Assembly (NCBI GenBank): GCA_947650285.1
Contig: CANTFL010001406.1
Coordinates: 186,001-250,000, forward strand
Direction of reading: 5' to 3'
Length of the DNA stretch: 64,000 nucleotides
From: Hyaloperonospora brassicae
Lineage: Eukaryota > Oomycota > Peronosporomycetes > Peronosporales > Peronosporaceae
Positions within the stretch are counted from its first letter, which is position 1, and the number at the start of each line of letters is the position of its first letter. The notes beneath the pieces are model-generated. The model was not told the origin of the DNA. It saw only the letters and a list, made by a program, of their open reading frames with translations, and made no database searches. The translations under genes and the position numbers were made by a program. Shown one piece after another: positions 1-64,000 of this stretch.

Positions 1-1332
1 TCGCCATGGGGAATGGGGAGACCCGGTTGGCATATTGAGTGCTCGGCAATGACGCACCACGTGCTTGGGGATAAGTTGGACGTGCACACGGGTGGAGTGG
101 ACTTGCGGTTTCCACACCACAACAACGAGATCGCGCAGTGTGAAGCGCATAATTACGGCTGTGGACACGACGGAGAGTGGTGCAAACACTTTGTGCATTT
201 CGGACACTTGTACATTCGTGGACGGAAGATGTCGAAGTCGCTCAAGAACTTCATTGGAGTGAGGGACTTCTTGGAGGATGGACACTCTGCAGACGCTTTT
301 CGTCTGTTTTGTCTGCAGTTTAAGTATCGCGCAAACTTGGTGTACTCTGAGGATCGGATTCGGGATGCCGAAGCGATTGTCGATCGACTTCGAGGTTTCT
401 TCCGAAGTGTCACGGTATACGGCAGTGACCATACCATTTCTAGCAGGAATGCTGCTTTACGAGACTTCAAGTCAAAGCGTTGCGAGAAAGAAGACTTGCA
501 AATGTTGGATGCACTTTTTAAGACCCGAGCGCAGGTAGATGAAGTTCTGCTTGACGATTTAGACACTCCGCGTGCGTTATCACTTGTATTGGAGCTAGTA
601 TCACGTGGAAACATGTACTTGCTCGCTCAACGAGGCGAGAACGAAGCCCCCGACGAGGTGCTGGTGTCACTGGCTGACTACGTGCTTGACGTGCTTGACC
701 TTTTTGGACTCGAAGGACTGCATACCGAGTTTTCAGCCATGATGCACCGTCGGTTTGCAACTCCACACAAGAAGCAGTTGAATCAAACTGACGGTATGCT
801 TCGTTGGGAAGAGCAGGAGACTTTGCTCCATGCGTTGCTGAAATTTCGCACCTCAGTGCGAGAAGAAGCTTTGCGTGATCCCAAGCAGTCGGTCAGTGCA
901 CGCGTCCTCGACTTATGTGACACCTTGCGGAACAAAGAACTACCTCAGCTGGGTATCCAGGTCGAGGACCTGGCACCGGGGCAGTCTGTGTTCAAGTTCC
1001 TCTCACCGGCTGAACGTGAGGCAGCTCTAGAGGATATCGACGATCAGACGAGGTGCAAAGCAGTGGCAAAACACGACGATCAGGATGCGCTGGCGTTGAG
1101 GAAAAAGCAACAAGAGTTTGAAGCAATGATGCAGATCACTCCATCTGAGCTGTTCATGAAGTCACCGGAGTTTGCAGATCGACTCTTCTCGCTAGACGTC
1201 GATGGGTTCCCGACGCACGAGGATCACGTGCCACTTACAAAAAGTCAACAGAAGAAGCTTGCGAAAAAACTGGCCAAGCATGAACGATCGTATGCCAAGT
1301 ACTGGGAAGGCCGCAAACATAATGGGCAGTAG
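1..1332 (+). CDS. CARS: Cysteinyl-tRNA synthetase, C-terminal part (5' end outside window)
   Basis: Class Ia aminoacyl-tRNA synthetase that charges tRNA-Cys for translation. The frame is open from base 1 (SPWG precedes the first Met at 13), so the true start lies upstream. Seen: GRPGWHIECSAM (codons 6-17), HTGGVDLRFPHHNNE (29-43), which belongs to the zinc and cysteine-binding core of the family, and KMSKSLKNF (76-84), the class I ATP loop. After these come a helical anticodon-binding region and a lysine-rich tail, KSQQKKLAKKLAKHE, as in eukaryotic enzymes. The stop is TAG at 1330-1332. The N-terminal half with the HIGH motif is not in the window. The 444 visible codons are intact, so this is probably the working host gene. 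A broken copy lies at 24.4-25.1 kb on the other strand. Confidence 0.97.
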   Translation, partial: SPWGMGRPGWHIECSAMTHHVLGDKLDVHTGGVDLRFPHHNNEIAQCEAHNYGCGHDGEWCKHFVHFGHLYIRGRKMSKSLKNFIGVRDFLEDGHSADAFRLFCLQFKYRANLVYSEDRIRDAEAIVDRLRGFFRSVTVYGSDHTISSRNAALRDFKSKRCEKEDLQMLDALFKTRAQVDEVLLDDLDTPRALSLVLELVSRGNMYLLAQRGENEAPDEVLVSLADYVLDVLDLFGLEGLHTEFSAMMHRRFATPHKKQLNQTDGMLRWEEQETLLHALLKFRTSVREEALRDPKQSVSARVLDLCDTLRNKELPQLGIQVEDLAPGQSVFKFLSPAEREAALEDIDDQTRCKAVAKHDDQDALALRKKQQEFEAMMQITPSELFMKSPEFADRLFSLDVDGFPTHEDHVPLTKSQQKKLAKKLAKHERSYAKYWEGRKHNGQ

Positions 1333-1497
1333 CAGCTGTGCAAGAGAAGAACACAAAAGGCCATGGGGGCGTGGGCGTAAACGTTGCAATGGGAAGTGAA
1401 GCTCATTGGAGGGATAAGTGACTCACCCCTCTAGCTTGGAGACCGTCGTAGACGAGTCCGTGTCAATGCGCTTGACCACTTTTGGCAGCGTTGTCAA

Positions 1498-1971
1498 TTA
1501 ACACGTGAGATGGGCCCTTGGATAGAATCTTGGGTAACCAGAGAGCCGATTTTTGGGATTATGCCGTATGTAGGCGCCGACAGCGACAACGGGTTCAGTC
1601 AATCTCATGGCAAAGACGAGCGTACGCACCGAGCATTCGTTGGACGTGCTGCTGCCTCTACGCATTGTGACGCACGATGACAGCTGATCGTGGCAGTTTA
1701 CTTGGACGTGTTGACACCGCTGCATGAAGAAGTGTGCAGTCAGTGGTCACAAAACTTGCCTCTACTGAGGTGTGGGTCGTGCAATGCTTTCGTGGTCTTC
1801 ACGTCTCCTTCTTCACATTGCCGGAATGCGTTGCTGCTTATACGCAACGTACTGGACGTGGAGTGTCAGGCGTTGAACAAGGAGAACGAGGTCCTGCGTC
1901 CGCAATACTGGCCGTCAAAATCAGGTGTTGCGAATCTGGATGGTCTTCGAGGGTTCGACGCAGACATGTGA
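1498..1971 (+). pseudogene. Coding-like fragment in two frames, no family recognised
   Basis: Two adjoining frames look protein-coding. One runs from about 1507 to 1680 (for example GPWIESWVTREPIFG, then an alternative frame MAKTSVRTEHSLDVLLPL). The next runs from 1681 to the TGA at 1969-1971 and includes RCGSCNAFVVF and ALNKENEVLRPQYW. The second frame opens just after ...GATGACAG, which could be a 3' splice site, or the frames could be joined by a small indel. No conserved motif was recognised. It could be the last exons of a gene downstream of the synthetase, or a decayed gene. Confidence 0.3.
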
Positions 1972-3981
1972 CGTTTTCGATGACATAATGCACTGCTATG
2001 TATCACATCAGTCAAAACGTGTCGCTCTGTGAGCCGCAAGCACTCACGTGTCGGTAAGAACAGCGGATCTCTGGTTGCCCGCGACCTGTCCTAAGGCCAA
2101 TCACCGTGGATTGGATTGGGTGCACGACCGGGAGCTGCGATGTTTCATTATTCTACGTCTGTTCCACCAAGAAGAGATGCAGTAATTTGCTGCGCGAATA
2201 GGCAGAGGGCATGACCAGTGCAATGGCGCGCGGAAACGACGACAGTTGTTGTATGGTGCTGAACGAATTTTGGCACGCTCTGCTCGGGAATGATTTAGTG
2301 CTAGCCGTCGATAAAGTTCAGATAGGTTTTGTTTGATGTAATCAGCTCATGTGTATGATGGCACTTTCGTCCCCACGAGTTTTGCAGGAAAGTTGCTGCC
2401 TGCGTTGTGGGTCTTACCTAGCGAACGTGTCTCAGAATGCATATCGCATGTTACGAGACGAATGTTGTATTATGCAGTCCTAAGCGTCTGCTCACTTGAC
2501 CGATGTCCGTATGTATAGAATACGTTCTTGGCACATATTTCAATCTGTTTATTATTTCGTAGATATTTATTTTACTCTGGTGACAGAGGCTAAATTTTGT
2601 AATCACCTTTTTAGCTAAGATTTTTTCAATGTAAAAAATTAGCTATCACAAATGCTATTCTGCGTGTGCTTTCTGAACAAAACAGCGTAGGGACTTTGAC
2701 AGAAGTAGAATTAAGTCATATATGAAGACCTAACCCTGAGCAACAGGGTCGTTGAGTACAAAAATGAATAGAAGGGATTTTTGAGAAAGGGTGAGTGCGA
2801 AGACTAGATCATCGACGTCTTCTCTCTCTACGTGACTTCAAATCACAGTTCGTGAATTGCAGACACATTTGTCGCATTGTGTCATGATTTCATTAATACC
2901 GCGGAGCAACCAAAAGTTTACTTTATCACAAGCAGCTTGTTGTAGGACACGTTTTCGTGCGAATTCGGCAATTAGCATGGATGAATGAGCCCGATGATGT
3001 ATCGTGTTACGTAAAATGCGAAATCACAGATCGAGTGAACGTTGGTTACAATATACTGAATTGTGGTTTACGAAGGACGTGGTAATGAGCTGCGAAGCGG
3101 TCGTCCTTGGTACCATAACACCGTCACGACAAGCACGCTTCGTGAGCATTTGGCACTGCTGCTACACACGAGCACCACCTATTTGTACAGAAAATATAGA
3201 CCGAGCTTGCATTGAGTTTCGTTAGAGGAGAGTCCTACCGACGCTATCAAAACCAGCTATATGCGTTGGAATGCTTAAAACACGCCTCCATCAGGGTTGT
3301 TTATCCAGTTGCTGTCCAGCATCCATTACCAGCACATCATTCTTTACGCGCTAGCTTGGTGTAAAATGATTTAGATGTACATCTCCAAACCATATTACAC
3401 CAGTTTCTTGCTTTGGGCCACGCTTGAGCTTTTGGCCTGAATTCAAGTGCTTCTTTGTCAGACTACGACTTTCCAACTCTTGCCGATACGGCGTGTCTTA
3501 GAACCTGGAAACCGGGTCTGTCGTACTTCCTTGTTCCGAGTACTAAATTGCTTCCAGGTCGTTGCTCGGTATCGCCGAATTCTTGAGTATACATTCAGTA
3601 TGGCTCGCACGACTTGTGCAGCGTACCTTATGTACTTGTTCGATGAAGGAAAAATGTGCGAAGCGCCGTGATGAAGTAGATCATTCAAGACTTAAATCAT
3701 TGCTCTCTGGAATACAGACGTAGTTGATCTCCATCGCCACAGTCTTGAGCTCTTTGAAGTGACTGAACCCGATTGTACGGACACGAAGAACTGTCGGTCA
3801 TACAGCAACGCGTCGACCGATATATCTATCGTGAATTTACGCGTTACAGCGATTTTTAATTGCTAATGATGTACACATTCACCTCATGTCTAATCTGTCG
3901 ACAGCCTGTTTGGATGATCGCTCAATCGGCCAAGGCCACGTTTTTTTGCAGCACTTCTAACAGCCACATGCGATGAGTTAG
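1972..3981. other. Intergenic, nothing supported
   Basis: Moderately AT-rich sequence with short open frames only (for example 3004-3225 and 3447-3671). They show no motif, no consistent coding character and no start context. No tRNA, LTR or tandem repeat was seen. Confidence 0.5.
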
Positions 3982-4508
3982 ATGCAAACTTTGTCCGCTT
4001 TCGCGCAACACCTACTTGCCTTTATGTTTCGCATGTCACGGTTTACAGTGTGTAGCGTAGACATTCTCGATGCAAATAAGAGTTGGCTACGAAGATGCGT
4101 CATTGATATTTACACTGGATTTCGGGAAGCAAATAAGACGGACTCATTGAACAGGGATATCGCTTCGGTCTTGAGGATGAAATGGTTGTTCGAGGGAAGG
4201 AGCGTATGTACTACGCTGGGCTCGCACTTGTGCCTTTTTACATAACACTCACTTACATCCGCCAGCGTTTTGTCACTGAATGTGGAGCGATTAATGCGCC
4301 ATGCCATTGTGGTACCGGCCGGTAGACTGCAGATGGGCTTTGTCATGAAAGACTTGAGTATCGAAGAGGAAGAACATGCTGACATTTGTTTTGCGAATCA
4401 TCTGATAAAATAGAGTACTACTTGTTATTTCGTGGAAGTCGGTTTCGTTCATATTTAGTGCCACACGTAAATCGCATCAGCGATCTTTTTTGTCTCTATT
4501 ACTTTTAA
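3982..4508 (+). other. Possible upstream exons of a spliced gene, weak
   Basis: An 87-codon frame from 3982 runs into GTATGT at 4204, a good 5' splice site. A CAG at 4263-4265 would give a 62-base intron, of usual oomycete size. After it, frames such as MRHAIVVPAGRLQMGF (to the TAG near 4410) look partly coding, but the phases do not join cleanly. This is recorded only because a much better open segment follows at 4509. It may be chance. Confidence 0.15.
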
Positions 4509-4793
4509 CAGGAAAAACGTCGCATCAATTTCGTCGTCCAGTCGCTAATATCGGCAAAGCATTACAAAGGTGCCGAAATCAAGTCAGATGGCAAGCGCCA
4601 GCTTCTTCTGAACCCCTATGGTCCTCACAAGCTCAGTGGCTCTTGCCAAGTCGCGACACGCGTTGCAGAAAACAACCAATCCAGATGTGTCGCAGATCCA
4701 AACGCAACATCAATGAACAACCTTGACAACCGATTCAATGAAACACCCAGCAACAGCGATAGGCACGAAGCACCAACCTCTTGCAATTTGTGA
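4509..4793 (+). other. Possible terminal exon, unknown product
   Basis: A 94-codon segment with no Met start is bounded upstream by TAA at 4506-4508, which sits inside a pyrimidine-rich TTTTAACAG resembling a 3' splice site. It ends at TGA 4791-4793. Its composition is protein-like, with segments KHYKGAEIKSDGKRQLLLN and NPYGPHKLSGSCQVATRVAE. Upstream exons would lie at about 4.0-4.4 kb. No family was recognised. Confidence 0.28.
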
Positions 4794-5009
4794 CGGCAAG
4801 GCGGCGCGGCGCTTATATCCCGGTATCTTCACATACGGTAGATAGCCTGCCGTGTATAATTGAGACGGTCGTCCTACGCACTCATTCTGAACTCAAGTGA
4901 TAATCTTGAGATCGGTTCGAGGTACATGACCCGGATATACAGAGTGCCACTGATACATTTCCATGTGTTTATAAGGAAGGGTCGTTCTTCGTGAACCCAC
5001 TCGCCAGGA

Positions 5010-5025
5010 GCTCATTCAACAACTT
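5010..5025 (+). promoter_or_regulatory. Oomycete-type core promoter (initiator plus flanking element)
   Basis: GCTCATTCAACAACTT matches 14 of 16 positions of the known oomycete core, GCTCATTYYNCAWTTT, a TCATT initiator fused to the flanking promoter element. It lies 33 bases upstream of the effector ATG, giving a 5' leader of about 45 bases, as is usual in oomycetes. A second TCATTC lies near 4881. Promoter activity is inferred. Confidence 0.6.
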
Positions 5026-5058
5026 GCTTCCAGCTCAAAGTGTGTCCAGCCATCCGAC

Positions 5059-5682
5059 ATGCGCCTCCACGTCGTTCTTGCCCTCTTCGGGGCCACCTTT
5101 GTCGCAAGCTGCATCACTTGTACCGGTGCCGATCACTACTTGGCAGAAGACCGTCACGACGAGAGCATTGACATCCGCCGTCTTCGTCAAGAAACTACCC
5201 GAGCGTATGAAGAGTCACTGGACGGCGGTCCTTTGTACAAGAAACAAAAGCACGAGGAGCAATCTTCACGTGAGGCTCCGTCGCCGGCGAAAGTCCCGGG
5301 TCGTGTACAGCTCACCGCTGCTCAAACAAAGAAGCTGTATAAAAAGCTTGCGGCGCTTTCAGGCGACAAGGAAGAAAGGTTCACACTTTTCAAAGTGTTT
5401 GGTTGGGCCACACTGATTGGAGGAGTTGGGGGAGCTAGTGCGTTGATATACCAGGCCCTCAAGAAGAGATCATCGATGACGAGCGGTGTGCCGGGTGGAA
5501 TGTCGGCCACGGAAAGTGTGTCGGTCTCTGGTTCGGACAGCATGTCGGGCTCTAGTTCGGGAAGCATGTCGGGCTCTGGCTTCGAAAGCATGTCGGGCTC
5601 TGGCTTCGAAAGCATGTCGGGCTCTGCTTTGCGAGAACGACAACAAGCTCAAGAACTACAAGATCTGTCCGATGACTGGTAA
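5059..5682 (+). CDS. Candidate RxLR secreted effector with C-terminal Ser/Gly/Met repeats
   Basis: A 207-residue protein. Residues 1-24 form a signal peptide (MRLHVVLALFGATFVASC, then a small-residue cleavage region). RRLR at 40-43 is the RxLR host-targeting motif at the usual distance, with acidic stretches after it (YEES 50-53, HEE 65-67) in place of a clean dEER. Residues about 84-110 are a basic helix, and about 117-137 (WATLIGGVGGASALIYQAL) are a Gly/Ala-rich hydrophobic segment that could insert into a membrane. Residues about 158-190 are four near-identical 8-residue repeats around SMSGS. The start is fixed by the signal peptide and the promoter just upstream. By family knowledge it would be secreted and act in plant tissue; its target is unknown. 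No WY fold was recognised. The gene is intact. Confidence 0.75.
   Translation: MRLHVVLALFGATFVASCITCTGADHYLAEDRHDESIDIRRLRQETTRAYEESLDGGPLYKKQKHEEQSSREAPSPAKVPGRVQLTAAQTKKLYKKLAALSGDKEERFTLFKVFGWATLIGGVGGASALIYQALKKRSSMTSGVPGGMSATESVSVSGSDSMSGSSSGSMSGSGFESMSGSGFESMSGSALRERQQAQELQDLSDDW
5531..5626 (+). repeat. Four 24-bp tandem repeats inside the effector gene
   Basis: Units start at 5531, 5555, 5579 and 5603. All share AGCATGTCGGGCTCT; units 3 and 4 are identical. Each encodes eight residues (FESMSGSG or variants), so gain or loss of units keeps the frame. Confidence 0.9.
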
Positions 5683-6132
5683 AAAGTCGTGCCGTTGTGC
5701 GCGGCCAGACGATGTCCGTAGACCACACGATGCAAGAAAACGGTACGACACGTTTGCTGAGAAGGTAAATCGGGTGATTGCGGTAGCCGTTGTTCGTGCG
5801 AGGACTTAAGTCTCGTCATGAATATTTTCGTAATGAACAACCTTTCTTCCTCTTTGTCATTCATTTCGTTCAGGTCTACCGCTGCTGCGTACAAATAGAT
5901 CACGCTGGTGAATGGAAATCCCAAGCTGCAGGGAAGCAGTTGTCTCTTTGGGTCCAGATAAGACCAACAATGACGTGGCAACCGTTATCTTTCACGAACG
6001 AAGATCTAATCACTTGACACCTCTCTGCTCACCTCTGGCGCAACTACCATCCATTCTACGTTTGTGTCCTTCGCTCGCGTCGTATCTGCTACACGCATCG
6101 TGCATGGCCTGTCCTGCCTTCTCGCTTGTATT
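5683..6132. other. Intergenic between effector and element A
   Basis: No gene or repeat was recognised. It contains the 3' flank of the effector and ends at the GATTG target site of element A. Confidence 0.5.
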
Positions 6133-6137
6133 GATTG

Positions 6138-6528
6138 TGTAACGGGGCACACCCTTGCGTTACTTAACGCAAGGGTTTTGAGTGCCCCGACAGACGTACA
6201 CGTGGCAAGCGAGGAAGCGTAGGTAGGGTAAAAGTAGAACTGTTATATTAATAAATTAAGTCTTTAAACTACTGTCTCTTCGTTTGACTTAATTCAATTA
6301 TACTAATATAACTGCATGTATGGTGACGTCTCGTCACCACTCATTGCGCGCGTCTTGCGGCGATTGGTGGGTTGATATCATCACGATATCAACCAATGAA
6401 CAGACCCTTTGGTCGGCCCTTTAATATCACCACTTTGGTGATATTGTTTTAAAGAATATCCATCTTTATATTCTTTATTGTCACTTTCCTTAAAGTGACA
6501 ATTTCATGTAACGGGCTGCCCCGTTACA
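6138..6528 (-). repeat. 3' LTR of element A
   Basis: 391 bp with perfect 12-base terminal inverted repeats. Inside are consecutive hairpins: a 12-bp stem at 6151-6176 nested in GGGGCAC/GTGCCCC, and stems at about 6331-6345, 6369-6392, 6424-6445, 6461-6479, 6480-6500 and 6509-6527. The mirror copy is at 13655-14045. Confidence 0.95.
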
Positions 6529-6540
6529 TCACCCCCCCTT
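6529..6540 (-). other. Polypurine tract of element A
   Basis: On the minus strand AAGGGGGGGGTGA directly precedes the 3' LTR. This is the expected place and composition for the plus-strand primer of reverse transcription. Confidence 0.8.
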
Positions 6541-6764
6541 AACTGATAGTCACCGTGTGACTATCGAAAACATGGAGGCCACCCGTTGGCCACCATTGGG
6601 ACAGGGAGCACTTGTTGGGTCCGTTCCATTCACTTTCCGCTTGACCTCGCATAGTTAACATGTCTATGCGAGGTGACTCAAGACCCACACAGCCTGGTGC
6701 TGTGCAAGCCTCTGCGGCAGACGCTTCGTCGTCTGCCGCCCCTTGATACTCTGGCGAGTCAGAC

Positions 6765-8189
6765 GTGTCTGACTCGGGCAATGCTCCAGAGGCGTCTCGC
6801 TCACCGGCGACGCCTCAGTATTCGCCAAGACCACTGCCGAACGAACGGACTCGTGATTTGCATCACAGTCTGTTCGGCAGTGATGATGATGATGATCAGG
6901 GTGGTGAGTTCTATTCTTCACCACCGCCGGCTCGTGCGTCTTCGCACGAGCGTGATGACGATGGCGCGAGCCGTCGTCAATCTGGGAGCCGTGGTACCGA
7001 CAAGGGTACCACTGTGAAGCGTGATGAGTTGAAGCCGTGGCGTTTGCCCGAACAACTCATCAATAGCCTGTCTCACGAGACAGGCCAACACCATCGAATA
7101 CCCTTATTCGATGCAACCGAGCTTCACGGCTTGAGTCCCAGCGCGAAGAACTTTCGCGCTGAAGAAGATTTTTATTTCGATGTCTTTCTTAGACATCGAT
7201 GGTACAACAGCAACCAAAAGCGTGACAAAACATCGCTTTTGGCTGCGTGGAACGCGTTCGTCCAAAACGTAAAGAATTTTGGACGAGAAGGGTGGCTCAA
7301 GAAACTTGAGGCAACACGCCTCAGGTTCGAACGGCGAACGCCAACCGGTGCTAGGTACCGGTTGCATTGTTTATCGAGTGAGGCAGGCATTCCTTGCCTC
7401 ACATGGAGAGACCCTTGTGCGAGTTGTGTTGACAACTCGCAGCGTGCACATAGGGATGTGTACTCCCTAAATTCGCCCTGGGGAAGGGCACATCTCTCGG
7501 AGGAGATGCGTGACGCGATTGCAAACTTGCAATCCGTCTACAAGCGCCCTGGGCGCGTGTTTACCGATGGGCCACATGACTCATCGGATGGGTCTCGACA
7601 TACTGGCGGACGAGACCTTCAACATCCATCAACAGCTGAGAGCGGGGCTCCCAGCTGTTCCAAGAGGGTGGATACCCCCGCCGCTGGACGAGGTAGCTCG
7701 TACTTGATCCTGAATCGTCACGGTGATTCAAGATACGCTCCACTAGAAAGCGTTGATCACCGTGAGCATCCACCAAAGGATGTGGTGGAGGAGGAAAGAC
7801 CTCCTCCAGATGATTCTGTTCACCATCTCGACCCTTACGAGATGGATCGCGCAATCGATGAATTGCGCGATGACTTGAAGCACGAGCGCGATCGGCGCTA
7901 CGCTTTGACCGATACCGTGCGGAAGAACCGCAAGGGTCACGAGGCTGATCGGGCGAGGGATCGCGCCAATTATGCCACGGCGCAGCTTCAGGTCGAGCGG
8001 GATGTCCGCTCCCTATTCGGCGAGCTGGCGACAGCTCGTGGGGAGATATCTCGGTTGAATACCGAGGTATCATATCTGCGCGATCAGACGGATCGTCTGG
8101 AGCGCGAACGCAAGAACTTGATGGATGTTCTTGAACGTGGGGGCTATCTTCATCGGAAGAAGAAGGCTCGTACTGACATTACGACCTAA
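6765..8189 (+). CDS. Antisense accessory protein of element A (coiled coil)
   Basis: A 474-codon frame on the strand opposite pol, between integrase and the 3' LTR. The codon at 6765 is GTG. The same frame continues upstream to ATG 6660 (MSMRGDSRPT), broken only by TGA 6744-6746, which probably arose from CGA, so the ancestral gene was about 509 residues. Layout: acidic Ser/Pro-rich N terminus with an Asp run (about 39-43); a central domain (about 88-250) with WYNSNQKRDKTSLLAAWNAF and a Cys-rich patch (CLTWRDPCASC); a long heptad-rich coiled coil (about 357-460); a basic end, HRKKKAR. Relic D keeps protein-level similarity on this strand (27829-27920 and 28121-28190), which supports real coding. 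By analogy with antisense genes of plant Grande/RIRE2-type elements and retroviral HBZ it might regulate the element; this is inference. Confidence 0.6.
   Translation: MSDSGNAPEASRSPATPQYSPRPLPNERTRDLHHSLFGSDDDDDQGGEFYSSPPPARASSHERDDDGASRRQSGSRGTDKGTTVKRDELKPWRLPEQLINSLSHETGQHHRIPLFDATELHGLSPSAKNFRAEEDFYFDVFLRHRWYNSNQKRDKTSLLAAWNAFVQNVKNFGREGWLKKLEATRLRFERRTPTGARYRLHCLSSEAGIPCLTWRDPCASCVDNSQRAHRDVYSLNSPWGRAHLSEEMRDAIANLQSVYKRPGRVFTDGPHDSSDGSRHTGGRDLQHPSTAESGAPSCSKRVDTPAAGRGSSYLILNRHGDSRYAPLESVDHREHPPKDVVEEERPPPDDSVHHLDPYEMDRAIDELRDDLKHERDRRYALTDTVRKNRKGHEADRARDRANYATAQLQVERDVRSLFGELATARGEISRLNTEVSYLRDQTDRLERERKNLMDVLERGGYLHRKKKARTDITT
7561..8178 (-). pseudogene. Chromodomain tail of element A pol, after one stop
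   Basis: Continues the integrase frame after TAA at 8179-8181. A disordered Pro/Ser/Arg linker leads to a chromodomain at about 7597-7755: FLVERILNHRDDSG, then YLVQRRGYPPSWNSWEP and a final helix. The family usually has V-K-W-K-G-Y; here the cage tryptophan is Arg, so methyl-lysine binding may be lost. Chromodomains steer integration toward marked chromatin. The whole stretch lies inside the plus-strand accessory frame. Confidence 0.7.
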
Positions 8190-8785
8190 GCCTCCCCACG
8201 TAAAACGTAGGATGCGTGCGCATCCTACGTGGCAATTCGAGTGTGTATGCATTGCCCTTGCGATGCAACACTCGAAATGGCCCAATGTATTTCGGCAGTA
8301 GTTTGCTACTGCCGACACTAGTGACTGCATGTCCAGGTAGGTTTACCGTTGACAGTAGTACTAGGTCGTTAACCTTAAATGAAAGAACATTTGCTCTTCC
8401 ATTCTTGTCTGCGTTCCGTTTCTGACGGTCCACCGCATTTGCGATGGAGTCCTGAACGAAACGGACTACCGCTTCTCGAGTCAGCAGGAAGTTCTCTGCT
8501 GACTCTTTGTTTTGTCTGGCAGTGCGCTTCGTGCGCACTGCTAAGAGATTGCTCTCTTCTTCAGCGAGGTTGTCTTCTTCCTCGCTGACATAATCGTTGG
8601 CGATGCTGAATATACCAGCATCGTCATCATCATCCGAATCAATAATAGCGTCTTCGCTATTATTGAGATGATCTTCTTGATCGATGTCGACTTGATCGAC
8701 ATCGGCATCATACGTGACGACGTTTGCGTCGACACGTGATGAGCAAGAGCCAAAACGGTTTTTGCTCGAGCGAGTCCCTCCCCCC
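8182..8785 (-). pseudogene. Integrase C-terminal domain of element A, shifted frame
   Basis: After the six-C run at 8780-8785 the sense product continues in another frame than the main pol frame. An acidic linker (QEDHLNNSEDAIIDSDDDDD) is followed by VRFVQDSIANAVDRQKRNAD and the integrase C-terminal barrel, PKYIGPFRVLHRKGNAYTLELP, to FYVGRLRS. It ends at TAA 8179-8181. One more G in the sense-strand run would join it to pol, so the break is a one-base deletion or a sequencing error. Confidence 0.75.
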
Positions 8786-11700
8786 TAATCCAATAGTTAC
8801 ACTCTATAAGGGTGGGCACTCGTGGATGGCGTAGGCCATTCACGTAAAACGGTGTGTGCTGTGTTGAAGCATGCACCGAATTATTGATGGCGAATTCCAC
8901 CATGGGTAGGAATTCGCTCCAACTCGGAAACGAGTGGACATATCCTCGAAGAATCTCTTCGAGGACACGGTTCGAACGTTCCGTCTGACCATCTGTTTCT
9001 GGATGGTCAGAAGTGGACATCTTCAATCGTGTTCCGAGAGTATGGAACACGGTTTGCCAAAATGCCGCCGTGAACCGAGGGCCACGGTCGGATACGAGTT
9101 CACGGGGTAACCCGTGGAGTTTAAAGACCGTGTCTAGAAAGACACGAGCACAACCTTGGGCCTTGATTGACTCAGGGACAGCAGCAAGATGGACCATCTT
9201 GCTGAATCGGTCTACAAACACAAGAATACCATTATTCTTGTGAGCGTCTTCGGGAAACCCGAATACGAAGTCCATTGAAACGGACTGCCAGCACTCTGTC
9301 GGAACAGGCAGAGGCTGCAATGGCGCACGGGATGAAGGACTAGGCTTCACTCGTTGACAAACTTCGCAAGCACGTATGTACTTGCGAACAAACTGATACT
9401 GGCGGGGCCAGTAAAAGTCACGACTTACCGTGAGGTAAGTCTTTTCCCTTCCACGATGGCCGCTTGTTGGGGCATCGTGACACTCGTACATGATGCGCAA
9501 CCGCAAATCATGATGAGCGGGTACGACGACACGAGGCGTGTCGTCGGCAACAGCTGTATAGTACAGCAATCCGTTGCGTGTACTATACCGATCCGATGAG
9601 GATCGGTACAAAGCCGGTAAATCCCTCATGGATTTACTGGATGGATTCACCAGATGATCCATCAATCGCAGAAGATCCTTATCTTCCGCGTATGCCTTTC
9701 GTACGTCGTCAAGTAAACTTGACGACGGGACACTGACTGACAGTGTTGCAACAGTGGGCTTATCCTCACTGTTGGATTGTGCGTCCGGCTCGAAATCGGG
9801 CCGGCGCGAAAGAGCATCCGCGACGACATTGAGTCGTCCCGGTTTATACTCCACGGAGAAGTTATACTCCGCGAAGAAAGACAGCCACCTCGCCATTCTT
9901 TGCGAGAGGTGTGGGCTGTTTACGGCCGTGCGTAATGACGCATGGTCCGTGTAGACAACAAAAGGTCTATCTCCCAAGAGATAGACGCGAAACTTAGCCA
10001 GTGCGTATTTCATGGCAAGGAGTTCCTTGTCATGCACTGGGTAATTACGCTCAGCTGCTTGCAGCTGACGCGACTGATAACAGATGACGCGCTCCGCGCC
10101 ATCTGCATCGAACTGCATTAACGCACAGCCGATTGCGAAATCGCTGGCGTCACAGACCACATGAAATGGTCTGTCCTGATCTGCAATCGCCAAGATCGGT
10201 GATTGCATCAAGCTCCGCTTGATACCTTCAAAGGAACGCTGGCACTCAGCGTTCCATGACCACTTGACATTTTTCTTGAGCAAGCAAGAAAGATGAACAG
10301 TCATCTCGGCGTAGTTGCGCGAGTACTTGTGCAAGTACGCCGCAAGACCAAGGAACTTCCTTAGTCCCTTGACATCGACTGGCACTGGCCAGTCGGTGAT
10401 CGCCTTGATCTTTTCGGGATCAGGGCGTACGCCGTGTTTACCCACGATGCATCCAAGAAGTGGTATTTCGTTTGCCGCGAATATACACTTCTTGAGGTTG
10501 GCGTACAACTCATGCTTGAGCATAAGTTGAAGAACCTGACGAACGTGAGTTCTGTGAACTTCAACGTCCGTCTTTCCGCCCATAGCCCGGCTATGGACGA
10601 ACACATCGTCGAAGTAACTCGGTGCGAAGTCTCGCACCGGTCTCAACAGATTTGTTACACATCTGTTGAATGTTGCAGGGGCATTACTCAGCCCCTGTGG
10701 CATCACTAGCCACTCCCACAGCATCCCGCTGGGGGTACTCACTGCCGTGAACGGGACGTCCCGTTCACGCATCAGGATCTGATAGAATCCATCCATCAGA
10801 TCCATGGACAAAAATATGGTACTCTTTGACTTACCATCTATGATTACGTCCTTCCTCGGTATCGGCGTCTGAGCCGGTACCGTTGCAGCATTCAACTTGT
10901 TGAATGCGTGCACTATCCGCCACCCTCCTGTGGCCTTTCGCACACAGAAGGTCGGAGAGCTGTGAGGGGATGTTGATTCCCTCACATGGCCCGCTGCTAA
11001 GCGATCGGCAAATAACTTGTCGATCGCTATCACTTGTTCACGAGGCAGTGGCCACTGCTTCATGACACAGTATTTCGAGCCGGGTTTGAGCTCGATCTCG
11101 TGTCGAGTGCCTTTGTCCTTAGGCAACTCGCAAGGTACGGATTCAGGGAACACATCCCTGAATTCGATCAAATCCTTATACAAAGGATTTGCCTGAAGTG
11201 ACTCCCAGGATTGGGACGCGTATCGCTCAATCCGAGTCTTCTCATCGAGGACACTTTCGTCCATCGATGAGCTGCTGAGAACCCGTTCGTTATCAGCAAA
11301 TACTGTTGCCGACCGAATATCGGCCACAAATTCATCCTCTGTGACGAGTATGCAGATCTGCTTGACTTTGCCACTACGCAGATCACGCAAGAACCGTTTC
11401 GGTTCTAGCGTTGGCAACTGAGTTATCTCCGAAGTCAACTTCGGAGGCACAATCAGATCAAGCGTATAAGCGCCTACGCTTGATCCGTCATTAACCAAGA
11501 CGTTCAACGTCTCGGTTTCTTCCTGGGAACTTGCTTCCACAGGTTGCTGAGGGCCTAATCCCTCAGCAAGCGACTCTTGAGGAATTCCTTCCTCAAGTAC
11601 GTGGGGACTTATTCCCTCGACGTCTTCCGACTGTGGCTGTGCAACCACAGTCAGGAACCGATCCTCTACGGTCGACTCTCCAGTCGACCTAGGATTTTCA

Positions 11701-12224
11701 TGTTGCCCCTTGGGGGCAACAGACTTCTTTCTTTTAAGATGCTGCCCGCTAGGCATGCATCCATGTCCCGGTCCACTCGACTTATTCGAGTGGTGGATCT
11801 TCGGCGCAGCCTGTACTTCTGTACAGCCGCCGGAAGCTTGCTCCACAGTGTAGTGATCAACTACACTGTGATCTTGTGCAGTCGTGCTAACGACCGTACC
11901 GCAAGTGAGGCCATCGCACTCACTCGCAGAACATCCACACGCTTGTGGACGCTCCAAGATGTTCATCAGATGGCCATCTGATGAACAAGCAGCAGGCATC
12001 TTCACGGATCGATGCTGCCAGCTCACTCTTGGCTCGTACTTTCTGAGCCAAGGTAATCCCAGGATGACATCAAATTTGTCATCCAGATCTAGTACGATGA
12101 AGTCATCATCGTACTGTTCGCCCTCTAACGTGTAGTGGATTCCTACTACACGTTTCTCAACGGTTATCGATGCGCCTGTTGCAAGGCGCACCGTCATCCT
12201 TGTGAGGGGGAATGTCGCGCTCAA
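8541..12224 (-). CDS. pol: Pol polyprotein of element A (protease end, RT, RNase H, integrase)
   Basis: Frame of 1227 codons. Order: protease second half (VILGLPWL), acidic linker with few motifs, reverse transcriptase with catalytic YFDD (plus-strand 10605-10616) and MPQGLSNAPATF, RNase H (CDASDFAIGCAL, KELLAMKYAL, YTDHASL), integrase zinc finger (H..H..C..C in GHRGREKTY..CEVCQRVK) and the D,D,E core (SMDF, SDRGPRF, TDGQTERSNR). All catalytic residues are present. The first codons (about 12206-12224) and the last about 80 codons are out-of-frame read-through: homology enters at the five-G run 12206-12210 and leaves at 8780-8785. The protein copies the element RNA into DNA and inserts it. Confidence 0.9.
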   Translation of the reverse strand: MSATFPLTRMTVRLATGASITVEKRVVGIHYTLEGEQYDDDFIVLDLDDKFDVILGLPWLRKYEPRVSWQHRSVKMPAACSSDGHLMNILERPQACGCSASECDGLTCGTVVSTTAQDHSVVDHYTVEQASGGCTEVQAAPKIHHSNKSSGPGHGCMPSGQHLKRKKSVAPKGQHENPRSTGESTVEDRFLTVVAQPQSEDVEGISPHVLEEGIPQESLAEGLGPQQPVEASSQEETETLNVLVNDGSSVGAYTLDLIVPPKLTSEITQLPTLEPKRFLRDLRSGKVKQICILVTEDEFVADIRSATVFADNERVLSSSSMDESVLDEKTRIERYASQSWESLQANPLYKDLIEFRDVFPESVPCELPKDKGTRHEIELKPGSKYCVMKQWPLPREQVIAIDKLFADRLAAGHVRESTSPHSSPTFCVRKATGGWRIVHAFNKLNAATVPAQTPIPRKDVIIDGKSKSTIFLSMDLMDGFYQILMRERDVPFTAVSTPSGMLWEWLVMPQGLSNAPATFNRCVTNLLRPVRDFAPSYFDDVFVHSRAMGGKTDVEVHRTHVRQVLQLMLKHELYANLKKCIFAANEIPLLGCIVGKHGVRPDPEKIKAITDWPVPVDVKGLRKFLGLAAYLHKYSRNYAEMTVHLSCLLKKNVKWSWNAECQRSFEGIKRSLMQSPILAIADQDRPFHVVCDASDFAIGCALMQFDADGAERVICYQSRQLQAAERNYPVHDKELLAMKYALAKFRVYLLGDRPFVVYTDHASLRTAVNSPHLSQRMARWLSFFAEYNFSVEYKPGRLNVVADALSRRPDFEPDAQSNSEDKPTVATLSVSVPSSSLLDDVRKAYAEDKDLLRLMDHLVNPSSKSMRDLPALYRSSSDRYSTRNGLLYYTAVADDTPRVVVPAHHDLRLRIMYECHDAPTSGHRGREKTYLTVSRDFYWPRQYQFVRKYIRACEVCQRVKPSPSSRAPLQPLPVPTECWQSVSMDFVFGFPEDAHKNNGILVFVDRFSKMVHLAAVPESIKAQGCARVFLDTVFKLHGLPRELVSDRGPRFTAAFWQTVFHTLGTRLKMSTSDHPETDGQTERSNRVLEEILRGYVHSFPSWSEFLPMVEFAINNSVHASTQHTPFYVNGLRHPRVPTLIECNYWIRGEGLARAKTVLALAHHVSTQTSSRMMPMSIKSTSIKKIISIIAKTLLLIRMMMTMLVYSASPTIMSARKKTTSLKKRAIS

Positions 12225-12477
12225 CGAACTTGAGCCTACGACCCTCTAGTGACTGGCGACAAACAAAGTTGTTCGACGCCCCACAGTCTACTAGGGCACG
12301 AAGCGACAAATCATTTGTCGCTTCCAACTTCAAGGTGATGAGCGAAATGTCATCACCAGGTGCAGAGACACACAACGATTGTGTATCTGGAGCAACTTTC
12401 GTCAAGAGATTTGCAAATTCTCTTGAGGTTGCTGGATCAGTAGGGCGCTCCGCCCCTACTGACCCCGACCATTTTTT
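12206..12477 (-). pseudogene. Protease N-terminal part of element A
   Basis: A frame that begins inside the 3' end of gag, in the -1 phase, and holds the aspartic protease active site LVDCGASNNFVCRQSL, with Cys in the D-S/T-G-A motif as in several gypsy lineages. It passes into the pol frame at 12206-12210, where one extra base in a five-base run breaks the continuity. The protease would cut Gag and Pol into mature parts. Confidence 0.75.
12437..12477 (-). promoter_or_regulatory. -1 ribosomal frameshift signal between gag and protease
   Basis: On the minus strand the gag frame reads TC A AAA AAT GG. The heptamer A-AAA-AAT (12471-12477) fits X-XXY-YYZ in the gag reading phase. Eight bases follow, then a stem-loop (12437-12462) with a 9-bp perfect stem (11 bp with one bulge) that contains the gag stop TAG (12456-12458). 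The protease frame is exactly the -1 frame. Confidence 0.7.
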
Positions 12478-13610
12478 GATGGTCCGTCTCGCTGTTGCGG
12501 CTTCGCAACAGCGCTGGACCCACGCCCATTGCCCTTTCTGGCAAAAGGTCGTCCATTTCGCTCAATACTGTTTGGTACTGGGCGTGGAGCACTACACTCG
12601 TATGCGTAGTGCCCTAACTTCTGACAGCGATTGCACCTCTGCAATCGCTTGTTGCTTGTAGAGCGAGGTCTCTCGCTATCAACATAGCAGAGGTCCATTG
12701 GTTCTGGACCTCCGATCTCTTGTCGTCTCGGTGGACGGTAAGAGTTTGAGCTAGCATGAGCCTGTCTCATGCTAAAGTCTTCCTGTTCCGCGGCTGATAT
12801 CGCTTCTTCAAGCGTATTCAGCTTAAGGCGGAACAGGTGGCTCCTGACGGGCCCTTCTGCGAGCCCTTGCATGAACACCGTAATCAACGTGTGTTCATGT
12901 ACTGGGTTGGCAGTTATACTACTCGCAAGGAGTCGTATATGTTGTGCGTAGGCGTGCACATCACGCTTACCCTGCTTGAGTTTCAGGAGCTCTGAGCGAG
13001 CCCTGAACTCAGCACGTGGCGGCTCAAACGTTTGTCTGAGCCGGGACTTGAAGTCATCTAGCGACCTAAACACATTTGGGTCGCTACTCTCGAGTCCCAG
13101 GGACCAAGTTTTGGCACGCCCTGCCAAGTGGGTCTGAGCAAATGTGAGTTTCATTTGCTCATCTTCGACGCGACGAGCCCTTAGGGCTCTGTCGAGTTCG
13201 ATAAACCATAGTAACAGGGAGTCCTCCGGGACTCCACTTTACTTAGAGATGTCGACTTTCATGACTTCGGGACGACGCGCATGCGCCGTCCCGCCCACAG
13301 CAGCATGGAATTGCTGCTGTCTCAACAGCTCCGTCTGTTGAGTACCGAGTTCTCTCAACTGCTCGGCCTGTTGAGAGCCTTGCTGGTGAAGCAAGGCTAC
13401 TTTCTCCCTCTCGAGAGCAAGTTCATTCTGAATGAACTTGGCTATAGCGGCATGTTGTTGGTCTCTGTCTAGAGACTCCAACATGGTGCTGACGACGAGT
13501 TCGCCTACGGTAGAACTCATTCGTTCTACCGCACCCCATTCGATGTCACTCAAATGGGTAAACCCTTCACGCGTGGCGTGAAAGGTGTCTTCTTCATCCA
13601 ACATGTTCAT
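12456..13610 (-). pseudogene. gag: Gag of element A, one premature stop
   Basis: Nucleocapsid and capsid precursor, 385 codons from ATG 13608-13610 to TAG 12456-12458. One TAA at 13239-13241 interrupts it; both sides are the same frame. N part: coiled, Gln/Glu-rich (LALEREKVALLHQQ). Middle: capsid-like helices (RAKTWSLGLESSDPNVF, DVHAYAQHIRLLASSI). C part: a CCHC zinc knuckle, CNRCQKLGHYAYEC, and a basic tail. The leader from LTR to ATG is 44 bases. Translation of pol depends on the frameshift at its end. Confidence 0.88.
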
Positions 13611-13634
13611 GTTGGATGATGTGGTCCTTGGAAG

Positions 13635-13652
13635 GACTACAAAGTGCTACCA
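13635..13652 (-). other. Primer binding site of element A
   Basis: Two bases inside the 5' LTR, the minus strand reads TGGTAGCACTTTGTAGTC. TGG pairs with the CCA end of a tRNA. The first seven bases agree with initiator-Met type sites and the rest does not, so the primer tRNA is not assigned. Confidence 0.6.
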
Positions 13653-13654
13653 GG

Positions 13655-14045
13655 TGTAACGGGGCACACCCTTGCGTAACTTAACGCAAGGGTTTTGAGT
13701 GCCCCGACAGACGTACACGTGGCAAGCGAGGAAGCGTAGGTAGGGTAAAAGTAGAACTGTTATATTAATAAATTAAGTCTTTAAACTACTGTCTCTTCGT
13801 TTGACTTAATTCAATTATACTAATATAACTGCATGTATGGTGACGTCTCGTCACCACTCATTGCGCGCGTCTTGCGGCGATTGGTGGGTTGATATCATCA
13901 CGATATCAACCAATGAACAGACCCTTTGGTCGACCCTTTAATATCACCACTTTGGTGATATTGTTTTAAAGAATATCCATCTTTATATTCTTTATTGTCA
14001 CTTTCCTTAAAGTGACAATTTCATGTAACGGGCTGCCCCGTTACA
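13655..14045 (-). repeat. 5' LTR of element A
   Basis: 391 bp, near-identical to 6138-6528. Clear changes are T to A in the loop region of the first hairpin and G to A in GGTCGGCCC. It drives sense transcription leftward and is followed by GATTG. Confidence 0.95.
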
Positions 14046-14340
14046 GATTGCGACGGTAGCTAATGTCATGAACCGGTCGTCTTTTTGGTCCTTCACTTGC
14101 GTCGGGCAGCTGATCGTACCGCTACCACTGCTTTGATCACCGAAGGAAGTTCGTTATACGCCTGCAAAGAAGCGTAGTTTGCTCAGGAAGTCTATTGCAA
14201 GGAATCGCAACAGTTGTCGTGAACCGATTTGGACGACGTGACGTTGTACGTGAGACGTGTTCGTCTAGTCTTTGTCTACCAACGCTAACGTGCGCCATCA
14301 CGACAAGGGTTGCACTCAAGTCGAATCTTGAGACACCTCG

Positions 14341-14869
14341 TGTAACGGGTTTACATGTCAACTGGTAGTCGACAATAGTTGTGGTACACACAAGGGATGG
14401 GATCCCTTTAAAGTAATATTAGATCACAGTATCAATTGTTGAAGACTGATGTCTATCAACCATTGATTACGAGATTTTTTAATAGTTTTATTTCGGACAT
14501 AAGCGAGTAGGTTAATTACTTTGTTCTAAGGTGCTCTTTTAGGTTAAAAGAAGACATAAAAATCAGTCCCCATTTTGATCCAAAGACACGTGCCTCTCCG
14601 AGGCGTCTTACGATCATTAAGGAGGTAGTAACGCCTTGTTCAGGCAGCTACTCCTTGTGACCTCTGTGCGTTTGCTTCATTGAATCGTTTGATCCCCCTG
14701 GAACAGAGACCGTAAGCTCTCTGAGCTTGTTGCCCCTTTGAGTCGGGTTCTTTGAACCAAACCTTAGCCCTCGGAGCTGTTGACTCTTTGAGTCGGGTTC
14801 GTATAACCAAAGTTGCTCATTGAGCGTTAAGTCTTCCTCTGACGTAAGGAGATGTGTAGCCCCGCTACA
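14341..14869 (+). repeat. 5' LTR of B1
   Basis: 529 bp, TGTAACGGG to CCCGCTACA, ending two bases before a TGG primer site. The inverted near-identical copy is at 16957-17483. Confidence 0.8.
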
Positions 14870-14871
14870 CT

Positions 14872-14889
14872 TGGTAGCACTTGTAGGCA
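14872..14889 (+). other. Primer binding site of B1
   Basis: TGGTAGCACTTGTAGGCA just inside the LTR. The first nine bases are shared with the site of element A. The same sequence recurs at the start of B2 (about 20929). Confidence 0.6.
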
Positions 14890-15116
14890 ATATACGCCTG
14901 AGTCGGTAACGACTGATCCTCTGTGAGGATTTAACAATCCACACCCCTCTCTGAGGCCCAAAAGGTCGCGCTTGATAAGCTGACCGCGGACGTAGGCCCA
15001 GAGTATGTGGAGTTTATAGCTGCACAAGGTTCGATGTGCTCAATGCACGAGTCGAGACCTTCATGTAGTATGAAACGGCCCTTCTAGGGTAGGTTCAAAA
15101 CCAAGTAGCGTCGACT

Positions 15117-15985
15117 ATGCCAACACGCTACGTGGAAATGCCACCAGAAGGGGCCAAGCCTCGTCTCCTTCGGGTGGACGTTAAACATTACTCCGGGAAG
15201 GAGGGGGGAAACCTTACCCTCTGGATCCGTGATATTGAGATGGCCATGAGCCATGGCCTTATCTCACAGGAGTACCAGCGGGTATCGCTTGCTATCTCCA
15301 AGCTCGATGGAAGAGCTAGAGAGTGGGCTCTGACGTGTGGCACGTCGTTCGATTTGGCGTTTCCCACATGGGATTCGATCAAGTTAGACCTTTTGCGAGT
15401 TTTCTCGCCGCCTAACCGGGCTTATCGCGTGCGCTCACGCTTCTTGTCCACCCGTCAGGGCAAGAATGAGTTACCGGACTATGTCCAAGAGTTGAGAACT
15501 CTGATGGCTACTATGCAGTTGAACCTCTCCCTGAGGCAGTCTGTGTGACTGTCTTCATGGAAGGTCTTCGTAATGGCGTCGCCAGGACCGAGGTGTTTCG
15601 GGTCCATCCCTCTACTTCTGAGGAGGCTGTTAGCATCGCTCAAAATGCTGAGCACAACTTCAAGTCGGCCAGAATTGGTTGGAATGGGTACAACCCAAGC
15701 TTTGCGAGGGCAACCTCTGCTAGCACCTCGGGTTTCTGTAAGCCAGAACCGATGGATCTCAGTCATGCTGAAGATGAAGGTGAAGCGGAGCTTCATGTTG
15801 AAGAGCAACGACAGGAATTGAGACGCTGTTATATGTGCGGAAGCACCAAACACTTGCGTCCCACTTGTCCTTTGCGTAAGCAACAACCGACTCCTATGGG
15901 TCGAAACCCCAGCCACAACCAAAAACCTGGTATGGCACGAGAAAACGTCGACACCCACTGGGCACAGGGCGCCCTACTGGGTTAG
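15117..15985 (+). pseudogene. gag: Gag of B1, frameshifted
   Basis: The capsid part starts at ATG 15117 (MPTRYVEMPPEGAKPRLL, then LWIRDIEMAMSHGLIS and AREWALTCGTSF) and stops at TGA 15546-15548. The second part, 15545-15985, in another phase, continues the same protein (VTVFMEGLRNGVARTEVF) through a CCHC knuckle, CYMCGSTKHLRPTC. Both ends of the second part look like one-base losses in C runs (near 15530 and 15978). The same breaks are in B2. The leader of 247 bases before the ATG has no other gene. Confidence 0.85.
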
Positions 15986-16017
15986 AACTGAATTATGTTG
16001 CTTCCCTATGAGGTAGA

Positions 16018-17007
16018 GTGAAAAAGGACTTAGCCCCACCGAGCTCTGGGCCCGCCAGCACAGAGCGTGGATACAAGCCTAGCTTGTTAGTCGACGAGGC
16101 AAAAGTTGAAGACTTTGAGAAGCAATGGTCGATACTAATCGACTCCGGATCATCATGAAATTATGCTCGACGTCGTTCCCTTGAGGAAAGTCAGCGATAT
16201 GCTGAAGCGCTCAAAGCGCATGAAGGTGATTCGATCACCGTTTGTTTAGCGACTGGTAGTTGCGTCAAGGTGACTAAAGTTCCATTGAACTTAGGTGTGA
16301 AGTTTTTGGACTTTGACAGCATTGAACGCTGTCTTGTCCTCGATTTGGATTCGAGATACGATCTCATCCTGGGTATGGCTTGGCTTGAACGCCGTGATCC
16401 ATGGATTGACTGGAAGTCTAATACCTTAGGCGCCACGCGCAATGTTCCTAGCGAAGCTTTGGAGAGTCGTGAACCCACCTTTTCTAGGCAACAAAAGCGC
16501 TATTGGCGCGAGCCATTGAAGGAAGATGTCAATGTGCTGGACATTGGTATGTCAGAGTTAATTAACTCCAATGTCAATGACATCAATATTGAGCGGAGCT
16601 CTTTCACCGTATGTGAAGGGAGTTATACTCCGTTAAGTGATACTCGTTGTGATACTGAGTCACTGCATGCTGCAGGCATGGTTGGCCTAGGGCCGAGACA
16701 TGAAGAATGTAATTCCTCTGATGTGAGTGGGGTGGCTTGTGAAATTCCACCGAGTGAGGGAGGCCGAGGGGGCACCTCACTGAATGTCGGTAATGACATT
16801 GATGGCGAGAAGCCAGAGTGTTCAGAGCTAGGCCCGGATGCTATACGTGAAGTGGTACGTGTAAATCCACTGGGTGAAGTGTTCGAGTTACGTAACACTT
16901 CACCAGATATGGTTCAAGACATGAGATCTTGTATGGAGCGTGCTACGATAAAAGTGGAGCGGAGCGACACATCTCCTTACGTCAGAGGAAGACTTAACGC
17001 TCAATGA
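16018..17007 (+). pseudogene. Protease region of B1, truncated
   Basis: Aspartic protease: ILIDSGSS followed by TGA at 16156-16158, where B2 has Cys, then LVLDLDSRYDLILGMAWLER and a Ser/Gly/Glu-rich linker. Downstream the frame runs into the inverted LTR at about 16957 and ends at 17007, so RT is missing. The linker DNA (16551-16950) is rich in short hairpins, such as the 10-bp pair GTGAAGTGTT and AACACTTCAC. Confidence 0.8.
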
Positions 17008-17483
17008 GCAACTTTGGTTATACGAACCCGACTCAAAGAGTCAACAGCTCCGAGGGCTAAGGTTTGGTTCAAAGAACCCGACTCAAAGGGGCAACAAGCT
17101 CAGAGAGCTTACGGTCTCTGTTCCAGGGGGACCAAACGATTCAATGAAGCAAACGCACAGAGGTCACAAGGAGTAGCTGCCTGAACAAGGCGTTACTACC
17201 TCCTTAATGATCGTAAGACGCCTCAGAGAGGCACGTGTCTTTGGATCAAAATGGGGACTGATTTTTATGTCTTCTTTTAACCTAAAAGAGCACCTTAGAA
17301 CAAAGTAATTAACCTACTCGCTTATGTCCGAAATAAAACTATTAAAAAATCTCGTAATCAATGGTTGATAGACATCAGTCTTCAACAATTGATACTGTGA
17401 TCTGATATTACTTTAAAGGGATCCCATCCCTTGTGTGTACCACAACTATTGTCGACTACCAGTCAACGTGTAATCCCGCTTCA
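16957..17483 (-). repeat. 3' LTR of C, inverted relative to B1
   Basis: Reverse complement of 14341-14869 with about 98% identity by eye. On the minus strand it starts TGAAGCGGGATTACA after a polypurine tract. The far end shows mismatches where it meets the B1 protease sequence. Confidence 0.8.
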
Positions 17484-17495
17484 CCCTCCCCCACC
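17484..17495 (-). other. Polypurine tract of C
   Basis: Minus strand GGTGGGGGAGGG immediately before the LTR start. This fixes C as a minus-strand 3' half. Confidence 0.75.
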
Positions 17496-17591
17496 AGACT
17501 GACGTTTCTACAAAACGTCGATCGAATTCTTTCCTCGAAAAGGACGGTGTGTGTGCGCTTCAACGTTACGGTTGGCAAAACACAAAACACC

Positions 17592-18908
17592 ATGGCATCG
17601 CCACCCCATGAGTCCTCGACTCTCTCGTCCTACCTCGACATCGATGTGGAGGTGGATTATGGTAGCGATACCGATATCCATGGTGAAGAGAGGATAATGT
17701 CCGACTCATTAGTGCAAGAGGCACCGCCTCATGCTTCACCAAACCCATTTGCCGAGCGTGACGAAGCCAACGCGCCATCGGCGCCGCATCAAACACCCAT
17801 CGTGGGCGATGCCATCATCATCAATCCACTCGATGAGCAACAACAGTTGGCTATCCAACGAGAAGAGATCTCTCAGCGCCGTATGCAGCTTGCTGCAACC
17901 CTTGATGGTCGTCGTGGCTATCTGTTCACCCTACTCAATGTGGAAGAGCGTATACGCCAAACGACAGGTCGTTTAATGGCAACGTGGGCCATTGGCGCTG
18001 AGCCAACATCTTCTGATGAGGTGGCGAGTCGACAGGTACTTCGCGAGAGGTACCTGCAACCTCACTTGACGACTCATAGTCAATACAAGTTGCGACTTGA
18101 CACGCAAGCACGGGGTGCACCGGTTCCACCGATGAAGGGTATACCCATCCTCTTATTCGCAGGCGAATATCAGGAGAAAGAAGACAATTCGTTTGTTCGC
18201 TGGGTGCATCGGAAACGACACCTAAGCAGCGTGGTAGCTCTCAGAGCAAGTGACGATGTGGCAGATGTTCGTCTAGAACGAAAGCTTCGGTATGATTACG
18301 CCAAGCTTAAGACCAGAGGACATTTGAGAACTCGCACACGCTATGCTCCGGCTTTGCCGGTTGATGTGGGTGTTAGTCAAACGGTGCCCAAACACCCAAC
18401 CGCCTCGACCACTATTGGTGAAAAGCGCTATCGGTCGAGGGATGACCCCTGCCACGACGTTCAAAAACATCAACGGAGAATGGAAAATCCTGACGAAGGG
18501 GTATCTCAAACTCCCACGAGTTCTCCGACTCCGGGTACTCTCGCCACTTCACCAGATACTGGTATTGACCCTGATGACGACGTCGTTTCAGGAGTCGCTC
18601 CACATGGAACTGGCGCTTCCCTTGCTCATCGAGCAGCGTCAGAGGTGGTCGGTATACCGAAGGAGGAGCATGAGAAGGAGCTTCTCGAGCTGAGTGGTCA
18701 CCGTGAGACATTGGGTAATACCCAGAGCGCGTTTGACGCGATGCGAGCCCGTTTCCAGGCGTTACAGTTGGGACAAGCCCGGATAGAGGCTCAGCTTGAC
18801 CTCCTGATACGGATTAAGCAGCCGATACCAAGACCAAGTTTCGCGGCGCAAACGCCTTCAATTTTACGTGGGCCGTATCTCAATACGGCTTTATGCATTA
18901 AAACGTAG
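17592..18908 (+). CDS. Antisense accessory protein of C (coiled coil)
   Basis: 438 codons from ATG 17592 (MASPPHESSTLSSYLDID). The frame is also open upstream to 17433, inside the LTR. It lies opposite the 3' end of pol, as in element A. Layout: Ser/Asp/Glu-rich N terminus (VDYGSDTDIHGEER), a central helical part (REEISQRRMQLAATLDG, VEERIRQTTGRLMATW), a disordered Thr/Ser/Pro stretch, and a coiled coil near the C terminus (about 355-412, EEHEKELLELSGHRE). Sequence similarity to the A product is not obvious by eye, but place, strand, phase and layout agree. It is intact although the surrounding pol is broken. Confidence 0.55.
   Translation: MASPPHESSTLSSYLDIDVEVDYGSDTDIHGEERIMSDSLVQEAPPHASPNPFAERDEANAPSAPHQTPIVGDAIIINPLDEQQQLAIQREEISQRRMQLAATLDGRRGYLFTLLNVEERIRQTTGRLMATWAIGAEPTSSDEVASRQVLRERYLQPHLTTHSQYKLRLDTQARGAPVPPMKGIPILLFAGEYQEKEDNSFVRWVHRKRHLSSVVALRASDDVADVRLERKLRYDYAKLKTRGHLRTRTRYAPALPVDVGVSQTVPKHPTASTTIGEKRYRSRDDPCHDVQKHQRRMENPDEGVSQTPTSSPTPGTLATSPDTGIDPDDDVVSGVAPHGTGASLAHRAASEVVGIPKEEHEKELLELSGHRETLGNTQSAFDAMRARFQALQLGQARIEAQLDLLIRIKQPIPRPSFAAQTPSILRGPYLNTALCIKT
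18412..18711 (-). pseudogene. Chromodomain fragment of C
   Basis: Clear chromodomain at about 18457-18615: FHVERLLKRRRHQGQYQ, YLVKWREYPESENSWE, then a short helix. The cage tryptophan is present; the usual Gly after it is Glu. It is in a different frame from the integrase end at 18791-19180, so a frameshift separates them. It lies wholly inside the antisense accessory frame. Confidence 0.8.
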
Positions 18909-19180
18909 AACACAGGGTGTGAGCACAATTTTCTCGGAAGGTTGAGCGTATACGCAAGTCCCCTGTCATCAATGACCGTAAATGGTCCAATGAAGCGCGG
19001 GCGCAAATTTGTCTTGAAGTCGGCGGACACTACATTTGTAGGTAGGTTATTAGCATTGAGTAGAACTTGGTCTCCGACCTCATAACGTTCAATACAAACT
19101 CTGCCTTTTGCATCATCTTGTTCCTTCAACTTGTATTGGCTATCATCCAGTGCGTCACGCACATGTCGTAAGACATTCAA
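18791..19180 (-). pseudogene. Integrase C-terminal domain of C
   Basis: Contains VGDQVLLNANNLP and RPRFIGPFTVIDDRGLAYTLNLP up to HPVFYV, the usual end of the gypsy integrase barrel. It then runs off in a wrong frame to 18791. The linker upstream (19181-19290) has stops in every frame that preserves homology. Confidence 0.8.
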
Positions 19181-19290
19181 TCGCGTTGCGAGAAACTCGC
19201 TTACCTATTTCGAACAGTAGCAGGGCTGATATCAGCAAGCCGATCAGCAACTTACTCCCCCACCAATCCCTGAACCACGTAGTGGTAGCG

Positions 19291-19845
19291 TTAACGAAAC
19301 GCGAGGGTGTGTGTGAGACCATTCACATAAAACGGTGTGTAGCCGGTGGAGGCATGCATGGCGTTATTCAACGCAAAATCAAGAACAGGGAGCATCGAAC
19401 TCCAACGCTTTGGCGTTTTAGCGCAAACACTGCGCAATATGTCAACGATGATGCGATTCACTCGCTCGGTTTGATCATCAGTCTGCGGATGATTCGCTGT
19501 GGACATGTCCAAACGTGTGCCGAGCACCTTAAAGATGGAATTCCAAAACTTCCCAATGAAGCGAGGATCTTTATCAGAGACAATTGCCAACGGCAAAACG
19601 TGTTGTCGAAACACGAGATCGATAAACAGCGTCGCTGTACCTTCACCATCAATGGTATCCAGCACCGCCGCTAAATGAGCCATGTTGCTCAAACGGTCAA
19701 CAAAGACCACAATACATGTATTTCCATACGATTTCTTCGGTAATCCGAACAGGAAGTCCATACTGATGGACTCCCAACACCCCTTAGGTACAGGCAAACT
19801 ATCCAGCGGCGGCGCCGAGTGAGGTGAGCTTTTACCCGTTGACAC
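19291..19845 (-). pseudogene. Integrase core of C
   Basis: Catalytic core with D (SISMDFLFGLP), D (IVSDKDPRF) and E (DDQTERVNR), then INNAMHAS-type motifs and FYVNGLTH. The frame shifts just after THP, with VADRLADISPATVR in the next phase. The active residues are intact, but the protein cannot be made in one piece. An ACGTACGC microsatellite at 19844-19866 interrupts the link to the zinc finger. Confidence 0.85.
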
Positions 19846-19894
19846 GTACGCACGTACGCACGTATGTGCTTACCTATTTGTAAAATTTGGGCCA

Positions 19895-20922
19895 TCAATA
19901 GCATTGGATCACTGAGTCATAGGTCTTCTCCCGAACAAGATGACCACCCAATGCAGTATCATGTGCCTCATAGAGGATCCGATACTTCAACTCCTCATCA
20001 TGAGGGACAACGATGCGAGGGGTATTCTCCACATCCGTTCTATAGCACAACATGCCTTGATCGATGGAATATAGATGTAACCTCGAACGTAACCGTGCCG
20101 ACAATTCTATGTCCGATTCCTTAAACTCCTCGCTACCTAGAGCGCGTAGCAGAGCTACACAGTGTTCATCCTTGGCATATGCCGTACGGATTAGGCCAGT
20201 AACCGACGACGACAGAGTCGTAGCATGAGAAAGCTCATAGTCAGGCCTGCGTGACAAATTATCAGCCAAATCATTCTGCTTGACGGACTTGTACTTCACC
20301 TCAAATTTATACTTGGCAAAGAAGGAAAGCCAACGAGCCATTCTCTGAGAGAAGTGAGGCGACTGGGTCGCAGTGCGTAGTGACGCATGATCTGTATAGA
20401 TCACAAACGTCTTAAAGCCAAGAAGATGAACTCTGAATTTGACGAGAGCATACTTCATTGCAAGTAGCTCTTTGTCATAAACAGGAATGTTCTTTTCTGC
20501 AGCCTTCAGCTGCCGGGACTCAAACGAAATGACGCTTTCCCGTCCATCAGAATCTGTCTGTAACAGAGCGTAGTCTATGGCAAAGACAGATGCGTCACAG
20601 AAGACACTGAAAGATCGATCAGGATCAGGCAAAGCCAAGACTGGCGCATGAAGGAGACTCTCCATTACTGCTTGACAATAATCATGCTCGGTGCTAGTCC
20701 AGCACCATTTTACATCCTTTTCAAGGAGATTGGATAATGGCCGAGCCATATTTGCACATCTCGCACTGTACTTGTGCAAGTAATTGGCAAGGACAAGCTA
20801 CTTATATAAGTCATTTTTGTTCCCCTGGAACCAGCCAATCACTGATGGCTTTTACCTTTGCGGGATCCGCTCTAAAGCCTAGCTTACCAATAAAGCACCC
20901 TAAAAAAAGAATCTCTTCTGCA
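19895..20922 (-). pseudogene. RT end, RNase H and integrase zinc finger of C
   Basis: Starts within the RT thumb (LGCFIGKLGFRADPAKVKAI, 20811-20922), shifts frame, then RNase H with FCDASVFAI, KELLAMKYAL and YTDHASL, followed by a linker and the first half of the integrase zinc finger (ALGGHLVREKTYDS). The RT palm is missing because the block ends at the join near 20923. Confidence 0.85.
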
Positions 20923-20924
20923 CT

Positions 20925-21169
20925 TGGTAGCACTTGTAGGCAATCTACGCCTGAGTCGGTAACGACTGATCCTCTGTGAGGATGTAACAATCCACACCCC
21001 TCTATGAGGCCCAAAAGGTCGCGCTTGATAAGCTGACCGCGGCCGTAGGCCCAAAGTATGTGGAGTTTATAGCTGCACAAGGTTCGATGTGCTCAATGCA
21101 CGAGTCGAGACCTTCATGTAGTATGAAACGGCCCTTCTAGGGTAGGTTCAAAACCAAGTAGCGTCGACT
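20925..21169 (+). repeat. Leader and primer site of B2
   Basis: Starts abruptly with the last bases before the PBS (CACTTGGTAGCACTTG), with no LTR, and matches 14868-15116 with few changes. It joins directly to inverted pol sequence of C. Confidence 0.75.
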
Positions 21170-22038
21170 ATGCCAACACGCTACGTGGAAATGCCACCAG
21201 AAGGGGCCAAGCCTCGTCTCCTTCGGGTGGACGTTAAACATTACTCCGGGAAGGAGGGGGGAAACCTTACCCTCTGGATCCGTGATATTGAGATGGCCAT
21301 GAGCCATGGCCTTATCTCACAGGAGTACCAGCGGGTATCGCTTGCTATCTCCAAGCTCGATGGAAGAGCTAGAGAGTGGGCTCTGACGTGTGGCACGTCG
21401 TTCGATTTGGCGTTTCCCACATGGGATTCGATCAAGTTAGACCTTTTGCGAGTTTTCTCGCCGCCTAACCGGGCTTATCGCGTGCGCTCACGCTTCTTGT
21501 CCACCAGTCAGGGCAAGAATGAGTTACCGGACTATGTCCAAGAGTTGAGAACTCTGATGGCTACTATGCAGTTGAACCTCTCCCTGAGGCAGTCTGTGTG
21601 ACTGTCTTCATGGAAGGTCTTCGTAATGGCGTCGCCAGGACCGAGGTGTTTCGGGTCCATCCCTCTACTTCTGAGGAGGCTGTTAGCATCGCTCAAAATG
21701 CTGAGCACAACTTCGAGTCGGCCAGAATTGGTTGGAATGGGTACAACCCAAGCTTTGCGAGGGCAACCTCTGCTAGCACCTCGGGTTTCTGTAAGCCAGA
21801 ACCGATGGATCTCAGTCATGCTGAAGATGAAGGTGAAGCGGAGCTTCATGTTGAAGAGCAACGACAGGAATTGAGACGCTGTTATATGTGCGGAAGCACC
21901 AAACACTTGCGTCCCACTTGTCCTTTGCGTAAGCAACAACCGACTCCTATGGGTCGAAACCCCAGCCACAACCAAAAACCTGGTATGGCACGAGAAAACG
22001 TCGACACCCACTGGGCACAGGGCGCTCTACTGGGTTAG
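21170..22038 (+). pseudogene. gag: Gag of B2, frameshifted
   Basis: Copy of the B1 gag, offset by 6053 bases, with the same break at TGA 21599-21601 and the same shift near its end. A few coding changes differ, for example R to S in LSTxQGKN and K to E in HNFxSAR. The CCHC knuckle is intact. The shared lesions show that the damage predates the split of the two copies. Confidence 0.85.
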
Positions 22039-22070
22039 AACTGAATTATGTTGCTTCCCTACGAGGTAGA

Positions 22071-23039
22071 GTGAAAAAGGACTTAGCCCCACCGAGCTCT
22101 GTGCCCGCCAGCACAGAGCGTGGATACAAGCCTAGCTTGTTAGTCGACGAGGCAAAAGTTGAAGACTTTGAGAAGCAATGGTCGATACTAATCGACTCCG
22201 GATCATCATGCAATTATGCTCGACGTCGTTCCCTTGAGGAAAGTCAGCGATATGCTGAAGCGCTCAAAGCGCATGAAGGTGATTCGATCACCGTTTGTTT
22301 AGCGACTGGTAGTTGCGTCAAGGTGACTAAAGTTCCATTGAACTTAGGTGTGAAGTTTTTGGACTTTGACAGCATTGAACGCTGTCTTGTCCTCGATTTG
22401 GATTCGAGATACGATCTCATCCTGGGTATGGCTTGGCTTGAACGCCATGAGCCATGGATTGACTGGAAGTCTAATACCTTAGGCGCCACGCGCAATGTTC
22501 CTAGCGAAGCTTTGGAGAGTCGTGAACCCACCTTTTCTAGGCAACAAAAGCGCTATTGGCGCGAGCCATTGAAGGAAGATGTCAATGTGCTGGACATTGG
22601 TATGTCAGAGTTAATTAACTCCAATGTCAATGACATCAATATTGAGCGGAGCTCTTTCACCGTATGTGAAGGGAGTTATACTCCGTTAAGTGATACTCGT
22701 TGTGATACTGAGTCACTGCATGCTGCAGGCATGGTTGGCCTAGGGCCGAGACATGAAGAATGTAATTCCTCGGATGTGAGTGGGGTGGCACGTGAAATTC
22801 CACCGAGTGAGGGCGGCCGAGGGGGCACCTCACTGAATGTCGGTAATGACATTGATGGCGAGAAGCCAGAGTGTTCAGAGCTAGGCCCGGATGCTATACG
22901 TGAAGTGGTACGTGTAAATCCACTGGGTAAAGTGTTCGAGTTACTCAACACTTCACCAGATATGGTTCAAGACATGAGCTCTCGTATAGAGCGTGCTAAG
23001 ATAAAATTGAAGCGGATCTACACCTCGCCTACCAGGTAA
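22071..23039 (+). CDS. Protease region of B2
   Basis: 322-codon frame (first codon GTG, homology extends upstream) with ILIDSGSSCNYARRRSLE and LVLDLDSRYDLILGMAWLER, the two strands of a gypsy aspartic protease. An acidic Ser/Gly-rich linker follows, ending at TAA 23037-23039. RT does not follow; the sequence becomes unrelated after 23039. It is intact, unlike B1, which has a stop in the active-site loop. Confidence 0.75.
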   Translation: MKKDLAPPSSVPASTERGYKPSLLVDEAKVEDFEKQWSILIDSGSSCNYARRRSLEESQRYAEALKAHEGDSITVCLATGSCVKVTKVPLNLGVKFLDFDSIERCLVLDLDSRYDLILGMAWLERHEPWIDWKSNTLGATRNVPSEALESREPTFSRQQKRYWREPLKEDVNVLDIGMSELINSNVNDINIERSSFTVCEGSYTPLSDTRCDTESLHAAGMVGLGPRHEECNSSDVSGVAREIPPSEGGRGGTSLNVGNDIDGEKPECSELGPDAIREVVRVNPLGKVFELLNTSPDMVQDMSSRIERAKIKLKRIYTSPTR

Positions 23040-24419
23040 CTAGTCATTGTATGTCAAGTCAATTGTGTCAAGCTCTATCGCGACTGAGGAGACATAGCGT
23101 GTTTCGGTAAGAGGCGCTTTCCATGAGAGCCTCAAGAAGCCGCAATATGCACACGATACGGTATAATTGCTTTGCAAACAGATAACGTAGCTGGCGTCTG
23201 GTAGCAGGTCACACACACAGCAATGGTCCACTCCGTCGCTTGTAGGAGCAACGAAGAAAAGATGCGTACTTACATTACAAAGCAAGTCAAGCCACGCCAA
23301 GGTCTATACACACTTCAGCCCGATATGAGACCAACACTCTGAATGGCGCACGTAGTGGTCGACGTTAATCTGGTAACATCGATCACAACGGTACGTAGAC
23401 CGATAAAAGGGGAAGAGTGGGTGTACTCAATCACACTGCATCTTCTCTCTACTTCACTCAATAAGGGAAGGCAGTCTCGCACGCCTTAGTTGAGACTGCC
23501 CTTAGTACATGAGCACGTGGTATTTGCTACCACACAGGGCACACTTCGAATGCTACATACATAGCACCGGAAGCTGTGTACGATGTCACTACGAAGAAAG
23601 ACCTCCAACAGGAGATACAACGTGGGTTCGATCTTGTGCGAGTTAAAGCAGGCCACAACTAGCTCCCTCCATGCCAATCTCGTGTTCTGTTGCTTCAGGT
23701 TTTCTGCTTTCGCAAGCGTAGACACAGAACCAGTTCAGGATGTAGCTATTGTGGTCCGCGGGAGAGGACCGCCGAGAAAAACACGCGGCTGCCTGCCTCC
23801 GGTTCATATTCCGACACGAAGAGGTCCGTCAGAGGTTGAAATAGTGTTACACTAAAGCGCTTTATCTGCATAAAAGTTAAGCCCAGCTCACCAGTTGTTT
23901 TTCTCTAGCGACCAGGGTCGCTCTGTTTAAAAAGAGTCTGTTCCATACATGCGTGATGAGCTTATTGAGATATCATGTCGGCACCTCATTGAGAAAGTGT
24001 CCACACTTCTCATCCTGCAATGATTTTGATCTGACTGCGAGCTTTGACGTTTGTTGCAGCAATATCAACACCTGCATGATTCGCAACCTCGCGAAAACGA
24101 CCCTTTTGGACCCAAGGCATTTGTGATGGATCTTGTTCTCTCCTTCATCATGTAACATCCACATTATGGTAAAAAAGGCTACTCAAAGAGTGTCGAGATG
24201 CATTTGACACAATGTGTGCAGTACCTAGTTCTGAGACGATAAAACCATGAAAGTGAACACAAATACGACGAGAGGAGGTCTTGCAAAAGAGGAGGCTATG
24301 TTAGGGTGGATAGTGTTGCAATAAAGGTGCTCTCGCCCACGAACTTGACATACTAATTTTCTAAAACACTTGACTAATTTTACGGTACAAATTTCGTCCA
24401 ATCTCTCATTCAAAAAAAT
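23040..24419. other. No supported gene
   Basis: Mixed sequence between B2 and the synthetase pseudogene. GGGAAGGCAGTCTC and GAGACTGCCC (23464-23502) form an inverted pair. A short frame at 23583-23855 contains ILCELKQATTS, which faintly recalls the LKQ motif of copia-type RT, too weak to call. Confidence 0.4.
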
Positions 24420-25063
24420 TTCTCACGTATACAATCTTCAAGACAAGCGACGATGCGTTTACGACTCTTTCTCGTCTTGTCCCCGACCATAACGGTACAA
24501 GCTGCGCCCGCACCATAAATGGGGTAGCGCCACTCTCCGTCATGTCCGCAGCTATAAGTATGCGCCTCATACTGCGCGATCTCGTTATTTTGGTGTGGAA
24601 ACCGTAAGTTCACTCCACCCGTGTGCACATTTGTCCGGCACATTATTACTGACCCTTGTAATGGCTGTAGGGGGCTTCACATACAGACTCGACATGTCTT
24701 GACAAAACTGCGCTCCTGCTCTTGAGCGAGCGTCTGGAAACGCACCTTCTGCTCGTGAGCGCGTTAAATGATCTTGTCGTCCACGTCCGTGACGCCCATG
24801 ATGAGCTGCACCTTGTAGCCGCCAATGCGCTCCGCCACTCGACGCAGAATATCTTGACTAACGTATGCTCGTGCATGGCCCAGATGCGCTTTATCGTACA
24901 CTGTGGGGTCACACGCGTACCACTTCAGAACGTTTGGTGTGGCATATTCGATAGCGGAAAAATCTTTATCTTCTATACTCTCTTCTGCAAGAGCAAATGG
25001 GCGGCATCTTTTTTGACGAAAGCGTGGCTTTTGATTACAAATTTTTACTGAGGTACGTAACAA
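24420..25063 (-). pseudogene. Cysteinyl-tRNA synthetase pseudogene
   Basis: 5' part at 24764-25063: [20 protein letters not shown] with the HIGH-type site HLGHAR, but CDP for the usual CGP, then [14 protein letters not shown] follows at once; the same frame goes on with RAHEQKVRFQTLAQEQERSF to a TGA. Next comes VHTGGVNLRFPHQNNEIAQ (24550-24635), which matches codons 28-46 of the gene at 1-1332, and the sequence then diverges. The stretch between (zinc site and SPWG region) is deleted. It is a decayed, internally deleted duplicate. No poly-A or LTR was noted around it. Confidence 0.88.
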
Positions 25064-25554
25064 ATGGCCACCCGTTTATTAATGCACTAATAAATGCGTC
25101 TAAAAATGGAATTGCTGAGGACTTATTCTCGCCTTCGCATGAATGCATTTATCGCTTCAGGACAGATGTATCGCTCTTGATCAAACGGAAACATTCGGCA
25201 GAATGGGATTGAGTGTCACTGGCACCGAAGAGAACAGATCATTTAATATACCTCATGGAACGCTTTTGTCGTAGCAACCAAGCCAACTCCAAATTACCAT
25301 TGATTTCTTTTTATTGCTCTTAAGTAGATCAATTTGCGGACGATGAAAATTAAGTGGACACGAAAGCGTCGCGTTGAAGGACAGTCGCTGACTAAAGCGA
25401 CCGAAGCTTCCAACTGAAATTATCTGTTAAGTTTTCTGCTTTACATAGCCCGACAGAAGCAGGTTCCATTTCTTCGTCCAGCTGTGTCAAGTTTGCTACA
25501 TACGATGGGTTTTTATCAAATATACAGTTTGAGTTGCTACCTCATTTTTTTACC
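25064..25554. other. No supported gene
   Basis: AT-rich spacer between the pseudogene and the solo LTR. Nothing recognised. Confidence 0.5.
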
Positions 25555-25560
25555 CTCTCA

Positions 25561-25997
25561 TGTAATGAAGCACGCCTTGTGTCGATTCGACACAAGGTTG
25601 TGTGCACCCGACGTCACGTACACGTGGCGAGGAAGAGCAGCGAAGTAGGCAGAGCTCTAAAGATCTGTCTAAGGGAAAAAGTAGAACTTTATTTAATATA
25701 GTTATGTTTTTTAATAAACCATCCTTGTCTTCACCCAAGTATATTAAACTACAATAACTATGTTGGTTTCTTGCTCAATACTCACTGCGCGCGTCCAGCA
25801 GCGATTGGTGATTAATTTGGTTGATGTACCGTGTATATCAACCAAGAAGTGGAACACCCAGGAATATTACCCTTGGGGGTGATAATGTGACAACATTACC
25901 TCTTCTCGAGTGATGTAGATTGAATATTATCAAAATAGATAATACTCAAAAATTAATACATTCTATCAATTTTTTGGAACGGGCTCACCCTATTACA
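25561..25997 (-). repeat. Solo LTR of the element A family
   Basis: 437 bp from TGTAATGAAGCACGCC to CACCCTATTACA. It shares CGTACACGTGGC, AAAGTAGAACT and ACTGCGCGCGTC, in order, with the A LTR. The direct repeat CTCTCA lies on both sides (25555-25560 and 25998-26003), so it is a complete solo LTR left by LTR-LTR recombination. Hairpins are kept with changed arms: CCTTGTGTCG with CGACACAAGG at 25575-25597. Confidence 0.8.
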
Positions 25998-26479
25998 CTC
26001 TCATAATATATCATACACAGACGTGTCCCAAGTCCAACTACCACGGCCAAAGGCAAGTTCTGCCTTAAACAAAGATGCCTTCTTCGTGTGGGATTATGAG
26101 CGTATTTGAAACGCTCCAGAATGTCACGGGCCACGTTGACTGACGTTGACAGTAAACCATAAAAAGTGTCAAGCTTGGCAAACTTGTAACGAGGCAATCC
26201 TTTTAGAGACGTTTACGTCATCGAAAAATCAAAATATAAATGCCAAGTCGCGGATCGTATCGTGACAATATCCTCTGGCGCTTATTTCCTGCGCAGATAA
26301 CAGCACTGATCACTTCGCTATGGACCATGTAATCAGCTGTTGAATTAATCATCAATTTTAGACGCGTGCAATAAACGATGACCTCGGTGTCAGCAGACGC
26401 ACTATAGTAGCCGAATATAGTTCAAGTCAGACCAATAAGCATAATCTTTTTACATGACTTAGTAATTTAGATTACAGCT

Positions 26480-29340
26480 TGTCTAACGGAGCATTGGTGA
26501 CTACGTGCTGATTTCAGCACGTAGCTCACCATCACTTCCAATTTGAGCTATTGAGCTATTACTCTGCTACCTTGCGAATGCCTACGCAGAGAAAAGTGTA
26601 CTACAAAACCACAGCACTTACTGTGGTAATTATAAAGTATATTCGCTACCAAATATGAGAAACACCCAAATCTTGTTTCATCAATTATTCCAAATATCAT
26701 AAATTTATTTACAATTATGTATAATGAAGTCCCCATACTCTCATTGCGGTCGTCAAGCAGCGATCAGCGAGTTGCTGCAAATTACTATATTTACCATTAA
26801 GCATATCCTTAGGTCACTGCAACAATATAACTGTAGAGGGTGACATTTTCGGAAGAACATGAAGCATAATAATATATGATATATACATATATATATCAAA
26901 TATTCTTCGATATTATATCGCTTTTATGTACATATTGAAACATTGCGTAACAGGATCCCGCAGTTAAATCACCCTCAACCTTGGTGATAGTCAGTTTAAT
27001 GATTATCCCGATGAAGTGGCAACCCTTTGTGTCGCTTCGAAACAAGGAAAATTGTTGGGTCAGATCTGTTTATTTACGACCCCGCATCGCACTCTAGCAC
27101 ATTCATGCAATGCGCAGCAATAGCTATAGATAAATCAGCTGCACGAGCTAGCGCAGCTGCGAGTGATAGTGCACAAGCTAAAGAGGCAGACGAATTTAAT
27201 TCTGATGCTTCTTCTTCTAAAATCTCAGTTTCTATAGAAGCAAGTGAACGTAGCACTGCACCAAGAGCAAACTGTTCCTCCCTGCATTACCTGTTGATGC
27301 AAGTGCACGCGTAAATTCACCACATAGAAATAATAGCTCCAAGGTAAAAATTATTTACACTGGAGACTGGGTAGGTCGAGCCGACACAAGAAAGTTTGCG
27401 ATGTTGACGAATCACCTTGTAGGCCAAAACAGAGCCTCTGAGCAAGAAAGCTCGTCTAAAAATAGAAACCCTGAAGTTAATGAATGCTTAAGAATTCCGA
27501 TAACTTTAAAAGACTTGCCATCTACTCTGGCTTTTGCGCACAAGCGAGAGCGCGATGATGACAATGCCATGCACCGTCGTGATATTATCTACCTTGGTGT
27601 CATTTCTACTATAAGTACCACGCAGGAGGCTCTATACCGCAACGTCTTGCAATTTTGCTCTGAGATCGAGCCATAGTTTTTGTATGGGTGGCATGGTAAC
27701 GAAATTTTGGCTGGACAAGCGAACATCATCGAGTACATTAATCCATGATAAAGGTCTCACGGTCGTACTGTCAGCGTGAATAACTTTCACGCTAAACAAA
27801 GTTATGTTTATATATAATTTTCAAACATAGGCGGTACAGCGGTGACCAAAAACGATCTGTGAAATTGCTTTATACAAATTGGAACGCGTTCATTCGCAGT
27901 GTCGAAGCCATTGTGGTCAAATCGTGACTATAAAACATCAATTACGACAGGTATCAGGTCAAAGAAAAGGAGATTAATTGATGCAATGTATAGTCTGTGT
28001 CGTACGTCTCGTGGGTCATCATTTCTTTACCTCCCTTAACGAGAGTCATGCTATAACTGAGCTGACAAGTCAAAGCGCGTCCAAAAGGAATGTACCTACA
28101 TGCCTTCTGTGTTAGTCAGACCCCTTATCTCATCTGAGATGCGCTCCAAATTTGCCTATCTACCATCCGGCTATGAGTGTCAGTATCGCGTGTTTTCTAC
28201 TGAAATTTTAAATCATGAAATGACCCTTCTCCCATTGCTCGACAGGGCCTACAAAACCTGCCAATTTATTAACACGAGGCTTTCGGCTTGCATGCAGAGG
28301 TGAATACTCTTGCTTGGAAAACGAAGTAAATTACTTCGCTGCCAATTTACTTCTTGATGTATAAAGATAGGCTCAACGGGAATCCTTGTCCACCCTGCTA
28401 CCACCAGCATTGAGGTTGATGAGTAAAACCCCATGTCCGACTCACTTGTTAGAACTGGAAAAAGAATCGATCGACACAACCGCGTCCTCTGCTACTTGCG
28501 CAGGGACTTCGCAACGAGCGTAACCGTCGTCAAATATTGGGGACGGCGATGCAGAAATTCCGTCAGGCAATGACAAATCAGGTTTTTCGTTCACTGGTAG
28601 CGGGAAAACGACAATGAAGGTGACCCCTTTCGCAAACATATTACTTCGGCTCGTCGTGAGACCTTGTGGTGAAGAAGCTCCCCGAAAGATTTGTCCGCGT
28701 ATACTTTATATCATCATATATCTGAGTATAGTGGCTTTGTTAACGCTATGAACAAACCGAAGGCTGACAGTACGGTTTCAGACACTTAAAAAATGTTAGG
28801 AGCTTACGCATCATATAAGAAAGTGAATGTGATTGCGATATAATATATAGAACGTTTTACAATACTTCGGCTGTAGGAAAATCCCGCTGATACTCGTAGC
28901 TACGTGTTTAAAATTTATGATTGTATTGATACATTCTTCGCAGCACTCTGTGCCTGTCGGTCTACAATATTACTAATAAAGACCTCTCTAAACCAATATA
29001 TGATTCTTGGAACAGCTTAAAATACCCTACTAATTCGCCCATTTTAAATCACTGCGCTAAGTGCCCACTGCTAAACGATTATTATCTTGGTTAGCTAGGG
29101 CGTCATCACCCTCGCTGAAGTAAAAATTCCAAAATCATAAACGATGATTATATAAACGTCGTCATCACCATCGAGGATAGAAATTGCGTCATAGATCTTG
29201 ATGAGATTGGCTTTCTTGGTACCAATAAGGTCGATATTAAATTCGCGTTTCTTCGAAGCTGAGGACGACTCGTGAATAGCTAGTGAAAGAAAAATGTTCG
29301 ATCAAGCGATTACCCCCTCCAAGTAAACAGTGTCATACCT
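26480..29340 (-). mobile_element. Relic D, old member of the element A family
   Basis: A 3' LTR-like start at 26480 (TGTCTAACGGAGC, with a 10-bp hairpin at 26501-26524) runs to about 26967, then a decayed polypurine tract. The antisense accessory gene is recognisable in pieces on the plus strand: 27829-27924 (QKR..LL..WNAF) and 28121-28190 (SEMR..YxxxYRVF). 29055-29340 matches 8525-8815 of A, the integrase linker. Many stops and AT-directed changes. The 5' part is lost or unrecognisable beyond 29340. Confidence 0.65.
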
Positions 29341-32300
29341 TTAATATAGTCAGACTAATTTTAAAGCATATTCGATCTCCCTTTGAATTTGTCGAATCGT
29401 CACAATCGTGGCCTCAAATTTATTTACAAGGCATATATAGATAGCTTTAATAATATTGAGAACAATCAATAGGCCAAAACACACCGATATAAATATCGTA
29501 TATTTGCCGATTTATCTAATTTTAGCCGCTAAAGTTGTCTGATTGGCAACTTCCACAGAATAGCGAATACGATCCAACGCTGTTCTTTTTTACATACCGA
29601 TCCATTTTTTGCAACCGGTTTCGTATTGGCTTCGAATGTTAGCGGGGAAAACAACTTCTACTTCATCCCATATAGGTGGATATCGCAATCATGATATTAC
29701 GCACTTCTACTCGCAAGATTATGCTGGAGTGAGAATACCGGTAAAATCTTTCTTAACTCCTTATCTCCATCTTTTCGTTTGATGACAAACCTGATTACGC
29801 CCTTTGTCCACCGTTTAAATACTTCGATTGCATCAGCCACCACAGTATCGATGGACGACTCTGATACGTAATATAGCTGAGCACGAATTATTGAACCACA
29901 CGTCCTTGAACAAAGCAGCGCCAACTATATATCTTTTATAACTTTGTAGTTAAGCTCGATAACTTTTAAATTGTCCCTGTCAAACAGCATTGGACAGTAC
30001 TCATTTTCTTAACACTGCATAAGCGCCACCGACCTCGCGTGATTGCTAGCATAAAGTGTAAAAAAAGTGGCACTCTGGAATTAAATGTGATACTGTAAGT
30101 GTCGAAATGCTCTTGGCCATAATTATTTTGTAGGTCCTCATACATTTTTTGCGCCGAATTTCACCTACATATTCCCGATCGTGGATTCTATTTTTCGTGA
30201 TACCTATCTATGCCACTAATTCGCACATCCTTGTACTAGAATACAGGTCTATTTTATGGTCGAATTGCGTCATAATGACCTGAGATAATCCTATATCGTA
30301 ATAATTTGCTTTCCGTAGCTCATACGATACCGCCTCGTAGACCTATTACAATCAAATGACGAGACTGCAATTGATGATTTAGAGATACGATTGTATTGTA
30401 CGCAACAGGCTTGTATAAATCTTCATTGTGTACGACTAAGATTTTTAGATTGTACCCTAGACTCTTTAACGAAATTTAGCGACCTTGATGATTTACGTTA
30501 CGACATTCATGAAACCGTTTTGATATTTTAATCGATAAGCTAATCGCATTACACAATTCTAGAATCTATTCAATGGTTTCGTTAAGCAGCAACCATGCGT
30601 GCTTAGAAATCTGTATATTGTCAATATACGATCATGTGTCTAATGTTTATGGTTTTGAGTCCATATATGATCGCCGATTTTATATATATCAGGTGTAGAT
30701 ATTCGTTATACATCGTTTATTTTCCAGTTTGAAGAAACTCATCTAACATTTGTTAAGTGCATTGTTGATGAGGTGCTAATCAATCTTAAAGCTCAACTGA
30801 ATTCATCGACCTATGCAGAAAAAGAAATATTAAGAGGAGCGACATAAATAGGATCACTGCTATTTCTTCACGTCCTCTCCAACACCTAAATCAGCTTGTC
30901 ATGTGCACCGACTACAGAAGCTATAATGGCTTAGTACTTCTACCAACTTGCAGATAAGGGGCATGACCATAATTTGTGTCAGGGATTTACGAATCGGTAA
31001 GTGATACAAAATTGTAAGATTTCCGGCCGCCTTGATGATCGCTACAACTGGTGTCGCAAAGAAAGTATAAGGGCGAATGATTTCGCGTATAATAGTCATT
31101 ACATAAGGTCTAAACGTATCTATATAGTTTGCTACCGGACGAATACGATGCGCAATCGGTGCCGCACCACGTCCATCTATATCATATTACATCTCGTAAA
31201 GAGTGTGATAATAAATTGCCTTATTGAAAAGATACATGTAGTTTTCTCGTAAAACGACCTGTGTGCCTCATTTTACCTTGGGAGAGGTATGAATAAATTG
31301 CCCAATGTAGTGTCCTCTATCATCACGTCACCCATACATTATGTTATCTCCGTCATCACATACATATGCAATATTCAATCTTCAGCAAGCCGACGACCGT
31401 TTTTCCGTTTCTAGAACACTGCTTTCAGATATGCTTTTAATTGTTCTCTTACTTGCACTTTTGACATTGAAACCTTACACTTTTTTTCATATTTCCGGAA
31501 TAATCATACAAACATCTGAGATCTTTTCGCTTCTAAATTCGTTAAATCTGATATTTAATTGGACATGATCAATCTGGTTGCGTAAACAAATTGCTAATAT
31601 GTTCGAATTATAGGAAAAGCATTTAACTATGTCTTTATCATATTCATTTCAATTATATCGAGTAATTATAACTGCTTTAATCGTATTTTTTATCGATATT
31701 ATACTTTATCGAAGAAGTTGACTAGTAAAAGAACATTTTATCTTGAAAAAAGGTCAAAATTTTAGAACGCTTGAATTTCGCATCATCATCGACGACCATC
31801 ACATCCAATACAAAAAAATAAATAGATTCAAGCACAGCAAAAGACTCAATGGCATGATCACGGAAACGCAAAGAGTCACAAAAAAGCGCGACCAAGACAT
31901 CATAGACATAAATGAGCCCATCTTCGTAGAATTCAACAAATTTTACAATGACAATTGACTTGTTGATAACGTAAACCCGAATACCTTTCCACACGTCTTC
32001 ATCTTAGTGCGCAAATGGCTTGATGGACTGTGGATTTGGGGTTTCCGCCATCGTTTACTCAACATAGTCAGATGCCAGCGTCAGTAACATGATATATTAC
32101 TCCGTTCGATAATTTGCATGCTCAATATCACCAGCTTAAAGGAAGGATGTTACCAACAAAGAATAAACACGGGCAGATTTGTCTTCTCGGCGCTTGCACC
32201 ATCGCAACCTTTGTCATATCCGCACGCATTGAGCCCCACACAAGGAAAATTTGACCTGAATATGCGAGGAACACGGAGGAAAAAACATAGTCTTTCCAAC

Positions 32301-35300
32301 TTAGCAAAAGAGGACTATTCAATACTGCCTTCTCTTGCAACTTCATGTAGACAGTACCTTCACACTTCATTTCATTACCGCGCTTGCCATTAAACACGAC
32401 CACAAGTAGTAAATTATTATTACTGGATTTCGTGACAGCGAAAATCGCGGTGACTCGCGCTTAAGCATATTCTATCAACTCGAGCACAACCCACCTAAAT
32501 CCATAACATCGACAGTGTTTGGACGCGAAACCTAACAGAGAACATTATGTCGATTAAACCTGTACGCGATGGACCATACGTTGAACGATGCGGGGAGTGG
32601 TAGACCATTCCCTACATTACGCTCGGGATAAATTATTTGTCTTACGAAGTCGTCAGATATGTCGTTCGCCTCAGCGTGATGCCCATGTAGAGGATGAGCC
32701 ACTGGTTTAAGGAAACTTACGTTTAGTAGTACTCTGCAAAGGCGACGTAGATTGCAGTAACATATATATACGCGCTGGAGACCATTAAGTTGAGCGAAGG
32801 TCGCTTCATGACAAGGTACATGCGAAGTGCTAGATGGGGTCCAGTCGATACATGGCCGCACCAATTATAAGTTGCAACTATTTTTTTCAGACGGCAACGA
32901 TATCTTCGCGTCTTTTCTACTAGTAATTTATCTGAAAAGGCTAAAGCATCTCTTCGTTTTCTTTTTAAAAAGTAGGTGGTGGTACGGGTTGGCGTATTTG
33001 ATCATTTTTCTCGATTTAGTTAATGACTTGGCGCTTTTCAGCCATAGATTCGTCCAGGCGGTAAGATTGGATGGGTATTGCGGGCTCGTGTGGAATCTTT
33101 TGATTCGGATAAACACCGATTTGCTTAATTAAAAAATGTCCCAAGCATTTTTTGAATGCGCGACTACCGTGGCCTTCTAATTCCAACAATTTTTTGCCCA
33201 CAATTTCGCTTGTCAAGATATGTCTCTCATAAATAAGGAGCTATTACCGTATATGTTGTTTTGTGTTGTAGACATCATAATAAAATTATTTAATGACCCG
33301 TGATTGTCTAAAACGTCGATCACTTTGGGTAACCAATGGTGTTATATTTATTTTAGTTGTTGTATTAAGATAACGATCAACAGTTACTTTACAGGCTATC
33401 TTCTCTATGCAATGCATTGACGTGAACAGGTCAAAGCATACATCACATATGTCTCAGTTATATATCTATCGATATTCGCTACACGTATACTAGTCTCTGC
33501 GTCAGTTCATGGTTGGGAAATTCATTTTTTATTCCTACTCTGTAACTTAGTTCCCACTTAAGTCCCGGACCACTTTTTTCTAGCATCCATATATACAGCA
33601 CTTAAACGCTGGCATATCTGCAAGCTAATTTTATAAGAAGTACTGATTAAATTGCTAGATCATTTAAGCCATAATACAGTTTGTTTGGAGCCGTCTCTTG
33701 CAAACATATAAATTCTTCCGGCGAAGTGGAAATTGTCGTCCGAATACATCCAAATTACGACCGTTAACACAAATTATTTAAAATAATGCTTGTTAGGTAT
33801 ACCTGTTCTCGTCTCGCACTCTAATAAATACTTAGCAAGCCCATCAGCCTAAATTTGATCGTTGTTGTCCCAAGGTCATGTACGCCCTTCAACAATTAAG
33901 GGAATTGTTGCTTCGGAATTTCATTATACTAAATATAACCTTTCATTAGAAAAGGTGGCGTCGATGATGGGAAATTCGATGCCGAACGGATACAGCCTGA
34001 TTACTTTCTGCCAGGTAATTTTGCCCAATGCTTAAGCCTATCCAAACACTTCCCATTAGCTTTATACTTTTATTTATGCTTATTACGAGAAGATCCTTTT
34101 TAACACCATTGTCGGTTTAAAATACAAAATAATCTGTTATGATCCTTCTGAGCCGGTCACAGTAGCCACAAAACGAATTAATCTTGTACATACTTATTTG
34201 GGTTTCATCTTCTTCCTACGTCTAGACGTTCAATCTCTTTTTGTAATCTTTTTAAAGAAAATTTGACCTGAAACGTTCGACTAGTGGTCGATATCTATTT
34301 TAAGGAGCGTTCTAACATTATATTGTTCTTATACCGATGAGGAAGCATCCAATGGCTTTGATCAAAACATTTCATTGACGGATATGTTGGATAAATTCTC
34401 TTTCAAAATTAAGAAGTTTTGTACAACGCAACTAAAGCAGCTGTACAACGGATATCTACGACGCCATAATTTTTGGCATGTCAATCGTTTTGAGTACTCC
34501 AGATTGCGATACTAGACCAATATTCAGAATGTTGACACCTTAAAATAATCGATTTAGGCGATCAGGTACATCAGCACAGTCGATTGGTCATCGATATGTG
34601 ATGGAATCGCTCGACGGCTTGCGAATCACTGCACCCATTTCATATTTTTCAAATTACGTTTCAGTGTACTCTTTATGCGCCTCACTGATTGATATTATAT
34701 TTCTCATCGCTGTCAATGCTCAAACATAATTCACTGTTCCCTAGTTCTTACTAGTGGTCTTATTGTCTCCATATTGTTGAAATATATGATTGCCGTGCCT
34801 TAAAGCAATTTTCTTTACATACATCTCGTTATACTATAGCCAAAACATTAAGCATATGTACGCGTTGCAACAACCACTATGTATGATCATCCTGATGATG
34901 GTGAGCTAAAATTATAAAAAAAATTATAAAACGTAAATAACGAAATATAATACAAGATTACGCTACCCGTATATCCGCCACATCGAGGCGGTACGATGCT
35001 TAGCGTCTTATATTTGTGAACTTGTAGCGCACGAATTATTATTGCATATAAGAACCTTGTATCGTCAAAATATTATCGAGTAATTCTGATAGCTTGTCCG
35101 ATTTAAGCAGGCCACAGCCTCATCAAATGGTAATAAAGTCTAACAAAATATATATATAAAACACAACACACAAAATGTACCTAATTCAAGATGGGTCGAG
35201 AAATTAAGCCAACCTGATCTTGACAATTTAGCTCTGCGATCGATCTTCATCCTTGTCGATAAAAAATCGCAAAGGTAAGAAATTGCTCCCATTTAATTTA

Positions 35301-36681
35301 AAGCGCTACTTACGTCGTCTTCTCTGCCGGTCGGTAAGTGGCCTCTAGAGCTCGTCTTTGTTTTAAATGCATTTATATCGACCATGTCGTTTTTGATTGG
35401 TAAACTGGAACGTGGTCGCATAGAATTTATAATGACGTCCGAGATATTTAAAGATTTGAAGGCATTTTGTGTCTTCTAATGGCGTACTAGTATGCTATGT
35501 TTAGTCCTTATTTGTCTGACGTAATATTGTCTACTCGCGTCATAATGATTTTCGATTTAGCACGGATTTAGTCGACCAATTGTGCTTACACCGACTTAAT
35601 AGAATGCTAAGCGTTAATTCAGATCAGCTCGTCCAGAAATAGTTAAAAAATACGATTCAGTTTATCTTGTAGGAAAGACGCTTCAAGAGGACATGAAATT
35701 AACGAAGATTACTGATAACGTCATTGTACCCTACGTGCTACTCAAATGAATCATCTTGAGACGATGTAGTGTAATGACCTCATGCGTCGGCTAAATGTTA
35801 ACTTTATATATAACCTTCTTTCAGACCACAAATAGTGTTAAAATTACTACGAAGGATTCAGCTGCGTCTCGAAATAGGTCTTTTCTGCATTGCATGGAAT
35901 CTGTACTATAGAAAAGTTGATATTGTTAGATCTTGCAGATGTGAAAAAAGTCTTCTGCTTGCCTATAATTTCCGTCTCACGGATTATTTACTTCGATCCG
36001 TGCCTCGATTTATACTCCTGTGCTCAACTTTTGTTTTCGCCAGTTATGCTGGTTTAAACTCTTTGATTAGGCCTTAGGTGATTTTGATCTTGCTCTTGTG
36101 CATAAGATTTAATGTTGTTCGATGCGTAATAATTTTTACACAGAGATTAAGTGTTCTTTTGTCGCAACCTCGCATGATTGAGACTTAAAACTAAGTGCTT
36201 TAAGATTCTAACGACTCGATACGTCTTCCGATCTTGGCCTCCAGCCCTGTATTTTTATGTGACGTCCTATTGTGGTGGATTGGTGCCTGCTCTTCTGAGG
36301 AGTCGATGCTGGCTCTCCACTGGCACCCGGACTATTGAATAATGGACGGGGTACTTTGATTCCGTGTTCTCGATATCGTTACTCACCTTGTGTATCTTCG
36401 TTGGAACGTGTTGCACTCTTACAGGTGGACCCGAGTCGATGCCAAGCTTAACCGTAGTTGGAATTGGTGCTGTCGCGTGGAAAGTTATACATCATTGCGG
36501 GTACACTTGTAAGGTGCTCGATGGGAGTCACCTTGATCTCCACGAGATTGCCTTGTTCAATGCAGAAAATTGATTCGAGAGACTTCTGACCACTTGAACC
36601 GTCTCACGATCCGGCAACCCGTCCCTTTACATATTTACTGCGTACGATCGCAGTTGGGGTTTATGTTAAGAGTCCTTATTC
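29341..36681. other. AT-rich decayed region with retroelement relics
   Basis: 7.3 kb of AT-rich sequence full of stops in all frames. No working gene, RNA gene or clean repeat was seen. One relic is legible (30899-31099). Short frames such as 31341-31568, 32118-32393 and 35835-36077 have no motif. The last few hundred bases (about 36230-36680) return to normal composition before the LTR of F. Confidence 0.5.
30899..31099 (-). pseudogene. Reverse-transcriptase relic of the E/F lineage
   Basis: IIRPYTFFATPVVAIIKAAG followed by LTQIMVMPLICKLVEVL lines up with IIQPSTSPWASPIVIIVKKN and LTQLMVYPMPLINELLEDL in element E (RT fingers). The rest has decayed. It shows that the AT-rich region was once gypsy DNA. 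Confidence 0.6.
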
Positions 36682-37651
36682 TGTGGAGAAGCGCGAAGGA
36701 AGAATGACGGAATTGTGGATTGCGCGATCCGCCTTAAGTGCGAAAATCAATTTGATTGGTGGAGCGCGTACGGAGATGGGCCCGTTAGCACGGATGATGG
36801 TGTCAAACGACTGAGTGACAGGAAATGACTGTGGACTATATGCAGAGTAACCCACCTAACGGCCAAGAAGGAGTATAGTCAAGGATCGATGATTGACCGA
36901 TCGCGATCTGCGATCGAAGTTTTGGATCACCAAGGTACTCTGCGATCCGGTACTCTGCGATCCGGTATGGTGAGATCCGCTACAGTGTATCTGATGTGGA
37001 CCACATGAGATAAGAGATGAATGACAAAGACAGGCGGTGCACAACAGTTGACCTATCGAACAGATAGGCATAGTCATAGGGTTTGGATTTGGTTGGTTGA
37101 CATTAAACAGAATTGAATTTGCAACGAAAGACACGCGTCGACTTCTCCCGGGCAGGATCTTTGGCCTTCCGTTGAATAGAGAGTCACCCACGTCTCAGCA
37201 AATTTCGCCCTTGGATTGTTTGGCCAGGCGGAAAGTCAATTTTCACCCCCCATCAACTGCGATAGGACGCAGTAACCCTACGGTTCAGATTCAAGATCGA
37301 GAGACGGATCAAGTGGTCAGAAGGCTTGCGTATCAAGCATCACCCCTCGAAAAGGCGACTCTGGGAGAGCGCCCAAGTTACAAGCGATCGAGTGAAGAAT
37401 TTTCACGCGATCCGCACCTACGTTTGACCGGGTGAAGCATTTCTACCCGATCAACACCTATCCCTAAGACGGTCAAGTTCAGCTGAAGCTCAAGTCCACC
37501 AAGAAGCGCGCAACCCGCCCCACCGATGGGTACACAAGGTGAGCAAGAACATACAGAACACGGAATCGGGGTATCCCCTCCGTTAGTCGGTCGCCCGGGC
37601 GCCAGTGGAGAGTAGGGATCAAAAGAAAATTGTGATCACCACTCCACCACA
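36682..37651 (+). repeat. 5' LTR of F
   Basis: 970 bp, TGTGGAGAAG to CTCCACCACA. It contains short GATCCGGTACTCTGC repeats (about 36933-36975). The gag ATG follows with no spacer. Confidence 0.9.
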
Positions 37652-40109
37652 ATGGTGCGCGCGATCGGATCTTCTGGTGAATCGGGATTTCACTGTGAGT
37701 CCCTGAGAAAAGAAGCCAAGAGCAATACTAATCCTGGGATAGAAGCGCCAGCGGCAGAGGGATCGTTGGAGACGCGTGAAGATGAAGGATCCACGGATCG
37801 TCTAAGTTTTGGGAGGGGCTTTGACGACAAGGAAAGGAAAGAAATAGATTGTTCGCACGATCTGAAAAAACAACCAACTCCCTCCTGAAGGCCTTTCAGG
37901 GACCACCGTGGATCGCACTTCAAAGCGCAATCCGCAGGATGAAATTCCTGAGAACAGGTTCAACAATTTTCATTGGTATTAGATGAACTATTAGTGATGA
38001 TGAAGAGAGTGACAAGATATTAAGAAGATTTTAAGAAGCTGGCTGAGATAAAACAAGATCGAGATGTGTACAAGAACAAGCCAGCCGGATGCAAGGTCAA
38101 GACGGAGAATATAGATAAAGGCTCAAAGTCAGTAGATCGCAAAGTAAAATTTAAGATTGGCGATTCAACGATCTCAGCCGGGAGTACCATTTGCAGGAGC
38201 TGATGAAGCTTCTGTCGAGCGATCCAGTACTTAAGACTAATAAGCCGAATTTGACCGTATCACTACTCGGGCCGAAAACAGCGCCTAAATCACCTTGTAA
38301 CGTGTCGGAGGCGCTCCAGCGTCTGATCAATCTACTAACGGGGACGGGGTTTTCGGCGGGAACGTTCAACGCACATACTCTACCAGAAAGCAACCACGAT
38401 CGAGTGATCGCTGCCGGACAGTCGCTATTTATGACATTAAGTCGGCTTCTAGGCATACGTGACCACGGAGACAACCCGACCACGCCGATCGGCACCTCAT
38501 ATCAACGGATCACGCCGCGGATCAATATGGATCAAGTTGTTACGCCGATAAACGATTCCCCCGCAAAAGAGCACACTAGATCGTCCCGATACGCTTCCGC
38601 GGAATCGGAAGAGGACTCGAACGATTAGCTCGAGATATAACGGATGTCGCTAGGACTAAAGGGCGCGGATCTGTTGCGGAAGACATTTGAACGGAATGAG
38701 GCTGAAGAGAAAGCGGGAAGGCCGTCGGCAACGCAGTTTATGATTATAGTAGTGTCAGAACAATTAAATTTCTATTTTCGAGCAGCCATGATGAAATACC
38801 AGCTAGAACAAGGTCACATGAACGCTTGACGATCGGGTTCCGCAATCTGGAACCGGAGATCCACAGGCCGGAAATTTACATGGAGTCACTTGGATCGCGT
38901 CCGAATGGATCGCATGACTATGATCATGAGCATCGGAAGAAAGGACTCAAGAGATTCCCGCAGGTGGTGGCGGCAGAATCGGCAGAGAGTGGCGGAATCT
39001 CTAACCAAAGAAATCGAATATCTGCCATGGCCGTACTATAGGAATTCCCCGGCCGAGAGAAGAATGAAGAACGAGCCTGGAACTGGATCAGTAAGGTGAA
39101 GTCGACTATCCTACGCGGTCAAGCGCCAGAAGTGGAGAAGTGCTTAGTGTCCAGTGATCTTCTTACGGGAACGGCGTGTGATTGGTATAATCAGCTCAGT
39201 CGCTCAACGAGGACTTCGTGGAAGGCACTCTTAGAAGGCTTCATGGCCAAGTACGGAGGGAAGAATGGTGTTTCAGTCGGGAAACTATATTACCATGCGC
39301 CTAAGCGATCGAACGAGAATCCATTGAATTACTTGTACCGTCTGAATGTGGCCGCGATCCGGGCGAAGATCCCGATACGAGATGGATCGCCCATCACTCG
39401 TAAGTAACATGTGAATCATTACATCGGTACCCTGGATGATAGCGATATGGCTAGAATGCTAAAGAAACTACGCCTTGGAAATGCAGATGATCTGGAAGAA
39501 ACGCTGCAAGAATGTGAGAACTTGAAAGTTCGAGAAGCTCACGCCTCTATGGGATCGACCGAAATTAGACAGCGTGTTGCGCCACAGGCAGCCAAAGTTC
39601 CAGCAAACCAGCGCGAGCTGTGAGAGCGATCCACATGAAAAGCGAAAGTAGTGGACTAGACATAGACTCTTGCGGATCGGACTCCGACTCGGATCGACGC
39701 AACAAGTATATGGCCCGGGGCTACGGATCGCGCTCAGAAGCCTGATCGACACAATGTGTACCTGGCTGTCGCTGCGGATCGCGCTTAGAACCCGGGATAC
39801 CCACTCATTCGAAGTGATCAAGTCGACCGCGATCGTCACTTAGATCGTGGAAAGCCTCAAACAGTGTGTACGCACTGTGGGTCGAAGAGGCATGACGATC
39901 GCGGATGTTGGAAGAAACTTACGTGTCAGACATGTGGACGTAAGGGTCATCTTGCGGACAAGTGCTACTACTTGTGTTCCGGATTCGAGGACGTCGACGA
40001 GGAAGGAAAGTGCCCGATAGAAATTTTTTACAACATGATTCGTCAGTGGTATGTGACTACTAAGCATGCAGAGATGTTGCCGGAACAAGCCGAGAAGATG
40101 CTTAATTAG
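37652..40109 (+). pseudogene. gag: Gag of F, broken
   Basis: Begins at ATG 37652, the first base after the LTR and part of the primer site TGGTGCGCGCGATCGG. Pieces: N-terminal 37652-37888; 38191-38628 (matches E gag around ALxxLxxLL..GxFxxHTL); capsid 39096-39407 (CDWYNQLSRS, NPLNYLYRLNVAAI) and 39411-39623; and two CCHC knuckles, CTHCGSKRHDDRGC and CQTCGRKGHLADKC, at 39864-40109, ending KMLN-TAG exactly as in E. At least five frame breaks. Confidence 0.85.
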
Positions 40110-40399
40110 GACACTCGCCAGGTTGGAATCTGGTACGTGCCGAGCGTTCTAGGCTCTGTGTATATGCATTTGTGTAGAGGAAGTGGGGAGACGGAGGCGA
40201 GGACAAGCAGGATGATCGGCAATATACATGTGATTCATTATACTTTATGAGTTCCATTTCGAGTGTCAGAAGACATGATGATTACGCCCGATCACCAACT
40301 AATATGGAGCTTGTCTTAGCGCCGGGCAAGTCAAGGGGATACTGAAAATAACATACACCAGGAAAATGGTTCAAGCAAGCTAATGTGGTTAGGAAGATT

Positions 40400-41158
40400 G
40401 ACAACGAAAATATGACAATGGCTCTGGACCCAGGGGCTAATATCTCGATCGTAGACACCGCTATTACTCGTAAGGTAGAATGTGCGATTGACGAGAATCA
40501 GAAAAAATAGTGTATGGGGATAGGTGATAACCTTTAAATGTCCGAAGGACGAACAAATATCAAGATCACCCTAAATAAATCGCTGGTATACAATTTTGAT
40601 GTATGGGTGGATGATCAAGTGGGTCTAGAGGTGATCCTGGGTATAGACTTCATGTTGCCCGCATGTTTACGTCTACATTTGGCTGACGAGATGCTGGTAT
40701 TGCCAGATGAACTGAGGATTCATCTAGCAGGACGCATACCTCTGTACGGATCATCCATGCAGCCGATCGTGACCCCAGAACAGCACTTGGTGCTACCGGT
40801 CGATCGATCGGCGAAGATAAGGATCGGCAACGTCAAGTCGTACTTAAAGCTCTGGGTGAGGTGCGATCCTACATGCGTACCCATCGTAATCGCTGGGAAA
40901 GGTCGGATCAAGTTCTTGCAGCTGACAAATCTCAGTGATAAGATAGTTACTCTTGATCGGGGACCGACCTTAAGCTGGATTATGGCTGCGGAGACGGTGC
41001 ATCGACACCCAGGCTGCTTCTCGGTTGGATCGCGAAGGTACAACGAGTGGCAGGCACTAGATTTTAAAGATACGACTGAAAGAGAGGACGAAGATCCGCC
41101 CGCATACGCTGAACCGCTTGTGAATCACACGACTCACCCTACGCCAAAGAAGGTTTAA
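40400..41158 (+). pseudogene. Protease of F, altered active site
   Basis: The active-site region reads LDPGANISIVD where E has FDTGAEISILD, so the catalytic D-T-G-A is D-P-G-A. TAG at 40508-40510 follows. The second half (40538-41158) keeps LEVILGIDFMLPA and LPDELRIHLAG. It would not be active. Confidence 0.8.
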
Positions 41159-41661
41159 AGTCGGCCTACGGGGGATAATGTATCAAAGGACAACCCGACC
41201 CGAAGAGAGGAAGTTGTTCCCTGGGTGGAACCACTACCACTTGTCGTTAACACGATATAGGAAAATGGCGGAAGCGTTCGAGCACCCGGGCAGAAAATGG
41301 AAGATGTTGCAACGAATAATGACAGGGATTCCGATTGATCGCATGACGGATCGCATGACGCGATCGACGATCTACAAGTGGATCACCGACCAAAAAGTGT
41401 CATGCCCGTGGTACATACGAATTACGAACGCACGACGAACGACAAAGCAGGGAATCAGTCGAAGAGACAGGCCGAACCTTGACTAGATGTGACGATCGAC
41501 AAAGATCATGGTCCGGATATGAACGGATTGCGGAGTAATTGGACGTCGGTACCTATCGTCTTGAAAGTAAGAAGTTGTACGCCGAGGGTGTGGATCAGCA
41601 CATGGCGGTACTGTCCTACATTGTTACGCCCTCTCCCAAAGTTGCGATCGACGATTTTTAG

Positions 41662-42865
41662 GTGGGCGATCCAGAAGTACCGCTATATGATGACCAAGAA
41701 CGATTACGACAACTGATCTGGAGAAACAAGCACCTTCTTGCTAGTGAAGGAAACGTACTCCATCTAGCCGCACGAGGGGCGATATGCGATATTGACGTGG
41801 GAGAAGCGAGCCCGATCGCGCAAAGAGTACGGCCATTAGCACCCAAGTTTCGCGAAAAATTAGTGGATTTGATTAAGGGACTGCTATCGGCCAAGATTAT
41901 TCGACCTTCCACATCACCTTGGGCCTCGCTGATCGTCGTTGTCATCAAGAAGAATGGCGAGGACATTCGATTGTGCATCGACTATCGACGGGTTAATCAG
42001 TTGACAAGGCTGATGGTGTTCCAAATGCCGTTGATCAATGAACTTTTACAAGAAATGGATAAAGCGATGAGGTACTGCTTACTGGACATGACAAGCGCTT
42101 TTTGGGTGGTGGAGATGACAGAACGAGCAAGAAGGATTTCAGCATTCATCACGCCGTCAGGCTTGTTTTGAATGGCTACGGATGCCGTTTGGTTTGAAAA
42201 TCGCTCCACAGCTTTACCAACGCCTGATCGACAATGCATTGTAAGGATATATGAAGATCGGTGTTAACCCGAACGCCTCTTCTACGGAATCGTCCAAACA
42301 GATCGACGTGTTCAAAGAAAGAGAGCCGGACACCAGTCAAACACCATATGTGCTAGGTCGAAGATCGTACATCGATGACATAATGATTCCAGCTACATCG
42401 TGGACCGATTTGTATGAAAGAGTGGATAGATTGCTACGTACATGCGACAAGTGCAATTTGTCGATCAGCCTGACCAAATTTTTTTGGGGACGACGCAAGG
42501 TGGAATATCTCGGTCATCAAGTATCCCTCGATGGACTGGAAGACGAACCGAAGGATCTAGGATTGCTGGTGAACATTTCGTTTCTTCAAACGCTGCGGTT
42601 GCAGTCGTTTTTAGGGAGTTTGAAGTGCTATAGCCGATTCATTGAAGACTTTGCGATATATGCATCAGGGCTATATATATTACACGAAGACGACTTGCAC
42701 GAGATCCGATATATGGATGTGGCGGAATTGTCAATACGGAATGGAAAGAGAGCTGACGACAGGAAGTGTCGTAATGATCACGATCCAAACCGTATGTGTT
42801 GCTACAGGGGGCGATTCAAAGTCGTTCGATGCTGCAAGGAGCGATCCAAACCGAAGGAGCATTAA
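41662..42865 (+). pseudogene. Reverse transcriptase of F
   Basis: 41662-42171 holds the fingers and palm start (IIRPSTSPWASLIVVVIKKN, IRLCIDYRRVNQL). A frameshift near 42169 leads to EWLRMPFGLKIAPQLYQRL and a TAA, then YIDDIMIPA, the catalytic motif in YIDD form, and the thumb VEYLGHQVSLDG. It cannot yield one protein. Confidence 0.88.
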
Positions 42866-42959
42866 AGGGGAATATCTAGCGTTTCCGGTGTTTCTGGGGG
42901 CGGTCCTAGCTGCACATACAGAAGCCGATGGAAGAAGGCGATGATTCCGTTCACTATGT

Positions 42960-43249
42960 TGTAGAATAAGATCGCCAAGACTCCAATTTTCAAACATTTT
43001 GATCCGGATCGCCCTCCAGCAATCGTGGTCTATGCTAGCAAATGGGCAGTATCTGCAGATATGCTACAAGAACACGATAAAGTATACTGGCCTGTAACGT
43101 TCACTAGCAGAACGCTAAAACTTAACGATATTAACCATGGAATGGCGAAGAAAGATGTTTTAGCTCTGCTGCGCATTCCGGACATCGGCCAAACTATGTT
43201 GGTTGCACGAGAGATCAAGGTACTCACACATCATTCAACGTCGGCCTAA
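42960..43249 (+). pseudogene. First RNase H of F
   Basis: VYASKWAVSADMLQEHD replaces the family DASEWAISAALVQNHE, so the first catalytic Asp is lost (VDASE to VYASK). It continues WPVTFTSRTLKLNDINHG to the stop at 43247-43249. Confidence 0.75.
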
Positions 43250-43484
43250 CTGGCACAATCAGTAGGCCTCAATCGGAGGTTGAAGGGGCGGGCAGCATTG
43301 ATATCAAATTGGACGCTAGAGATCAAGAATTGTGTAAATGGAGAAGATGAATAACTTGGTACGCTTCCCGTCAGATATACCCCGCGCGAAGAGGTTGACG
43401 AGGTGTTAATTGCGATCTCCCCGAGAACGCAGCCGAATCATTTCATAAGTATGCTACCACCAAGGGTGGAGCAAGGTGAAAGCC

Positions 43485-43905
43485 ATTCAATGGTCAGTTT
43501 CGATGGATTGACCCGATATAAACGAAATGGCGGGGCGTATAGTGCAATAGTGTAAAAACTTCCAGAATGAAAGATCGTGAAGTGTCGCAGCCGAATAAGC
43601 AACAGACCTGACAGTAAACGAAGACAATTATCAAGGCCTGCTACTAGATTTCGATCTACTGGCCGATCAGGCGCGGAGGCGCATCATCATTTGTAGCGAT
43701 TATTACTTAGTAATTCGGCAGATGCGCGGAGAAATTGACTGCAAGGCTCCCGGATTTACAGTTGCTACGTCACAAAGCTATGGAGAAACTCCGATCCTGA
43801 CCGATCTACGAATTTTTACACATGAAGAGGGACTTGAATCAGAGTGCCGATCGACTGGCAAGCAACGCTTTACAACAAGAGAAAGGCAAAATGACTGTAT
43901 TTGAT
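43485..43905 (+). pseudogene. Second RNase H (archaeal-like) of F
   Basis: SFDGLTRYKRNGGAY (first Asp), NEDNYQGLL where E has NEAEYEGML, so the catalytic Glu is lost, and CSDYYLVIRQMRGEI (second Asp). It reads through to a disordered 3' part. It shows the same dual-RNase H order as E. Confidence 0.7.
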
Positions 43906-44035
43906 CAGGATTTTCCGAGCTTACATTCATTATACCGTTTGGACGAGTTAGTGACACCCAAAAGGGTCGATCGAGTCGTGAAAATATCTGGCGTTATTAG
44001 ATCAGCCGTAAGGAGACAACATTTCGCTTAAGTAA

Positions 44036-45690
44036 TTCAAGAGGAATTCGTTCAGTGGATCAGAATCGAGAGAATTAAGCAAGCACAGGAAGAAGAGAGT
44101 TGGATCGCCAATTTAAAGGAATTCCTGATCGGAGTAATAACGAAGTTAAGTATTGAAGAAGCAAAGTTATAAGCTCGAATCACACCCGATTATGAAGTTG
44201 ACGAAAGCGGACTATTGTTTTTCTGCCCGCGATCGACGGAAGATATAGATAGCCGCGTGAAATTGATTCGTTTGGTGGTACCGGAACTACTGCAGCAAGA
44301 TTTTCTGCATCATTGTCATACAAGTCTGGAGGGCGGACACCAAGCTATCGGCAGAACATACCAACGCAACCAGGTTCAAGTTCTACAGGATACGACTCTA
44401 TTGGAGTGTCCAGAGTTACGTGGGAGAATGTGTTAATTGCACGACGGAAAAAGGTAAACCTGTCCTGCGCGGCGAATCGCCGGAGAATGTCTAAGCCACT
44501 TATCCGTTTCAGATAATTGATATGGATCACATCTAATCGTTGCCGCGATCTTTCTAGGTAGATAATGAGTTGCTGCTGTCGGTAGATCTGTTATCAAGGT
44601 ACGTGATCGCCAAGGCGAGTTCCTCCAGAACATAGGAAACGATCGCTGAAAATTACGAAGAGTGTGTGTATCGAAATTTTAGACCAGTGAAGCGATCGAC
44701 CATGATCGAGAGCCAGGATTCGTGTCTGATTTCTATCGAGCGTTCAACCGGATCGCGGGGCAGAAACAGCGTTCTACTATGGCATATCGACCTTAAGCGA
44801 ACAGAACAGCAGAAAGAATGGTGCAGACCCTGACGAGGGCGTTGAAGATGTACGGTACAGATACGGATCAGAAGAATTGGGACGAGTTCGAAGAGAAATT
44901 GGTGTTCGCCATCAATACGGCACGGGATCGCGTACGAGGAGATAGGCCATTCTACGTGATCCACGGTTGGGACCCACGATCGACGCTGGAAGTGACTTTG
45001 CCTTTTGGAAGCACTAAACGACAGGACCAAGATCCATGTAGATGGCGTTACTATATGGTACGTCATTACTAGATAGCGATAGAAGCCGTTAACAATCGTC
45101 TACGGATCGCAATCCAAGATCGGGAAGATCGACACAACACTGAGGACGGATCGCATGATATCGAAGTTTGATCGCAAGTGTGGCTCTTTGTAGTTCGAGT
45201 GAAAGAAGGATACGCCCGAAAGCTAGCACATATGTGACATGAGCCATTTTGGGTAGGGGGAATTTACAAGAGACACTCGGTACGGTTGGAGATCTCGAAC
45301 ACGCCGTATCAAATATTCCTTTTGGTACATATATTCAAGCTTAAGCGGGTGAATACCTTCCCGGATCGGCAAAAAAACCTATTGAACAATGAAGAGGCGT
45401 AACGCTTCGATTTGGACGAACCCCTGCTGACGGAAGATAGCTGGGAGCGCACATTGGATAAAGAAAAATTCAAAGTCGAGATGATATTGGATGTGCAATC
45501 CGGCAGACGAATTTTGTTTTGGCAGAGTGCAGCGCCAGTATTTGACGCAATGGAAGGGATAGATCGATCCGACTTGGATAGATAATGTCGACTTGAACTG
45601 TGGGCCTTTCTGCTAGAGTTCAATCGCGATAGAGTAATCAAGGATCGCTTCGAGGTGATGCACTTACACGAATCAGCGGTGGATGAATGA
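44036..45690 (+). pseudogene. Integrase and chromodomain remains of F
   Basis: Zinc finger (HHCHTSLEGGHQAIGRTY, about 44308-44361), degraded core, MAYRP then TAA then the E-helix region (44778-45072, TLTRALKMYGTDTDQ), C-terminal barrel (VRVKEGYARKLAHM, about 45197) and LDKEKFKVEMILDVQSG, a chromodomain start. Many stops, one of them TAA where E has CAG. Confidence 0.8.
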
Positions 45691-45719
45691 TGTGTCGAAT
45701 CGGAAGTTGCCTGCAAGAA

Positions 45720-48311
45720 GGTGGTAGATGTGAATGAAGGGAAGGGTTGTGTGTGGCGACCCAGGGTAGTAAACCCGATCGCAGTAAGTAATTGGAATAG
45801 GAAAATGAGATAAATTCAAGCGATGATCAACAAGGAAGAAAAAGATGGAAACATATTGGCCGATTAAATCGGACTGCCGGATCGCTACGGATTACTTCAG
45901 GGCATATTGATCAGACAAGAGTAAGATCGACGACCCTAGAGGATCTTCGAGGCAGGATCGAAATTGGTTGCGCCAGGGTTCAGCTGTATTCAAGCGTGCC
46001 AACGCTGAGATCAGGTTTGGAATGCATTATTGAGAATCGAACAAACACGGGTAACATGGACGTATCTCGATCGGTGACGGGAGATGCATTAAAAACGGAT
46101 CCAGGAACAGATCCAAATCGCAGTGTCCGTCGATCATACACTGAAGCATAAAGCTCAATACGTTTTTCCATCGGGGTCCGGATCGCGATCGCCGCTGTTA
46201 GCGCTGCTGGTAAATCTTCGCCAACCCCGGATCGCGATAGCGCTGCTCGACCGGCAAATAAATGGCTTGGGTTGCTTCCCACAGAGCCTGTCAATGCCGG
46301 GTCTCGAAGTTGCGGTACGCGGATGCCAATTGGCGAACCAACCAGTCTCGTGAAACGAGACCGGTGTGACTTGGCTACAATATTGACTTTACGGCTCTCG
46401 CCGGTACAACCTCAACACTTAAGCCGAAAAAACCAGCCGTGAAATCCACTAAGGTTCAGGAAAAGCAGCTTTGGATCGAGGCGCGGTGAATGCTGGGAAG
46501 ATGTACCCTTCCGGCCGTGTCAGGTGCTTGAATAAGTTATCCACGTCCAGCTCCGCCACGCAGGTCAAGCTGAGACGACGGGCCGACAACGGGTGTACGT
46601 GTTGGTGGTACCAGGGTACACAATCGCGGTATCCGGGAAACCGTTCAGCGCGATGTACCCGGGAAGTAGACGAACGGTCGTATTCCGCGGGCGGAAGCAA
46701 GGCATTCACGTCATTCCTCGCGTCGCTGGTCATGCTGACCGATCCGTCGAAGTCTCTTGATGCTTCGCCAAAGAGATCTACCTTTGAGACTCAATCCTTT
46801 GCAGGTGGTGCGGATCCACTCGAAAATAAGGGCGATCCAGACTTTGGACGGGGGGAATCCACTGGAATTATGGTCGGCACCGATCCGGCAGAAGGTGGAA
46901 CATGTCTCGACGATCCACGGCGCCGCAGCGAAGAGCGCGATCCAGACAAGGCAGCCTGATTATCTTCTTCTGAAGATTCGAGCGACTCTGTATCGGAGAG
47001 CGGTGAAACGCTCGCCAGAAGCTTCTGGGACAGCTTACTTACTGTTTGGGAGGCGGATCTTTTTCTACTCGAGTTGACTTGAGTTGTTAGAGTCCGTGCT
47101 TATCCTAACGTAGCTGTGGACCCTTCCGAGAGATGATCTGGATGGTCGCGTAGAGACGCGTGGTATTTTATTAGATCCGGAAGATTCGGCAGATCGCCCT
47201 GGTCCAGTAGATCGCGGAGGCTTACCGAATGACTTGTCCTAAAGGATATTTACCAATTCTGTTCCGGCCTTCTTCAGCTTAGAAGTGCGGGGCCGCTTTT
47301 TCGGGAGACCGGGACTCGTAGGCCCATTTCGCTTGCCGGTTGTGCGGTAGAGAAGGCCGTGGACGGTACCTTAGAAGGAAATCGGAGCGATCCAGAAGCC
47401 ACCAAAGCCAGGTGAGTCCGGATCGTGTCGCGATCGAGAACGGCCAAGAGACTCTGCTATTTCCACTTCAATGCTTGACTGCGCAGACGATCCACCTGGG
47501 CGTCCCGGTACGCGAGGTCTGATCGCAGCTGCTGCAGCTCCGCCTCTACGCGCTCTCGTGCGCGGAGGCGGTCTTGCTATATATTCGACATGTTTTTCAA
47601 AGCTATTCTGGCCGTATCAAGTTTCTTGTCAGCTTTGCAAAAGCGTTTATTGTACTAGGATACCTTGTATGTTCCAGCTTGGATATCGTCACCCGAAGTA
47701 TGTTCCGCCGCAGCCAGGCGCGAAGTCAACGCTTCCACTTGCCGTTAGGCGAAGAACGATTCGCGAACGCGCCGATCCATGACTTTTTTAGCTTCCTTTA
47801 GGCTTATATGAGAGCCGATTTGAGAGCTTGGACCACGAGATCTTGACCTAAGCGCCAAGCCAGCTCCGTCTGGAACCCGTGCAACCTCTCGATCATGTTT
47901 TGGCGATCAGTCTAGAGGTGGAAATAATGCTGCTGAACAAAGGTCGCCAAGTGCGGGGACGATTGAAGTACAATTGCAACTACGTTTGTGGTCGGTCGAT
48001 CTGCAATTTCTGGTCCCGACATAACTTTTCCAACGAGTGTTAGTCTGCAACAACCGGGGCATGAAGATCCAGATGATCGTAGAGCGCTGCGATTTCCGCA
48101 GTCAAAGTATCGCGATCAGTAAGGATGCAACTATCACCCAAGACGACGGCAACACAACTGGCCTTCTAACGTATGAATCCGGCGGCGGAGAAGAAGGTGG
48201 GATCGGGCTTTCGGCCTCCAAGGTGGAAGGTGCAGGTGATGCAGGAGCCATGGACGTTGTGGGTGCACAGTCCATCGACACTTAATGCCGATCGCTGGTG
48301 CAGGTAAAAAT
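45720..48311 (-). pseudogene. Probable antisense accessory gene of F, decayed
   Basis: Region between integrase and 3' LTR. On the minus strand, pieces look coding: a Pro/Ser/Thr start near 48270 (MDCAPTTSMAPASPAP), coiled-coil-like stretches (DRQNMIERLHGFQTELAWRL), and a C part at 46449-46733 with SSTSRVHRAERFPGYRD that weakly resembles the E antisense product. Several stops. The assignment rests mainly on position and strand. Confidence 0.35.
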
Positions 48312-49281
48312 TGTGGAGAAGAGCGAAGGAAGAATGACGGAATTGTGGATCGCGCGATCCGCCTTAAGTGCGAAAATCGATTCGATTGGTGGAGCGCGTA
48401 CGGAGATGGGCTCGTTAGCACGGATGATGGTGTCACACGACTGAGTGACAGGAAATGACTGTGGAATATATGCAGAGTAACCCACTTAACGCCCAAGAAG
48501 GAGTATAGTCAAGGATCGACGATTGACCGATCGCGATCTGCGATCGAAGTTTTGGATCACCAAGGTACTCTGCGATCCGGTACTCTGCGATCCGGTATGG
48601 TGAGATCCGCTACAGTGTATCTGATGTGGACCACATGAGATAAGAGATGAATGACAAAGACAGGCGGTGCACAACAGTTGACCTATCGAACAGATAGGCA
48701 TAGTCATAGGGTTTGGATTTGGTTGGTTGACATTAAACAGAATTGAATTTGCAACGAAAGACACGCGTCGACTTCTCCCGGTCAGGATCTTTGGCCTTCC
48801 GTTGAATAGAGAGTCACCCACGTCTCAGCAAATTTCGCCCTTGGATTGTTTGGCCAGGCGGAAAGTCAATTTTCACCCCCCATCAACTGCGATAGGACGC
48901 AGTAACCCTACGGTTCAGATTCAAGATCGAGAGACGGATCAAGTGGTCAGAGGGCTTGCTTATCAAGCATCACCCCTCGAAAAGGCGACTCTGGGAGAGC
49001 GCCCAAGTTACAAGCGATCGAGTGAAGAATTTTCACGCGATCCGCACCTACGTTTGACCGGGTGAAGCATTTCCACCCGATCAACACCTATCCCTAAGAC
49101 GGTCAAGTTCAGCTGAAGCTCAAGTCCACCAAGAAGCGCGCAACACGCCCCACCGACGGGTAAACAAGATGAGCAAGAACATACAGAACACGGAATCGGG
49201 GTATCCCCTCCGTTAGTCGGTCGTCCGGGTGCCAGTGGAGAGTAGGGATCAAAAGAAAATTGTGATCACCAATCCACCTCA
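48312..49281 (+). repeat. 3' LTR of F
   Basis: 970 bp, matching 36682-37651 with about 25 differences. It ends AATCCACCTCA. The tract before it, GCAGGTAAAAAT, is a poor polypurine tract. Confidence 0.9.
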
Positions 49282-50999
49282 ATTTCTTGTCTAGAAGTTC
49301 CAGGTCTGTAACTAGATAAAGGTATTTAAATTTCTTTACGTCGAATGGCCAATGATCTACCCCGTAATGGAATGCGACATGTATGTATCAAAGCATATTC
49401 AACTCTGTTCAATGTTAAGTAATGGAATATAAAAAAAATCAACACATCGATAGGCCTATTCGTCACTCAACTTTCGAAGCCAAGTGTCTACCTCCCAAGA
49501 GGTCGCCCCCTTGTATCTATGTGGTTTTGACCAAGTGTATTTTCTCTGAAACCTTTGCGTGACTCACCAACTTGCATATTGAAAAATCGAGATCGAGAGA
49601 TCAAATCGAGGTCAAGGGATCGTGTATACAGCAGATCGGGATTGACATCGAGGCCGAGGGATCGAGATCGAGAGATGTAATCGAGGTTGAATGATTGAGC
49701 TAGAGAGGTGGATCGAGATCGAGAGCCACCCAATCAAGCCAGTATTCTTCCAATAAGAATCATTCTCGGGCTTAATGACGCCTGCGATCTGTTAAATCAG
49801 ACGCCCAGCGCAAGGGTTGAATCTCGTAATCACTTTACCAATTTCGTCCCATGTACTGTAGTAGATAAACGGTGTCGACCTAGCTGTGCATCCTCAGCAC
49901 CATGACAGATTTTGACCCCCTTTTGTAAGTCATACTAGGTTTTCCCCATGCTGTAATGTGCAAGATACGATGTCACCCGTCGATCTAACGTTCAATGAAA
50001 CTTCCCCATGTCTTAACCAGATACTTATACGGTATATATGGTACTTCTATCTTCGGGTAAATTCAGCTGTGTCGTTTCATACAATTCTACGCTTTTTTTG
50101 GACGAGTACGATCACTCAATTGCCACCTCCATGGCCACATCGAACGACACGTACGATGTGAGTCCAAGTTTGGATCCCACCGCAATTTCGTCTCCGATAC
50201 GGGACCCAACCGCTACTAGTACAAACAGCGACGTCCTGCGTTTGCGTTAATGACAACCCATTTCGCTTCCCAGCGTCACCTTCGGGCTATCGTCTGTAAT
50301 AGACTGTGATTCGGCGAAAGATATAATAAATTTCTTCTTACTTCGTCTGGATCAAGATCAAACTGTTATGGACCGTTATGGGGACATAGAAATTAGCTTA
50401 GCTTGGCCGAAATCCCGCAATAGCCAAATGGGATATGACTTACAGGGGCTCTGCACCCCCGCGTCTTCGTTCGTGACTTTTGCTTTATTCAAGTATGATA
50501 TCCTGCGAATACGACTTTATAAAAAGAGTCGCAACGAGAGACATAGATTTGAGAGGGGCTGGGCAAATTGTTAGCCGATATTCACAAGCAGGCAGCCAAG
50601 ATCGAATCATAGGCCTCCGAGATCGTGGACTAGACACGAAAGCTGATAAAGTCTGTCCGAAAACACCATGTCGCTCAATTAAAAATAATGACCATGAGAT
50701 TGCGGCAAAGCGGTCACAAGTAAATCTCCTTGGGACTGGGATCGGCGATTCAAAGGGTCACACGCTCCAGTTAAGCCAAGAATGCTCTGATTGGTGGATA
50801 CAAGCTGGGATGGGTGGTTGGCAAAAGCGTACCCAATCCCCAAGTGGACAGGATCGCCCAGACTGGGATGAGGCTATAGGGTAGGCACACCCGTTGTGAT
50901 TACGCAATCCGTCGTGAGACATGGCAATACAAGGCCCTCGATCTCATTGGATGACCAAGATCCTAACCCAGGATCGCATGCCTGATATCCAGCTGCGAT
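49282..50999. other. Spacer, no supported gene
   Basis: Contains a degenerate GAGATCGAGAGAT-type simple repeat at about 49585-49730. A 70-codon frame at 50038-50250 is rich in Ser/Pro/Thr (SPSLDPTAISSPIRDP) and may be a relic of an accessory gene. From about 50880 the sequence shows scattered GATC-rich similarity to F LTRs. Confidence 0.4.
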
Positions 51000-51132
51000 C
51001 CGCTAAGTGGATCCTGATCCGCTAGTAGGATCACAATCCGCTATTATGATCACGATCCGCTAGTAGGATCACGATCCGCTAGTAGGATCCCGATCCGCTA
51101 GTAGGATCCCGATCCGCTAGTAGGATCCCGAT
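51000..51132. repeat. Seven 19-bp tandem repeats
   Basis: Unit CCGCTAGTAGGATCCCGAT, starting at 51000 and every 19 bases; the last three are identical. It lies near the start of LTR G, where F LTRs have related GATCCGGTACTCTGC repeats. Confidence 0.9.
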
Positions 51133-51712
51133 GAAATCTTGGGTGGGCCACAAGAAGATACAACGGTGGATGCGCTGGGTGTGGACCACATAAATGGGAG
51201 GGGATGATCCTCCTAGAATGCCGACGCGTGTTATCTTGTTAAGATATACGTATAGGCATCTGGATGGGGTTTAGGTTGTTTAGTTATCATTAAACAGAGT
51301 TCAATTTACTTCACAAGGCATACGTTATCTCTTCCGGGTAGGATCTTTGGACCCCCGCCGAATAAAGAGTCATGCTATACGTCTACGCGAGTGTCACGCC
51401 TGGATTGTTTTGGCCAGGTGTGTTCAAGAACTCTCAAGCAACATCAACTGCGATCGGACGCAGCAAGACACGTAACGGCAAGGTGCAAGATTCGTGGGAA
51501 GGCTCGCGGATCAAGCAACCACACAGTGGACAAGGCGATCTCGTTGAGATCAGGGTAAATTATATTAGTACCCACAAGTACCCCGTGATCGCGTGAATAT
51601 TCCCGCACGATCACAACCCCATCTCCAACACGGTCAAGTTTTCCTTCGACACGAGTCCACCTGGAAGTGTGCAACCCGCCCTACCGACGGGTACACAAGG
51701 TGAGGAAGGCAA
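51133..51712 (+). repeat. LTR G, diverged relative of the F LTR, cut by E
   Basis: Collinear matches with the F LTR: GTGGACCACAT, CATTAAACAGA, GGTAGGATCTTTGG, GGATTG..TTGGCCAGG, ATCAACTGCGAT, and the end CGGGTACACAAGGTGAG. It stops at 51712, where E begins. The rest would lie beyond E, outside the window. Confidence 0.7.
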
Positions 51713-52814
51713 TGTGGTGGAGTGGGTCGCCAAAATCGATTGGCGTGACTATAAACCGCCCACTGTGCCGGACTGCCGACTTGAGGAGGGGGTACTCCTA
51801 TTCCGCTTGGATCTTAAACTCACCTTGTGTACCCGTCGGCTCGGCGGGTATCACTCTTCGGATGACGTGGCGATGGAGTTAGATGTCGGTCTTGGTGTGT
51901 GTCGACCTTGGGGGCCCCGAGCGGATATGCTTCAGTCGGGGTCCAGTTAGGGCAGCCACTCGGTCAACTTGGTTGAGAGTGGACTTATAACCAGAGTTCT
52001 AAGGGCTAGTAGCGCCTGGCCTTTGCTTGTCTCAGGGGTGTTAACCGCCTAGCCTTTATGTGGCTCAGGGGTGTCCACCGCCTGGCCTTTATGTATCCTC
52101 TCCCTTACCACTAGGGTATGGAGACCGCTTCCTATAGCGGGATTGAGTTGGGTGGGGGGTGCTACTCTACGAACCTACAGGCCAATATACTTCCTGGGGT
52201 TCTATTTGCACTTGAGTCTTACCAGCACTGTCTATTCAACGGGTGGGCCAAATAGATCCCTGGCCCGGAACAGGTTGGTAGACTTACAAGCTTCTTGGCT
52301 CACGAGACGTGTGGCTTATATCGCAAATTGAGTAGTCTTTAATAATGTCCTATCCTTTAAACTCCTTTACTCTATACTTGCCTTACGCCTGGAATCACTA
52401 TGCTGAGTGGTCAGGGACGCTTGATCTTGATAGTCCGGGTCGGCCGATGGATGACCAGGTCGGCCCTTGGGTGACCGAGGTCGCCTTGATCGGCCGTACC
52501 CACCAAAGGGTGACCAGGTCGGCCCTTGGGTGAACGAGGTCGCTTTGATCGGCCGTACCCACCAAAGGGTGACCAGGTCGGCCCTTGGGTGACCGAGGCC
52601 GCCTTGGTCGGCCGTACCTACCGACGAGTGTCCCGGTCGACCGACGAGTGGTTGAGAACGATCCGCATTGGTGCCGCTCTCAACGGCTGGAACCCAACGG
52701 CCGCTTCTCCTCTGTGGCTCCTTGGCCTCCAGTCCCTTTCCGATCGCGAGGCCCCTGTCCCTCCGGTCCATCCCTCCTTGAGTCTACCATTTCCAGAAAG
52801 TTCGCTTTACCACA
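51713..52814 (-). repeat. 3' LTR of E
   Basis: About 1102 bp. On the minus strand it starts TGTGGTAAAGCG after GCAAGGGGCGA (polypurine tract) and ends CTCCACCACA. The outer end is certain from the second copy; the inner end (52814) is inferred from TG..CA and the tract. Confidence 0.8.
52453..52629. repeat. Three 59-bp tandem repeats in the E LTR
   Basis: Units start with GACCAGGTCGGCCCTTGG at 52453, 52512 and 52571. The same array is in the other LTR at 63740, 63799 and 63858. Unit 2 differs slightly between LTRs. They could hold promoter elements (inference). Confidence 0.92.
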
Positions 52815-52854
52815 ATCGCCCCTTGCACTTGCTCAGCCGTACAGCGGTTCGAGT

Positions 52855-54551
52855 ATGAGTACTTCTACACAGGGACCCGACCCCTCCACTGAGGGTCTGT
52901 CTCCACTCCTGCCTCGCCGATCCGCAGACATCCGGCCGAGGTCCTTGGCCAAGCAGACGACATTTCATCATTACCGGTCTCGCCATCGTTGGAGTCGCCC
53001 CCCGCCACTTCTGGGTGACACCGCCCCCAGCCACGTCTGCCCCTCCGGTCGTCGCCGCATCTCCAGTCGCTGCAGTCATTACCGCTCCCGTCGAGGTCGA
53101 CCCGGCCATACCGGCCACTCTCAGCAGCGGTAGTGCAACACCAATCGTGGTTCCAGTTGATGTCGTGAGGATGCTCCGCCGGGTCGAGGCTTGCGAGAGT
53201 CGGCTGGCGCTGATGTCTCCCTCCCCACAATACTAGTCGCTCTGCTGTGAGCGCTTAGACCGGGAGCTTGGTGACTCTCGTGCACTCGTGTCGCGTCTCG
53301 ACAAGAAGTTTCGGCACGAGATGGCACTGAACAACCACTGGAGGCGCCAAGTCGAGTTTCGACATAGTCGGCTCTCCCTCCTCGTGGCTGAGCTCAGCCA
53401 CTCGGACTTCCTGACGGAGCCCGTGGAGGGTGGTGCCGACGGAGAGACTAGTCTTACCCAGGTCGCTGACACTGCACAAGTGTCGGGCCCCGACACCGGC
53501 ACCCCCCAAAGTGGTCGGCCGCTTGCTTCCGTGACCGGTAAGCGGCCTCTTCGGCAAGCTTCTCGCGCTCCATCCAAGACGTCCAAACGAGCAAAAGTCG
53601 ACTCGTTGAGCACCCCGAAGGAGGGGCCGATGGCTCCGAAAGGTTCGAAGACGGCCGCTTCACCGCTTCCCACGGCTGCCACCAACACAAGCCTCAGCTC
53701 GGACATCGAGACCATCCGGGCTGCCATGTTGAGGTCTCGGTCTTCTCGCCGCCTGCCGAAGGTAGCCTCTTCTACTCCTCTCACAGCTGCGGTTCCAGAG
53801 CCGAAAATACCGACTCCTCGGTATCTCTCCAGGGTCACATCCGGATCGTCTGGATTCGGGCATGAATCTCTCCGTCCGAAGACGGGCGACCGTCCGGGGA
53901 CTTGCAGCTCTCCTACGTCGGAGGTTGAATATCTTCTCCCGGCAGAGGCCATGATCCTCGGGTCGACGCGGGTGAGAATTTTTACCGCCAGTGAAGTGGC
54001 ACCCTGGTCGGTGGACTTGGTCAAAACCTGGTCCCTGGTCACCATAACCCCGGACGACTTGGGCGACCGATTAAAGTTACCCTAGGGATGGTTCCGCCCT
54101 ACCTGATGGGTGTCTCGATCGTCCGGCGCGTTGGAAAACGTCGCTGGTCACCCCTTCCATGGTCAAGGGATTGCTGGCGTCATAGCCTTGGGTGGTTGCA
54201 AAGGTCGATCTTCCCCCAATGTCGTTAAGACTGGAAGGATGGTTCGCCGACCTGGCTGAGGCGTATTCCAAGTTCGAGAATGAACATTACCAAGCGCTCT
54301 GGGAGGCCACCCACTGTGTCTGGATTTCGAAAGACCAAGCTCGCGCCAGCTCCTTCCTGGCTTTGTACTACAATGCTCGGAAGAAACGGCGGAGAAGGGC
54401 GACTTTGGCGTGGCGGGAAATTCTCAACCGAATCTTTGAGGGGATGTCGGCTCATCGGTGCGACTTGGACATTCTTCTGGACCCCTTCTTCCGTCACCTG
54501 CCCCGATCTCGCCGAGTGGTATACTGGTTTTCGGGATGTGAGGAGGGGTAG
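52855..54551 (+). pseudogene. Antisense accessory gene of E, lightly broken
   Basis: Plus-strand coding between integrase and 3' LTR. ATG 52855 (MSTSTQGPDPSTEGLSP), a shift near 53010, a Pro/Ala/Val-rich part and a coiled coil (VVRMLRRVEACESRLAL, TAG 53234-53236, then ERLDRELGDSRALVSRLDKK), a long Ser/Thr/Pro region with a basic KRPLRQASRAPSKTSKRAK patch, a stop at 54085, and a C part 54192-54551 (EGWFADLAEAYSKFENEHY, NARKKRRRRATLAWREILN). No known family recognised. The minus strand is also open here but lacks protein-like features. Confidence 0.45.
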
Positions 54552-54827
54552 GATTCGGTCGACCTACTGGCCGCTCCTCAGCTCTCGGACTCTACGTGGC
54601 CATGGCTCTCCCAGTACCGACTCACCTTAGATCCCCACCCAGGGACCAACTTCGCTCGCCTCCAAAACAAGTTCTTTCCTCCTTCGTAGGTATAATCCCT
54701 CGAATCAACACATTTTTCGTTTTGCGGTTCGTGTGTCCATCGTCACCTAATTGCCTGTTACCCCCATTCCATCTGGCGTAACGTCGTCTTAGTCTCTTCT
54801 GGCTGTCATAAGCGTTCGGCCGACGAC

Positions 54828-54890
54828 CCAGCCGACCATCAGATCGACCCGGCCGACCATCAGATCGGCCCGGCCGACCATCAGATCGGC
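54828..54890. repeat. Three 21-bp tandem repeats
   Basis: Unit CCGGCCGACCATCAGATCGGC; two perfect and one slightly changed copy. It lies between the antisense gene and the end of integrase. Confidence 0.85.
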
Positions 54891-55004
54891 CGGGTCGGCT
54901 TATAAACGGACAGGCCGACCTATCGACGGGCAGGCCGATCAGCAAACGGCTAGGTCTATCTGGTCGGCTAGGTCCACCCGGCCAACCAGGCCTTCTCCCC
55001 ACGA

Positions 55005-55904
55005 CTAGTCTTCATGGTTCTGCATCACGTCGAAACGGTTATAATTCGTCACTTTGCATTCAAACTCCCGTAATAAAGCTCCACAATTCAAGTCCACTTC
55101 GTCGACCCACGAGGGGTCCGCGTGACCCTTCCAACGGATTAAAAATTCACGCCGTTGCCGACCATACCGCGTCTTTTTGTCGACCCGACTCTCCAAAATC
55201 TCTTCGACCTCGTACTCTCCCTCCTCTAGTTCACGCGTCCAGCCATCTTTGGGCAACAAGCATTCGTCAAAGTCAATCCGATCAGCTTCGTCAACCGTCA
55301 AACGATTATTGGGTCGATCAGGGAACTCCCTGACTCTCTTCAGCTTGGACACATGAACAATCGGGAATAGTCTATACTTCGTATCCCTCACCTCCAACCG
55401 GACAGCATGTTCCAAAACTAACTCCAACACTCGAAATGGACCATGCCAAAGGTGAGCCAACTTTTTGGCGTATCCCTCCTTCACCCGATCTAGGTAGAGC
55501 CAAACTTGGGTACCTGGCTGGACCTTATGGTCGGCCACTTGTTCGTTATGAGCGAGAACCCGGGCTTGACTCGCCGACCGCAGGCACTCGTAAGCCTGTT
55601 CCCTTGCACGCTGGTAGTTACTTTGAATGTGGTACCTCCACCTTCGAGCCCTTGCTCCTTTATACTTGGTGTTCACCACTGGCAAAGTCGCTTCCAGAGT
55701 GGTTTTAGCATCCCAGCCGTGGACCAATTCGAACGGTGTTTCCTTCCGCACTCTATCGTGAGCCGTGTTCAGGGCGAACGTCAGCCGTTCAGCGTTTTCG
55801 TCCCAATCCTGCTGTGCCACATCTGAAACGTACATCTTGATAAACCTAGTCAGGGTCTGGACCATTCTTTCCGCAGTTCCATTTGCCTGGGGTCTATAGG
55901 CCAT
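55005..55904 (-). CDS. Integrase C-terminal half and chromodomain of E
   Basis: 299 codons in the pol frame after TAG 55920-55922. Starts with MAYRPQANGTAERMVQTL carrying the catalytic Glu, then helices, the C-terminal barrel (GTQVWLYLDRVKEGYAKKL, GPFRVLELVLEHAVRLEV) and a chromodomain at residues 231-282 (YEVEEILESR, FLIRWKGHADPSWVDEVDL) with its aromatic residues Y231, W258 and W266 kept. It ends near 55005. It targets integration; without read-through of the TAG it is cut off from the rest. Confidence 0.85.
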   Translation of the reverse strand: MAYRPQANGTAERMVQTLTRFIKMYVSDVAQQDWDENAERLTFALNTAHDRVRKETPFELVHGWDAKTTLEATLPVVNTKYKGARARRWRYHIQSNYQRAREQAYECLRSASQARVLAHNEQVADHKVQPGTQVWLYLDRVKEGYAKKLAHLWHGPFRVLELVLEHAVRLEVRDTKYRLFPIVHVSKLKRVREFPDRPNNRLTVDEADRIDFDECLLPKDGWTRELEEGEYEVEEILESRVDKKTRYGRQRREFLIRWKGHADPSWVDEVDLNCGALLREFECKVTNYNRFDVMQNHED

Positions 55905-55919
55905 AGTCGCCCGTTGACG

Positions 55920-56960
55920 CTACCCCACCATGCGATTAAACGCTCGAAAGAAGTCCGACATAAAACCAGGTTCCCGGTCATGTCGGATCACCTCGGTTGC
56001 CCCGAAACGTCGAAAAATACACTCTTCATATCCTTCGGCCACCGTCTGAGCTGTTCGCGAGGAACTTGCCTTGGCCATCACGTACCCCGTAAATAGGTCG
56101 ACCCAAATAAATAACTCGGTGTTCCCCTTGTGTGAATTAAGCAATGAAAGGATATGGTCCAATGCTATGACTTGGGAAGGGTAGGTCGCCTCGATATTAC
56201 CTGGGGTTGTTATTTGAAGGGTAGGCCCTCCTTTTCTTGTCTTGCAATCCACGCATAGACCCATATACCGCTGTACACTTCGAAATAACCCGCTCCAGTG
56301 ACAATAACGCCGAATCCGGTAGTAGGTGCGGCCGATCTCTTGGTGGTAACCTTCCAGACTGGTGTGGTAATGATGTGATATGTCAGTCTGGAGGGCCTCG
56401 GGTATTACCAATCGGGAGGTTAATCCTCGGTCGTCCTCATCGGCCTTGTATTCAGAGCAGTACACCAATAGACCTTCTTCACTGACTTCATAATCTCTAG
56501 CCATCTTGCTGCACGACTGTGCTGATTCGGCCGACAGGCCGCCCAGATCCCCTTTCAAGTATGCTTTTAATTCCACAATGCAGCTCTCCTCCTCCTGAGC
56601 CTTCCGGATGCGTTCCATCCTCATCTGTTGTAGCCCATTCTCTTGCCTCGTGTCACTGGATATCTGGATAGGTGATCTGGATCGGGCCACTGCAAATATT
56701 TTTGCTGTCCGACTCGGGTCCCTGGGAACCAACAGCTCCGGCAACCGATTTATTTCTACCAACCCGGGCCACTCTTCCTTCGGTATCGACTCGACCCCTC
56801 CTTGCCTGTGCAACGCTTCACTAGCCAGTTGGTCTGCACTCTGGTTCCAGTCGCGTTTCACGTGGAGTATCTCGTGAGAGGTCCACGCTCGAAGCTTACA
56901 TAGAGCTTTACCCTTCAATGGGGTTAGTCCTGCAGCCTTACACTCAATTTCGCCACGCAT
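55920..56960 (-). CDS. End of second RNase H and integrase N-terminal half of E
   Basis: Starts MRGEIECKAAG, with HVKRDWNQSADQLASEAL as the last RNase H motif. Integrase zinc finger (HHYHTSLEGYH ... CVDCKTRKG) and core with Asp in VIALDHILSLL and VIRHDREPGFMSDF. It ends in TAG 55920-55922 at a codon that is CAG in F. Same frame as its neighbours. Confidence 0.88.
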   Translation of the reverse strand: MRGEIECKAAGLTPLKGKALCKLRAWTSHEILHVKRDWNQSADQLASEALHRQGGVESIPKEEWPGLVEINRLPELLVPRDPSRTAKIFAVARSRSPIQISSDTRQENGLQQMRMERIRKAQEEESCIVELKAYLKGDLGGLSAESAQSCSKMARDYEVSEEGLLVYCSEYKADEDDRGLTSRLVIPEALQTDISHHYHTSLEGYHQEIGRTYYRIRRYCHWSGLFRSVQRYMGLCVDCKTRKGGPTLQITTPGNIEATYPSQVIALDHILSLLNSHKGNTELFIWVDLFTGYVMAKASSSRTAQTVAEGYEECIFRRFGATEVIRHDREPGFMSDFFRAFNRMVG

Positions 56961-57950
56961 CTATCGAATGACCAGATTGGAGTCTCCGCAAATAATTAAC
57001 CGTCGTCGTTCCAACGGATTTAGCAATTCAATACCCAGCAGCATGCCTTCGTACTCAGCCTCATTTACCGTAGATACCTTAAGATATTTCGAGGCGGCGC
57101 TCACTATCGACCATGTAGGTAAGCTCCATACCACCGCGCTACATGATCCACCTCCTTGTTTCACGCGAGCCGACCCATCGAAACTCATCACATATAATTC
57201 TTCATGTCCTTCTACGGTGGGCGGGGGCAAGTTGACCTTGTGTTTCGCCTGTTTCTTAGGCGCAATGGCCGATAGGATCGAGTCCACGCTCTCACGAGGG
57301 GTAATACTAGCTGCCAACGCCCCTAGTACCTGGTCTTCGCCCTTCTTACACTTGAATGTCTTTAAAGTCCACTGAGACAAGAGAGCCGCCCAATCCCCCA
57401 AATGCCCCTGTAACCCGGAGGATCTCACCAACCAGGATAACGTCGAGTGTCTTGTTAATACCTTGAGGGTTCGGGTGACCAACATCGTAAAACAGCTCTC
57501 CAAAATTCGCAACAAGGCCAACACCTCCTTTTCCACAGTACTGTAATTCAATTCGTTGGCCTTGAGAGTCCGGCTCGTAAATGTCACAGGCATAAGAGTA
57601 CCTTCATGGTTCTGCACCAATGCCGCTGATATGGCCCACTCACTCGCATCAACAATTATCACTCCTTCTTTCGCAGGGTCGAAGTGTCGTAAAATTGGTG
57701 CGGTAGCCATCTTTTTTTTTAGCATAGCAAAAGCTACTTGAACTCGAGACCACTTCTCATCGTCCTTATCCGGGGTCATTTGGTGGTCTACGTCATTTAG
57801 CTTACTACGCCACACGTGGAAATCTACCTCCCTTAGCTCATACAAAATTGATGCATAAATTGCATAGTCCTCGATGAAGCGGCTGTAGTAATTCAAACTT
57901 CCGAGGAACGACTGCATGGCCTTGAGCGTCGATGGTAGCGGTAGGTCCAA
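56961..57950 (-). CDS. RNase H and start of second RNase H of E
   Basis: First RNase H, fused to the RT thumb (MQSFLGSLNYYSRFIEDYA): VDASEWAISAALVQNHE, TVEKEVLALLRIL, LTRHSTLSWL. A linker follows, then the second, archaeal-like RNase H: MSFDGSARVKQGGGSCSAVVW, VNEAEYEGMLLGIELL and CGDSNLVI, all catalytic acids present. Terminated by TAG 56961-56963 where F has CAG. Confidence 0.88.
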   Translation of the reverse strand: MDLPLPSTLKAMQSFLGSLNYYSRFIEDYAIYASILYELREVDFHVWRSKLNDVDHQMTPDKDDEKWSRVQVAFAMLKKKMATAPILRHFDPAKEGVIIVDASEWAISAALVQNHEGTLMPVTFTSRTLKANELNYSTVEKEVLALLRILESCFTMLVTRTLKVLTRHSTLSWLVRSSGLQGHLGDWAALLSQWTLKTFKCKKGEDQVLGALAASITPRESVDSILSAIAPKKQAKHKVNLPPPTVEGHEELYVMSFDGSARVKQGGGSCSAVVWSLPTWSIVSAASKYLKVSTVNEAEYEGMLLGIELLNPLERRRLIICGDSNLVIR

Positions 57951-58058
57951 TAGCGCTTGGAGATCCTTAGGATGGGCCCCCAGACCGTCACTCGATACCC
58001 TGTGACCGAGGTAGTCGACCCTTCGACATCCTTACGTACTCTTGACTGCGCTGATCGA

Positions 58059-59252
58059 TTAATTCCAGTGGTCGCACACGTCCAACAGCCGTTCCACCTT
58101 GTCACATAGCACGCTACAAGACTCGGCCGGTACCAGTATGTCGTCTATGTACGATTTACGACCCAACACCGAATGGGCCGACCCTTTATCCGGTTCTCCT
58201 GACACAAATAAATCCTCTTGGCCTTCCGAGTCGGCCCCTGGGGTTATACGCAAGAACCCATACAATGCGTTGTCCAGGAGTCGCTGGTAGATTTTTGGTG
58301 CGTTTTTGAGTCCGAACGGCATTCTGAGCCACTCGAACAAACCCAATGAAGTGACAAAAGTTGAAATTAATTTTGCCCTTTCCGTCATGCTGACCACCCA
58401 GAAACCACTTGCCATATCGAGAGAGCAATACCACAACGCACTATCCAAATCTTCCAGGAGCTCATTAATCAGTGGCATGGGGTAGACCATAAGTTGCGTC
58501 AGGTCGTTCACCAACCGATAGTCAATGCACAACCTGATGTCGACCCCATTCTTCTTCACGATAATTACTATTGGGCTGGCCCACGGTGAGGTGGATGGCT
58601 GAATAATCTTCGCCGACAGTAGACCCTTGATCAAGTCGGCTAACTTTTCTTTGAACTGGGGGGACACTTTCCGTACGCGTTGCGCGATCAGCCTAGCGTT
58701 TCCCACGTCTATATCGCATATAGCATCACGAGCAGCTGGGGGTAAAGCGTTGCCTTTTCCCATTAACAGGTGCCGCTTCTTCCAGATGATTTGCTTTAAA
58801 CGATCCACTTCCTCAGGCGAGTTTCCATCCGGATCAGGTATCTGAATATCCTTCAGCTCAATTCCTTCGGGCGAGAGGTCCACCTCTGGTATGACCGCCC
58901 ATCCCTCGCTTTTTTCTTCAGTCCAGAGTTCTCCGCTTTCAAACGTACACACTTGGTCATCAGCTTGGGTCACATCTTCGGTACTCGCTCTTGCTCCCAT
59001 GTCACTAACTTCTTCATGTAAGGTGTCGATGGATCTCATCGGTCCAACGACCGTATGTTCGGTCGACCGAGTGGTCGTGGGTTTGACTGGTTGAATGTAT
59101 AGGGCTCCGTCCTCGGAAATGTTACCTGCCGTTTCTTCGCCTGTTAGTGACCCATCTACTGGCCGCTGTCGGGACGCGACGTTCATCACTAGAGCTACCT
59201 CCTTTGACCGCTGTAAAATATGTCGTGGAGTCTCATACTGGGGTTTATCCAC
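58059..59252 (-). CDS. Reverse transcriptase of E
   Basis: An acidic N-terminal linker, then RT fingers and palm: IIQPSTSPWASPIVIIVKKN, IRLCIDYRLVNDLTQLM, WLRMPFGLKNAPKIYQRL and the catalytic GRKSYIDDILVPA (YIDD). Ends TAA 58059-58061, after which the same frame goes on with the thumb (VDYLGHRVSSDGL, 57951-58058). Probable start further upstream in the polyprotein. Confidence 0.92.
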   Translation of the reverse strand: MDKPQYETPRHILQRSKEVALVMNVASRQRPVDGSLTGEETAGNISEDGALYIQPVKPTTTRSTEHTVVGPMRSIDTLHEEVSDMGARASTEDVTQADDQVCTFESGELWTEEKSEGWAVIPEVDLSPEGIELKDIQIPDPDGNSPEEVDRLKQIIWKKRHLLMGKGNALPPAARDAICDIDVGNARLIAQRVRKVSPQFKEKLADLIKGLLSAKIIQPSTSPWASPIVIIVKKNGVDIRLCIDYRLVNDLTQLMVYPMPLINELLEDLDSALWYCSLDMASGFWVVSMTERAKLISTFVTSLGLFEWLRMPFGLKNAPKIYQRLLDNALYGFLRITPGADSEGQEDLFVSGEPDKGSAHSVLGRKSYIDDILVPAESCSVLCDKVERLLDVCDHWN

Positions 59253-59330
59253 CAGTGGCCCTTCGTCGATCTCCGTCAGGTCTTCCTGATGGTCGTCCTG
59301 GTCACAAGTGGCTTCATATGCTAAGTTCCA

Positions 59331-60368
59331 TCACTCGGCGTGTCTTCGAGAGCCTGCCGTAACGAATCCCAGTGTTCTTGGTATTTGATCCCTCGCCATT
59401 ACCATACCAATTATAGTGTCCTCATGCAGCGTTAGCATTTGTGGGCTGACGTTGGTTACTTTCAAAAATAGACGTCGGCCTACCCCTCGGTTCACCGTGG
59501 TGACCCATCGTTCTCCTCTCGTCACCCACAGCACCCTTTGTTCTGAGTTCGACTCTTTTACAGGTACTTCCACATATTCGCCCACCGATATCTGTGTAAA
59601 TTGGCCCAGCCTTATATCGGTCACTCTGCCACCGTGCAACGTTCGCCGGCCTGCTAGTTGGACTCGCACTTCATCTGGGAGACAAAGTGCTCCTCCCCCC
59701 AGATCTAATCGGATACCGGCTGGGACCATAAAGTCCATACCCAGAATCGCATCTTGGCCCACCATAGGGCCGACCCATACCTTGAAGATGTACACCAAGT
59801 TTCCATTTAAAGTGATCTTGATGCGGGTGCGTCCTTCTGTAGTGTATACCGCTTCCCCGATACCCACGCATTCTTGTCTTGCATCTTCGTCGATCTGGCA
59901 GCCTACCTTACGAGCAAAGGCGATATCCAAAATGGATATCTCGGCACCAGTGTCAAACAACAAGTTTGCGCGGTCATTGTTTACCTTACCAGAGGCCTTG
60001 GCCTGCTGAAACCATTTCGAAGGGGTATGAATTTTCCAATACCCCCTGGATTCACCTGGTAGCAGGTCCAATTCCATCACTGCATCCCCTCGTGTAAAAC
60101 CATTAGGATCATCAAGACGCGCAACATGAACCACAGGGTAGCTTGCGACCTTCGATATATTTCCGATCTTATTATCTCTGTGATCTTCCTCGACGCTCTT
60201 CTCCACGGCGGTACCTATATCTCCTTCGGAAGTCCTTTCCACACATGCAAACACATGACAATCAGAACGCTCGGCTCGTACCAGATTCAAACGTGGCGAG
60301 CGTTCTAATTTAACATCTTCTCCATCTTCTCCGTCAACATCCCAGCGTGCTTGGTCGTGTTGTACCAA
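59331..60368 (-). CDS. Protease of E
   Basis: 345 codons. A long Asp/Arg-rich N part, then the aspartic protease with LLFDTGAEISILDIAFARKV (catalytic DTGA) and AILGMDFMVPAGIRLDLG, and a C part with repeated beta-type motifs. It overlaps the end of gag (TAG 60304-60306) in the -1 phase, so pol expression needs a frameshift; no classical heptamer was found in the overlap. Ends TGA 59331-59333. Confidence 0.88.
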   Translation of the reverse strand: MVQHDQARWDVDGEDGEDVKLERSPRLNLVRAERSDCHVFACVERTSEGDIGTAVEKSVEEDHRDNKIGNISKVASYPVVHVARLDDPNGFTRGDAVMELDLLPGESRGYWKIHTPSKWFQQAKASGKVNNDRANLLFDTGAEISILDIAFARKVGCQIDEDARQECVGIGEAVYTTEGRTRIKITLNGNLVYIFKVWVGPMVGQDAILGMDFMVPAGIRLDLGGGALCLPDEVRVQLAGRRTLHGGRVTDIRLGQFTQISVGEYVEVPVKESNSEQRVLWVTRGERWVTTVNRGVGRRLFLKVTNVSPQMLTLHEDTIIGMVMARDQIPRTLGFVTAGSRRHAE

Positions 60369-62999
60369 TGACGGATCAAGTTATAAAACTCTTCCATCGG
60401 GCACTTTCCGGCTTCGTGGGTCTCTCCGCACCCCTTGCACACGAAACAGCAACGATCCGTCGGATGGCCTCTCTATCCACAACGGTCGCATGTGAGACGC
60501 TTCCAGCAATCCAAATCACCATGCTTCCTGGATCCCGAATGCGCGCATCTCGGGTATTGAGCGGCCGGTGGCCCTCGAGGTCCCTGGTCACCTTCTTGGC
60601 GATGGTGTTGGTCGGCCTCCCGGGCTGGTCGGCTTCTTGGGCCCCTCGACACAAAGTCCTTCTGGTTTTCCATCGCCATCCCATACATCCTTCTTAGGTC
60701 ACCGTCGTCTCCTGAGCTATCCGAGCCTGATGATTCAGAGCTCGATTCTTCCAAGGTCGCCCGGACCGCATGTGCCGACCGACAGTTTACCTCCTTTGGT
60801 CGGTCTGGGGGCACAGGTGCCTTTTGGCGGAACTTGCTCGACCCGAATAGTACCTTGCCTCGACGCGCTTTCGTCCTTTGCCTCGCTATCAACACGTCTT
60901 CCAATTCACCCACATCCGCCAATCGTAACATCGTGAGCTGGTCTGCCAGTTCTGGGTCTTCCAGAGTTTCAATATAGTGCTCGACATGTTCTTTCTGGAT
61001 CTTGGGCGGCCCGTCTTTAATCTTGAACTTCGCTATGAGCCCAATCACGTTCAGTCGGTACAGGTAGTCCATGGGTGACTCTTCCGGCCGCTTCTTCGCG
61101 TGGTAGTATTGGCGGGCGACTGGCACTCCCAACCCGCAGAATTGCATCTGGAATTCTTGCGTGACGTCCTTCCGAATGGATCGAACCGAGCGGCCCAGTT
61201 GCCGGTACCAATTTTGTGCTGGTCCAGACATCAATCCACCGAAAACCAAATACTTTTCATCGTCAGGTGCTTGGTCCCTCGCAAAAGCCGTTTTGACTGT
61301 GGACAGCCACGAACGGGCTCGGTCTTCGTCTTGGTCTCTTCCGTGAAATTATTTGAGATCCGATGTCGCTGCAAGCTTGATGCGAGGGATCATGCCGGGT
61401 ATCTGTCTCGCTGCCGCCGTCGCAATTCTCGCCGCCGGTCCCTCCAGATCCATATCGTCCGGGTCGTACTCACACGTGCCGACCGATTCCATCTCCACAT
61501 CTGTCCGAGTTTGTTGGCTTGACACTTGCGCTCGGCCCCTTGGTGCTTCTTGAGCTGCGGCCACTTGGGCCCTTTGTAATTCCGCTGCCACTTTTTCATC
61601 TTGATGTACTTGTTACACCTGTTGCACCTGTTGTTATTGTAGAAAACGGGCCATCGCCGCGTCGAAGTATGTCTGCAGGTTACCTACCATATTGGTAGGC
61701 ACATCCCCCCAGCATCGTCGCCACGTAGCGGTGGAACCATTCCGGTATGCCCATGCTGCCTTCCCATTTGGTGAAAATCTACCCTTTCGGGAGTTTGGAA
61801 ATTCCCCGGGTGGACAGGTGTCGGCGGATTCTGGACCGGTTGAGTGTCCCTATCGACTTGTACGCGAGCCTGTAGCATCGCAGCTCCTGCCGGCCCCAGT
61901 GGCATCCGGGCACACTGGACAAGGTTAAAGGAGTTACTTGACGACTGCTCCTCCGCTTCATGGTCGGCTGATGGGAGCGGCGGGTGACATTGCGTACCCA
62001 TCGGCAGGTCGACCCGTGGTCGCACTGCTGGTGGGAAGTCGAAGTCGTGAAGGGTCATCAAGCTGTCACGAGACGGCGTCGTCATCGACGGTGTCAGCGG
62101 TAAGTTGTTGGGTCTGGTAGTCCCCACCAGGATAGCTAATCGCTTGCGCATCTTGTTTAAAAGGCTTGTGATGTTGTCGAACCCTAGGTCGAACAAGGTG
62201 TGCGGCTCGAACTGGCCCGCCACCATGTTCGCCTCGCGAAGGAGGGTGACTAGCGCTGTGACTGCCTCTGCGAACGTCCGGGGCTGAGGCAGGGGTGACA
62301 CCGGTCCCCCTAGCTGACCCAATAACCGGATGGCGAGGACTTTAGCGACGGGGTCACTCTCCAGGAGGGCGACCTGCTTTCGGCGGTGGTAGGCCATCGT
62401 GATTGCCTCGTCCGACCAGGCTGGCGGTCCTGTTGGAGCAGGGTACCTCGACTTGGAATTAGCTGGCGCCTTCGTTTTCTCGCGGGTCGGCTTGGACTGG
62501 GCGGCCTTGGCGACTTTTGGTGTCGAAAGCCCTGGCTTACCGTGTTTCACGGTTGGCCGATGTTCTGACTCGGTCGATGGTCCTGAGGTGTCAGAACCCA
62601 TCGAGTTGGTGTTCCTGGCGCGTTCATCCTGTCTTTCTGCGGCTTGGACGTGGCGGCCGCTGGGGTTTGTTGTTTTTGGGACCATAGCTGTTCGGTTTTC
62701 ACCGTCAGCTGATGGTCCTCAGGAGCATGGTAGGTACCATGACCCAGGGCGTCCTCAACGAGGACGTAGGGAGGGTATTTGAGTTTATCTTCGATAATCT
62801 CGACCTTAACCATGCTGACCGGACCCCTCCCAAGGTCCGGTCGGCCCTTCGACCCTTTATTTTCGTGTTCGTGTTTCACGGGCGGTCGGTCTTCCAGTGC
62901 TTCTTCGGTCTTCTGTTCAACCTTGACCTGAGCGTCTTCTTCATCTTGCGACTCGCGGTGAAATCCCGCGTCTTCCGAAGATCCGGGCAAGCGCACCAT
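60304..62999 (-). pseudogene. gag: Gag of E, several breaks
   Basis: ATG 62997-62999 is the first codon after the LTR, inside the primer site. N part 62547-62999 (MVRLPGSSEDAGFHRES, like MVRAIGSSGESGFHCES in F). A frameshift in 62547-62685 leads to 61684-62685, and another near 61700 to the capsid frame (61591 to 60473: GPAQNWYRQLGRSV, SPMDYLYRLNVIGLI), with TAA at 61349-61351. Two CCHC knuckles, the second split by TAG 60473-60475, and a natural end KMLN-TAG shared with F. Two more TAA lie in a Gln-rich stretch near 61625. Confidence 0.85.
62982..62998 (-). other. Primer binding site of E, overlapping the gag start
   Basis: Minus strand TGGTGCGCTTGCCCGG, one base inside the LTR. F has TGGTGCGCGCGATCGG at 37653. 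The first eight bases agree. The primer tRNA is not assigned. Confidence 0.65.
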
Positions 63000-64000
63000 T
63001 GTGGTGGAGTGGGTCGCCAAAATCGATTGGCGTGACTCCAAACCGCCCACTGTGCCGGACTGCCGACTTGAGGAGGGGGTACTCCTATTCCACTTGGATC
63101 TTAAACTCACCTTGTGTACCCGTCGGCTTGGCGGGTATCACTCTTCGGATTACATGGCGATGGAGTTAGATGTCGGTCTTGGTGTGTGTCGACCTTGGGG
63201 GCCCCGAGCGGATATGCTTCAGTCGGGGTCCAGTTAGGGCAGCCACTCGGTCAACTTGGTTGAGAGTGGACTTATAACCAGAGTTCTAAGGGCTAGTAGC
63301 GCCTGGCCTTTGCTTGTCTCAGGGGTGTTAACCGCCTAGCCTTTATGTGGCTCAGGGGTGTCCACCGCCTGGCCTTTATGTATCCTCTCCCTTACCACTA
63401 GGGTATGGAGACCGCTTCCTATAGCGGGATTGAGTTGGGTGGGGGGTGCTACTCTACGAACCTACAGGCCAATATACTTCCTGGGGTTCTATTTGCACTT
63501 GAGTCTTACCAGCACTGTCTATTCAACGGGTGGGCCAAATAGATCCCTGGCCCGGAACAGGTTGGTAGACTTACAAGCTTCTTGGCTCACGAGACGTGTG
63601 GCTTATATCGCAAATTGAGTAGTCTTTAATAATGTCCTATCCTTTAAACTCCTTTACTCTATACTTGCCTTACGCCTGGACTCACTATGCTGAGTGGTCA
63701 GGGACGCTTGATCTTGATAGTCCGGGTCGGCCGATGGATGACCAGGTCGGCCCTTGGGTGACCGAGGTCGCCTTGATCGGCCGTACCCACCAAAGGGTGA
63801 CCAGGTCGGCCCTTGGGTGACCGAGGTCGCCTTGATCGGCCGTACCCACCAAAGGGTGACCAGGTCGGCCCTTGGGTGACCGAGGCCGCCTTGGTCGGCC
63901 GTACCTACCGACGAGTGTCCCGGTCGACCGACGAGTGGTTGAGAACGATCCGCATTGGTGCCGCTCTCAACGGCTGGAACCCAACGGCCGCTTCTCCTCT
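63000..64000 (-). repeat. 5' LTR of E, incomplete
   Basis: Starts (plus strand) TGTGGTGGAGTGGGTCGCC like 51713 and stays about 99% identical to it to the end of the window. The remaining 100 or so bases and any target duplication lie outside. Confidence 0.92.
63740..63916. repeat. 59-bp tandem repeats in the 5' LTR of E
   Basis: Same three units as at 52453-52629. Here units 1 and 2 are identical. Confidence 0.9.

What the first reader, a model, noticed from the sequence alone, without database searches (positions are those of the whole stretch)
6138..14045. Element A is a continuous array of short perfect hairpins
Inverted repeats with 6-12 bp arms and 2-10 base loops follow each other every 20-40 bases through LTRs, gag, pol and the antisense gene. 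Examples: 6151-6176 (12 bp), 7177-7199 (9 bp), 8944-8964 (9 bp, loop 3), 8985-9010 (9 bp), 9028-9051 (8 bp), 9129-9146 (7 bp), 9182-9204 (11 bp, loop 1), 9219-9242 (10 bp, loop 4), 9249-9263 (6 bp). The host gene at 1-1332 and elements E and F do not show this. The stems lie in protein-coding DNA, so coding and pairing are met at once. Possible causes: a structured genomic RNA (packaging, defence against silencing), DNA cruciform function, or templated quasi-palindrome correction during reverse transcription. I know of no description of this.
Basis: seen in the sequence. Interest (0 to 1): 0.9.

Follow-up and report, generated by a model that had tools for sequence, protein, structure and literature searches.

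The report
Retrotransposons tiled with size-ruled hairpins
A mobile genetic element in an oomycete-like genome is tiled from end to end with short perfect hairpins that natural selection appears to preserve, related element families each use their own hairpin size, and the hairpins would likely keep the element's RNAs folded on themselves and out of reach of gene silencing.

Summary
Element A (6138-14045), a Ty3/gypsy retrotransposon with an antisense gene, holds 122 perfect hairpins (arm >=7, loop 1-12), 15.4 per kb; dinucleotide shuffles give about 0.6, and pol's 56 compare with 3.1 in synonymous-codon shuffles.

(1) In 30 copies, silent pol variants shared by >=4 copies avoid stems (2 of 30; 9.6 expected) while singletons do not (13 of 40; 12.7), which fits purifying selection. 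(2) Pol hairpins stay codable in the Peronospora effusa homologue (34 of 41 vs 198 of 344 controls), not detectably in ten more distant relatives. (3) Family A2 has its own array at other positions. (4) Outer span is family-specific: about 23 nt in A, 21 in A2, 13 in B, the window's 14.3-23 kb element; E, 36-50 kb and host show no comparable peak. (5) Stem mismatches show no clear strand preference.

Selection on geometry is well supported; function is inferred. Self-folding of sense and antisense transcripts against silencing leads; a packaging size code and templated repair stay open. Ten full-text searches found no prior description.

The parts
6138..14045 (.). Element A: Ty3/gypsy retrotransposon tiled with perfect hairpins; gag-pol and genomic RNA on the minus strand
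   Evidence: 122 hairpins of arm >=7, loop 1-12; Pfam RT, RNase H, integrase, protease, gag
6133..6137 (.). target-site duplication GATTG, left copy
   Evidence: sequence
14046..14050 (.). target-site duplication GATTG, right copy
   Evidence: sequence
6138..6528 (-). LTR (3' LTR in gag-pol sense), TGTAAC...GTTACA, hairpins at the same density
   Evidence: 99.5% to the other LTR; hairpins; ends read from the sequence
13655..14045 (-). LTR (5' LTR in gag-pol sense)
   Evidence: ends read from the sequence
6530..6540 (-). polypurine tract AAGGGGGGGTG, lying in the gap between hairpins 6506-6529 and 6545-6565
   Evidence: sequence, hairpins; assignment by position, inferred
13638..13652 (-). primer-binding site (TGGTAGCA...), in the gap between hairpins 13624-13637 and 13668-13693; same motif in A2
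   Evidence: assignment by position, inferred
12456..13154 (-). gag ORF (Retrotrans_gag, zinc knuckle)
8541..12224 (-). pol ORF (protease, RT, RNase H, integrase); 56 hairpins of arm >=7 vs 3.1 in codon shuffles
6765..8189 (+). antisense gene (474 aa, helical N-terminal part and long coiled coil in the model); 20 hairpins vs 1.5
   Evidence: 12 homologues of 45-85% identity, model mean pLDDT 60
8943..8965 (.). example hairpin, 10-bp arms, loop 3
9182..9204 (.). example hairpin, 11-bp arms, loop 1
14865..23030 (-). Element B (related Ty3, pol sense on minus): array of mini-hairpins of outer span 11-17 nt
   Evidence: 18974-20923 is 89.6% identical to L043; 41, 22, 39 and 39 mini-hairpins in pol part, antisense ORF and the two LTR-like repeats; enrichment
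17433..18908 (+). antisense ORF of element B (491 aa)
   Evidence: position between pol and left repeat; mini-hairpins 22 vs 7.6 in mononucleotide shuffles

Best explanation
Element A and its relatives A2 and B carry hairpin arrays of a family-specific size whose stems, where tested (A and B), appear to be kept by purifying selection, likely because they keep both the sense and the antisense transcripts folded on themselves so that the two would not anneal into long double-stranded RNA or offer open targets to small RNAs. Shown: the arrays, their excess over codon-preserving shuffles, the deficit of widely shared silent variants in stems but not of singletons, codability kept in a second species, position turnover between A and A2, family-specific outer span, no clear strand bias in mismatches, and a conserved antisense gene in A. 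Inferred: that the selected state is single-stranded RNA of both polarities, that silencing is the selective agent, and that short arms (at most 13 bp in A) stay below what Dicer would cut. PBS and PPT lie in gaps between hairpins, as expected if priming sites must stay open.
For: Arrays and nulls. Selection in A: of 30 silent pol variants shared by >=4 of 30 copies, 2 lie in stems (9.6 by 1227 circular shifts, 0.24% of shifts as low; Mantel-Haenszel OR 0.14 over 13 bins), whereas 13 of 40 singletons do (12.7 expected). The same trend, weaker, in 26 B copies: codon position 3, minor count >=4, 66 of 289 stem sites vs 223 of 719 others, p 0.011; singletons 52 of 289 vs 160 of 719, p 0.15; minor count 2-3 shows no deficit, 79 of 289 vs 180 of 719. 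Pairs in two Watson-Crick forms in B: 10 of 427, slid controls 1-6. Cross-species: realised pol hairpins stay codable in the P. effusa protein, 34 of 41 vs 198 of 344; with amino-acid changes in the arms, 15 of 22 vs 66 of 212 (arms of 8); with arms of 7, 43 of 52 vs 325 of 526, and in gag 5 of 8 vs 31 of 131. Antisense-gene hairpins: P0121 12 of 14 vs 78 of 157, P0125 9 of 10 vs 49 of 116, P0122 (48% identity) 8 of 16 vs 45 of 282 with arms of 7. Strand neutrality: GU 12 vs AC 9, B 30 vs 23 against 87 vs 83 outside stems, MFE/nt -0.433 vs -0.425 for the two strands of one A copy. Turnover: same-centre hairpins between A and A2 2, of 40 and 21. Threat: in Phytophthora infestans most small RNAs map to transposons, mainly LTR elements, and cover two Gypsy elements in both orientations (PMC3522703, passages).
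Against: A host silencing machine should set one ruler for all families, but A, A2 and B differ. B pol avoids spans 18-25 (6 vs 17.6, lowest of 200 shuffles 10), which self-shielding does not predict; that deficit is absent from the window copy's antisense ORF and LTR-like repeat (15 vs 8.7, 18 vs 12.4). Non-coding stems of A show no depletion of shared variants (5 of 188 vs 5 of 439). Ten pol relatives of at most 80% identity keep codability no more than controls; for the antisense gene P0130 and P0128 are not significant, and P0122 loses significance with arms of 8. Older A copies L077 and L078 differ about equally in stems and outside (16 of 426 vs 55 of 1042; 21 of 426 vs 60 of 1042), read here as decay after insertion. 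A2's overall MFE excess is modest (z -1.8 / -1.6), no larger than B's (-2.0 / -1.1) and near that of 53-64 kb (-1.4 / -1.3). Loops of A and A2 are A-rich on the genomic strand (A: 0.32 A, 0.23 T), a hint of strand-specific reading, though B's are not. An antisense ORF may not be special to hairpin families: one search lists plus-strand ORFs of 182 and 265 codons beside E's minus-strand pol, not examined. No small-RNA or transcript data exist here.
Confidence: 0.35

Rival explanations
1. A family-specific packaging or recognition code: an element-encoded nucleic-acid-binding protein (Gag zinc knuckle or the antisense protein) reads hairpin size, so that each family's RNA is bound along its length by its own protein and not by that of a competitor.
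For: Family-specific outer span within one genome, with no strong sequence motif in A or B; positions free to move, as for dispersed packaging signals of RNA viruses (PMC6281560, search listing only); B pol avoids the spans that A and A2 use; loops A-rich on the genomic strand in A and A2.
Against: G.U pairs on the genomic strand are not clearly favoured over A.C, unusual for a structure read only in RNA; A does not avoid B's spans (7 vs 7.8 for spans 11-13); B's avoidance is confined to pol; the antisense-protein model (mean pLDDT 60) matches no solved fold at E <= 0.001.
Confidence: 0.2
2. Templated quasi-palindrome formation and repair by each family's reverse transcriptase: fold-back copying makes and mends hairpins of an enzyme-specific size, with little or no benefit to the element.
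For: No clear strand bias and perfect Watson-Crick arms; a family-specific size follows naturally from the enzyme; repair in the replication cycle would also clear shared stem variants while leaving singletons.
Against: Doubled (compensatory) variants are rare: 1 of the 16 shared stem variants in A belongs to a pair with a compensated copy, although doubling would often change the protein and be filtered. L079's private hairpin differs from A by two substitutions in each arm rather than a tract in one arm (one case). Unrepaired A.C mismatches persist in 16 of 30 copies at 12310 and 12409. The avoidance of longer spans in B pol is not predicted.
Confidence: 0.2
3. DNA-level function: cruciforms or hairpins in the single-stranded cDNA act on chromatin, protect cDNA or influence integration.
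For: No clear strand preference; LTRs and both coding directions included.
Against: Singletons accumulate in stems of integrated copies as elsewhere, so nothing seems to maintain stems after insertion; no measured effect available.
Confidence: 0.1
4. Chance, low complexity or assembly artefact.
For: None found.
Against: 122 vs about 5 expected; 29 further copies carry 76-80 hairpins in the same 4.8 kb; codon shuffles.
Confidence: 0.01

Closest known systems
Genome-scale ordered RNA structure (GORS) of some RNA viruses (properties recalled; term searched, listing only)
   Same: Folding excess spread over the whole element, not tied to conserved positions among distant relatives; proposed link to evading RNA-based defence
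   Different: Here discrete perfect hairpins with arms of at most 13 bp, no clear strand bias, a family-specific outer span, in an LTR retrotransposon; MFE about 1.45-1.48 times shuffles in A
Dispersed packaging signals of ssRNA viruses (PMC6281560, search listing only)
   Same: Many short stem-loops along the genome, position-flexible
   Different: No strong loop or stem motif in A or B; no evidence that the structure is read only in the genomic strand
Ty3/gypsy retrotransposons with antisense genes (such elements recalled)
   Same: gag, protease, RT, RNase H, integrase, PBS, PPT, LTRs, 5-bp TSD; antisense ORF between pol and the 3' LTR
   Different: Hairpin arrays with a size ruler; no comparable array in the chromodomain Ty3 element at 52-64 kb of the same window
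Quasi-palindrome correction mutations (recalled)
   Same: Would create perfect inverted repeats without strand bias
   Different: Known to me as sporadic events, not as an array covering an element

Membership tests
Ty3/gypsy LTR retrotransposon (element A) | gag plus pol in order protease-RT-RNase H-integrase | tested here: met
Ty3/gypsy LTR retrotransposon (element A) | LTRs, TSD, PBS, PPT | tested here: met
   and sequence; PBS/PPT by position
Ty3/gypsy LTR retrotransposon (element A) | transposition | not testable with these tools
   Young insertion is implied only: LTRs 99.5% identical; 30 copies 0.04-2.3% apart
GORS | element-wide folding energy beyond shuffles | tested here: met
   A: z -5.7 and -5.4 over 26 windows; A2 and B weaker
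GORS | pairing positions not conserved between relatives | tested here: met
   A vs A2; the close P. effusa relative seems to keep them
GORS | single-stranded RNA virus genome | tested here: not met
   DNA-integrated LTR retrotransposon
GORS | structure acts in the RNA against innate sensing | not testable with these tools
   no expression or small-RNA data
Dispersed packaging signals | shared loop or stem recognition motif | tested here: not met
   at most about 0.2 bit per column in A and B pol; weak GC motif in A2 stems (up to 0.35)
Dispersed packaging signals | binding by capsid protein | not testable with these tools
   -
Known structured RNA families (Rfam) | match to a curated family | tested here: not met
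   0 matches at gathering scores in 6000-14100

The most novel reading that the evidence does not exclude
Related retrotransposon families in one genome each write their own hairpin length (about 23, 21 and 13 nt) all over their coding and non-coding sequence: a distributed, sequence-free size code by which an element's nucleic acid is recognised as self and kept from competitors or from silencing.
Probability: 0.25. Interest if true: 0.95.

Novelty: categorically new. Interest (0 to 1): 0.86.

Why it matters
A retrotransposon whose genes in both directions are written under a simultaneous rule to fold into hairpins of fixed size would be a new kind of constraint on coding DNA. It makes several things testable: whether mobile elements evade RNA silencing by self-folding, whether families mark their own RNA by hairpin size, or whether a reverse transcriptase can sculpt its template. 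The size ruler gives a simple computable signature to look for in other genomes.

Tried and rejected
Chance and low complexity: rejected. Known RNA families: none at gathering scores. Homologous hairpins between A and A2: rejected, 2 same-centre, a number the shifted control also reaches. Strand-specific wobble tolerance: not found. A sequence motif in stems or loops: none strong in A or B. A protein cost of hairpins: none seen. A host small-RNA length as the ruler (21 and 25/26 nt classes, PMC3522703): considered because A and A2 spans fit, then weakened by B's 13 nt. Fold of the antisense protein: low-confidence model, no PDB match with E <= 0.001; the solved-structure sequence search gave only weak matches, best E 0.047. 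Relatives in IMG/VR: none confirmed. In GTDB genomes: one Ty3-like contig (L081, 31% identity) with mild enrichment. The loop-length table counted some hairpins twice and was replaced. The first polymorphism run mixed strands and was replaced. One search crashed after its first tables; continued. Rows dropped: 26 of 28 B-type loci were used (two with under 2700 aligned bases left out); one search compared 11 of the 120 listed homologues; only one of the five A3 copies (L070) was compared; one search used 9 of 28 B-type loci, which are close copies and not independent.

Papers: ten full-text searches listed no description of hairpin arrays in LTR retrotransposons that I could recognise from titles and abstract starts; subscription papers and preprints are mostly not held. 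Only PMC3522703 was opened (passages).
Full report
What it is. Element A (6138-14045) is a Ty3/gypsy LTR retrotransposon in a 100.6-Mb assembly of 898 contigs. Its best-scoring pol relative among the 120 listed is from the oomycete Peronospora effusa (87% aa). Gag (12456-13154) and pol (8541-12224) lie on the minus strand. LTRs are TGTAAC...GTTACA, 99.5% identical, with a GATTG target-site duplication. A PBS and a PPT sit inside the LTRs in the minus sense (by position). A gene of 474 codons (6765-8189) runs antisense between pol and the 3' LTR. It has 12 homologues of 45-85% identity, all in ENA contigs, which supports a real conserved gene. Copies are abundant: the 73 scored matches (of 8462 first-look candidates) to a 600-aa part of pol, the window copy among them, are 98-100% identical and uninterrupted in that part, and many have longer open frames than the window copy.

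The array. With arm >=7 and loop 1-12 there are 122 perfect hairpins, 15.4 per kb. Synonymous-codon shuffles give 3.1 where pol has 56, 0.6 where gag has 8, and 1.5 where the antisense gene has 20. Arms of 7 or more are mostly 8-10 bp and do not exceed 13; loops of 3-6 are commonest. The array covers the LTRs and ends at the element's borders. PBS and PPT fall between hairpins. In 29 other copies the same 4.8-kb stretch carries 76-80 hairpins; the window copy carries 70 and is itself somewhat decayed.

Selection. I aligned 30 copies over window 7701-12500 and split variants by frequency. At third codon positions of pol, 30 variants are shared by >=4 copies; 2 lie in stems, 9.6 expected from 1227 circular shifts (0.24% of shifts as low), Mantel-Haenszel odds ratio 0.14 over 13 bins. 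Of 40 singletons, which presumably arose mostly after insertion, 13 lie in stems, 12.7 expected. Mutation thus hits stems normally, but stem-breaking silent variants are rarely passed on. Non-coding stems do not show this (5 of 188 vs 5 of 439; few events). Family B gives a weaker copy of the result, and there 10 of 427 pairs occur in two Watson-Crick forms, against 1-6 for slid partners. An older relative, L079 (86% identical), differs from A at 35 of 425 stem sites and 168 of 1041 others; L076 (83%) at 51 of 421 and 172 of 1026; L077 and L078 (about 95%) show little difference between stems and other sites.

Across species. Without DNA from other oomycetes I asked whether each realised hairpin could still be encoded by a relative's protein, using pairable but unrealised positions as controls. 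In the P. effusa pol, 34 of 41 stay codable against 198 of 344; among those whose arms carry amino-acid changes, 15 of 22 against 66 of 212 (arms of 8); with arms of 7, 43 of 52 against 325 of 526. The ten other pol relatives tested (at most 80% identity) show no significant excess. Antisense-gene hairpins stay codable in P0121 (12 of 14 vs 78 of 157), P0125 (9 of 10 vs 49 of 116) and P0122 (8 of 16 vs 45 of 282) with arms of 7; P0130 and P0128 are not significant, and with arms of 8 P0122 is not either (3 of 13 vs 20 of 181).

Turnover. A second family, A2 (L046; 56% aa identity in pol), has 27 hairpins in its 3-kb pol part against 3.0 in codon shuffles, plus LTRs and an antisense ORF at similar density. 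A and A2 hairpins share a centre in 2 cases, of 40 and 21, with a shift mean of 0.16 and maximum of 2. Within the A lineage, alternative overlapping hairpins replace each other, and L079 owns a 9-bp hairpin that differs from A by two substitutions in each arm. The array is kept as a whole while its members move.

The ruler. Counting by outer span (two arms plus loop) gave the most surprising result. Against codon shuffles, A pol peaks at 20-28 nt (mode 23), A2 pol at 19-23 (mode 21). Family B, to which the window element at 14.3-23 kb belongs, peaks at 13-14 with 5-6 bp arms: 84 hairpins of span 11-17 against 18.9. B pol also has fewer spans of 18-25 than any of 200 shuffles (6; mean 17.6, minimum 10), though the window copy's antisense ORF and LTR-like repeat do not. 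A and A2 spans differ (p 4e-7; pol only p 0.003). Arm and loop lengths are anticorrelated in both, so it is the outer span that is held. The chromodomain Ty3 element at 52-64 kb, the 36-50 kb region and the host region 1-6000 show no comparable peak; their largest bumps are small (E, arm >=7, spans 17-19: 4.4-fold on 6 hairpins; 36-50 kb, arm >=6, spans 11-13: 3-fold on 8).

Strand. If only the genomic RNA were read, G.U pairs on that strand should be tolerated more than A.C. They are not clearly so: 12 vs 9 interrupting mismatches in A, 4 vs 1 in A2; 7 vs 8 shared variants in A stems; 30 vs 23 widely shared variants in B stems against 87 vs 83 elsewhere; and near-equal folding energy of both strands. 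Shared stem variants in A are nearly all transitions (15 of 16, against 44 of 70 elsewhere). Loops of A and A2 are A-rich on the genomic strand, those of B are not; this is the one asymmetric sign.

Mechanism. Selection for local self-pairing is well supported; the agent is inferred. Because both strands seem to matter, A, A2 and B all have an antisense ORF (similarity between the three is weak or undetected; E was not examined for one), and in P. infestans most small RNAs map to transposons, mainly LTR elements, with two Gypsy elements covered in both orientations (PMC3522703, passages), I favour self-folding that would hinder sense-antisense annealing and small-RNA access, at 0.35. The family-specific ruler speaks for an element-encoded reader or a reverse-transcriptase process instead; these stay open at 0.2 each.

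Noticed in passing
window 14340-23030: Ty3 element of family B with about 2.1-kb direct repeats (14865-16977, 20918-23030, 98.5%) and an antisense ORF; part of the left repeat recurs inverted (14340-14872 vs 16952-17484).
   Followed up: partly
window 25575-25997, 26501-26524: 25575-25997 is about 80% similar to the flanks of an A2 insertion elsewhere (L074, L075); isolated 11-bp hairpins at 25575-25597 and 26501-26524; perhaps remains of another hairpin-bearing element.
   Followed up: no
L009-L038, gag-pol sense: G>A exceeds C>T among singletons (29 vs 19) and shared variants (21 vs 12) on the genomic strand.
   Followed up: no
L081: A Ty3-like element on a contig of a Phycisphaerae MAG (PAFA01000096.1), perhaps eukaryotic contamination, with mild hairpin enrichment at spans 20-31.
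   Followed up: no
L075 2460-3021: Next to the A2 copy on contig C14 lies a stretch 81.5% similar to the LTR/PBS/gag-side region of element A (window 13111-13667).
   Followed up: no
window 13-1332: ORF with a class I tRNA synthetase catalytic domain (PF01406) beside element A; host gene used as control.
   Followed up: no
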